Virus record (IMG/VR): IMGVR_UViG_3300033153_004695
Location: 1-42,632 of that record
Length of the DNA: 42,632 nucleotides
Direction: 5' to 3' (one strand)
Origin: a virus
The notes under the pieces were generated by a model. It had not been told where the DNA came from and made no database searches. It saw only the letters and a list, made by a program, of their open reading frames with translations. The first letter of the stretch is position 1, and the number at the start of each line of letters is the position of its first letter. The position numbers and the translations under genes are program-made. Shown here one piece after another: positions 1-42,632 of this stretch.

Positions 1-3000
1 TAAGACTTTGGTCAAAGAAGGATTCTGCAATATCAAATTTTTCCCAAGCTGACTCGAGATCATCCCAGTATTGACGCCATCTACCATTTAATGCTTGAAT
101 CATTGAAGTTCTTCTTTGGCCTAATGTAACACTCATAAATGGTTTACCTTCAAATACTAATGGTGTTGTTATAACTGGAACACCTTCTTGAGTCCATTTT
201 ATAAATTTTACTCCACCTGTCCATGCAAGGAATCCTAATGGAGATGCCATGGCAGCCATACTAATTGCTGTATCTGCATCATCGAGACCGAATGTATAAG
301 CCAAGCTAGATCCTGCAAGATCTAATACAGTGGCACTATAATAATCATTAATATCGACACATAGGTCAGGCGTTATGATAGAAATGTATCCAAAATCTCT
401 ATTAAAGATATGTTCAACTTGTTCTACTTCAACTGGACCAGTCATGTTAATACTTGAATCATTTAAGAAACATACATCATATGGCTTTAAAGTTGGCTCT
501 CCTAATACACAAAGATCTCCCTTGTAACAATCACGAAGCAATCTAGCAAAGAGTCCTTGTATATAACGACGTGCCATATCTTCAGTTATACAAGAAGGAA
601 ATTCTTCTCTGTAAGATCGTATATATTCTTCTGGAATGTTTTCATCTAGCTTGCATGCTAATACTCCAGCTTCACCACGCTGCATAGCCTGAAGATTATC
701 AGATAATTCTTCAGCATCATTACCTACACCAAATAAACCCAAGATTCCAGATTCAGGATTTATATCATTTTCATCCTTGAAATATAGAACTTCAACCTCA
801 TTAAAGGTTCCATCACGACTGGTACGGATATTATTTTTTACAATATGATGTTTAGAATCAAAATAATGGAAGTTTCTAAATGGTTTATATCGGCCAAACA
901 GCTTTCCTAGTTCTTGACTTACACCAGTTTGTTGTGAGAATGTAGTTACCCCATTAATGATAGCACTTGTTATAGCAGGTGACTCTGCACTTAGCTTTTT
1001 AAGCTGTGCTGCAAATCCAGGATCAGCTATCTTTTGAGCGCTCATACCTTGAAGACGAATGATTTGTTCAGTTGCATTTTCTGCCAAGAACAGTTCAAGA
1101 CCCGATGGTGGACGGCTCCAGTAGTGTTGTGATTTAGAACCAAAGAACATAGTCATACGTGGTGAATGTCCATAAGGAACAGCCATTGCTACATATCCTG
1201 GATGTCGTAATTCATGCTCTTTAAATATTTGCCAAGGTGTTTGTTTTAAAGGACGATATGTACAAGCATTGTTATAGAATTGCATCCATGTGGATGCATA
1301 AACATGAGGTGGCGGTGCAAATATATTATCATCTTGAGGGAAGTTTCTGAATGGATATTTAAAATAATGCTTATATAGTCTACTATCACTCCATTGGTTA
1401 AGTAGTTGTTGTGGAGTTAAATTTGATAAAAAACCTTCTCCTCTACCGCCAGTGAAACTATGTCGTTGTTCTCCTGGTGTGAATCGATTATAGTTACCAC
1501 GGCGACCGAAGTTAACGATACTATCTTGAATAATAGAACCTGATAATACCTGTTGAGACGAATAGAACACAGGGCCATCTTCCAATGGTCCAAGCTCTAC
1601 ACCTTCAAGCTCTGCACCGAATCCTTGACAAACAATTTCTAGAATCTTACCATCATCACTAGGTGAGATTTCTACAACACTACCTAAGAATACTGTATCA
1701 AGATGATCTGGATTGCTAGCATATCCTAAACGAATTTGAACCTTTACGCCATCTTGAAGAATCATTCTTTCGAATGGATTCTCTTTCTCTGTATCAGCAA
1801 AGATTCCAGTTTCATATTCAGCTTCAATACCATATTTAGCTTTCTCATCTCTTTCCCATTGAGATGTTTCACCAAAACGTCTACGCAAAATCTTTCCGCC
1901 AATATTAGTTATTCTGAGGATTGCCAAGTCAGCAGCTACTTTACGAGAGCGAATAACTCTTATTTCTTGTACTGCAGAATATGAATAGAAGTCATCAAAA
2001 GCACGGATCAATTTACCATTAGCTATCTCAGAACCTTGTTCGTCATCTTCAATGAAATATATTTTAAATGTCGGGTATGCTCGACGCATGGACAGATCTT
2101 TTGCTTTCGTACCGAATCCAATTCCTTTAGCCATAGCTGCCATAGTAGCTTCTTCGTTCTCAGCTGTAAATTGTTTTCCAGCTTGAGTGTGATCCATATC
2201 TGGTAAGATTTTACCAATCTCAGTCTGAAGGGCTTCAAGTTTCTTTCTCTCTTCTTTACTTTCTACCACACCTGTTATTAAATTAACTATCGAGCCGGCT
2301 ACAGCCGTTAATGCTACTGTTGCTGCTGCAGGACCAGCTAATATTGCACCTGCTACTGCTACTAAACCAAAGTGTGACTCAAACATACTTGCAGCTAAAG
2401 ATGTAGCACTTCTCCATCCATCTGCTAGCATAGCACTAAAGCGATCACTATAAAGCGATTGCATTTCTGCATTGTTATTACCAAAAGCCACACTGCCATC
2501 TGGCATAATAGTATGGTCACCTGTCATTTCTGATGCTTGTTGCTCTGCCTTCTCTGCTATTAATTCAGCTTGCGTCTTGACTATTTGATTCCTTGCTATT
2601 TCTCCACGTGTATCAGGTATATTACCTTCAAGCACTTCATCGGCATGTCTATAATTTGGGTTAGGCCCAAATGAAAGCTTGCGCCAATTATCATCATAAA
2701 TTGTTTCTACAAGTTCTGCGTTATTAGATAAGTTATATGGCTGATTCCACATCTTACCACGTCCATCACGTAGATAAGGACTGAGCGAAATAAGATTATC
2801 CATGAATTCAAATCGTGTTTCTTCTGGGCTTTTCCCATCACTAATACGGTCTATCCATTTCTTAGAATTACCATCTTTATATGCATCATCATGCGGACGA
2901 TAGAATACTGGCTCCCAAGCTTTAGTGCCTTCTGCTAGTCGTTGTCCCCATGACATGAATTTAAATTCACCTTGGTCACGAGTTTCACCAGCAAAATTAT

Positions 3001-6000
3001 TTAGATATTCTCGTCTGGTTTCCATAATTCTTGGTAAGTTTCTAGAGACATACGACCCACCCAAGATTGTGTCTTCTATATATCGTTTTACTGATTTGCG
3101 GGAGTTGCGTATATGCCGGCGCAAAGATTGTTCCATAGTAGCATCGTTAGTTATTGATGATATAGCAGGATCTTCATATGCATCATCATATATATAAAAT
3201 TCTGGTGGCAGAGGGATATTTCCATTTGGAACATCGGGCAACATAAGATCGTCATAACATTCACCAATACGATCAGTTAATGCTTCTATTATGTCTTCCC
3301 CTATGCTACCAAACCATTTACCAAAATCTTCAGCATGTGCATATTTGGTTACTTTATGGAATATTACATCCATACGATTGAGCCATTGTAAATATACTCT
3401 ATTAAAAGTATTCTCTGTATCTTGTTTATCAATCTCTTTGCCGCCTGTTGCTGCCGTACTATGTACTGCACCTACTCGTCCAGCAAATGGCTGCCCGTAA
3501 TTATAAGAAGTATTTTTGTTATCGCCTATTATATGCTGACCAGCATCCCATTCGGCATATAATTTTCTTACTTGTTCAGATACGTCTTCAATAGATGGAC
3601 TATTCTCATTAGCTACCTTACATGCATCGGCAGAATCGACTAAAAGTTCTGCTAGCCATCCAGGTATATCACTGCTAGGATTAGTTTTCCAATAACGACC
3701 ATGGCCACCTACCCAAGCATCAGTATGATATTTAAGTTTTCTTTCTTGCTCTGCATGTACACCACGATCAATAACATGTTGTGGGTTAGGAATAACTAAT
3801 TTTTTCTTCACTACTCGATCCCCAGTGAAGAAGCTTTCTTCTACTGTGTCAACATACCGTGATACTAGATGTCCCATCAATGCTTTAATGACACGTCTCT
3901 TTTGGTCAAATGACGTAATTATATTTCTATCAAGTTTCTCTTCAGAAAAATCTTGTGCAATAAAGTTTACTACTAACTGATGCTGATCCGCTCCAGTTGG
4001 AACTGGCGTTTCGCTAAAATCTGTAACTACAAAATTTTTAATGTCTAATAAAGATAATATAGTATTTCTTTCTTGTCCATTAGGATTATCCCATTCAAAT
4101 TCTAACGCACCTGCTTCAGGTATCAATCCCTGGAACTGCCTGGCGTTTTCTCTAGCACGAAAGATCATTTTCTTAATTCTATCAGCTGATATACGCCCAG
4201 ATTCTCCACCAAAAGTAAAGACTAGAGTTCCTGTTCTGTTGCCTGCACCAAGGAATTGCCATGTGTATGTGTCTTGGCTTAATAGTTTTTGTGGCACAAT
4301 ACGATGACCAAATGTCACAGAGATAGCCGAACATACAATATCTTTGCCATATTCTGGTATAAGCTGATCATTAGGATTGCTAGAAATATGATATTCTATA
4401 TTACTATAGAAAACATTACGTATCTTAAGATCGTCTATATAGTAATAAAGACCTTTGGTTCGTAATTCTTGTATCCATTTTCTTCGAGCCGATATACGCC
4501 GGCGATCTTCACCATCTCGTGGTTTATTAGCATCTCCAGCTTTTTGTTCTAAGTTAGCTAAAGCTTTTATAGTTCTGTCGTCTTTTTGTAATTCTCCTAA
4601 TGGTTTATTATTTAGATTTATATTTGTTTTAAGCCATAATACAGCTTTTCTGCCATATATAACTTTATTTTTAGAAGATTCTCCGCTGGCTGATGAATCT
4701 ACCCAAATTTGTTTTGTGCCTGATCTTACATCTATATGTATAAAAGGAACTGTTGAATGAGAATAAAAACCTTTTCCTGTTGCTGCAGTATTCATATGTA
4801 CGAATTTAAATAAATCTTTTTTAGATACTCCATCGACACTAATATCTAAAGCATTTCCTTTAGCATGTTGACTTTTGCCTTGTCCTCGTGGATCTCGATA
4901 GCCACTATAAATCTTAAGTCGTTTTCCTGGAAATTCTTGTGCAATTTTACTAAGTATAGAACCTAACTCAAGATTCAGGAGTAATGCTGCTGTCATGCTT
5001 CGACTTTTAGCTATATGAGAAAATTTTGTCATTCCGTGCATGGTACTTGGATCAACAGTGGCTGATTTTCCTGTATTTGCATTAATTACTTTCAGCATAG
5101 CAACCGAAGTGTTTTCATCCGAATTATCTGATAAAGTTTGTGCTACAGCATTTTCAGTAGCAGTTGTGCCAGTTTGTTCTGGAGTCGGTGCAGTCAAGGC
5201 ACTGTAAACACTAGAATAAGGAGCGAAGCTTCCGTCTTCCTCGGCGAAAAGATTAGCCAAAAGTCCTTTCCCTAATCTTTCGGCTTCTCCAGGAGGCGTA
5301 TGATGTTCAAAGGCACGAAGTTTAAATCCTATATAATCACTGTTTTCTTCGTTAACCTTTTCGGTAATTAGAGATAAGTAATCTGCGTAATACATCCATG
5401 CATCTGATGCAGACGGCATATTAACAGGCACGTTTGGATTCTCTAATGATAATGCTATCGCACCAGCTTTTAAATCTCGAGCCATTCTTTCTGCTTCATA
5501 ACCCATAGAATAAGCTGATGCTTCATATGATGTTAGATCTCCAAGATATAGTTCTTGGTCTATTGCATCAGCTTCAGGTTGATTGATCCATGGTAAATTA
5601 GTGTTGAACCAGAAATGATGTGAGAATGGCTTGTAGTTGAAATAGTGCAAAGTCATATCTAAAATGATTGCACCGACATGTTCTGGGTCACTACGAAGTG
5701 TACCGCTTTCAAGAATAAACATTGTGGTTACTACTGGATCAGTAATACCTAATGATTTTCGTACTTTACCACTATATATATATACGAGAGGATGGTGTTT
5801 AAGCTCAGCAATAAGTCGTTGTAGCTTTAGTGCCTGTGTATTTCCTGGCGGGAATGTAAGTGTTATGTTTACTCCAATATCTTGTATACCGCTACTTGTA
5901 ACAACAGGTGCTTTAGATCTAAGTGTTTCTGCCACCATCACATTGCCTTCTGAGTCCATTGCAATAGCGTTAGTAGGGATATCAGTCATTACTATATCGT

Positions 6001-6232
6001 TAATGACTATAAAGTCATCTGGGAATCCTCTAAATCCCCATTCCTCACGAAAGAATTCTTCTTGTGCTGATATTTGATTTTGGGCGATACCAGGAACTTC
6101 CGCTAAGCTCATCTCTTCCGCAAAACCACTAGAGTTTATATTATGAGGTACATCTTGGCCATGCTCACCAGGAAGAGATTGCTCTGAATCATATTGAAGA
6201 TCAGGCGGAAAATTGTAGTAGGGTTCTGTCAT
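1..6232 (-). CDS. Baseplate hub protein with M15 peptidase domain (partial, at least 2077 aa)
   Basis: An ATG at 6232, three bases after the previous stop, opens a frame that stays open to the left edge, so the C-terminus is missing. Residues 1-60 are hydrophilic. Residues 118-190 (DIGVNITLTFPPGN) and 630-765 look like tail beta domains. Residues 418-515 are an M15-type peptidase: SGYRDPRGQG, SQHAKGNALD with zinc ligands H456 and D463 (H-x6-D), and FIHIDVR with H499. A helical region follows, with a hydrophobic segment at 1287-1321 (LAGPAAATVALTAVAG). Residues 1400-1930 resemble a baseplate hub (VQIRLGYASNPDHLDTVFLG at 1498; YDVCFLNDSSINM at 1918). It likely cuts peptidoglycan during tail contraction. 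Confidence 0.8.
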   Translation of the reverse strand, partial: MTEPYYNFPPDLQYDSEQSLPGEHGQDVPHNINSSGFAEEMSLAEVPGIAQNQISAQEEFFREEWGFRGFPDDFIVINDIVMTDIPTNAIAMDSEGNVMVAETLRSKAPVVTSSGIQDIGVNITLTFPPGNTQALKLQRLIAELKHHPLVYIYSGKVRKSLGITDPVVTTMFILESGTLRSDPEHVGAIILDMTLHYFNYKPFSHHFWFNTNLPWINQPEADAIDQELYLGDLTSYEASAYSMGYEAERMARDLKAGAIALSLENPNVPVNMPSASDAWMYYADYLSLITEKVNEENSDYIGFKLRAFEHHTPPGEAERLGKGLLANLFAEEDGSFAPYSSVYSALTAPTPEQTGTTATENAVAQTLSDNSDENTSVAMLKVINANTGKSATVDPSTMHGMTKFSHIAKSRSMTAALLLNLELGSILSKIAQEFPGKRLKIYSGYRDPRGQGKSQHAKGNALDISVDGVSKKDLFKFVHMNTAATGKGFYSHSTVPFIHIDVRSGTKQIWVDSSASGESSKNKVIYGRKAVLWLKTNINLNNKPLGELQKDDRTIKALANLEQKAGDANKPRDGEDRRRISARRKWIQELRTKGLYYYIDDLKIRNVFYSNIEYHISSNPNDQLIPEYGKDIVCSAISVTFGHRIVPQKLLSQDTYTWQFLGAGNRTGTLVFTFGGESGRISADRIKKMIFRARENARQFQGLIPEAGALEFEWDNPNGQERNTILSLLDIKNFVVTDFSETPVPTGADQHQLVVNFIAQDFSEEKLDRNIITSFDQKRRVIKALMGHLVSRYVDTVEESFFTGDRVVKKKLVIPNPQHVIDRGVHAEQERKLKYHTDAWVGGHGRYWKTNPSSDIPGWLAELLVDSADACKVANENSPSIEDVSEQVRKLYAEWDAGQHIIGDNKNTSYNYGQPFAGRVGAVHSTAATGGKEIDKQDTENTFNRVYLQWLNRMDVIFHKVTKYAHAEDFGKWFGSIGEDIIEALTDRIGECYDDLMLPDVPNGNIPLPPEFYIYDDAYEDPAISSITNDATMEQSLRRHIRNSRKSVKRYIEDTILGGSYVSRNLPRIMETRREYLNNFAGETRDQGEFKFMSWGQRLAEGTKAWEPVFYRPHDDAYKDGNSKKWIDRISDGKSPEETRFEFMDNLISLSPYLRDGRGKMWNQPYNLSNNAELVETIYDDNWRKLSFGPNPNYRHADEVLEGNIPDTRGEIARNQIVKTQAELIAEKAEQQASEMTGDHTIMPDGSVAFGNNNAEMQSLYSDRFSAMLADGWRSATSLAASMFESHFGLVAVAGAILAGPAAATVALTAVAGSIVNLITGVVESKEERKKLEALQTEIGKILPDMDHTQAGKQFTAENEEATMAAMAKGIGFGTKAKDLSMRRAYPTFKIYFIEDDEQGSEIANGKLIRAFDDFYSYSAVQEIRVIRSRKVAADLAILRITNIGGKILRRRFGETSQWERDEKAKYGIEAEYETGIFADTEKENPFERMILQDGVKVQIRLGYASNPDHLDTVFLGSVVEISPSDDGKILEIVCQGFGAELEGVELGPLEDGPVFYSSQQVLSGSIIQDSIVNFGRRGNYNRFTPGEQRHSFTGGRGEGFLSNLTPQQLLNQWSDSRLYKHYFKYPFRNFPQDDNIFAPPPHVYASTWMQFYNNACTYRPLKQTPWQIFKEHELRHPGYVAMAVPYGHSPRMTMFFGSKSQHYWSRPPSGLELFLAENATEQIIRLQGMSAQKIADPGFAAQLKKLSAESPAITSAIINGVTTFSQQTGVSQELGKLFGRYKPFRNFHYFDSKHHIVKNNIRTSRDGTFNEVEVLYFKDENDINPESGILGLFGVGNDAEELSDNLQAMQRGEAGVLACKLDENIPEEYIRSYREEFPSCITEDMARRYIQGLFARLLRDCYKGDLCVLGEPTLKPYDVCFLNDSSINMTGPVEVEQVEHIFNRDFGYISIITPDLCVDINDYYSATVLDLAGSSLAYTFGLDDADTAISMAAMASPLGFLAWTGGVKFIKWTQEGVPVITTPLVFEGKPFMSVTLGQRRTSMIQALNGRWRQYWDDLESAWEKFDIAESFFDQSL

Positions 6233-6235
6233 TAT

Positions 6236-9200
6236 TTAGAGCCTCTCATGTATTTGATTTGCCAGTCGATGTGGACTAAGTGCATTTCTGTCATCTACTG
6301 TTCGCACTCTTACATTGCCACCTCTGGCTAAAGTACTAGCATGCCTCATAAAATCTCTGCTAGAGTTATTGGCATCAGGCATAGACATTCTTATATTAGC
6401 ACGAGATGCTGTTTGTATTCCACTCATATCATATACTCGTGGCGATTGCATAATTCTTAGAGATGGAGGATTCATTCCTAAACCTGCTGGAGGTCCTAAA
6501 TCATCAGGTCTAAGATTTCTACCTGAAGCTGGACCTTCTTGTGGTTGATGTAGAGCACCAGATGCTGATGGTGCAGACATCATTACGCCAGCTGCAATTG
6601 CTGTTCCAATTAATGCTGGGCCTTTAGCTTTCTTTAGTGCTCCAAGCAATGACCTAGACTTGCTTTGAGCTTGACGTAATATTCTATTAGTCTTCTCGGT
6701 GAATCCTGGCATACCATAAGCTTGCGAATGCATTGCAGATTGTGCCACATCCAATGATCCAGTGCGTCGTTTGTAATACATTTCTACAAGTGAAGAGAAG
6801 TCATCAGGTACTTTACCTTTTGCTGATTGTGCAGCTTTGTATGCAATTTCTACATCTTCACCTGCAGCTGATGCTGACTGGATTGCTTGCTCCGCCCATG
6901 CTCGAGGGCTGTATTTGAGCGAACGACTCTCAAGCCCACCAGCAGGTCCGGTAATTTGTCCAGATATTACAGCATCTTTCTCGCCCATCAGTTGTTTAAT
7001 CACGCTCTCCATACCAGAAACATCTTTTTGTTTTACAGCACTAGCGATTTCTTGATACATCTTAGTCTGTTGAGCACCATGTTTACCGCCAATAGCAGCT
7101 TCTTCTAGATGCCAAAACAATTCAGCCATAGGCCTATATTTCTCTGGAGCATTATATTGTAATCCAAGTTTAAGTTTCTGTAATGCAACATTAACTTGTG
7201 GTGTTGCAACTTTGGCAGTAGTCAAGTTCTTAGCACCCTGCTCAAGAGCTTCCTGATGGCTTGCTTGCAATAAACTATCTATATTACCTTTACGAACATC
7301 AATAAGATCTTTCATGGCATAATGATTAAACAAATAGCCTGTATATCCTTCTTGAATCTCTTTTTGCATTTTGCCAGCCAAACGCTTAGTAGTATCTCTA
7401 TCTGAGATTGCAGCAATAGCAAACATGTCTTTATCAAAGTCACCCTTCATTCCGACCATAGCTGAGATGTCTATCTTCTTACGCTTACCGCCTAAAGCAA
7501 TTTCTCCCATTTGATATGGAGCAGAAATCATTTCATCAGTAAGATTTCTATCTACTTTATAACGAACAAACTGAAAGCTTTCGGGACCAGTAGTTGGATG
7601 TCGCCACATACCTCCAATTAGCTCTTGTCCATCATTAACTAGTTTTCTTTTCTGTTCTGACAAGAATATTCTTTGCTCATTATCTTTCGCACGCTCAATA
7701 AGCTCATCAAACATTCGTTCTCCAGTATGTGGAGATATTTTCATTGCACCCATATCTTCAGCAGTTTCTGCTGCAGTCTGACGAATACCAGTTAAGAATC
7801 TAGACCCTGCAACCTTACCTTTAGCAGTAGCTTGTAGTTCAGTTTGTTGAACAATATTTGCTCGTAATCTTTTAGCAGATTCTTCGATTTCTTCTTGTGC
7901 GGCACCTCGTGCCATTTGGCCACGAAGATCTTCTAGCCCACCAGCAACAGGTGAAGGTATACGCATGCCTTTATCTGTTATAGTGTAGCCCATAAGAGTT
8001 TCAGCTTCAGTCATACCAGGAATATAGATTTGTTTAGCGCCTCCAAATGCTTTGACTGGCTGACCAAATTTAACATATCGACCAGTATCTCCTACTAATT
8101 GGTTAGCACTCAGCTGTCCAAGAAGACGTTCGTCTACATTTCCACCAGTTGCAAACTGTTTCATTCTGTCAGCAAGTTCTCGTTCATTGAGAATACTGGC
8201 CATCATCCTATTAGCTGGAATCAATTCATCTTTTCCACGCAGTCGTGTGGCCATCTCTGCAGCAAATCTTTTACCTTCTTCACCTTTCATTGCTAACATA
8301 CGGAAACCTGTTTGCTCAAAAGAAGCCAATCCTCCAGCTCCTCCTTCAAAAGCAAAATCACCTAAGCGCATTTTGGACAGACCAATAACACCAGGTGCAC
8401 CAGCAACTGCATCTGCAATACCTAAGCGACTTGCGGTTCCTGTATCTAGAAGACCAAATGTTAATCCTATTTCACGTTCAGTGAATCCGAATTTTTTAGT
8501 TAGAGCGACCATATTCTTTTGGATCTGGAATTCTGAATCAGCAATATGTTTTCCTTGCAATCTACTAACTTTTAAGAAAGATGCTGGGTCTTCCATGAAT
8601 TCTTTAGCTAATACACGTTTACGAAGTGTTAGCTTACGCTTGTCAATCTTACCCGATGCCAGCATAGAAAGAGCTTCCATCTGCTGAGTCATAAGTGCCA
8701 TGCGATTTCTCTGAACAAGTTTACCACTAACAACTGCTTCAATTTCTTGCATGCCAGCTTGTGTTTCCATGCCAGCAGCAGCAAGAACATCTCTCATGCG
8801 TGTTTCACTTGTTGCTCGGCCCATAAATTTGACATCTTCACTAAAGAATTTCCACCATTTATCATCTGACATTTTGTGGGTTTCTTTCATAAAGACCGTA
8901 GCGGCATTATCTCCTGTAAGCTGTGCGCCTATAACTCGAGCTTCTGCACCTCCAGCTCCTTCTGCCCAGACTTCTCTTCCTGTGGCTGCAGCTACACCTA
9001 AGAATCCACCTCTACCAATACTAGGTAGTTTCGCTAATTCACCAACACGCTTGCCTTTCAAGGCATCTAAGATTTGTTGATTGGTTCTAAATCCTTCATT
9101 TAATGTAAGTTTCTTTTGAACTACACGTTCATATTCCATAAATGGAGCAGCTTTACGAGATATTACAGCTTCTTCAGCACCCATTACAGACGATAATTTT

Positions 9201-10765
9201 TTAAAACGTTCATAGTCTATACCAGATATATCACCAGGCTTTAGCATGCTAGGATCTAAATACTTTGGTTTAGCATAGAAGGTGGCAAGTTGTGGTGCTG
9301 TATATGCTTCTGCTGCTGTGGCTGGTGCTCCGCCATAAAGAAGCGATTGGTATCCTGGACCTTGAATCTTACGATTAAGTCGACTATAGAATTCACCGAA
9401 TTGTCCACGGAATCTAGGAGCTGCTGCTTTGGCAGCTGCAGACGCACCGAATTCTTCACGTATAAATTGTCCAGGTCTTTGTTCTATGCCCATTAAACGA
9501 CCCATGGGGCCAAAAAGTTCTTCGGCAATATTCCTAGTAACGAAGGTACCCTTGGCTACTGTTTCAGGACTTCCCATTGGATACAATTGTCTCCCGCCAA
9601 CTAAAGATTCTTGAATTATTTTGCTTCTTAATCCTTCTGTCATTCTGCCGCCAGAATACACTGCTTCCATTAAGTTCATGCGAGCCTTAACTCTGCCACC
9701 AGCAGGGAGCATAGCTTCTGGCATTTTCCAAATTGCCATAGATTTATGAGCAGCATCTCTATCTCTAATAGCATTAATAATCTCATAATTAGCATCTATG
9801 ACAGCATTTTTGAGGCCGGTCTTAGTCTTTTGGATGCTCATAGCTTCTTCAAGCTTAGATACATATTCTTCTGTAAAGTTAGTTAAAGATCCTGCTTGAC
9901 CATAAGCTTTACGTGTCATATATTTAGCCGTTAAGTTTTCTCCACCATATGTAAGACCAGTAGAAGTAAGAGGTATATCAATAGCTTCTTTCCCTATCAT
10001 TCCTCTTAACATAGGAGTTGTAACTCCTTTGCCTTCTAATGTGTCTGCTACATCATATACACCTTTCCATTCAATCATACCTCCAGATTTCTGTGCTGCT
10101 GTTGTCAGACGAGATTGAATCCCTTCAGCTGTAGCACGAATATCTCCTGCAAGAGTTTCTATACGTCTAGGTTCTCTAGCAATAGTCGAGCCCATAAATA
10201 CACCTTCTGATGTACCTGCTCTTGCAAGTTCATGAAGTCTACTTTCTGTATAAAATCCGCCTTCACCTAAACCACTAATTCTACTTGTTAATAAACCAAC
10301 ATCTCCTTGAAGGGTATTGATAGATTGTTTGGCAGTTTCATAAGCATTACGTACAGAGGTTTGATTTAGTATTTGTTGATATGCACTATATGCTTCTGTA
10401 TGAGTGGCTTTACCTCCAGCTAATACAGACTCATAAGCAGCTTGAGCTATATCAGTACGGACATGTAGGCCACCTTTGATAGCAGATGAAAATCCACTTG
10501 CACTTTCTGTCAAATTACGAAGAATATTTTCTCCAACATCGCCAGTTAAAGCAGATTGATTCATTCTAGCTACATTGAATCGCCCAAGTGTTCTTAATTC
10601 TTCTGATACTTCAGCTGCCACATCACGCCTGCTACTGGCTAAGACTGCTCGAATAGCAGGATGAGCACGGTAAAGACCATAGCCTACACCACCAGTTACA
10701 GCTGCGGTGGCACCATGACCCCAGAAGCTTGAACGTTCATTAATGTTAAAAGGATCTCTTGCCAT
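6236..10765 (-). CDS. Putative virion single-chain RNA polymerase (1509 aa)
   Basis: This 1509-aa tail-module protein carries signatures of the two double-psi beta-barrels of cellular-type RNA polymerases. The beta'-like part has MWRHPTTGPESFQF (R1055, P1057, T1058; compare NRAPTLHRL of RpoC), then GGKRKKID (G1093-K1094) and GDFDKDMF with D1109, D1111, D1113 (compare ADFDGDQM), spaced as in RpoC. About 460 residues earlier are DVKFMGRA (K646) and VVSGKLVQRNRMALMTQQME (near 677-697), resembling the beta GDKFAGR and NPLGVPSRMNIGQ segments. A HLEEAAIGGKHG segment follows near 1217. Ends are hydrophobic (residues 17-42; GPALIGTAIAAGVMM near 1382). Glycine of DFDGD is Lys here. Gene order puts it between tape measure and hub, suggesting packaging and ejection. 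The alternative is an inactive relative. Confidence 0.62.
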   Translation of the reverse strand: MARDPFNINERSSFWGHGATAAVTGGVGYGLYRAHPAIRAVLASSRRDVAAEVSEELRTLGRFNVARMNQSALTGDVGENILRNLTESASGFSSAIKGGLHVRTDIAQAAYESVLAGGKATHTEAYSAYQQILNQTSVRNAYETAKQSINTLQGDVGLLTSRISGLGEGGFYTESRLHELARAGTSEGVFMGSTIAREPRRIETLAGDIRATAEGIQSRLTTAAQKSGGMIEWKGVYDVADTLEGKGVTTPMLRGMIGKEAIDIPLTSTGLTYGGENLTAKYMTRKAYGQAGSLTNFTEEYVSKLEEAMSIQKTKTGLKNAVIDANYEIINAIRDRDAAHKSMAIWKMPEAMLPAGGRVKARMNLMEAVYSGGRMTEGLRSKIIQESLVGGRQLYPMGSPETVAKGTFVTRNIAEELFGPMGRLMGIEQRPGQFIREEFGASAAAKAAAPRFRGQFGEFYSRLNRKIQGPGYQSLLYGGAPATAAEAYTAPQLATFYAKPKYLDPSMLKPGDISGIDYERFKKLSSVMGAEEAVISRKAAPFMEYERVVQKKLTLNEGFRTNQQILDALKGKRVGELAKLPSIGRGGFLGVAAATGREVWAEGAGGAEARVIGAQLTGDNAATVFMKETHKMSDDKWWKFFSEDVKFMGRATSETRMRDVLAAAGMETQAGMQEIEAVVSGKLVQRNRMALMTQQMEALSMLASGKIDKRKLTLRKRVLAKEFMEDPASFLKVSRLQGKHIADSEFQIQKNMVALTKKFGFTEREIGLTFGLLDTGTASRLGIADAVAGAPGVIGLSKMRLGDFAFEGGAGGLASFEQTGFRMLAMKGEEGKRFAAEMATRLRGKDELIPANRMMASILNERELADRMKQFATGGNVDERLLGQLSANQLVGDTGRYVKFGQPVKAFGGAKQIYIPGMTEAETLMGYTITDKGMRIPSPVAGGLEDLRGQMARGAAQEEIEESAKRLRANIVQQTELQATAKGKVAGSRFLTGIRQTAAETAEDMGAMKISPHTGERMFDELIERAKDNEQRIFLSEQKRKLVNDGQELIGGMWRHPTTGPESFQFVRYKVDRNLTDEMISAPYQMGEIALGGKRKKIDISAMVGMKGDFDKDMFAIAAISDRDTTKRLAGKMQKEIQEGYTGYLFNHYAMKDLIDVRKGNIDSLLQASHQEALEQGAKNLTTAKVATPQVNVALQKLKLGLQYNAPEKYRPMAELFWHLEEAAIGGKHGAQQTKMYQEIASAVKQKDVSGMESVIKQLMGEKDAVISGQITGPAGGLESRSLKYSPRAWAEQAIQSASAAGEDVEIAYKAAQSAKGKVPDDFSSLVEMYYKRRTGSLDVAQSAMHSQAYGMPGFTEKTNRILRQAQSKSRSLLGALKKAKGPALIGTAIAAGVMMSAPSASGALHQPQEGPASGRNLRPDDLGPPAGLGMNPPSLRIMQSPRVYDMSGIQTASRANIRMSMPDANNSSRDFMRHASTLARGGNVRVRTVDDRNALSPHRLANQIHERL

Positions 10766-13700
10766 TATCTAGCCCCTAAACGTTTATGAGCATCACGGAC
10801 AAGACCATCACGGGCGTCTGCGATCTCAATATCATATCTCTCATCCAATGGAGCAGCGATATGTCTTATACTTACTTTAGCATTAGAGTCCCCATGAAAT
10901 CCACCCATGGCTTTAGCATTAAAACGAGTTTGTGCTATCTCATCGAAGTTTGCTTGCATGCCCATTTGTTGAATCATTTCAGAACTAATATAAGGTTTTC
11001 TAGCAAGTGATCTTCGTCGTGCGCCCCATAAATCAAAGTCATGGTGATCCAATCCCATCATCTCAACATATTTAAGTTTGACATCATCCATATCAACTGA
11101 TGGATGCCATCCAAGCCAATCAGCACCAGGCAATGAGTGAGTAGAGAAATATTCTTCAGCTTTCTTATCTCGTATCCATTCGTCATATGGAATTTGTCCA
11201 CCAGTTTCGTCCATCCATTGCTGCTCTGAATCTTTAGTGATACCAAAGCCTTCAGATTGTCTCATCATCTGAGAGGTGACTAGAAGTTGTTCATCTTGTT
11301 TTGTTGCAATTCCTGCTTCTTTCTTAGCTCGAGATGATTCCTCTTCTTGTCTAATCCAGTTAGCGAGATACAATCTTTGTTCATTCTCTGGTATTAATTG
11401 GAAAATTTGTTGTCGTTCTTCAGGTGTTGGAGCTTGCACGAAGGTAGCAAAGAAGTCACGTTCTCTACGTGGTAAAGCTTTCATGGCACTAACTGGAGAA
11501 CCAAAGACATCTAAGCCAAATAAAGTTTTTTGCTGCTTGCTTTGCTCTTCCTCAACCATTTGCCAGTCATCTGATTGTCTTGCTACTCTTTCTGCTTGTT
11601 CAGATTTAACCCAAGATAGCATATCAAAGTATTCATTGATATTTCTACGTTGCCGAATTTGTTCAGGAATTTCGTTAAAACCAATCTTGTATAATGCCAT
11701 GTCTGCTGCTGGACGTATAAAGTTTTCAATAGGACGATCCCAGAATGCATTGCCGGTGCCAATAGCTTCAGTAGCTACATAGTCTTCAATGGCAGAACGT
11801 TGTCTAATAAGTTTTGCTGCTGGTGATATTGGAGTTAGCATCTCAATAGGAGTCTCTATGCCATGTAGAAGAGACTCGGAAAATCTGCCTGCAAGTTGTT
11901 CTCCATCCGTAAATCTTAGTTGTTCAAACTCATCTCTGAGTTCTTTAGCATCTGCCAGATCTTTATTGGCCATTACCTGACCATAGTCAGTATCGCCCAA
12001 CATAGCTACAGCTTTCATTCTGCTATAATTTTTACCAATATCGAATCTACGTGATTCCATTGCAGGCATTTGGATCGTCAGCTTCTTGCCCTCTAGATTA
12101 TCTCTAGCAAATTCCATAGCTTGGCCCATATTCTTTATGGCACCCATACCTTGAAGCTCAATTACTGTATCTCCAAATTCTGCTGCTTTTATCCTTCTTG
12201 GATCCATTACCTCTGTTACAGTTATATCTTGTGCCTGTAATAATTCAGGACGGAATCGATATTCTGTAATCTTTCTACGTGTTTTCTTTGATCTTACTTG
12301 TTCTTCTGTAGTGCGAACAATAGATTGTTCATAGTCTGACAAGTAGTTTCTATTCCTTTTAGCTTTAGCTAATGTTTGCTTGTACTCATCACTCCACATT
12401 GCGACATCGCCAAGAATCTTCAATCTATGTACTAATGGATATTCTTCAGACTTCAAACCTGCAACTTCTGGATGAAATGCCGCATATCCCTCACCTGGAA
12501 GGCGTATTTCAGCTTCTTTGATCTTCTGGAATGGATTACCATGCTGCAAATCCAGGAAATAGTCCTGAGGCATCCAGGAAGGCATTGTGTTGGCCAGAGG
12601 GTTGTAAGTATCAAGGTAGCTTCGTGTATGTGGAATAAAGCGTCTGACGGGCTCTGAGGCACCTAGAGCGCCTCCTACATTAAGATGACTCCATAACCAA
12701 TACTCTGAACCTAGTTCTTTACCCATTACTCCTATGGTTTGTAGGTTCTGAAATAGCTCTTCTCGTCCAGTAACAGCTTTCTCTATAGCTCCTTCAGCAA
12801 ATCCAACTAAACCTACTGCTTCTCGTCTACGATACATTAGCTCATTGAACAGCTGAGTACCTTCTCCTGGTCCAACTGGAGCGCCAGGTCCAAGTCCACC
12901 GAGTTCATAGGCTGGTTCTGTTTCTCCACGTACATCAGGTAAGTGGCGATATTCGCCACCTCCAGCCATCCACTCTTCAGGTCTAACCAATTTTCTTGGT
13001 TTCACCATTTTGCCAAAGGTAGCTGCTATTAGAGGGCCAAAGAATGGTATATCTTCTCCATAGGTACCAGTTAATGGAGCAGGACGTTCATACTGATACT
13101 TGCTTTCATAATGATACTTCCATTCGTCATCACCATATAAAGCTTTTAATGGATGTAGAAGAGGGTCATGCTCCCAGCGTTCTTCTTCAGAACCCCACAT
13201 ACCCTTTTGATATGCTCTAGTCTTAAGACGATGCAAGAAATGTGGACGATAGTATTCAACTCTGCCACCTTCATAAGGACTTGATCGGCCAAATTCCCAC
13301 CATCTACCCTTTCTGACTGCTACATCTTGTTCACCTGAATAGATAGCTTGAAGTTCTTCGGGTGTTTCTGTAGTACCTAAAAGGTTTATACCTGGCATAG
13401 CGGCTCCAAAATTACCAGATAGCAGGCTAACGCCAGTAGATGCGATTCCCCAGGCAGCTATACCACCAAGGAAACCAAGAGCCATAGGACTTTTAATTTT
13501 TGAGATTGCTGACATACCAGGAACCTTAGCAATCTTCTTACCCATTCTAGAACCCCAGAATTTCTGTCCAAATTGTTCTTTTCTAGTTTCTCTTAAACGC
13601 TCAAAGATATCACTTGCCATTCCACCTTTGAGGATCTTTTCAGAAATACCTGCTTTTAGCAAGCCGCCGTATTGTGCAAAGCCAGCACCCATCATACCTA

Positions 13701-14937
13701 CTCCACCAAAACCTAGAGCAGTTTTAAGGGAAATTAGACCTGGAGATACTTGTTCTTGTCGTTTCAGTGATTCAGTAAGACCTGTTGCTTCAGATATCTT
13801 TGCTCGAGCAATATTAAGATCTGCAAATGCAGAAGCTACTCCATAGAATAAACCTTCATCGAATCTAGGTGCAAGAGATGTATACAAGCCAGCAGCGGCT
13901 CCAATAGCAAGACCAGCTGGAGAGAATCTGCGTCCGGCTCCCTTAAATAGGAATGCACCGGCTGTAGCTCCACCCATGGCACCGAGTGCTGTGGCCCAAG
14001 GACTACCTTCTGATCTCATGTAGTCATAGTATTCTAGACCTTTCCATATACCTCCAGCAATAATAGCCTTCTTGGTAAAGCGGCCAGCCATTTGTAATGC
14101 TGATCCAGGCTTCACAGCCATGCTACGAATTACAGGAATCTTATTTAATATATCTCCAATTACAGGTAATTCTAATGGTTTAGAAAGCAGAGTGTTCAAT
14201 CGGCCGGCTGTAGATGCAGCTTTAGCTCTCATGAGTTGCCCTAATACTTCTGTTTTAGCAACTCTTTTTGTCATCTTTTCACTAAGAGCTATATCTTTAC
14301 CAAATATTCGTACTTTCTCACGGAATTTTGCACCCAGTATCAAATCACGTCGTCGTGCATGTGGTAGCATTGCATCTACCCATTCTTGATATGTTGCAGG
14401 TGGCCTAGTTGCCATATATTCTGATTTTAATAATGCTTCATTAAGAGATTGTTGTGTGCCTAGAGTAGTACCAGTAATACGAGCAAAGTAATCAGCAATA
14501 CCGGCACCCTTTTGTGTGCCAGCTTTAATACGTAATCCTACACCAACAGCTCTGCCACCAGTAGTAATATCACCGAAGATAACGCCCTTGCGGGCCATAT
14601 TTATATCTTCTATACTTGAACCGAATGTATTCCGTAAGAATTCTGAATACTTACCGCCCATCGCAAATTGTTCAGCAGGAACAGATAGTTTATTCCAGCT
14701 CTCAAGAGGAGAGAGAAATTCAGATATACGGAAGGTTCTAAGGATAGCACCTGGGAAAGCAGTTTCAGCAGCACGAACACCCTGAAGATAAGTGTCCCAT
14801 AGACGACCAGATTTAGTTGGTATAAATCCTGTAGTCGCTATTCCAGCACCAACAAAACCTAATCGAGCTAAAGCTGATGGCTCTTCGCCCAATTGTTTAG
14901 GCTGTGGGCCTTGAGCTGTAATATATGGTAGTGTCAC
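10765..14937 (-). CDS. Giant tail protein at the tape-measure position (~1390 aa)
   Basis: The gene follows the chaperones, where the tape measure protein is expected. I prefer the GTG at 14937, with AGGTGG five bases upstream; a GTG at 14946 is in frame but has no good site. Several Gly/Ala hydrophobic segments lie near residues 30-42, 320-360, 409-430, 485-510 (SPMALGFLGGIAAWGIASTG) and 630-648. A conserved-looking aromatic block follows (SHLNVGGALGASEPVRRFIP; NTMPSWMPQDYFLDLQHGNP). Residues about 900-985 (VTVTEVMDPRR, FGDTVIELQGMG, GKKLTIQMP) may adopt an SNase-like OB fold, without clear catalytic residues. It is unusually rich in separate domains for a tape measure and may be ejected. 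The stop overlaps the next start (TAATG). Confidence 0.72.
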   Translation of the reverse strand: MTLPYITAQGPQPKQLGEEPSALARLGFVGAGIATTGFIPTKSGRLWDTYLQGVRAAETAFPGAILRTFRISEFLSPLESWNKLSVPAEQFAMGGKYSEFLRNTFGSSIEDINMARKGVIFGDITTGGRAVGVGLRIKAGTQKGAGIADYFARITGTTLGTQQSLNEALLKSEYMATRPPATYQEWVDAMLPHARRRDLILGAKFREKVRIFGKDIALSEKMTKRVAKTEVLGQLMRAKAASTAGRLNTLLSKPLELPVIGDILNKIPVIRSMAVKPGSALQMAGRFTKKAIIAGGIWKGLEYYDYMRSEGSPWATALGAMGGATAGAFLFKGAGRRFSPAGLAIGAAAGLYTSLAPRFDEGLFYGVASAFADLNIARAKISEATGLTESLKRQEQVSPGLISLKTALGFGGVGMMGAGFAQYGGLLKAGISEKILKGGMASDIFERLRETRKEQFGQKFWGSRMGKKIAKVPGMSAISKIKSPMALGFLGGIAAWGIASTGVSLLSGNFGAAMPGINLLGTTETPEELQAIYSGEQDVAVRKGRWWEFGRSSPYEGGRVEYYRPHFLHRLKTRAYQKGMWGSEEERWEHDPLLHPLKALYGDDEWKYHYESKYQYERPAPLTGTYGEDIPFFGPLIAATFGKMVKPRKLVRPEEWMAGGGEYRHLPDVRGETEPAYELGGLGPGAPVGPGEGTQLFNELMYRRREAVGLVGFAEGAIEKAVTGREELFQNLQTIGVMGKELGSEYWLWSHLNVGGALGASEPVRRFIPHTRSYLDTYNPLANTMPSWMPQDYFLDLQHGNPFQKIKEAEIRLPGEGYAAFHPEVAGLKSEEYPLVHRLKILGDVAMWSDEYKQTLAKAKRNRNYLSDYEQSIVRTTEEQVRSKKTRRKITEYRFRPELLQAQDITVTEVMDPRRIKAAEFGDTVIELQGMGAIKNMGQAMEFARDNLEGKKLTIQMPAMESRRFDIGKNYSRMKAVAMLGDTDYGQVMANKDLADAKELRDEFEQLRFTDGEQLAGRFSESLLHGIETPIEMLTPISPAAKLIRQRSAIEDYVATEAIGTGNAFWDRPIENFIRPAADMALYKIGFNEIPEQIRQRRNINEYFDMLSWVKSEQAERVARQSDDWQMVEEEQSKQQKTLFGLDVFGSPVSAMKALPRRERDFFATFVQAPTPEERQQIFQLIPENEQRLYLANWIRQEEESSRAKKEAGIATKQDEQLLVTSQMMRQSEGFGITKDSEQQWMDETGGQIPYDEWIRDKKAEEYFSTHSLPGADWLGWHPSVDMDDVKLKYVEMMGLDHHDFDLWGARRRSLARKPYISSEMIQQMGMQANFDEIAQTRFNAKAMGGFHGDSNAKVSIRHIAAPLDERYDIEIADARDGLVRDAHKRLGAR

Positions 14938-14955
14938 TAGCGCCACCTGCTTTAA

Positions 14956-15669
14956 CTATTTGTTTATTTGTTTAGCTAATTGCTGTTTGTATTTTGCTTC
15001 TTGTTCTTTAGCACGTTGAATAGCTTGTTCCCTAATCATTCGCATTTGTCTCATAACTCGCGGGTCTTCCTGTTTTGGAGAATCAAATTCAGACATTGCT
15101 GCATTGTCATTTCTAATTGTGTTTCCAATATTAACCTGAGATTGTTTAGGGTCTCCAGAACTAAAATCATGCTCTTTCTCTATTATACCTCGATCTAACA
15201 GTACTTTCTCGGCTTGTATAAAAATACTTACTAATTTTTGATAGTTCAGTAAATTCAGACTTTCAAAAGTATACCCAGGAAACACCTGACAAATCACTCG
15301 TGTCATATACATTAGATTGGAATCTATTTGCTTACGATAGAACTGGAATAATTCTGTAGTTAATTCTATATGTTTTTCGTCCAGCCCAGATAGCATAAGT
15401 ACTAGTTTGGATATGGTTTCAGGAATACCTGCAGGTATGGTATTAGCATTAGAAGCCAACCATTCATCTTCTGCAACATAACGAAATAATGCTTCATAAA
15501 TTTCTACACGCTCGGATACTGAGCTAGAGAGATCTAATAATATAGTATATTGCTGTCCTACCCGTATAGATGGGAGACGGAATATAATTTCTATACCATT
15601 GATTTCTAAGGCAAAAAGATCATCAGTCTTCTGTGTGATTGCCTCTAGGGCTATATGGAGTCCGCTCAT
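14956..15669 (-). CDS. Tail assembly chaperone-like protein (237 aa)
   Basis: This 237-aa protein has a beta-rich N-terminus (LFALEINGIEIIFRLPSIRV) and then helices with the turn ANTIPAGIPETISKLVLML, which matches the AGMPAGAIPMIVAQVKL turn of its neighbour. A segment FPGYTFESLNLLNYQKLVSI follows, common in phage tail chaperones. The C-terminus is a charged coiled coil (MRQMRMIREQAIQRAKEQEA). It lies just before the giant tail genes. Two chaperones made as separate genes replace the usual frameshift pair. Confidence 0.6.
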   Translation of the reverse strand: MSGLHIALEAITQKTDDLFALEINGIEIIFRLPSIRVGQQYTILLDLSSSVSERVEIYEALFRYVAEDEWLASNANTIPAGIPETISKLVLMLSGLDEKHIELTTELFQFYRKQIDSNLMYMTRVICQVFPGYTFESLNLLNYQKLVSIFIQAEKVLLDRGIIEKEHDFSSGDPKQSQVNIGNTIRNDNAAMSEFDSPKQEDPRVMRQMRMIREQAIQRAKEQEAKYKQQLAKQINK

Positions 15670-15676
15670 TATAAGC

Positions 15677-16450
15677 CTATAGCTTTATTGTTAATTGTGC
15701 TACATATGCTGGATCCAAGAAGAAACTTTGAAGTTTAACTTGTGCAACTATCATAGGTATTGCACCAGCAGGCATGCCAGCCTTGCTAACCTGATCAAAC
15801 TGTGGCCATAGTGTACATCTGTCAAATAGCTTCTCTTCTGCTTGATGCTCTGATAGTTTATCTGTTGCAGGATCGCTATTTAGCTGGACCCACTCTTGAC
15901 GTTTTAAATACCGATAAAGGAATACATGACCTTCAACATTTAGAAGAAATATATCTCCGTGTAATTGTTTCCAGCTTTTAAGCATTTCTGCATTTGGTGG
16001 ATTAGGATGTATTTTCTTTAATAGTGCGGCGATTTGATTGGCACGTACTTCTGGATCATCTGATAGTTGGTTATCATCAGATGTTTTCTTTGTGTCAATC
16101 CAATCATTAAATAGAACTTCTCCATTAGTTTCCGCCATCCACAATTCCTTCAATTGATCTTTATCTGGCTCTTTATTCTTTTCCTGTGATTCCTCTGGTA
16201 ATTTTGGCTGCTCAGGCATTTGTGGCTGAGCTGGCTGTGGCATTGGATTTACAGGCAACTGAGCCGGTATTACTAGTGCCTCATGATCTGGGGGCAACAT
16301 ACCAACTTCTTTCATGGCTGCCATATCAGCACCCAAATCAAACGAACCTGGTGTGTCAGGCCCGAATCCAGCTTGCTGTAACTTCTCAGCTTTCTTAACT
16401 AATAGTTCTTCTGCAGGACTCGCAGTAACTTTGCGTTTCCGATCACTCAT
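15677..16450 (-). CDS. Tail assembly chaperone-like protein (257 aa)
   Basis: The N-terminal 110 residues are disordered, with a Pro/Gln-rich stretch (QLPVNPMPQPAQPQMPEQP). The C-terminal half has the pattern HVFLYRYLKRQEWVQL, then a CTLW turn and AGMPAGAIPMIVAQVKLQSF, which I associate with tail assembly chaperones that coat the tape measure. It sits between tube genes and the tape-measure-position giant gene, as expected. A related protein follows seven bases later. AAGGAG precedes the ATG. No slippery sequence was seen at its stop. Confidence 0.63.
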   Translation of the reverse strand: MSDRKRKVTASPAEELLVKKAEKLQQAGFGPDTPGSFDLGADMAAMKEVGMLPPDHEALVIPAQLPVNPMPQPAQPQMPEQPKLPEESQEKNKEPDKDQLKELWMAETNGEVLFNDWIDTKKTSDDNQLSDDPEVRANQIAALLKKIHPNPPNAEMLKSWKQLHGDIFLLNVEGHVFLYRYLKRQEWVQLNSDPATDKLSEHQAEEKLFDRCTLWPQFDQVSKAGMPAGAIPMIVAQVKLQSFFLDPAYVAQLTIKL

Positions 16451-16465
16451 TTTTAATCTCCTTGT

Positions 16466-17353
16466 TTATGCTAGGTTTCTAGCTATGAATGTATACTGTT
16501 CGTATGTAGGTTCGCCGGATACTTCAATTACTTGGGATTGCCCAATAAATGAAAGATCCAGTATCTTCTTTACTGTGTGGTTGGCAGCAGGTCTACTTGT
16601 ATCTCCATAGACAATCCAAATATCTATTGGAGGATATTGATCTGCTCGACGGTGAGAGAGAACTGTTTCTTCGTCGATCTCACCAGCTGAGAAACCCATT
16701 ACGGAATCATGTATGTTTCCAGAAAATAATTGGTCTCTTAATACAGCATTTCGGGGATCACTTCCATACCAGATAGCATCTTCAAATGTTTCAGCCCAAT
16801 CTTCAAATTGGTCATCTGGAAGTGCACCTAGTTGTCTCCAAAAGCTATTGTAGGCCGCACCATTTTTCAAGTCACTGGCTGATGGATTTCCCCATTCCAT
16901 CATTTGTTCTACATTAGCTTGCATTACACGTTTACGTTCTGCTTCCTGTGCAGCTGATTTAAATGTTCCATCAGAGGTAGATGGGTCATATCCGCGTATA
17001 ATACGACCTTGCTTATCTACACTATATCGTGGTGATGTCCATTGGTTACTGCGGTTAAGATCAGCAAAGCGTTTGATTGGCCATAGAAGATAGCCTGATT
17101 CTTTAAATCCTATTGTTAATGATCCTTGTACTAATACTTTACCCTCGGAGACAAAACTATAATATTGACTGGCATAACCATAAACTGGTGTTTTGCTTTG
17201 ATTGACATCAAATTGTATTGCAACAGCACTATCTAATACTACATCTCCAACCATAATACTAATTTGTGATCCAGAAAACCAATCATATTCATATCTGGTT
17301 GCACCGGCTAAAGGTGGAGTAATAAAATTACCTCTATGGTCTGTAAGTGTCAT
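16466..17353 (-). CDS. Tail-tube-related protein, third copy (295 aa)
   Basis: I chose the ATG at 17353, which overlaps the previous stop by one base and has GAAGGA upstream, over an in-frame ATG at 17431 that would sit inside the previous gene. The protein is related to its two neighbours by layout: KTPVYGYASQ aligns with KAPVYTMGSA, then GSLTIGF, and a YPPIDIWIVYGDTSRPAA segment aligned with the ADQIPPFDIVLTAANEYGAL region. It carries a central insertion of about 100 residues. It is probably a tail completion or baseplate-proximal tube component. Confidence 0.63.
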   Translation of the reverse strand: MTLTDHRGNFITPPLAGATRYEYDWFSGSQISIMVGDVVLDSAVAIQFDVNQSKTPVYGYASQYYSFVSEGKVLVQGSLTIGFKESGYLLWPIKRFADLNRSNQWTSPRYSVDKQGRIIRGYDPSTSDGTFKSAAQEAERKRVMQANVEQMMEWGNPSASDLKNGAAYNSFWRQLGALPDDQFEDWAETFEDAIWYGSDPRNAVLRDQLFSGNIHDSVMGFSAGEIDEETVLSHRRADQYPPIDIWIVYGDTSRPAANHTVKKILDLSFIGQSQVIEVSGEPTYEQYTFIARNLA

Positions 17354-18249
17354 TAAATAAAAGGATTCCTTCTGGTTAGATGGGCTATTAATTGCTTCTC
17401 GCGCAACATATCTGATGCAGTTTGATTCCATTCACTACTTACACCTTGTCCATCTATTACTCTTGTTTCTGCGATTCGCATTGGATCTAGATCTCTTGCT
17501 ACATAATGTAATATATTTTCTGAATAAATATCTTCAATTGAAAAAGTGCCACCCTCTTGAAAAAATTCAACCCCCCAGAAGCCCATGTGAGAGATAGCAC
17601 CATATTCATTTGCAAAGATTAAGCTAATATCAAGTGGAGGCAGTTGGTCTGCCAGCACAGTGGTATACTCATATTTGTCGAAGTCACTCGTTCCTGTACT
17701 GTAATATCCTAATCCTAGGCGTGATAGCTCATGAAAAACATGTTCATGAAATACAGTAAATACCATTGTGCCAGCAATTGTCCGTGGGCCTCGAGTATAA
17801 GCTTTAGGATAAACCGAACCTAAAGGTCTAAAGGGAGCCTTGTCTCTATGCAAACTCCATGAAAGTGATGTGATCTCGCCCAAAACTTTAGAGGTCGGCA
17901 TGTTCTGGATGCCTGAAAGTTGTTCATTTAGACCTTGCAATTCTGTTGCTAAAATATTACGTCGCTCTATGGCATCAGCGAATTCTTTAGCTCCAAGACT
18001 TCCTTCATTGGTCCAGAACCAAGCTTCTTCAGCAACTATCTCTGCTTCAATATTAGCTTTAACAACTTGTATGGCTTTTTCCATAGCAGGATCACGTGGG
18101 TAATGTACAACAACTTTAACATCTGCTCCACTATAAGTACCATAATATTTAGAGTATTCAGATACTGATGCTCTGGATGGGTTTGGGTCGCTAGCTATAA
18201 GACCTCCTGAAGGAATTAAATCGCCGGCTTGAGTTCCTAAATTCTGCAT
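17353..18249 (-). CDS. Tail-tube-like protein, second copy (298 aa)
   Basis: This 298-aa protein is related to the tube protein before it: EITSLSWSLHRDKAPFRPLG matches SLQGISYSISREKAPVYTMG, and ADQLPPLDISLIFANEYGAI matches ADQIPPFDIVLTAANEYGAL. It has a long helical insertion (about residues 55-110) not found in the tube subunit. Insertions in a paralogue suggest a specialised tube-end, initiator or completion ring, as with T4 gp54/gp3-type proteins. GAGGT precedes the ATG; the stop overlaps the next start (TAATG). Confidence 0.72.
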   Translation of the reverse strand: MQNLGTQAGDLIPSGGLIASDPNPSRASVSEYSKYYGTYSGADVKVVVHYPRDPAMEKAIQVVKANIEAEIVAEEAWFWTNEGSLGAKEFADAIERRNILATELQGLNEQLSGIQNMPTSKVLGEITSLSWSLHRDKAPFRPLGSVYPKAYTRGPRTIAGTMVFTVFHEHVFHELSRLGLGYYSTGTSDFDKYEYTTVLADQLPPLDISLIFANEYGAISHMGFWGVEFFQEGGTFSIEDIYSENILHYVARDLDPMRIAETRVIDGQGVSSEWNQTASDMLREKQLIAHLTRRNPFI

Positions 18250-18269
18250 GTTTTAACCTCGAGGGAGGG

Positions 18270-18286
18270 CTGAGTCAATAACTCAG
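18270..18286 (-). promoter_or_regulatory. Intercistronic hairpin after tail tube gene
   Basis: CTGAGT (18286-18281 on the minus strand: CTGAGT) and ACTCAG (18275-18270) form a perfect six-base stem with a five-base loop, directly between the tube stop and the GAGGT ribosome site of the next gene. It is not followed by a T-run, so it is unlikely to be a full terminator. It could lower translation of the next gene or stabilise the tube mRNA. Confidence 0.4.
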
Positions 18287-18302
18287 GGAAAGATTGTTCT
18301 AC

Positions 18303-18980
18303 TTATTGTGTAGATAAAAGCATACTTGGATGTATATCTTGAGAAACCCAAGGAAGCATTCCATGTGCAATATAAGTAAAACTGTGTTCTGAAACGATGT
18401 CGTCCACTGATACTCCATAGCCACTATTCATTAGCTCACAGCCAAGAATTTTCATAATAGCTAATGCACCATATTCATTTGCGGCTGTTAGAACAATATC
18501 AAATGGTGGAATTTGATCAGCATACCATGGAATGGCTCTTACCTGATCTGCACCTGCTGTTGTAACATCACTTTCTTGTGCACCGGCTGCTTGGCCAGGA
18601 AAGTTCACTGAACTTTCACCTACAGCTGCAACTCCACTACCTGCTACAGGTATTTGTGAATTTGGATCATATTGTGGACGAAGATCATCAATATCAGATA
18701 AGAAATACAATCTTCGTGTGTCATCCGTAAGATTTGCAAGTTCAAACATTAAAGGATCATCATCAAATTGGACAAATACTAGCGAACCAGCAATGCCACG
18801 TTTACCACGAGCAAATGCTCGAGGATCAGCGCTACCCATCGTATAGACAGGTGCTTTCTCACGAGAGATTGAATAGCTGATACCCTGGAGAGAACCAATT
18901 ACTTTTGTTCCAAAAGTTGCCTTGATATCAATTCCAGAAAAGCTATTATACGCTCTAGTGAATTCAGATGTTTGTGCCAT
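18303..18980 (-). CDS. Tail tube protein
   Basis: This 225-aa protein follows the sheath directly. Key segments are SLQGISYSISREKAPVYTMG, ARGKRGIAGSLVFVQFDDDP and DIVLTAANEYGALAIMKILG, the pattern of tail tube subunits in large Gram-positive phages. It is the shortest of three related neighbours, so it is the best choice for the main tube. AGGGAGGT precedes the ATG. A perfect six-base hairpin lies between its stop and the next gene. Confidence 0.85.
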   Translation of the reverse strand: MAQTSEFTRAYNSFSGIDIKATFGTKVIGSLQGISYSISREKAPVYTMGSADPRAFARGKRGIAGSLVFVQFDDDPLMFELANLTDDTRRLYFLSDIDDLRPQYDPNSQIPVAGSGVAAVGESSVNFPGQAAGAQESDVTTAGADQVRAIPWYADQIPPFDIVLTAANEYGALAIMKILGCELMNSGYGVSVDDIVSEHSFTYIAHGMLPWVSQDIHPSMLLSTQ

Positions 18981-18999
18981 AGTCTACTCGACCTCCCTA

Positions 19000-20910
19000 T
19001 TAACCTGATTTCGAAAGCGCAACTGATATAGTAACCTGTCTTAACTCGAATGCTGGAGTTAAGGTTAGATTAACCGTCGCTCTTCCCTGAACTTCCATCT
19101 GAGGTGTTTGAATAATCTCAAATGGACGATAATTTTGAAGATAATGAGCTTTCTTAGCTGCTAATAGAACTTTCTCTATAGCATTTTGCATAGAAGCTCT
19201 CCCTGCATCAGACATTCCTTCACCAAGGTATGGATCTGCTGCGCCTCTAACACCATCTACTACTGACTTAACAATACGAACTGTAGACAGACGATTCCAG
19301 TCACTTAATGGCATAGTTGCTGTTGGAGCATCTGCCACGACAAGACCAGTAGTCTTTTGACGTAAGCATACGTAACCAGCGCCAGCTAGATCATCAAGCT
19401 TTTGCAATCCAAAACGGAACAATAGAGTTGCAGTCGCAACTTTCTTATTCGTTGGTGCACTTGCTGGACTTCTATTAATATAGAACCCACCATACATTGC
19501 AGCAAAAGTTGCTGGGTATACAGTATTGCTGAAGTTGCTTCGCAGCAATGGATAGTCCGTCGTTACTGAGAAGTATTTACCCAGATCGATTGGAATATCA
19601 TTGTCATCTAGTGTTTCATCTCCACTGTCCATAAATTGGCCGTCTGTTGCAATAAAGCCTCCACCTTGAAGACCAGATCTATGTGCATATCTACCAACCA
19701 TAAATTTATTACCTAGCAGACCAGTTCCATCATCACTACCAGAGGCAATATAATAAGTGCCATCTGTAGTATTTAATGTCCATGTAGGTGCTCTACCAAC
19801 CCAACGTGCCTTATCTGTAAGACTATTAGACACTGGTGGAAGAACTCCAATAACTCCAGTTGCATCAACAATGTTAGTGCTATATTCATATAGGAAACGT
19901 CCCATTTGATAAGCAAAGTTGACCTCATGGAAATCATCTGCAGTCAGAGCTGTACCATCTATCTTTAGTGTATCGCTTGCTGAACCTGGAGCATCTGTTG
20001 GGTAAATATCAGCAGCTGAGAATGAACCAGTACCGAACCACCACCAGAAGTAATATATACCTTCATATTCTTCCACGAAAAGCCTACCTAAAGCATCCAC
20101 ATCTATACCTGGTTGATAAAGACCAGCTGTTGGATATGTATTAGCTGCTTGTGCTTCAGGAGTAATTGCACCTAAGTAATGTCCTTGATTGATTATGTTA
20201 TAATCATCAAGATAAACATCCATAGGAATAACTACATCAAAATCAAATTGTTTAAGATTTTCATATGCAACATACAGAGCTTCATACATCTCCATACGAG
20301 ACAGACTCAGCCCATCTTCACCAGCTGTAAAGCTTGTTCCTGCATAAGTAGAAGGATCAATGTCCTCTAAATTTACAAAAGAACTTGGAGAACCAATATC
20401 TGGTCCGCCGCCAGAAGCACGGTATCCACTTACTGTTACTTCATAACGCTCTATTGGAACAGTAGTATCGTTATCGAATACTATTAAATCATCTGAATTT
20501 CGTTTCACAACAAGACGATCTGTTGTATCGTCATAGTATAGTGCATAATTGCCACCTGCATCTTCATCCTCTTCCACGGTCGTCACGATATATCCGCCAG
20601 CACCTCCGCCAGAGTTACCTATTCCAGTAACTGTAGCAGGTTTAGCACCGATACGGTATAGCACAGCATCATCTGCGCCACCAGAACGAGATTCCCACAT
20701 ACCACGTAGGAGTGTTCCTTCTGAACCGAATTCAGATTTGGCCTGCGATGTTGAAGGCATATAATAGGCAGTGCTACCTATACCTTGAGCTGCAGTACCG
20801 ACGATCAGAATTCGAGGACCAGGAGTTGGAGCTTCAGGAGCAAGGTTTCCATCTTGTTTAGTAACAATCACGCCAGCGAGATTGTCATATTGGACGGTTG
20901 TATCAGGCAT
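19000..20910 (-). CDS. Contractile tail sheath protein
   Basis: This 636-aa protein shows the typical sheath layout. The N-terminus has PGPRILIVGTAAQG, SQAKSEFGSEGTLLRGM and GADDAVLYRIGAKPATVTGI; a variable beta-rich middle domain follows; and a conserved C-terminal region has a SDWNRLSTVRIVKSVVDGVR helix and ends TLTPAFELRQVTISVALS. The sheath contracts to drive the tube through the envelope, so the phage is a myovirus. A strong GAGGAGGG lies before the start. The tube gene follows within 20 bases. Confidence 0.93.
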   Translation of the reverse strand: MPDTTVQYDNLAGVIVTKQDGNLAPEAPTPGPRILIVGTAAQGIGSTAYYMPSTSQAKSEFGSEGTLLRGMWESRSGGADDAVLYRIGAKPATVTGIGNSGGGAGGYIVTTVEEDEDAGGNYALYYDDTTDRLVVKRNSDDLIVFDNDTTVPIERYEVTVSGYRASGGGPDIGSPSSFVNLEDIDPSTYAGTSFTAGEDGLSLSRMEMYEALYVAYENLKQFDFDVVIPMDVYLDDYNIINQGHYLGAITPEAQAANTYPTAGLYQPGIDVDALGRLFVEEYEGIYYFWWWFGTGSFSAADIYPTDAPGSASDTLKIDGTALTADDFHEVNFAYQMGRFLYEYSTNIVDATGVIGVLPPVSNSLTDKARWVGRAPTWTLNTTDGTYYIASGSDDGTGLLGNKFMVGRYAHRSGLQGGGFIATDGQFMDSGDETLDDNDIPIDLGKYFSVTTDYPLLRSNFSNTVYPATFAAMYGGFYINRSPASAPTNKKVATATLLFRFGLQKLDDLAGAGYVCLRQKTTGLVVADAPTATMPLSDWNRLSTVRIVKSVVDGVRGAADPYLGEGMSDAGRASMQNAIEKVLLAAKKAHYLQNYRPFEIIQTPQMEVQGRATVNLTLTPAFELRQVTISVALSKSG

Positions 20911-20922
20911 AATGACCCTCCT

Positions 20923-21633
20923 CTAATTATTAGTTTCTAGTTTAACATTTAGCTCAACATTTTTAAGTTCTTGTGAGCCAAACTGATATATATCCTCAGT
21001 CCTAATAAAATAAGACATTGGATATTTGGTTAAGGGTAGTTCACCTATTGTAACGTTTTCTTTGTCTCCCACTCCTTCTTCAATTACTTGGGAGATACCA
21101 TGAACACGAAAATACCATCGGAAACTATCCATTACGTTTTCAAACCACAACACTCTTGCTAGTGCTGTATAATCATCTTTAGCATAAATATTGAATGCCA
21201 CACGATTATCATACAAACGACCCATAGTTACAAGCTTCTCACCTATATGCTCTGGATGTGGTTCAATGTTTCTTATATGTCCTATAACTTCTTTGATCCT
21301 AGCCTCTCCAGCTCTACCTCTATTGAATTGACCTGGAGATCTACTTTTTAAGAAAAATGTTATTGCTTCAGTGTCAATTGATTCAGGTGGATCATTTCCT
21401 AATACAAGAAGTCTTTTGTCTTCTGGAACATTATCCACTGCTTCTCTTGATCTTACAGCATTTTGTACAAGTTTTAAAAATCCTAATATATTATTATGGA
21501 ATGGCTGATCTTCTCCAGCAACCTTAAGATTAGCAATATACTTATTAACATACAGAGTCGTCTCAGCCTCAGATAGCTGGGCACGTCCGCCTATGTACGG
21601 CACATTAGCTATATTGACGGTTTTGGACCCCAT
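20923..21633 (-). CDS. Probable neck/tail-completion protein (236 aa)
   Basis: I chose the ATG at 21633 (MGSKTVNIANVPYIGG), which has GGAG eight bases upstream. The longer open frame from 21693 would overlap the previous gene by 89 bases. The protein is mixed alpha/beta, with no membrane segment or cysteine cluster. The C-terminus is beta-rich (NVTIGELPLTKYPMSYFIRT). It is the last gene before the sheath, the usual place of a tail terminator or completion protein such as T4 gp15 in other myoviruses. No direct homology is visible. Confidence 0.57.
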   Translation of the reverse strand: MGSKTVNIANVPYIGGRAQLSEAETTLYVNKYIANLKVAGEDQPFHNNILGFLKLVQNAVRSREAVDNVPEDKRLLVLGNDPPESIDTEAITFFLKSRSPGQFNRGRAGEARIKEVIGHIRNIEPHPEHIGEKLVTMGRLYDNRVAFNIYAKDDYTALARVLWFENVMDSFRWYFRVHGISQVIEEGVGDKENVTIGELPLTKYPMSYFIRTEDIYQFGSQELKNVELNVKLETNN

Positions 21634-22165
21634 ACCACACACTCCATTTACGTTGGAATCTAGCTCGTATTTGCCAAAATTCCACTCGTCCATTATCCGA
21701 TCTAAATGTATCAGCGCTTATAATATCATAAACCTTCATGCGCTGTATGGGCTGGACAGGTTGCCCACTATTATCTAATTCAATTTCAATAACAAAATCA
21801 CTAGGTGAAATGTCTTCAGAATACTCAAAATAGAACAAATCACTTTCATATTCTTGTACTTTATCTTCACGTTTCCTAAACGAGTCATCATTTTTATAAT
21901 ACACTATTTTGGCTTCATCCCAAAAATATCCATGTCCATGACAAAATCTGCAGAAATAATCTCTATCTGGTTCATCTGTAATTTCATTGCGACAAGGACA
22001 CCTAATAAGATTGCCATCATCATCTTTACGCATCTTCCTTAAGATGCCTGTTTTCCCTTTCGGTATCTCTCCAGCTGACCCATATAACAATTCATTCATC
22101 TCATTGCGAAGATCGAGTTCTAGTTGTTGTGTACCAGAAGTAATATATGGGTCCATTCCTGGCAT
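21605..22165 (-). CDS. Probable neck protein with zinc-ribbon-like cysteines (186 aa)
   Basis: This 186-aa protein has a CPC...C..C motif (RCPCRNEITDEPDRDYFCRF, then CHGHGYFW) at about residues 56-87, likely to bind a metal. The N-terminus is helical and the C-terminal half beta-rich (YDIISADTFRSDNGRVEFWQ). It starts right after the adaptor gene stop and overlaps the next gene by 29 bases. Zinc-binding neck or head-closure proteins of this size are found in other phages with similar gene order; this is an inference from position and composition. Confidence 0.57.
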   Translation of the reverse strand: MPGMDPYITSGTQQLELDLRNEMNELLYGSAGEIPKGKTGILRKMRKDDDGNLIRCPCRNEITDEPDRDYFCRFCHGHGYFWDEAKIVYYKNDDSFRKREDKVQEYESDLFYFEYSEDISPSDFVIEIELDNSGQPVQPIQRMKVYDIISADTFRSDNGRVEFWQIRARFQRKWSVWYGVQNRQYS

Positions 22166-22837
22166 TTATCTTTTCCTAAATGTTTTCAAGGTTTTACGTC
22201 CATATGGGCCTATTTTGACATTCCCGCCTGGATAAGAATATGCAGTTCCTATTCCAGATGTAGGATGCCATTGACGACCCACTAGCATTAAGTCTTCTGA
22301 TGTCCCACCTTTTACAGATACTTCTGATTTCAAACTTGCTCCTGGGGGAATTTCTCCACCAGTTTGTACAGCAAGAAGCCATTCTTCCATACCTTCCTGT
22401 AATTTTTCAATCCGTTTATCTATAGCAACAATATTTCCACCACGAGAGACTGTCAAATCACCCAAAGATTTCGTCATTCTGCTAGATACTGATACATCTC
22501 CCATTATTGCTCTTAGTAATATTAATTCAGCAAGTAGAAGTGTATATTTAAATCTAGCATGGTTAAAGAATGTTGTGTCAAATACAGTATTTTGAAATGA
22601 ATTTATTGTGGCATCTCGTCCAGCTTCAAAGATAGCTAAATTAATAGTATCATCTGGCACGTCAGAGACAAAAGGACCAAGATCTAAACGAACTTGTCTA
22701 ACTGATGCATACAATGGGTTGTAAGTAGTTGTAAAGTAATAGGTAATATCTGTTCCTAAAGTACTTCCATCAGCAGTTGCAATATCTTTATCAAGCTGAA
22801 TATAGACAATATTATTTTCATATAGTATTTCGGTCAT
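22166..22837 (-). CDS. Probable head-tail connector/adaptor protein (223 aa)
   Basis: The first 70 residues are beta-rich (TDITYYFTTTYNPLYASVRQ). A segment VPDDTINLAIFEAG and a long helix (FKYTLLLAELILLRAIM) follow, matching the look of head-tail adaptor proteins that bind below the portal. The C-terminal 60 residues are Gly/Ser-rich and end in a basic tail (GRKTLKTFRKR). AGGAG precedes the ATG. It lies between head genes and the sheath gene, directly before two other neck candidates. Neck assignment is moderately supported; the exact ring position is not. Confidence 0.6.
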   Translation of the reverse strand: MTEILYENNIVYIQLDKDIATADGSTLGTDITYYFTTTYNPLYASVRQVRLDLGPFVSDVPDDTINLAIFEAGRDATINSFQNTVFDTTFFNHARFKYTLLLAELILLRAIMGDVSVSSRMTKSLGDLTVSRGGNIVAIDKRIEKLQEGMEEWLLAVQTGGEIPPGASLKSEVSVKGGTSEDLMLVGRQWHPTSGIGTAYSYPGGNVKIGPYGRKTLKTFRKR

Positions 22838-23000
22838 CTTTATTCTCCTGATATGACTTTTCGTTTATAGCTCTTATATTGTACCATTATCTTCATGTTC
22901 ATGTTCGTCACCACTATATCTATTATTTCTTACCATAAAATGGCACAGTAAAGTAAATATATGCAACAAAATCTGCTAATTACATTTTAGTTGGATCAGG
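22838..23000 (-). other. 163-base intergenic gap with possible promoter and 20-codon ORF
   Basis: No family-level gene is visible here. On the minus strand an ATG at about 22899 opens a 20-codon basic frame (MNMKIMVQYKSYKRKVISGE) that ends two bases before the next gene's ATG. An extended -10-like TGGTACAAT lies at 22886-22878 but has no good -35 partner. AGGAG before 22837 is the ribosome site of the next gene. The region is AT-rich. It may be a leader with an internal promoter, or simply a spacer. Confidence 0.3.
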
Positions 23001-24083
23001 CTAAACGATTTGTATAGTTACAGTATTTCCGCTAACATTAAGAACTTTAGAGAAAACACCATCGTATTCTATATTTTCATCATACATATTGCCATTGGTG
23101 GGCTCTGTCCAGATAGTTATATTTTCATCTGTAATAGTACTTGGATCCACGTCTTGGTTAAAGACGATAACGATCTCTGTAATACTTTCTGGGTCTAGAT
23201 GGGTAGCTTTATCTTTCGGTGTAATAGAAACAATCTCTAATTCTGGAGTTGTACTTAGAACACCAGATGCAGAAGAACTGGATGGAGGGGTAAGAATAGA
23301 ACCACTACCAGTAGTAAAGGTCCATCTGTAATTATTTGGCAGTACCAAAGCTGGAATGACCACAACTTGAAATCTGTCACCAGCTGTGAAGCTTCCGTCA
23401 CTATCACATAATGCATAGATTCCATCTTCTAATTCGCGGGCTCCAGTAGAAGTAATTCCACTATATGTAGTAAGTGCATCGCTAGTTTTCCACCAAATAT
23501 ATTCTGCATTACCAGTAGATCCACCAGAAGTAATTTCAATTATATATGTGCGTGTTTCGCTACCTGTATATCCACCATTAAATGATAGTAGACCAGTACC
23601 TGATCCTGTAAATATTGTATCAAAAACTGTTCTAGTTGTTACCCCGGTATCAAAATCATCAGTAGGTGCTTCGTCACCTAGAATCATACAAGAATATTCA
23701 ACATTAGATTTTAGTGGCTTCTCCGGCGTAAAAATAGCAACTGTTCGCCATAAGTCACCAGAGCCATCAGTATCTTCTATATCGTCGTCTACAAGCCCAC
23801 CAGAAGCATCTGTCTTAGAAAAACTTATTGTACCTTTTACATATCCTGAAAAGTACGGAGAAGACAATATATCTTCATCATCAAAGCCAGGCTCATCAAA
23901 TGGCGTAACATCTGTAGGACCAAAGACAGGAGCATCATCAGGACCAGAGAGAACTAGAGTTCCAAGATTAATTGAACTTTGATCCATCTCTTGATCAAAA
24001 ATTATTCTGATTTGGTCACCAAGAGGAATACCACTAGCACTAGGAGCAGGATAGACATCGACTACATTAGGAGTTGTTGCCAT
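23001..24083 (-). CDS. Virion protein with two Ig-like (SbsA/Big_5) domains
   Basis: This 360-aa beta-rich protein begins with VVDVYPAPSASGIPLGDQIR and IIFDQEMDQSSIN, the typical start of a bacterial SbsA-type Ig-like domain. A second copy begins near residue 275 (LEIVSITPKDKATHLDPESI, IVIVFNQDVDPSTIT). The middle is Gly/Ser/Thr-rich and may hold a further beta domain. Such Ig-like domains are common on phage heads and tails, where they bind surface sugars weakly. It lies in the head-neck module, so a head-surface or neck decoration is likely. It has no signal peptide. It is followed by a 163-base gap, the longest one downstream of the capsid gene. Confidence 0.75.
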   Translation of the reverse strand: MATTPNVVDVYPAPSASGIPLGDQIRIIFDQEMDQSSINLGTLVLSGPDDAPVFGPTDVTPFDEPGFDDEDILSSPYFSGYVKGTISFSKTDASGGLVDDDIEDTDGSGDLWRTVAIFTPEKPLKSNVEYSCMILGDEAPTDDFDTGVTTRTVFDTIFTGSGTGLLSFNGGYTGSETRTYIIEITSGGSTGNAEYIWWKTSDALTTYSGITSTGARELEDGIYALCDSDGSFTAGDRFQVVVIPALVLPNNYRWTFTTGSGSILTPPSSSSASGVLSTTPELEIVSITPKDKATHLDPESITEIVIVFNQDVDPSTITDENITIWTEPTNGNMYDENIEYDGVFSKVLNVSGNTVTIQIV

Positions 24084-24406
24084 TATTCATCATCCTCAAA
24101 TTCTTCAGTGATTTCGAAGTCTTCCGCCAATCGGCGTTCCATAGCTTCATGAGGTACAGCAGGTACATATTTTATGTCTCTAGTCTGCAGCTCGAAGTTC
24201 TTACATGCTTTCATAGCTTTTTGTCTATTTGCTTCTTTTCGGAGGTCTAATATGAATTGCAATCCATCTTTAATACTAATCTTACTCCATTCAGATTCTA
24301 TAACTTTAATATTTTTCTTAATTTGTGCAGCTTCAACCTGTGTAGGTTGTCTATTCATTCTAGCCTTAAGTACTTCAAGAGTCGTAGATTCTGTATTTTC
24401 TGTCAT
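24083..24406 (-). CDS. Hypothetical helical protein (107 aa)
   Basis: This short charged protein is predicted to be mainly helical (QVEAAQIKKNIKVIESEW) and ends in an acidic tail (EDFEITEEFEDDE). It follows the previous gene by a few bases and shares a TAATG overlap with the Ig-like gene after it. No motif identifies it. Position in the head-neck module is the only clue to function. Confidence 0.6.
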   Translation of the reverse strand: MTENTESTTLEVLKARMNRQPTQVEAAQIKKNIKVIESEWSKISIKDGLQFILDLRKEANRQKAMKACKNFELQTRDIKYVPAVPHEAMERRLAEDFEITEEFEDDE

Positions 24407-24952
24407 TTAATACCCCGAAATAGTTTGCTGTATAGTATGTACCACACCAGATCTTGATTTGTTTTCATTCTCAACCACTAGACATGCATGTAACAGCATA
24501 AGATTCTTATCTGATTGTTCTAATGTTCGAATAACTTTCATGGCAGTATTGCCATTTCTATTTAGGAGAATTTTGGCTTCATCAAAGTCTTCATCTGTAG
24601 GCCCTTCCGGCTCTACAAACTCTTCTTCAAGCTTTTCACATTCTCCATCTTCACCTATTGTTATAGATACAATTTCTGGGATTGTATCCAAATCTTCTTC
24701 AACATCATCATTACTAACATAGTTACCTTCAACTATATTAACGGTATGAAGATTACCGGCAACAACAATACCGTCCTGTCCCAATATAGCTATTTCTCCA
24801 TATTTATATGATTTGTTAATTAGTTCCACTTGTGGTTCTGATAACAAATCTATATTGATCATTGGACTAATAGGGTTTTCTTGGGTAAGTTTTATCGGAG
24901 AAAGGTTCCAGAATGGGCATCCCCCTCTGAGTTTCAGACGTACAAGTCTCAT
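24407..24952 (-). CDS. Hypothetical protein (181 aa)
   Basis: This is an acidic 181-aa protein just downstream of the capsid terminator. It starts with GAGGAG seven bases before the ATG. Residues 1-90 look beta-rich; residues 90-120 are an acidic linker (EKLEEEFVEPEGPTDEDFDE); the C-terminal part has a helical segment (LLNRNGNTAMKVIRTLEQ) ending in a basic/polar tail. Small proteins of this layout occur after capsid genes of large Gram-positive phages, but I cannot name the family. It abuts the next gene without a gap. Confidence 0.6.
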   Translation of the reverse strand: MRLVRLKLRGGCPFWNLSPIKLTQENPISPMINIDLLSEPQVELINKSYKYGEIAILGQDGIVVAGNLHTVNIVEGNYVSNDDVEEDLDTIPEIVSITIGEDGECEKLEEEFVEPEGPTDEDFDEAKILLNRNGNTAMKVIRTLEQSDKNLMLLHACLVVENENKSRSGVVHTIQQTISGY

Positions 24953-24989
24953 TTTAAGACTCCTCGGCTAAGATCTTAGAAACTGAATC

Positions 24990-25029
24990 AAATAAGAAAG
25001 GGAGAAGGAGATATCACACTCTTTCTCCC
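24990..25029 (-). terminator. Rho-independent-type terminator after capsid gene
   Basis: On the minus strand GGGAGAAAG (25029-25021) can pair with CCTTCTCCC (25008-25000), a nine-base stem with one A/C mismatch and a 12-base loop. It is followed by a T-rich run, TTTCTTATTT. It begins about 28 bases after the capsid stop codon. It would limit read-through from the highly expressed capsid gene into the lower-copy genes that follow. Confidence 0.62.
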
Positions 25030-25056
25030 TCCCTCTAAATTTACAACAATAAATGC

Positions 25057-26325
25057 TTACAGACCAGCAATGGCTGCAGTTACATCTAAGTCATCCAAAG
25101 AACCAGCAGCAGAGATTGTTGGTTGTACTGGAAGAGCAATTTCGTTGGCTCTGATTGGTACGTTCCGTAGAACACCAACAGCTAGACCATCTTCATATAC
25201 TGCAAACGCATAACGTTCTTTCAGTTTAACCTTTATAATATCTGCATTCATATCTTCCCACTGATCAGTAGTAACATCCTGGTCTACAACTAGCGCACCT
25301 AAGTTTGCTGAATCAAAGATCATAATGTCACAGGTGTTGTTGTCTTCATTGAATGGTACGAATGGAGACACAAGAACACGTAGTGGATATGGGAAGTAGC
25401 TAGGAATAGTCGCTGGACTATTTAGGTTCTGATCGAATTCCCCAGCATTTGTTGGGTCTGTCTTGGTGTCAGTTGCAACACTCTCAGGTGGAGTATATGT
25501 ACCATGTCCACCCTGCATACCCATTTTGCTTTGGTTCGAACTAGACCACGGAAGTCCTTGTTTCGCCATATTATGGCTTTGGAACCATTGGCCATTCCCA
25601 GTCATTTTTGCAATTGTTTGCAAGAATGGATCAATCATCCACATAGACCATGCTAGTGGGTGAAGTAAGATCGTATCTGGAGTATAGCCCTGCATCATGA
25701 TATGTGAATATGCACGAAGCAGATCTTCCATACGACAAGATCCGTTGCCTGAACCAGTCATAGACCGACCAGTACATATACCATATACGGATTCTAAAGG
25801 AAGCTTGTTATCGAATAAAGTTACACCCATACCAGAGATAAAGGTCATACCTTTTTTCTCTTTATGGCGATCCAATCCACGTCGACCAGCACGGATATGC
25901 ATATTCATAATGTCATACTGAGAATACTTTTGCATTTCTTCAGTAATCTTGAACATAATACCAGTCTTACCAACATTGATTGTGATGCTACCCGGTGCAA
26001 CATTTAAGCTTTGTTCTGGGTAGGTTTGACCTTCTGCAAGATCAAAGGCTACCATTGCGCCCATACTAGGGAACGTAATACGTGCCGCTGGTGTATAAGC
26101 GATTCGATCAAGAAGAGAAGGCACTATGAGCATTGGTTCTACCGGCTCACGTACAATCTCCTCAATAACTTTCGGCATCCAGATCGCTGCCTGTGGAGTG
26201 GCTAAGAGATCCTTGAATTCAACTTGCGTTTGTGTTGGCATGTTAAATCCATGATTCATCCACGTATCCCGGTAGAGATCATAGTTGTCGCCGAAGGTCT
26301 TACCTGGATCAAATTTATTTACCAT
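25057..26325 (-). CDS. Major capsid protein
   Basis: This 422-aa protein is the best candidate for the HK97-fold shell subunit. It has an N-terminal arm, a helical segment with E-rich turns (ATPQAAIWMPKVIEEIVREP), a spine-helix-like region (KITEEMQKYSQYDIMNMHIR), and a C-terminal P-domain ending in ERYAFAVYEDGLAVGVLRNV, typical of capsid subunits of large phages. It is preceded by a near-perfect AGGAGG and followed directly by the only convincing hairpin terminator in the window, which fits high expression. The upstream protease-scaffold gene and downstream neck genes support the call. Confidence 0.87.
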   Translation of the reverse strand: MVNKFDPGKTFGDNYDLYRDTWMNHGFNMPTQTQVEFKDLLATPQAAIWMPKVIEEIVREPVEPMLIVPSLLDRIAYTPAARITFPSMGAMVAFDLAEGQTYPEQSLNVAPGSITINVGKTGIMFKITEEMQKYSQYDIMNMHIRAGRRGLDRHKEKKGMTFISGMGVTLFDNKLPLESVYGICTGRSMTGSGNGSCRMEDLLRAYSHIMMQGYTPDTILLHPLAWSMWMIDPFLQTIAKMTGNGQWFQSHNMAKQGLPWSSSNQSKMGMQGGHGTYTPPESVATDTKTDPTNAGEFDQNLNSPATIPSYFPYPLRVLVSPFVPFNEDNNTCDIMIFDSANLGALVVDQDVTTDQWEDMNADIIKVKLKERYAFAVYEDGLAVGVLRNVPIRANEIALPVQPTISAAGSLDDLDVTAAIAGL

Positions 26326-26346
26326 TTGAATTTTCCTCCTCGACTA

Positions 26347-27741
26347 TTATCTTAAGATCAGATTAACAATGATCATTTTTTCTGCTCCACCTGCATAGGT
26401 GAGTTGATCACTGCGTCCGCCTGTAGCTGAACCTGGAGTACGCATATTCGCGGCAGTCTGACCATGAAATGCAGTTTTTACTCTCTCCAGATAATCACGT
26501 GGATATTCATTTACCCCAATGATTTGACCTACTATACCAGCTGCCCAATTACTAACACCTTGTTCAAGCTGAAGTGAAATGTCAGAATCACCGGCAGCAC
26601 TATAATCTGGATCAGCACTATATAGATTACCAGAAGCGTCGAAACCTTGAGCTGTTGCGATATTTAGAGTTGCTTTTATCAGATTGCTGTCTTCATTATA
26701 TGTCAAGAGATCACCAAAGTTGAGATCGCCTGTTGCACACATGTATGAATTACCAGCACCAGATACTTCAGAATTATAATGGAAATATGTAATTGTAGAA
26801 CCTACTGCGAATGGTGATGGAATTGCGTTTCCGCCAGCTTCATACAAGAACAGTAAGCCTAGTTCATAATCTACAAAATAATCACCAGCAGCAGCAATTG
26901 CTGTTATAGAACTTTTCTTTGCTACTAAACCAGCAACTGAAGCAGTAATTGGAGTGTCAGTTGTGATATGTGCTATTTCATAGTTCAAGAACATATAGCA
27001 CACAATGTCGGCGCCTGCTGCAACATCAGAAGCATACTTCACTATTTCATGAATCTGTGTTGAAGTAAACCAACCTTCATCTCGTGTTTGTGTTCCATCC
27101 AGATAGTCTTCTAAAAGACCAGCAGCGCCACCAGTACGATCATTAGCCATTGTTTCAGTTGTGGCCTCTGCAGGCACAACAGGAACAGTAATAGCATAAT
27201 CGCATGTGATTGCTGTTAAAGCTTGTGGACGGTAGTTGTGTTGGAAAAGAGTTCCTGGATCATAATAATCAGGACCTGCTGCTTTCCAATAGTTATACGA
27301 TGCAAAACCTACTAGTGGAGAAATAAAGTTGTAAGCTCTTTCGTCAGCCTTAATTAGGCCTCTTTCTTTTAGAGCTTGCGTTACTTCTGCTTCAGTATAT
27401 GTAGCTACACCTGTTACTGCTACTCCTGTAGTTAAATCAATAACATTTTCTGCAGCATCTATTGCAGTATAACTAAGAATTGTAGTACCCGTCGCCTTAT
27501 TAAAGGCTTTACGGAGACCAGCTGGGACTAAGTGACCTCTGCGATCCTCTGCCACGACTTTACCAGCAGAAATTACGATGTAGTATTCGTACTCATAATC
27601 GTACCTCTGTGTTGGTAGCCATGGTGCGGCAAAAGATTCAAAGTGAGGACGCTCAGAATGTGAATACTCCACATTTGGAGTAACGCGACCCATTCTGTCC
27701 CACATTTTGTGATTCGGAACATATCCTCTTGGAATCGTCAT
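26347..27741 (-). CDS. Probable capsid accessory/decoration protein (464 aa)
   Basis: This beta-rich 464-aa protein is placed between the protease-scaffold and major capsid genes. It begins MTIPRGYVPNHKMWDRMGRV, has a Tyr-rich segment (YDYEYEYYIVISAGKVV, about 45-60) and many Thr/Ala/Gly-rich strands, and no membrane segment or catalytic motif. A very strong AGGAGGT lies before the start, as for the capsid gene, so it is probably made in large amounts. Position and composition favour a capsid decoration or vertex protein; a second capsid subunit is less likely because no HK97-fold signature is visible. Confidence 0.62.
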   Translation of the reverse strand: MTIPRGYVPNHKMWDRMGRVTPNVEYSHSERPHFESFAAPWLPTQRYDYEYEYYIVISAGKVVAEDRRGHLVPAGLRKAFNKATGTTILSYTAIDAAENVIDLTTGVAVTGVATYTEAEVTQALKERGLIKADERAYNFISPLVGFASYNYWKAAGPDYYDPGTLFQHNYRPQALTAITCDYAITVPVVPAEATTETMANDRTGGAAGLLEDYLDGTQTRDEGWFTSTQIHEIVKYASDVAAGADIVCYMFLNYEIAHITTDTPITASVAGLVAKKSSITAIAAAGDYFVDYELGLLFLYEAGGNAIPSPFAVGSTITYFHYNSEVSGAGNSYMCATGDLNFGDLLTYNEDSNLIKATLNIATAQGFDASGNLYSADPDYSAAGDSDISLQLEQGVSNWAAGIVGQIIGVNEYPRDYLERVKTAFHGQTAANMRTPGSATGGRSDQLTYAGGAEKMIIVNLILR

Positions 27742-27763
27742 TTTAGGTTACCTCCTACGCTAA

Positions 27764-29899
27764 TTATTCAGCAGGTTCGATTTCCGCTGAAAGACTTTCA
27801 AATGTCAAACTGTCAGGGAATTCTTTACTATGTTTCATTGTAACATAAAGATGCTTTGCATCACGAATATTCCCATCGCCTATAAGTTCCCGTATATTTT
27901 CTATTGCCATAAGTGCTGGCTTTGATAGACTATCGGGAAGTTGTAAATTATCACCATCAATATGAGCAGTAGGGTCTTTTACCTTCCCTTTTGGCTCATG
28001 TGTCATACCATCATTTAGTTTAACAGCTGCTGCTGCTATGTCAAAATCTGCGAAAGATGCTTCTACTGTCTTTATATCTTTATCTTTCAATGCATCCTTA
28101 GCATTTTCAAGATTATCATACTTTCCAGTTAAAACCCCAATTTGAGCAAATTTTTCTATCTTTTCTGCATGTACAGATGTTTTTAGCTCTACATATTGGT
28201 CAACTTGTTCAATGTATTCAACATGAGTACGAGCAAGCTCTTCACGTAGAATATTCAAGATGTCCTCTAGTTTCTGTGCTTTATCTTGAGCTTCAGTTAT
28301 ATTTTCTTGTGCTTTTTGAACTTTTTCTTCATGCAATGCACATTCTTTGCATTCAAATGCCATTTTCTTACCGCGACCTACTAGCTCGAGTTCTGCTGCC
28401 ATGTATAAATTACGAAGATCTTGATCTTTCATTTCTTTTAAAGAATCTTCTTTAAATGGTAGTAATTCTACTGGAGCAGCATCTGCTTGTGTACCTAAGT
28501 CATCTTTAGAAGCACCGCAGCCTAAAGTTTTAGCTTTGCGGCTTACGCAAGCTAGAATATTAGATTTACTGCCTGGGCCTTTATAACGACCGATTAAACG
28601 ACGTGCTGCTGTGACATGTGCACAGTCAGGCACTGGGAATGAACGATTTGGACCACAGAAAGAAGTTTTAGGTAAGCTTTTACGTTTTCCAGTAGAAAGC
28701 TTAGCATCCTGTAATTCTTCTTCTGTAAGAATATCCTCCTCGTGCATTTTAACAAATTCTTCCTGATAGAGACTTTCAATCTCTTCGACCTTCGCATCAT
28801 CAATTTCTTGATCCTGCGTTTCAAGATCTTCTAGCGCATACAGAATAGCTGTGTCATCATCGACATTGGCTTCTTCTTGATCAGGAAAGAATCCATCTTC
28901 GCCACGGAGTGCATTAATTTCTTTTGCACGCCCAGCAATTATTTCATCTATATCCTCACGAAGCTTCTTGATGACATCGAAGACCTTCTGCTCGGCATCA
29001 GAAAGAGTAATTTTACCTTTCTTTGCTGGTGTTGCCATTGGTTCCTCCTCGAAGTCTTTGAACTCAAATATGGGTTCTGTAGAATAGTTTAAATCTTCTT
29101 CCCATTTAAAATTATCTGGTAAGAAAATTGTCTTATTGTTGTCAGCATTAGCATCATCCATAATACGGATATCAGCTAACTCATCTCCTTCAAATGCAAC
29201 AAAGCTGGTTTCAAGATATTTGTGTATTGCTGGAATTGGCAGTGCTGGAAACTTGAATTTGTCATCTTCGTCGTCATTTTCTGTATATGATTCGAATGGC
29301 TCATGCTCACAGAAGCCATCTGCAGCCCAATTCTGACCACAAATTAGACAGTGTGCAGCGCCTGGTGAACGAAAGTTTGTGGATACAGCATCAAATCGAC
29401 CATCATGAATTTGTTTAATGGTTTCAGTATCATATACATCACCAATCAATTCAATATAGCCTAATCCACGCCATCCATCTTCCTGGAATATACCTGTTCG
29501 CCATAAGTTTCTGATAGATTTCAGTTGTGTCTTAATAGGTGCACTGCTACTCATTAGATTTTGTATGTCAGGATTATCTACTAGATTGTCAGGAATAGTT
29601 GGTACAAAGCGAGCACCACGTATTACGCCTACTGGATCAGACTTCGGATCATGATGCTTCATCATCTTAGTTGGTTTTTCACCGACTCTAAATGTTGACA
29701 CACCTTCTGCCATACGAGATGGAATATAGAACTTGTCATTGCGGTTGATAACTCCAGAATGTGTGGCTTCCATAATTATACGAAGCCCTCTATTGTCTGC
29801 AGCTGTCATGCTACCCATATAGTCTTTCCATTCGTCTATCTGTTGGTCTGTAGGTTTAGTGAGACGATAGTAATCTGTAAAATCAAATTTTAGTGTCAT
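27764..29899 (-). CDS. Prohead protease fused to scaffold-like coiled coil
   Basis: This 711-aa protein contains a serine prohead protease of the HK97/herpes-assemblin type at about residues 30-205. It has a histidine motif MKHHDPKSDPVGVI (H82/H83) and a serine motif AVSTNF (S173), followed by a zinc-knuckle-like C184-x2-C187-x9-C197-x-H199. After an acidic stretch comes a small Cys-containing domain near 410-455 (SFPVPDCAHVTAARRLIGRY). The C-terminal third has a long coiled coil (about 520-590), as expected for a scaffold that is cleaved off during maturation. Its place between portal and major capsid is classical. AAGGAG precedes the ATG. Confidence 0.85.
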   Translation of the reverse strand: MTLKFDFTDYYRLTKPTDQQIDEWKDYMGSMTAADNRGLRIIMEATHSGVINRNDKFYIPSRMAEGVSTFRVGEKPTKMMKHHDPKSDPVGVIRGARFVPTIPDNLVDNPDIQNLMSSSAPIKTQLKSIRNLWRTGIFQEDGWRGLGYIELIGDVYDTETIKQIHDGRFDAVSTNFRSPGAAHCLICGQNWAADGFCEHEPFESYTENDDEDDKFKFPALPIPAIHKYLETSFVAFEGDELADIRIMDDANADNNKTIFLPDNFKWEEDLNYSTEPIFEFKDFEEEPMATPAKKGKITLSDAEQKVFDVIKKLREDIDEIIAGRAKEINALRGEDGFFPDQEEANVDDDTAILYALEDLETQDQEIDDAKVEEIESLYQEEFVKMHEEDILTEEELQDAKLSTGKRKSLPKTSFCGPNRSFPVPDCAHVTAARRLIGRYKGPGSKSNILACVSRKAKTLGCGASKDDLGTQADAAPVELLPFKEDSLKEMKDQDLRNLYMAAELELVGRGKKMAFECKECALHEEKVQKAQENITEAQDKAQKLEDILNILREELARTHVEYIEQVDQYVELKTSVHAEKIEKFAQIGVLTGKYDNLENAKDALKDKDIKTVEASFADFDIAAAAVKLNDGMTHEPKGKVKDPTAHIDGDNLQLPDSLSKPALMAIENIRELIGDGNIRDAKHLYVTMKHSKEFPDSLTFESLSAEIEPAE

Positions 29900-29900
29900 G

Positions 29901-32129
29901 TTATTGTACTCCTTCTGCTAATTCCATCGTACAAGTACAATGTGGATGCAAAGGTGGAAGCTCTTCATAGATTATAACATCTGTATTTTTGTATTTCAAA
30001 ATAAGGGTATCACAAGTTTTACAAGATTGCTCACTATGACGCATAGAAATAATTTCTTCGAACCCTATTTTCTTATATCCACTAATTTTACCATAATTGT
30101 ATGCTCGCATGATTTCGCTGTTGTCAATCATCGATGTACGGTGACGCAATGCATCTAGGACCAGGCCTGCAAACATAGCATTGTTAGCTGTAACTACTGG
30201 AGACTCAATGGTATTTCGCTTTAGTTGAGTAACTACATCTTTATGCAATTTATCAACATAATAGCTAATATGATCATTTATCTTTGCATCCGCTTTATCT
30301 GAACGAATCTCCCAAACAGATACTCCTGTGTCTTGAATTCCTATTCTATAGGCTCTTTGTGCCAAACTTATTAATCTTTCTTTACCTTGACCAAAAGCTG
30401 AATCTATAAGTAATTTTAATTCTCTTCTTCTAAGTCCTTTAGTACGTATTTGAATATCAATGTCATTAACTAACATATCATACATGCCCTGAATTGGTGG
30501 CATTTGAGAAAAAATTACATTCAATTGAGGTATTTTAGAATTATCAAATGAATCTTTGTTTACCTTAGTAGTAGTTCTTTTGCCATGTTGATTGGCCGGC
30601 TGATTCTTGTTAGCAACAGTATTACCACCAGCCGTATTAGTTTTCGTACGAGATTTAGCTTCTGCTTTTGAAGTAGGCAGTCCGGGTTCGTCTAGTGATT
30701 GAAGAATAACTTTATCACGATCAATTAAACCATAACTAGTTCTTGCAAAATCTCCATCACCTTTAGTAAACATTTTGGCCTTGCTATTAGCTGTAGGCCA
30801 TCCTTCTCCCTCAAATGGTTCGTGACCCATACCAGTACGCATCTCATCATGAGTAATAGCATTTTTAAGAAAAATATCGACAAGATGATTTTCTTTAGCT
30901 TGACGTGCCTCAAAGTCAATTTCATTAAATCTTAAATATATTTCATTAGCTTCATCAAACATTGACCCATCTGGGAAGGTGCTTTCAAGCATAAGCTCTT
31001 TAATGATGTATGATTCAAATAAAGAGGCAAACTCTTTCTGGTCTGCCTTCGTATCATCAACAAGGTTTCTAGACATAGTTTGAGCAGTAGATTTATTAGC
31101 AGTGTCACCTTCACCCATATCTACAGAGCTATTGCCTAGACCCGTAAAGATACGTTGTTTGAAGTGAGCAATGACTTTCTCTACTGCAACTGGAGTTCCT
31201 TTAGCAGAGATAGCCTCAATGCTATGTCTTTCAGGAGTTACCCAGCATCCGTCCGAAGGCATTGCTGATATCTTTAGTTGAATATCTTCTACTTCATTAG
31301 TACCGTCAGAATATACCTTAGCCGGTTTTTCTGGTGTACCTACTGTGTAATGAAATAGAGGAAAGAGATGTTGATATACTAATAGTTCTACATTTTCTTC
31401 AATACGCCTCAATGCTCTAATATCATCTTTAACAGATACTAGAGTTGGTGTTCCAACAGAAAACCCCTCACGTTTATCAAAACAGAAATGAATAACATCA
31501 TCAGGATGATATTGTTTCATCTCTTTTCCGTATACTTCTTGAGAATATTTAGCAAGCTTCCCATAAGCATCACGCTTAAAGCGAACTGTTTCAGGAGCCA
31601 TTGGGAAGTATCCAGCTACAGGTTTGAGACTCTTGTTCTTTTGGTCAGTGCGTAATCGCCCGCCAGAAGCTCTCTCATCTCTAACTTTTACCCAAAAAGC
31701 ATTATGTGTACGAATTAACGACCAGACAGTCTGCGACATTAGAACCCAGAATGGGATTCCAGTAGCAATTTCCATCTGTTTTATACGTTTTTTAATATAG
31801 CGAACTCTCTCTGGTTTGGCTCCAATAAACTCAAAACCTTCTTTAAGGAATAAATTCTTTTTATTTCTGAAGGCTCTACGAACATATGATTCAGTATCAA
31901 GTATACGGCCGCATTCAGCAAGATCCCATTCAGGAGACTCCCATCTAAGACTTGGTGCTCTACTACGTCCAATATTACTTGTAAAGACTCTTACAGGAGA
32001 AGGAATAGTTCGTGGATAGATTGTTCTCTTCTCTTGGGCTTTCTTATCTTTACCAAAGCCATCATTCGGAGTTTTTGATCCTACATCTTTAAAGAGGTCA
32101 AGCTGTACCTTTTTGGTAGTCACAGTCAT
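29901..32129 (-). CDS. Portal protein fused to MuF head morphogenesis domain
   Basis: This 742-aa protein combines two head proteins that are often separate. Residues about 60-460 resemble a phage portal, the dodecameric DNA gate: an N-terminal arm, a YVRRAFRNKKNLFLKEGFEF segment, a PLFHYTVGTPEKP-type wing and a stem helix region. A low-complexity linker (about 500-545, NTAGGNTVANKNQPANQHGK) leads to a C-terminal MuF-like domain whose hallmark is paired cysteines near residue 700 (SCKTCDT) and the ending PPLHPHCTC (about 726-733). MuF proteins are minor head proteins, as with SPP1 gp7. AGAGAGGT precedes the start. The terminase, protease and capsid genes around it confirm the context. Confidence 0.88.
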   Translation of the reverse strand: MTVTTKKVQLDLFKDVGSKTPNDGFGKDKKAQEKRTIYPRTIPSPVRVFTSNIGRSRAPSLRWESPEWDLAECGRILDTESYVRRAFRNKKNLFLKEGFEFIGAKPERVRYIKKRIKQMEIATGIPFWVLMSQTVWSLIRTHNAFWVKVRDERASGGRLRTDQKNKSLKPVAGYFPMAPETVRFKRDAYGKLAKYSQEVYGKEMKQYHPDDVIHFCFDKREGFSVGTPTLVSVKDDIRALRRIEENVELLVYQHLFPLFHYTVGTPEKPAKVYSDGTNEVEDIQLKISAMPSDGCWVTPERHSIEAISAKGTPVAVEKVIAHFKQRIFTGLGNSSVDMGEGDTANKSTAQTMSRNLVDDTKADQKEFASLFESYIIKELMLESTFPDGSMFDEANEIYLRFNEIDFEARQAKENHLVDIFLKNAITHDEMRTGMGHEPFEGEGWPTANSKAKMFTKGDGDFARTSYGLIDRDKVILQSLDEPGLPTSKAEAKSRTKTNTAGGNTVANKNQPANQHGKRTTTKVNKDSFDNSKIPQLNVIFSQMPPIQGMYDMLVNDIDIQIRTKGLRRRELKLLIDSAFGQGKERLISLAQRAYRIGIQDTGVSVWEIRSDKADAKINDHISYYVDKLHKDVVTQLKRNTIESPVVTANNAMFAGLVLDALRHRTSMIDNSEIMRAYNYGKISGYKKIGFEEIISMRHSEQSCKTCDTLILKYKNTDVIIYEELPPLHPHCTCTMELAEGVQ

Positions 32130-34072
32130 TAAATATTACCTCTCTTTTCGAAATCGGCAATCCAAGCCTGAATTTGACTAATCTCTTCTCGAGATACGTT
32201 ACGGAAACAATCTTTAATAATAATACCTGAATCCACAATATTTTGCTCGTTAGCAGGAGTAGAAGGCTCTTCAATTGTCACTCCAGGAACCGCTCCAGGT
32301 ATTTCTTCTGCCACTTCCGCACCAGGAGCGACATCTGCCACTGCCCCCGGAACATACCCAGGTGGGCGCATTACAACTGTTCCGTCGTCAAGAACTTTAA
32401 ATTTAGATGTCGAAAATTGATTTAATTCTTCCTCAAGAATATATTTTAACTGAGCTTCATTAAAATTGCTATGTGTTCCACATTCTAAACCATTTTTTCT
32501 TACAGCTTGAATAATAGAGCGTACAAGCATAATCATCTCAATAATTTTGGATTTCAACATAGTATTATCAGCTTTTTTACTCATCCATCCATAGTCTGTA
32601 CCTAATAAATCATAAATCATTTGAGTAATATATGTAAACCAATCTTTAATATATTGTATTCCTCCCTGAAGTATATTCCGCATTTGGACAATAGATTCTA
32701 CCAAAGGTGTTGTTACAAAGTAATCCACACCATCATCAGGTGATGTTTGTTGCTCGGGCGGATAATATCCACCTTCCCAAGCTTCACCTTCAGTATACTT
32801 GTCAGAATTAGGAATATCATCTTTACTCCAACGAGTACCATCATGATTTTCAAGTCTGTCAGGAGGAGGAACATAAAGATTTTTTTCTTGCTCGCGCTGT
32901 TTTAGCTCTTCCCAACGAGCAGTTCTTTCAGCTCTTTCTGCTTCAGAAATTTCTTCATCAGCCCAAGCTTCTTGCATCTCTAACCTGGCTAATTCTGTTT
33001 CTTCAGATGGTGGAACAGGTACAGCAGGATTGTATTTTTGCTCGTCTGGAGTATTGAATTCTTCCCATTGCCATCCAGTCCATGCTGAGGCATGTGGTTC
33101 TGCAACACCTGCATTTCCACCGAATCCATAGGTACCGGCAGCATTATTGTGAGCTGGAGCTGCAAGACCAAGATCCATACCAACATTGGCACTAACTTCA
33201 GAAAATGGAATTTGCATACTTCGTGCTAATAGAATGGTCTCATTTATATGATCAACGACACAGATAATTGGTCCTAAGATAAGCTGGATCCATTTATCTA
33301 GCCATGCAGATAGAGCATCTAAGAATGGACTAAGGATCGGTCCAACTAACTGTATAATAAAATCTAGATTAAATCTGAAATCTAAGTTTAGTTTGGCTAA
33401 ATATTGAGTTAGTAAAGCTAACATTGCTAATAAGTCTGATGGACATATATGAGAAAGCAATCTCAGTAAATCACAAATATTAATAAAAGCACCTGGATCT
33501 TTGAATAATTCACGAATCTTATCTAGAAGGTCTGTGCGAATCTTAATGTTAAGCATATGTATTTCTAGTAAATCGCCGTCAGGAAGTAATTGCATTCCAT
33601 CTAAAAGCCTATCAAAGCACGGAACACATTCAGTGATCATTTTGCCAATTTCTTTAGCACGATCTTCTGCAGATACACCCGGACCAAAGATTTGGCCATA
33701 ATCAAAATCTGCTTGGGCTTGTTCCAGACCATTCATAAATGAATCTGGATCATCCATAGCAGAGTTCCAAAAATCTAAACGATCATCAGCCATTTGAGCA
33801 GCATTAGTATAGAAAGGGTCTTGTTGCGGCAATCCGGCATTTGTTTGATGCATACCAGGATAATAGTTCATTTGCTCTTGTACACGCAATGAAAAGTTGT
33901 GTGTCGAGTACACATCTCTATAATGATGTGCTTGTGCATAATCTGTTTGTTCCCAATTAGAAGATTCCATCTCAAAAGCTTTTACAATTACACCATAATC
34001 AACTTGTGCATAAGGATTACCTGGGTTCAGGTTAATCTCTTCATCAATATTAATATTCTCTGGAAGTGTCAT
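32129..34072 (-). CDS. Probable virion protein with hydrophobic core (647 aa)
   Basis: The N-terminal 140 residues are Asn/Gln/Asp-rich. A CVPC pair occurs near residue 146. From about 205 to 285 the chain is very hydrophobic and helical (LLAMLALLTQYLAKLNLDF, then LVGPILSPFLDALSAWLDKW), which could form several membrane-associated or buried helices. A Pro/Glu-rich linker near 330-430 and a helical C-terminal part follow, with a Pro/Ala/Val linker near 585-615. The stop overlaps the portal start (TAATG), so synthesis is coupled to the portal. An internal head or portal-associated protein is the likeliest reading; no family is recognised. Confidence 0.6.
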   Translation of the reverse strand: MTLPENINIDEEINLNPGNPYAQVDYGVIVKAFEMESSNWEQTDYAQAHHYRDVYSTHNFSLRVQEQMNYYPGMHQTNAGLPQQDPFYTNAAQMADDRLDFWNSAMDDPDSFMNGLEQAQADFDYGQIFGPGVSAEDRAKEIGKMITECVPCFDRLLDGMQLLPDGDLLEIHMLNIKIRTDLLDKIRELFKDPGAFINICDLLRLLSHICPSDLLAMLALLTQYLAKLNLDFRFNLDFIIQLVGPILSPFLDALSAWLDKWIQLILGPIICVVDHINETILLARSMQIPFSEVSANVGMDLGLAAPAHNNAAGTYGFGGNAGVAEPHASAWTGWQWEEFNTPDEQKYNPAVPVPPSEETELARLEMQEAWADEEISEAERAERTARWEELKQREQEKNLYVPPPDRLENHDGTRWSKDDIPNSDKYTEGEAWEGGYYPPEQQTSPDDGVDYFVTTPLVESIVQMRNILQGGIQYIKDWFTYITQMIYDLLGTDYGWMSKKADNTMLKSKIIEMIMLVRSIIQAVRKNGLECGTHSNFNEAQLKYILEEELNQFSTSKFKVLDDGTVVMRPPGYVPGAVADVAPGAEVAEEIPGAVPGVTIEEPSTPANEQNIVDSGIIIKDCFRNVSREEISQIQAWIADFEKRGNI

Positions 34073-34079
34073 AGATTAC

Positions 34080-34457
34080 CTATCCGCCTAATGCATTATT
34101 AAGAACAGCGTCTGTGGCCTGGCCACCAGCATCTTTAATTGCATCTTTCTCTTTAGCTTTAGCTTCATCAGCAGGAAGCTTATTTCTGCCATCATAAATT
34201 GGTTGAGCATTTCCTGTTCCTGTACCTTTGCCAGGAGATACTGTGCTACCAGTGCCAGCTAGTACAGCTACAGACACTCCTTGTCCTGCATTGACAACGA
34301 CATTTGTATTTACTGGAAGGTTGCTAGATTTCATCATTTCAATAGCATCGTCACGAGTTATAAAGTCATCTAGAATATGCTTGAATAACTTACAATAAAT
34401 AATAAGAGTAGCTGATTCATCATAGACTTGGTCGTCGATTGGATTAAATATCATCAT
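34080..34457 (-). CDS. Hypothetical protein (125 aa)
   Basis: The open frame could start at 34532, but that would overlap the previous gene by 73 bases. The adjacent ATG pair at 34457/34454, two bases after the upstream TAG, is a far better start and yields MMIFNPIDDQVYDE. The N-terminal 60 residues look globular; the rest is a low-complexity Gly/Thr/Val stretch (GTGSTVSPGKGTGTG) and a Lys/Ala/Asp-rich tail. No catalytic motif or membrane segment is seen. It precedes the 647-aa gene. Function unknown. Confidence 0.58.
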   Translation of the reverse strand: MMIFNPIDDQVYDESATLIIYCKLFKHILDDFITRDDAIEMMKSSNLPVNTNVVVNAGQGVSVAVLAGTGSTVSPGKGTGTGNAQPIYDGRNKLPADEAKAKEKDAIKDAGGQATDAVLNNALGG

Positions 34458-34459
34458 AA

Positions 34460-34900
34460 CTATCTCTGTTTGTCTTTGTCCGTTGGTGCTGGAATATTCT
34501 GCCCTGAGATTTCTCCAAGAGCTTTTACGCATGCTTTATACATCTCAAATGTTATTTCCTGTCCATTAGTACCGAATACACGCTTAACAGCTTCAATTAC
34601 ACGCAGACTACGTGATGGGTCAAGAGATACTTTTACATTCTTACATTGCTGTTCAATTTCACCTTCAAGTTCTTTACAGTTTTCTATTATCTTACTGTAA
34701 CCATCATACACATCTTTAGCTTTCCTGCGCCGATACTCTAAAGAATTCTTGTCTAGTTCAGAATCATCAGAAGCATCTACATATGGCAGTAGTAATTCTC
34801 GTGGGTCTTTAGGTATCCAATTAATTCCTGCTGCTTCATCGAGCATATTACGATCTCGAGGTCTAAGCATTGCTGTTAAGTCTGGAGTGTTTTTGGCCAT
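34460..34900 (-). CDS. Hypothetical helical protein (146 aa)
   Basis: This is a charged, mostly helical protein of 146 residues. A central predicted coiled coil (about residues 55-95, SLEYRRRKAKDVYDGYSKII onward) is followed by a more ordered C-terminal part. It has no membrane segment. It is translationally coupled to its upstream neighbour by a TAATG overlap, and the next gene begins two bases after its stop. No family is recognised. Its place between terminase and portal would suit a head-assembly factor, without direct evidence. Confidence 0.62.
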   Translation of the reverse strand: MAKNTPDLTAMLRPRDRNMLDEAAGINWIPKDPRELLLPYVDASDDSELDKNSLEYRRRKAKDVYDGYSKIIENCKELEGEIEQQCKNVKVSLDPSRSLRVIEAVKRVFGTNGQEITFEMYKACVKALGEISGQNIPAPTDKDKQR

Positions 34901-35361
34901 TATATTACCGCATTCTCTGTGTAAGCAGTATTAAGAACGATATCAGTTTTGATTTTTGCATTTATATTCGGCGGGCAAGTAATTAGATACCAGAATGGAT
35001 AGTATGCTGCTGTATTTGCTAAAGATGCAGATCCAATATTATCCATTTCAATTGATTCACCCCATTCAATATCTTCCCATTCACTTTCAGTAGGTTCTTC
35101 TATACTTGAATATAATTTAACTCCCCAACCTGTTTCAGTATAGATAATGTCTCCATATGGATTCGCATCTACAAGATCAATTGGTCTTATAACAATATTC
35201 GAGAACCACTTGGTATTATCATCATTTCGTAGATATACCTGTAGAGTTTGAGTGTCACCAGTCTTTCCGTCATGAACTGTAGCTAATGGCTGAGTAGCAT
35301 CACCAGTATGTGTGATTGGATAGAATACATCATCTTCTTTGTAATATAAATTGAGACCCAT
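34900..35361 (-). CDS. Hypothetical beta-rich protein (153 aa)
   Basis: This is an acidic protein of about 150 residues, rich in Tyr, Thr and Asn, with the alternating pattern of a beta-sandwich. It has no signal peptide and no cysteine motif. It starts with a strong AGGAGGT site right after the large terminase, and its stop overlaps the start of the next gene (TAATG). Its position in the head module and beta-rich makeup are compatible with a head accessory or decoration protein, but I recognise no family. Confidence 0.65.
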   Translation of the reverse strand: MGLNLYYKEDDVFYPITHTGDATQPLATVHDGKTGDTQTLQVYLRNDDNTKWFSNIVIRPIDLVDANPYGDIIYTETGWGVKLYSSIEEPTESEWEDIEWGESIEMDNIGSASLANTAAYYPFWYLITCPPNINAKIKTDIVLNTAYTENAVI

Positions 35362-35370
35362 AGCTACCTC

Positions 35371-37311
35371 CTAGAATGTGGTACGTGAAGGTCTGTGTCT
35401 TGATAAGTTACCGCGAGAACGCCTTCGTTGCAAGTATTGAAGCATACGTTCTGGCTCTTGGTCGCTTTCCCAGCCTGCTCTATTAGTTTTTGTAACATTT
35501 GCCATATGATCCACTCTTGCAGGCATTACACCGAATACTTTACTTTTGTCCAATGCTTCCTCGAGTCTTCTTTCTGCTGGACCGTGCGAATCATTCTTAG
35601 CAATCTGTGCATCTCTATTATCTAATGAATCTTTTCTAGTTCGCGGATCAGGGACTGCACCAACAGATGTTACCACTTTTATAGTATGTAAGTCATCAAA
35701 CTCTAAATGGAATGCAACAATTGCTAAATTCAATGCATCTAATCTATGGTCTTTGACCTTAGGATCTTCTATTCCATATACCGGAGTTTTTGATGGCGTA
35801 TAACGTTCAATAATATAATTTCTAAGCTGATTCTCTAAAACTCTATCTGCTGATGATATAGATATCCGTCCTTGCTCAAACATACGTACAGAAGCATTAA
35901 CCATAAATGGTTTGGCCGGTGAACGTATTTCTTCACCAGTTACAGGATCTTTCGTCGTTAAAGAGCTACCAGCATTATATTTTCTAAGAATATCTAATAG
36001 CCTAGCAGTATCTAGGTCTCCACCTTTATATCTTTGCTCATAAGCAGTTTTTCTAAGAAGTTCATAGTTAGTGCTACCATTGCCAGCATCAATATAAACA
36101 AATGCTGGTTTCCACTTCTTATTCATATCTAGAAGTGTCTGAACACCTGTAAGCTGAGTAAATTCAGATTTCTGGACATGAAGAGTCTCTACAATCTGAA
36201 ACATACCTGTAAGCATATTATAACCTAAAACTACAATCTCAGTACCATATTTTTCATTCCAGTCAGTACCAATACAGTATTTCCAAGCTGGAGAATAATG
36301 ATGACTATCATAACTATAATTCTGAAGTGCTCTATCAATATAAGATGGCTTGTATACGCCGGCTTCTGTAGATCCCCACTCTGCTAAATACTCATGTGTC
36401 CAATCTTCTTCAGTGAAAGAAGAACGTTCCATTTCAACATTCTTCCAGTGAGCCAATACTTTGTAATTATGATGAAATTCTGTGTAGTACGGGTTGTTAG
36501 AACAAAAGTTATAATATGGTGTTTTGAATCCAGATGGAGTAGAGAATCCGATTAATGCAGTATTAGGATTGGTCTGTAAGATAGGAATAACTGCACCAGT
36601 GATTGCTCTTTCATCAATATAGTCCATCTCTTCCATATAAAGCTTGTCAGCATCTTGACCACGAATACCAATACCTTCACCCTTGCCTTTGGTACCAGCA
36701 GCGAATCCTCTAAGTCTTGAGCCATTAGATAGCTCAATAGCATAATATGGCGCAGAGACATCTCTGATGACCATACTAGACAGTTCAGGATTGCTATGGA
36801 TAAAACCACGAACACGGTTAACTATTTCTTCTGTATGTGTTTTTTGAGGTCCGGCGACCACAATTTTAAGATTAGGCTCTGTAAACAAATAGTAGCATAT
36901 CTCTACACATACAAGATCAGTCTTTCCTGTTCTACGTGCAATACGTAACATTTTACGACGTGAAGAACACCTTAAAACCTCTGCTTGATACCAACGAGCT
37001 ATCCAAGGGAGTCCAGTTGGAAGCTTAAGATATTTAGCTGCCCAAGTGACGATATCTACTGTCGCTACCATCTCGTCCCAAACATCATCATCAACAGTGG
37101 CTTTTAGATCAGGATTGACAGGTTCTTTTGGAATACCAGTACAAGGAACAAGAAAGCGTCCTTCAGTAGGTTTACCTAACTTATCTACATGTTTTTCATA
37201 TTTTTTAAGCTGCTTACGGACACAGGTATGGCATTGTTCTGTAACAAGATCCAAATCGAAAGGAAGGTTAAGACCTCTTAAATCTGCCAATGTGTCAACT
37301 GTATCATTCAT
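35371..37311 (-). CDS. terL: Terminase large subunit
   Basis: This 646-aa ATPase-nuclease packages DNA into the prohead. Walker A is ARRTGKT (125-131), the following strand is VVAGPQKT, Walker B is LYMEEMD (224-230) with the catalytic Glu pair, and the coupling motif is GFSTPSG (255-261). The C-terminal RNase H-like nuclease is marked by GTDW (D350), VYIDAGNG (D408) and KDHRLDALNLA (D521/D525). An N-terminal addition holds C27, C30 and C57, possibly a metal knuckle. The length is normal to slightly long for a large terminase. The gene sits just upstream of three small proteins and the portal region, the usual order of a head module. Confidence 0.95.
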   Translation of the reverse strand: MNDTVDTLADLRGLNLPFDLDLVTEQCHTCVRKQLKKYEKHVDKLGKPTEGRFLVPCTGIPKEPVNPDLKATVDDDVWDEMVATVDIVTWAAKYLKLPTGLPWIARWYQAEVLRCSSRRKMLRIARRTGKTDLVCVEICYYLFTEPNLKIVVAGPQKTHTEEIVNRVRGFIHSNPELSSMVIRDVSAPYYAIELSNGSRLRGFAAGTKGKGEGIGIRGQDADKLYMEEMDYIDERAITGAVIPILQTNPNTALIGFSTPSGFKTPYYNFCSNNPYYTEFHHNYKVLAHWKNVEMERSSFTEEDWTHEYLAEWGSTEAGVYKPSYIDRALQNYSYDSHHYSPAWKYCIGTDWNEKYGTEIVVLGYNMLTGMFQIVETLHVQKSEFTQLTGVQTLLDMNKKWKPAFVYIDAGNGSTNYELLRKTAYEQRYKGGDLDTARLLDILRKYNAGSSLTTKDPVTGEEIRSPAKPFMVNASVRMFEQGRISISSADRVLENQLRNYIIERYTPSKTPVYGIEDPKVKDHRLDALNLAIVAFHLEFDDLHTIKVVTSVGAVPDPRTRKDSLDNRDAQIAKNDSHGPAERRLEEALDKSKVFGVMPARVDHMANVTKTNRAGWESDQEPERMLQYLQRRRSRGNLSRHRPSRTTF

Positions 37312-37317
37312 ATTTAT

Positions 37318-38091
37318 TTACCTGTGGACAAATACTGCTTCCTGGCCCATAAGAGAACGAGACGACATGGCTCCTTTATTCATTAGAGCTAATGACTGTT
37401 GTCTCATCGTATGTGCTCGTTTTGTTTGAAATGCTGCAGTATTTTGTCCCCAATTTAATCCTCGTCGAGAACGTTCTGTTGCAACTATGCGGTCAGGAAT
37501 TCTTGTAAGAGCATCAGTAACAGCTTCGCCAGAAGCTGCGCCCACTAAGCCACCGGCAATATAACCGATTCCAGCACCAATTGCTGTACCTATTCCTGTA
37601 GGTATCAAACTACCTATCGCTGCACCAATTCCCATTCCTGCTTTAGCACCTACTGCCCATCCACCGAAACCACCAAGACCCGAAGTGACAGCCCTAGCTC
37701 TTTCTTCTATAGGACCATCTTCCATCATTCCTGGCATTAGAACTAACGCTCCTCCAAGAGCCATTCCTCCAAGTCCGCCGAATCCACCCCTCATCATACT
37801 TCTGGGAGCACCTTTCTCAACTGCAGATAAAGCCTTCTTAATGCCTGGATCTTGTTGATGTAGACTTTGAAGTCTTCTGAGTCTTGAGATGTATTTATTG
37901 CTGCCTTCTGGACTTCTTCGCCGCCAAGGACTAATTAGCATTTCTTTTCGACTTGGTGCAAATACAGTTGCTGCCATTCCTCCTCGAGCATAGCTTTTGG
38001 CAAATTGCTGCCTGCCCCATATATGTGATTTCCACATTGAGCGCTGGAGAAATGATGCATTTTGATTAGGGTTGTTTGCGAACCAATCCAT
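37318..38091 (-). CDS. Glycine-zipper membrane-active protein (257 aa)
   Basis: The N-terminal 100 residues are basic and aromatic (for example a WRRR run near residue 56). Two hydrophobic blocks follow: residues 101-120 (GGFGGLGGMALGGALVLMP) and 138-190, the latter with regular GxxxG spacing (GMGIGAAIGSLIPTGIGTA). The tail is basic and hydrophilic. This pattern fits a protein that forms helical hairpins in a membrane, as in virion proteins that help DNA cross the host envelope. Its start overlaps the stop of the preceding Gly/Ala-rich gene (TAATG), and the large terminase begins six bases after its stop. I do not recognise a named family; the membrane role is inference. Confidence 0.65.
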   Translation of the reverse strand: MDWFANNPNQNASFLQRSMWKSHIWGRQQFAKSYARGGMAATVFAPSRKEMLISPWRRRSPEGSNKYISRLRRLQSLHQQDPGIKKALSAVEKGAPRSMMRGGFGGLGGMALGGALVLMPGMMEDGPIEERARAVTSGLGGFGGWAVGAKAGMGIGAAIGSLIPTGIGTAIGAGIGYIAGGLVGAASGEAVTDALTRIPDRIVATERSRRGLNWGQNTAAFQTKRAHTMRQQSLALMNKGAMSSRSLMGQEAVFVHR

Positions 38092-38588
38092 TAAAATCCT
38101 CTATTAGAACCTAACATAGATGAGCCAATATAAGCACCTGAAGCAACACCAGCACCCATAAGTGCTCTGCCACCCCATTTGTTAACCGCTACAGAATTTC
38201 GGCTAACAAGACCACGAAGTCTATTCATGCCACGGCCAATTCCACCCATGCCAGCTTGTCCAAATCCTACTGCAGCATTTCCCATGCCACTATTAGATAA
38301 CAGACCAGACATAGCGCTCCTACCTCGCTGAACACCACGACGACCCGCACCCAAACCTCTTTGTGCCATACCAGCAACAGTTCTGCCACCTGCAAAACGA
38401 TTTGCTAGTCCTCCGCCGAAAGCTCCAATACCAGCGCCTGCAGCTGCTCCGCCTAAGAATCCACCCATATCTCCTGTATTAGCAAGTCCCATGGCACCAC
38501 CAGCTGCTCCACCTGCTACAGCTCTGCCTCCAGTACTGCCTAACATGCGTCCAGCCTTACCTAGCATGCTCATTCCAAAAAATCCCAT
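38091..38588 (-). CDS. Gly/Ala-rich glycine-zipper protein (165 aa)
   Basis: This small basic protein is dominated by glycine, alanine and methionine. Residues about 15-75 are a nearly uncharged G-x-x-x-G zipper stretch (for example GGAAAGAGIGAFGGGLA), followed by Arg/Gly-rich segments. Glycine zippers of this kind insert into or associate within membranes, and occur in phage internal or ejected proteins. A strong AGGAGGT lies seven bases before the ATG. It is followed by another glycine-zipper gene with a TAATG overlap, so the two are probably made together. No enzymatic motif is visible. A membrane-active or ejection role is inferred from composition only. Confidence 0.65.
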   Translation of the reverse strand: MGFFGMSMLGKAGRMLGSTGGRAVAGGAAGGAMGLANTGDMGGFLGGAAAGAGIGAFGGGLANRFAGGRTVAGMAQRGLGAGRRGVQRGRSAMSGLLSNSGMGNAAVGFGQAGMGGIGRGMNRLRGLVSRNSVAVNKWGGRALMGAGVASGAYIGSSMLGSNRGF

Positions 38589-38623
38589 ATTATCTACCTC
38601 CTAAACGAAGTATTCATATTTAA

Positions 38624-40858
38624 TTATATTACTGTTGAGCGACTAGAAGCAAACTCTGCATGACCTTTAGTTGCTCTTGCAGAAGATCTAAGTCCAATAC
38701 CAACAGATTTTTTTGTTAATTTATTAAATCTATCATTACGCCTAATAGCTTCTCGCCTAGCTTTACCCTGAAGAGCTGTTGCTAAAGATGCAGACTGTTC
38801 TGGTTTCATGGTCTTGGCTGCCCATGAGGCTTGAAGAGTAGCTGCTTGTCCTATATCTTCTGCTTTTTGTATTCTTTTAGCAACTTTATTCATTACTGCA
38901 GTACCAGTTTCTTTAGTACCTCTCGCAGCCGATACAGCCTCTCCAAATGAGAATTCAAGACCTGACGACCCTGCAGGCGGATTATTAAAAGAAAACTCTA
39001 AACCAGAGCCTTTAAGTGGAGATGGAACTTTAGCAATTGATCTATTACCAGATGCAAGATGATTTGCAACATTATCGGCAACTTCAGACAATAGCTTATC
39101 TCTATCTGCCAATGTAGCAGCAGCTTCTTCTAAACCTTCTTCTGCTTGCCTAACAAACACTTTCTTTATTGATGAATCAGACTTTACTGCCAGTAATTGT
39201 TTTTCTAATACTCTAACCTCACCAGCTGCTTTCTCATAAAGATATATAGAGTTAACTGCATGTGTGGATGATCTACTAGTTTTAGCTACTCCTGCTCCAT
39301 GTCCTTTCACTCGAAGTATATCTGCTACCTCCGAAAACTCATGGAATCCTACAGGTCTACCAACAGATTCTTGAAGTCTTTCTTGAAGTATCTTAGCACC
39401 TTTAGTATATGTTGCAGCTTCTTCTGTCCCGCCGATACCGCCAGTCTTTTGAAATCTATTAGCAAGTCCCCAGTCAAGAGCTGCCACTTCTTCTTTCCCT
39501 GTTGCAGGATTGATTGCTCTAACGACATTTTTACCGTGCATATCAGTATGAGTAATACCTCTCTTATGGGCAGACTTCATGAAACTCATAAGATCAGTTA
39601 CTTCATCTGCATCAAGAGGTGCTTCCTGTATAGACCTACCAAGTTGGAATTGCTCCATAACAACAGATTCTTCATCTAGACCAAAGTCTCTGCCTCGACC
39701 ATATAGTGAAGGAGCACGTTCTTTACCTAAAGCCTTCATTGATTTAGCTTCAGTCCTAAAAGTCTCTGCTAATCTTTCTTCGTGGCGAATAATATCAGAC
39801 AGACCACTAGCTTCACTCTTGGTTCCACGCTTAACTGCAAATTCAAAATCATGCATCTTATCGCCAACACGCATCTTAGTTGCATATCCCCAGACTTCAC
39901 CCTGAATACCTTCTCCAAGCTTCTTCCCAGGTGTCTTCATCCCAGTTGCAATTGCTTCCTTAAAAGCTTTAGATTGAGTAAGTTGTTTAAATGCAACATC
40001 ATCAGCTGAATCTTTAAAGACTTCTTTGGCAATCTTCCTTAATGGATCCCATCTAGATGCGAATTCTTCTTTAAATTCAGTTAGTTGAGCACGAGTCTTT
40101 GCAGCAAAGCCAATATCGCCCATTGCAGGAAACTTAAGTAAATTCTCTTTCCCAGCGGCGAATGCACTTAATGAAGCTTCTGCTCTCTTTCTTGCAGGAG
40201 ATTTATACTTTGTATACTCATCATAGCTCTCTTCAGTTACAGTCTGCCTAAGACCCCTAAATACTTTGTCTGCCATATACCCAGAACCAAAATCAGAATG
40301 ATCTCTTAAAACATTAGCACCTAAACCCTCTGAACCTGGATGCAAACCTGGAATAGTATTATAAACTCTGTCATCACCAGAGAACATGTATCCTAATGCC
40401 AATGTGGCTGCAGCTCCGCCTAATAAAAGCCTTCTGTTCTTAATTATCTTACCTAAAATCCCGCCTGCCCTTTTTGTGGGGGCAGAACCCTTCCCAATGC
40501 CAGCTCGAGACCCACGCATGAAAGATGCATGCTCTGCCTGCTCCCTAGTCGCTAATGCAATGTCTGTACCCTGAATTCGTAACCTCTCGGCTTCCCTGTG
40601 TACTGACAATAGCCTCTGAGGATCCACTGGCTGCCCCGTAGCCCTCGCTGCCTTAAAACCTAGTAGTTCACCCTCAAGCTTCTGTAAAGGCTCTCCAAGG
40701 CGCACACGCTTGCTTTCAAGTATCTCTGGAATTAGTTTTTTGGAAGGATCGTAAGGGAATGGAGGAGGTTTTGCAACACGACCGGCTCTGATCTCTTTAG
40801 CATGCCACTCTAAATATTGTGCATTTAATAAGCGTTCTTCTTTGTAAGAGATTGCCAT
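38624..40858 (-). CDS. Virion-module protein with protein-kinase-like domain
   Basis: This 744-aa protein has three parts. Residues 1-140 are charged and helical. Residues 143-160 form a hydrophobic segment (LLLGGAAATLALGYMF), followed by a motif YNTIPGLHPGSEG and DFGSGY. Residues about 308-470 carry the protein-kinase signature in correct order: glycine loop GEGIQGEV (315-322), AVK lysine K343, helix-C glutamate E370, hinge VVMEQF (399-404), catalytic loop HTDMHGKNV with D439 and N444, and metal-binding D462-W-G (DFG variant). The C-terminal third is helical and contains two copies of SGLEFSF (618-624, 632-638). The AAAGGTGA site before the ATG supports the start. All key catalytic residues are present, so an active phosphotransferase is plausible. 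The target is unknown; position suggests a virion or assembly role. Confidence 0.75.
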   Translation of the reverse strand: MAISYKEERLLNAQYLEWHAKEIRAGRVAKPPPFPYDPSKKLIPEILESKRVRLGEPLQKLEGELLGFKAARATGQPVDPQRLLSVHREAERLRIQGTDIALATREQAEHASFMRGSRAGIGKGSAPTKRAGGILGKIIKNRRLLLGGAAATLALGYMFSGDDRVYNTIPGLHPGSEGLGANVLRDHSDFGSGYMADKVFRGLRQTVTEESYDEYTKYKSPARKRAEASLSAFAAGKENLLKFPAMGDIGFAAKTRAQLTEFKEEFASRWDPLRKIAKEVFKDSADDVAFKQLTQSKAFKEAIATGMKTPGKKLGEGIQGEVWGYATKMRVGDKMHDFEFAVKRGTKSEASGLSDIIRHEERLAETFRTEAKSMKALGKERAPSLYGRGRDFGLDEESVVMEQFQLGRSIQEAPLDADEVTDLMSFMKSAHKRGITHTDMHGKNVVRAINPATGKEEVAALDWGLANRFQKTGGIGGTEEAATYTKGAKILQERLQESVGRPVGFHEFSEVADILRVKGHGAGVAKTSRSSTHAVNSIYLYEKAAGEVRVLEKQLLAVKSDSSIKKVFVRQAEEGLEEAAATLADRDKLLSEVADNVANHLASGNRSIAKVPSPLKGSGLEFSFNNPPAGSSGLEFSFGEAVSAARGTKETGTAVMNKVAKRIQKAEDIGQAATLQASWAAKTMKPEQSASLATALQGKARREAIRRNDRFNKLTKKSVGIGLRSSARATKGHAEFASSRSTVI

Positions 40859-40872
40859 ACACTAATTCACCT

Positions 40873-41685
40873 TTATGTTGAATCTGGAGTTTCCCAATCA
40901 GTATCAACTATATCATTATTATCATCAGCAAGCTTCTCGGTGTCTTCCTTAATCCTATCAATTGATGGCCCAGTTGATTTAGTGCCTACTGCACCTAATG
41001 CAATCTTGAGCTTCGCAAAATGATCGCCAATACTTTCTTCGTTCCTCTGCTTTAATGCCTGAGCCCGCTTATACTTCTCTTTACGTGTTGCAGCTAAAGA
41101 CTCAAGAACAGTCTGTCGAATACGATGAGTCTTTTCCTTGATGTCAATAAGAGGATGTGCACTGGTATTCTCAATTACACTTTTCGCAGTAGTAGTTATG
41201 TCAACTACTGTAAGCTTCCAGGCATCTTCGTCAACTGAAAAGCCTATATTGGCCCTGTAATCAATTATATCGCATTCTATTAACTTATTCACAAGAACCA
41301 TCTCAGTTCTGCTCTCAGGATTGACCCCAAGATCCTCAACATAACTCTTCATCCAATTAATGACTAAACTGCTCTCAATTGGACACTGCTCTGCTAATGG
41401 CCAATTCTTCTCGTCATTGAATGGACATTGCTTAACTGGACATCTTGCACCGCCGCAAAGCATTGGAATTGCTGCAGAAGTACCTACTCTCATTCTCACA
41501 ATGTGATTGCGGAACTTTAATGCTTGCTTGGGTGTTAATACCTTTTCTAAATTGGCATTGTGTTCCGCCGGGAGGTTGAGGAAGCTAAAGAAGTCAGTTT
41601 CTGCCTCATTACCATGTTTGTCAATCTGAGTGCCGTCTAGCTTTAATAATGCTGCCCTCGGAGTCCCTGAACCTTTTCCACCCAT
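40873..41685 (-). CDS. Cys4-motif protein; candidate small terminase subunit
   Basis: This is a 270-aa soluble protein. Counted from the ATG at 41685, four cysteines lie at residues 77, 82, 87 and 101 (C-x4-C-x4-C-x13-C, within CGGARCPVKQCPF and EQCPIE), a likely metal or Fe-S site. The C-terminal third is basic and helical (LAATRKEKYKRAQALKQRN), then acidic. The open frame extends to a TTG at 41700, but the ATG is preferred: it forms a TAATG overlap with the ATPase stop and has GGGTGG upstream. Similar Cys4 proteins occur near terminases in large Gram-positive phages, as far as I recall, so a DNA-recognition or small-terminase role is possible. That is inference. Confidence 0.6.
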   Translation of the reverse strand: MGGKGSGTPRAALLKLDGTQIDKHGNEAETDFFSFLNLPAEHNANLEKVLTPKQALKFRNHIVRMRVGTSAAIPMLCGGARCPVKQCPFNDEKNWPLAEQCPIESSLVINWMKSYVEDLGVNPESRTEMVLVNKLIECDIIDYRANIGFSVDEDAWKLTVVDITTTAKSVIENTSAHPLIDIKEKTHRIRQTVLESLAATRKEKYKRAQALKQRNEESIGDHFAKLKIALGAVGTKSTGPSIDRIKEDTEKLADDNNDIVDTDWETPDST

Positions 41686-42227
41686 TATATTGCCACCCAA
41701 TTACCTTCTATTTCTGAATGCCAATCCTGAGGTCTATAGTCGCTTTTCCTTAAATTAGGATTATTATAATGATCTAGTAAACCTGCAGATATTTGATACT
41801 TGAACCATGGAGCAGTATCCCATAATACTTTTAGTGGATGAGGCTGTCTCGAATCATATTCAAAAGGAGAGAAAAGAAATACTACCTGACATCCTAACTC
41901 TTTTACCATCATCATTGCTTCATTAAACTGCTCAACTTTCACCTTGTATGGTTCTTCAACTATTATACAGTCAATATTATTTCTTCCGCGCAATCTATTT
42001 AAACTTCGGAATGTCATATTCTCTATCTTGTGTCCTACTCGTCTAATTAATTCTTCACTTAATGCTTTTTGGACTGTCAAATGGACAATATTTTTACCTA
42101 CTAAAGATTCTTTGATTAACATGCTTGCTAAATGTGTCTTGCCGGATCTTCTTGGAAAACAACACATTATATTGTGACCATTAGCTACTTGCATAATAAT
42201 TTGATCAAATAAACTATTCTTATCCAT
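41685..42227 (-). CDS. Small terminase-like P-loop ATPase
   Basis: This is a protein of about 180 aa with a Walker A at residues 24-31 (FPRRSGKT) and a Walker B near 85-93 (IDCIIVEEP, acidic pair E91/E92). The P-x-R-x-S-G-K-T type of P-loop, and a near-C-terminal DWHSEIEGNW segment like the DWTHEYLAEW segment of the large terminase in this window, suggest a terminase-type ATPase core. There is no room for an RNase H-like nuclease domain. I chose the ATG at 42227, which has AAAGGA 11 bases upstream, over an in-frame GTG at 42236 whose spacing is too short. Its stop overlaps the next start (TAATG). It could serve in packaging or as a helicase-like factor; an ATPase call is secure, the role is not. 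Confidence 0.72.
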   Translation of the reverse strand: MDKNSLFDQIIMQVANGHNIMCCFPRRSGKTHLASMLIKESLVGKNIVHLTVQKALSEELIRRVGHKIENMTFRSLNRLRGRNNIDCIIVEEPYKVKVEQFNEAMMMVKELGCQVVFLFSPFEYDSRQPHPLKVLWDTAPWFKYQISAGLLDHYNNPNLRKSDYRPQDWHSEIEGNWVAI

Positions 42228-42235
42228 ATTGTTCA

Positions 42236-42628
42236 CTATCCTTTAAACATTTCAAGTTGTTTAGGATCAGCTGATTCTTTTCTTGGAAGCGTCGGTCGAT
42301 AAGAGAAAGGTATTGCATTCTCTAAGTCTTTTGGATCGGCAAGGCCAACAACAAAAGATTCTGCATCAAAATGCCTTGCAAACAGATATTGTGGCATATC
42401 ATAGAAATCTCCATTACCCTCTACTGTTACCCATCCATTGTGGTTGTCAGCACTGATAACATTGTAGGCAATGTTCTTCTTGAAGACCTCGAGTAAATCC
42501 TTGATGCATACTGTTACCGCCCCTGAAGGAAGACGGAACTCACAAGTTGCATTGTTAGGATGCACTACCCACCAAGTCTCATCAGAAGACTTTGGATACT
42601 TTACTGGATCAATCTTAATTCTTTTCAT
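42236..42628 (-). CDS. Hypothetical protein (130 aa)
   Basis: This is a complete small soluble protein starting at an ATG four bases from the right edge, so its ribosome site is outside the window. I do not recognise a family. It is hydrophilic with no signal peptide or membrane segment, and has an aromatic-rich N-terminal part (W19, W20). Its TAG stop runs directly into the next gene, so the two are probably co-translated. Its place at the head of a block that leads to the terminase suggests a role in packaging or in regulating late genes, but nothing in the sequence shows this. Confidence 0.7.
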   Translation of the reverse strand: MKRIKIDPVKYPKSSDETWWVVHPNNATCEFRLPSGAVTVCIKDLLEVFKKNIAYNVISADNHNGWVTVEGNGDFYDMPQYLFARHFDAESFVVGLADPKDLENAIPFSYRPTLPRKESADPKQLEMFKG

Positions 42629-42632
42629 TGTT

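Follow-up and report, generated by a model that had tools for sequence, protein, structure and literature searches.

Why does a phage gene that adjoins head genes encode what looks like a complete set of protein kinase motifs, and what could such a kinase do there? We addressed this question with a linear 42.6-kb IMG/VR record (the window, 42,632 nucleotides, is the whole stretch of DNA analyzed). The strand and length of the 744-aa open reading frame (ORF) were verified in the sequence, and an SD-like AGGTG lies just 5′ of its ATG (Table 1). Late genes, i.e., those for the terminase, portal, major head protein, and sheath, are found downstream on the same strand. The initial annotation had put the kinase gene two genes upstream of the terminase; it is in fact the third, because the genes for the 165-aa and 257-aa proteins intervene. 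These two Gly-rich, glycine-zipper hydrophobic proteins (37318 to 38588) keep their place between the 744-aa protein gene and the terminase in close relatives, and they may help with membrane passage.

Table 1. Features of the 744-aa protein and its gene neighborhood (window positions).
Feature	Position	Strand	Remarks
Probable tape-measure protein	10765..14946	-	Homologues in L049 and L058; lies between tail sheath and endolysin-type tail protein
Terminase large subunit	35371..37311	-	phrog_2, E=1.1e-27
257-aa glycine-zipper membrane-like protein	37318..38091	-	Conserved neighbor
165-aa Gly-rich hydrophobic protein	38091..38588	-	Conserved neighbor
744-aa protein	38624..40858	-	From the N-terminus: an alpha-helical part, a hydrophobic stretch, two spacers, the kinase domain, a helical region, and the conserved tail
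Conserved C-terminal tail, residues 701-742 (RNDRFNKLTKKSVGIGLRSSARATKGH...)	38633..38758	-	Common to 15 members
Kinase domain, residues about 275-529 (catalytic core 310-475)	39272..40036	-	Pfam, conservation, AlphaFold/Foldseek, PDB profile matches
Metal-binding DWG, residues 462-464	39467..39475	-	D462 and G464 31/31
Catalytic loop HTDMHGKN, residues 437-444 (D439, N444)	39527..39550	-	D439 31/31, N444 29/31
Helix-C glutamate E370, within TEAKS	39749..39751	-	31/31 homologues
ATP-binding lysine K343, within FAVK	39830..39832	-	30/31 homologues
Glycine loop GEGIQGEV, residues 315-322	39893..39916	-	G315 29/31, G317 30/31
Spacer copy 2, variant form, residues 236-274 (GKENLLKFPAMGDIGFAAKTRAQLTEFKEEFASRWDPLR)	40037..40153	-	Spacer HMM 28 bits
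Spacer copy 1, residues 162-198 (DDRVYNTIPGLHPGSEGLGANVLRDHSDFGSGYMADK)	40265..40375	-	Spacer HMM 46 bits
Mildly hydrophobic stretch, residues 144-162, immediately N-terminal of first spacer	40373..40429	-	Hydropathy 1.21; position recurs in relatives
275-aa conserved upstream neighbor, function unassigned	40873..41700	-	

Two further ORFs of the window deserve mention. A stand-alone P-loop protein of 183 aa (41685 to 42236, minus strand; CCFPRRSGKTHLA), encoded upstream of the real terminase, resembles the N-terminus of a terminase ATPase (phrog_2, E=5e-7); its homologues occur in L016 and L023, while L022 and L041 have comparable small terminase-like ORFs. At the opposite end (2 to 6232, minus strand), a very large tail protein (2,076 aa or more, its ORF running off the contig end) carries endolysin-type domains (phrog_20474, 1.4e-43).

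Finding the relatives of the kinase gene

A single-sequence Pfam search with the 744-aa protein gave a weak match to Pkinase (E=0.007), and single-protein searches found no relatives in the viral contigs and none by phage tblastn. Taken alone, this is not convincing. A search with the terminase, on the other hand, identified eight contigs with the same gene order as the source sequence, and in every one of them that reached far enough, the third gene upstream of the terminase encoded a protein with related features. Six aligned kinase domains then led to further contigs, and an alignment of a repeated spacer motif enlarged the family to 42 loci. In all, 39 distinct related proteins (44,018 residues) from IMG/VR phages were compared, and on every contig long enough to show the arrangement, the family gene precedes the terminase.

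Among cultured phages, both terminase and portal pointed only to distant relatives: Moorella MTATph1, Bacillus KLEB27-3, and Acinetobacter ME3. Phage tblastn with two long relatives as queries returned only ME3_11, which is encoded two genes upstream of the ME3 terminase and displays a DnaQ-like DTETTG motif and, close to its end, a hydrophobic stretch; it is the positional counterpart of the family gene product. Insertions of approximately 300 to 450 residues were also seen in conserved proteins of this lineage, namely the terminases of L007, L016, L020, L021, L024, L040, and L042, the portal of L002, and the L004 homologue of the 275-aa neighbor (40873 to 41700). These are probably inteins.

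A conserved kinase core with an abbreviated second lobe

Conservation was counted in an alignment of 31 related kinase domains with a mean column identity of 21%. The residues that the initial annotation had named proved to be the best conserved columns of this alignment, and the glycine loop, K343, E370, the hinge, HTDMHGKN, and DWG were all found in the order it gave, spanning about 150 residues. E370, D439, D462, and G464 do not vary, all but one domain retain K343, and M401-E402 of the hinge (VVMEQF, residues 399 to 404) are kept in 29 to 30 domains, whereas H437 of the HxD motif is His in 20 domains and Asn in 11. Judged from this pattern of conservation, the domain is an intact protein kinase catalytic core under strong constraint.

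The database matches of the relatives pointed to several kinase families. L041 passed the gathering score of Pfam Pkinase (9.7e-11), and L064 was the sole relative above the OspG_kinase cut-off, which the 744-aa protein itself did not reach. Others passed the cut-offs of ABC1 (e.g., L005, L015, L021 to L024, and L026) or APH. A profile of the kinase family matched 2,174 distinct PDB sequences at E≤1e-3 (best E=7.5e-16); the best 60 of these were all kinases, and the top matches were protein kinases (MAP3K2, EGFR, Rio2 in third place, and DAPK). Most of these top matches extended only from the glycine loop through DxG (profile positions 60-203 to 60-231).

An AlphaFold model of the kinase domain had a mean pLDDT of 82, exceeding 90 in the core, and presented an N-lobe with a short C-lobe core. 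High confidence is restricted to the N-lobe and the catalytic core, and the residues beyond DWG are helical with lower confidence. The 50 PDB matches listed by Foldseek were kinases or kinase-fold enzymes at a probability of 1.00, although with TM-scores of 0.5 or lower because the C-lobe is short or remodeled; those with the best target coverage included Rio1 and PRPK. The complete C-lobe of canonical eukaryotic-type kinases, with its APE motif and helices F to I, was not found in the domain, as the sequence match stops soon after DxG. Since the homologues keep K343, D439, and D462 and the model has a kinase fold, the domain withstood both objections foreseen in the initial annotation, i.e., a structure deviating from the two-lobed kinase fold or homologues lacking these residues, although its second lobe is abbreviated. 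Ordered motifs and predicted fold together confirmed its membership in the protein kinase-like superfamily.

Exchangeable cassettes between repeated spacers

The kinase is one exchangeable cassette in a gene whose place upstream of the terminase is fixed. The cassettes of the 39 proteins lie between copies of a spacer of about 37 aa (consensus KDDxYNTIEGLRHGGMAxxxRKxxTDFGSGW), of which a spacer HMM detected 109, and 30 of the 32 kinase matches directly follow a spacer. A kinase cassette was found in 28 proteins, an SNase cassette in 12 (11 backed by Pfam above the cut-off), a DnaQ-like exonuclease cassette in at least 11, a PD-(D/E)XK-like nuclease cassette in 6, a zincin-like peptidase cassette in 5, each with the HEGLH motif, and ART-like domains in 3; more than 20 further segments are unnamed. 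The names PD-(D/E)XK-like and HEGLH rest on motifs, because PDB profile searches with these two cassettes gave no useful match. Weak partial matches of cassette groups g4b and g4c across spacers were set aside as spacer carry-over. Even phages with terminases 68 to 73% identical to that of the source may still differ greatly in this cargo. This exchange of cassettes around a repeated spacer is more novel than the kinase itself.

The 744-aa protein is a short allele of the cargo family with a single recognized enzymatic cassette, the kinase. Its full-length AlphaFold model had a pLDDT of 58 and was poor outside the kinase. The N-terminal helical part is common only to L003, while the 42-residue C-terminal tail was present in all 15 members with a terminase identity of at least 47%, irrespective of their cassettes. 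A membrane-like segment had been proposed to precede the kinase; in the 744-aa protein it is weak, the maximum mean hydropathy being 1.21 at residue 144, but stronger segments recur in relatives, where they often terminate right before a spacer.

Within contigs of up to 198 kb, the spacer was restricted to the cargo gene, apart from homologues of the tape-measure protein. A scan of genome contigs for it returned only a 14-residue Geobacter match, which we judged to be due to chance. Identical spacer residues shared the same codon in only about 44% of cases between genomes and 33 to 58% within a protein, so the conserved entity is the spacer peptide and not the DNA. The exception is L009 with 85% codon identity; in this kinase-less member (L009:1-2556), a spacer was recently duplicated and a 'FHEA(T/A)ELRNS' cassette occurs twice. 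An odd spacer variant with an insert (GLHPGAGPKSRWTKNPDGSGGFDDFGS) was seen in L050 (7299 to 7421), with a weak match to Pfam Ntox37.

Tape-measure fusions and probable delivery to the host

The product of the probable tape-measure gene of the window had no PHROG match of its own, and its homologues provided a link to the cargo family. The N-terminus of the L058 homologue has spacers and a PD-(D/E)XK-like cassette (phmmer 9e-41 to L016) as well as a region resembling the exonuclease part that other members have at their N-terminus, and the L049 homologue has one spacer. The L058 protein additionally carries an intein and LAGLIDADG domains. Tape-measure proteins occupy the tail tube and exit at infection, and the fusion of spacers and nuclease cassettes to such a protein points to delivery into the host. 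The same direction is suggested by the location in a late structural block, by the motif and hydrophobic stretch of ME3_11, and by the precedent of injected multi-domain proteins with kinases (PMC5512222).

The initial annotation had offered two fates for the kinase. That it is packaged and ejected was favored by the genomic context, the swapping with nuclease and peptidase domains, and the tape-measure fusion, with ejection itself inferred from these; that it phosphorylates virion proteins gained no independent support. We consider it likely that the 744-aa protein represents one of the alleles of a polymorphic cargo protein, ejected with the DNA, in a myovirus lineage distantly related to ME3, KLEB27-3, and MTATph1. 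The cargo protein would be loaded into the particle via its spacer, hydrophobic, and C-tail elements, leave through the tail together with the DNA, and possibly be cleaved at or between the spacers. Inside the cell, the kinase would then phosphorylate host proteins as soon as infection begins, and the companion cassettes of other alleles would attack nucleic acids or proteins. Against this delivery model we weighed the single recognized cassette and the weak hydrophobic stretch of the 744-aa protein, the occurrence of the HEGLH peptidase in only 5 of 39 proteins, and a fold prediction that is reliable for no more than the N-lobe and catalytic core, with TM-scores not above 0.5.

DISCUSSION

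Several other explanations were weighed against host delivery. Because it sits within the head/packaging block beside conserved neighbors, the gene could encode an assembly enzyme that phosphorylates phage structural proteins such as these neighbors, the portal, or the scaffold, acting without delivery to the host. This seems quite improbable, since an assembly enzyme should be conserved, whereas about 11 of 39 alleles lack the kinase against a constant set of assembly genes, and the same slot can be occupied by nucleases and peptidases for which no role in assembly is evident. The substrate might instead be small, i.e., a metabolite, a signaling nucleotide, or a lipid phosphorylated by an APH-, UbiB/ABC1-, or sugar kinase-like enzyme. 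The several members above the ABC1 or APH cut-offs are consistent with this, as is the combination of DWG/DFG with HxDxxxxN, which is similar to those families, but the top PDB profile matches are protein kinases, and L041 and L064 pass Pkinase and OspG_kinase, respectively, making a small-molecule kinase unlikely.

That the domain is a catalytically dead kinase-like fold, retained as a binding or structural module, appears extremely improbable: despite the low overall similarity, the short C-lobe, and the change of the HRD His to Asn in 11 of 31 homologues, the K, E, D, N, and D positions are among the most conserved columns. As for the spacer, exchange of cassettes does take place between its copies, which would suit a DNA recombination site for cassette shuffling with no function as a peptide; with the low codon agreement noted above for all but L009, we regard this as very unlikely. 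Whether the spacer serves specifically as a signal for loading, translocation, or processing is for us an evenly balanced matter. If it does, the gene would be the phage analogue of polymorphic toxins, with the kinase among its commonest payloads.

The cargo family resembles the phage polyvalent proteins, which were described as late-encoded, multi-domain proteins predicted to be injected with the DNA, for which cassette-like recombination was suggested and some of whose kinases are truncated, lacking the C-terminal subdomain but keeping the active-site residues (Iyer et al. 2017, PMC5512222). The late virion-gene location, the mixture of kinase, ART, and metallopeptidase domains, and the reduced C-terminal part of the kinase are shared with them. 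The earlier view that a kinase is unexpected in a late structural block was therefore overstated, as injected polyvalent-protein kinases had been described in 2017. Several disparate enzymatic domains per polypeptide, as in polyvalent proteins, are also found in many members of the cargo family, though the 744-aa protein has one recognized domain.

There are differences as well. Unlike in the kinase clade of polyvalent proteins (Iyer et al. 2017), HTD is contiguous here, with no insert between His and Asp (H/NxD in the aligned homologues), and the 744-aa protein matched no polyvalent-protein family in Pfam at E≤1. The repeated 37-aa spacer and the fixed terminase-proximal gene were not found in the parts of PMC5512222 consulted, and the SNase, DnaQ-like, and PD-(D/E)XK-like nucleases extend the cargo beyond that described there for polyvalent proteins.

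Among other kinases, the OspG family of minimal bacterial effector kinases likewise has a kinase N-lobe and a short C-lobe, and L064 passes its profile, but the domain of the 744-aa protein has no OspG match and stands in a phage context. The compact core is also shared with the atypical RIO, Bud32 (PRPK), and UbiB-ABC1 kinases, with Rio1, PRPK, and Rio2 among the fold or profile matches; relative to RIO and ABC1, the match is confined to the stretch from the glycine loop to DFG and does not extend to family-wide features. T7 gp0.7 is a phage kinase, too, which modifies host proteins; it differs in being an early gene product with no cassettes, and there was no meaningful sequence match to it (phrog_15752, E=0.28, L007 only).

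Virion-packaged proteins delivered with the genome are known from phiKZ, i.e., its inner-body proteins and vRNAP (PMC13282480), and from T4, i.e., Alt (PMC5512222). These are separate proteins, whereas the cassettes here are linked by spacers. A 2026 review of jumbo phages (PMC13282480) mentions injected proteins, with the words 'kinase' and 'polyvalent' absent. Our literature search on virion kinases and spacer-linked cargo, in a library with few subscription papers, returned no direct match, and within that scope both the spacer-built cassette gene and the kinase subtype appear to be unreported.

If the delivery model is right, one terminase-adjacent gene position would hold a catalogue of enzymes for the first moments of infection that can be read via the spacer motif, possibly itself a signal for protein delivery from the phage particle into the bacterium. 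It would offer a direct route to new anti-host or anti-defense effectors, including the many unnamed cassettes, and, should the comparison with polymorphic toxins hold true, the gene would provide a delivery backbone that accepts any effector enzyme.
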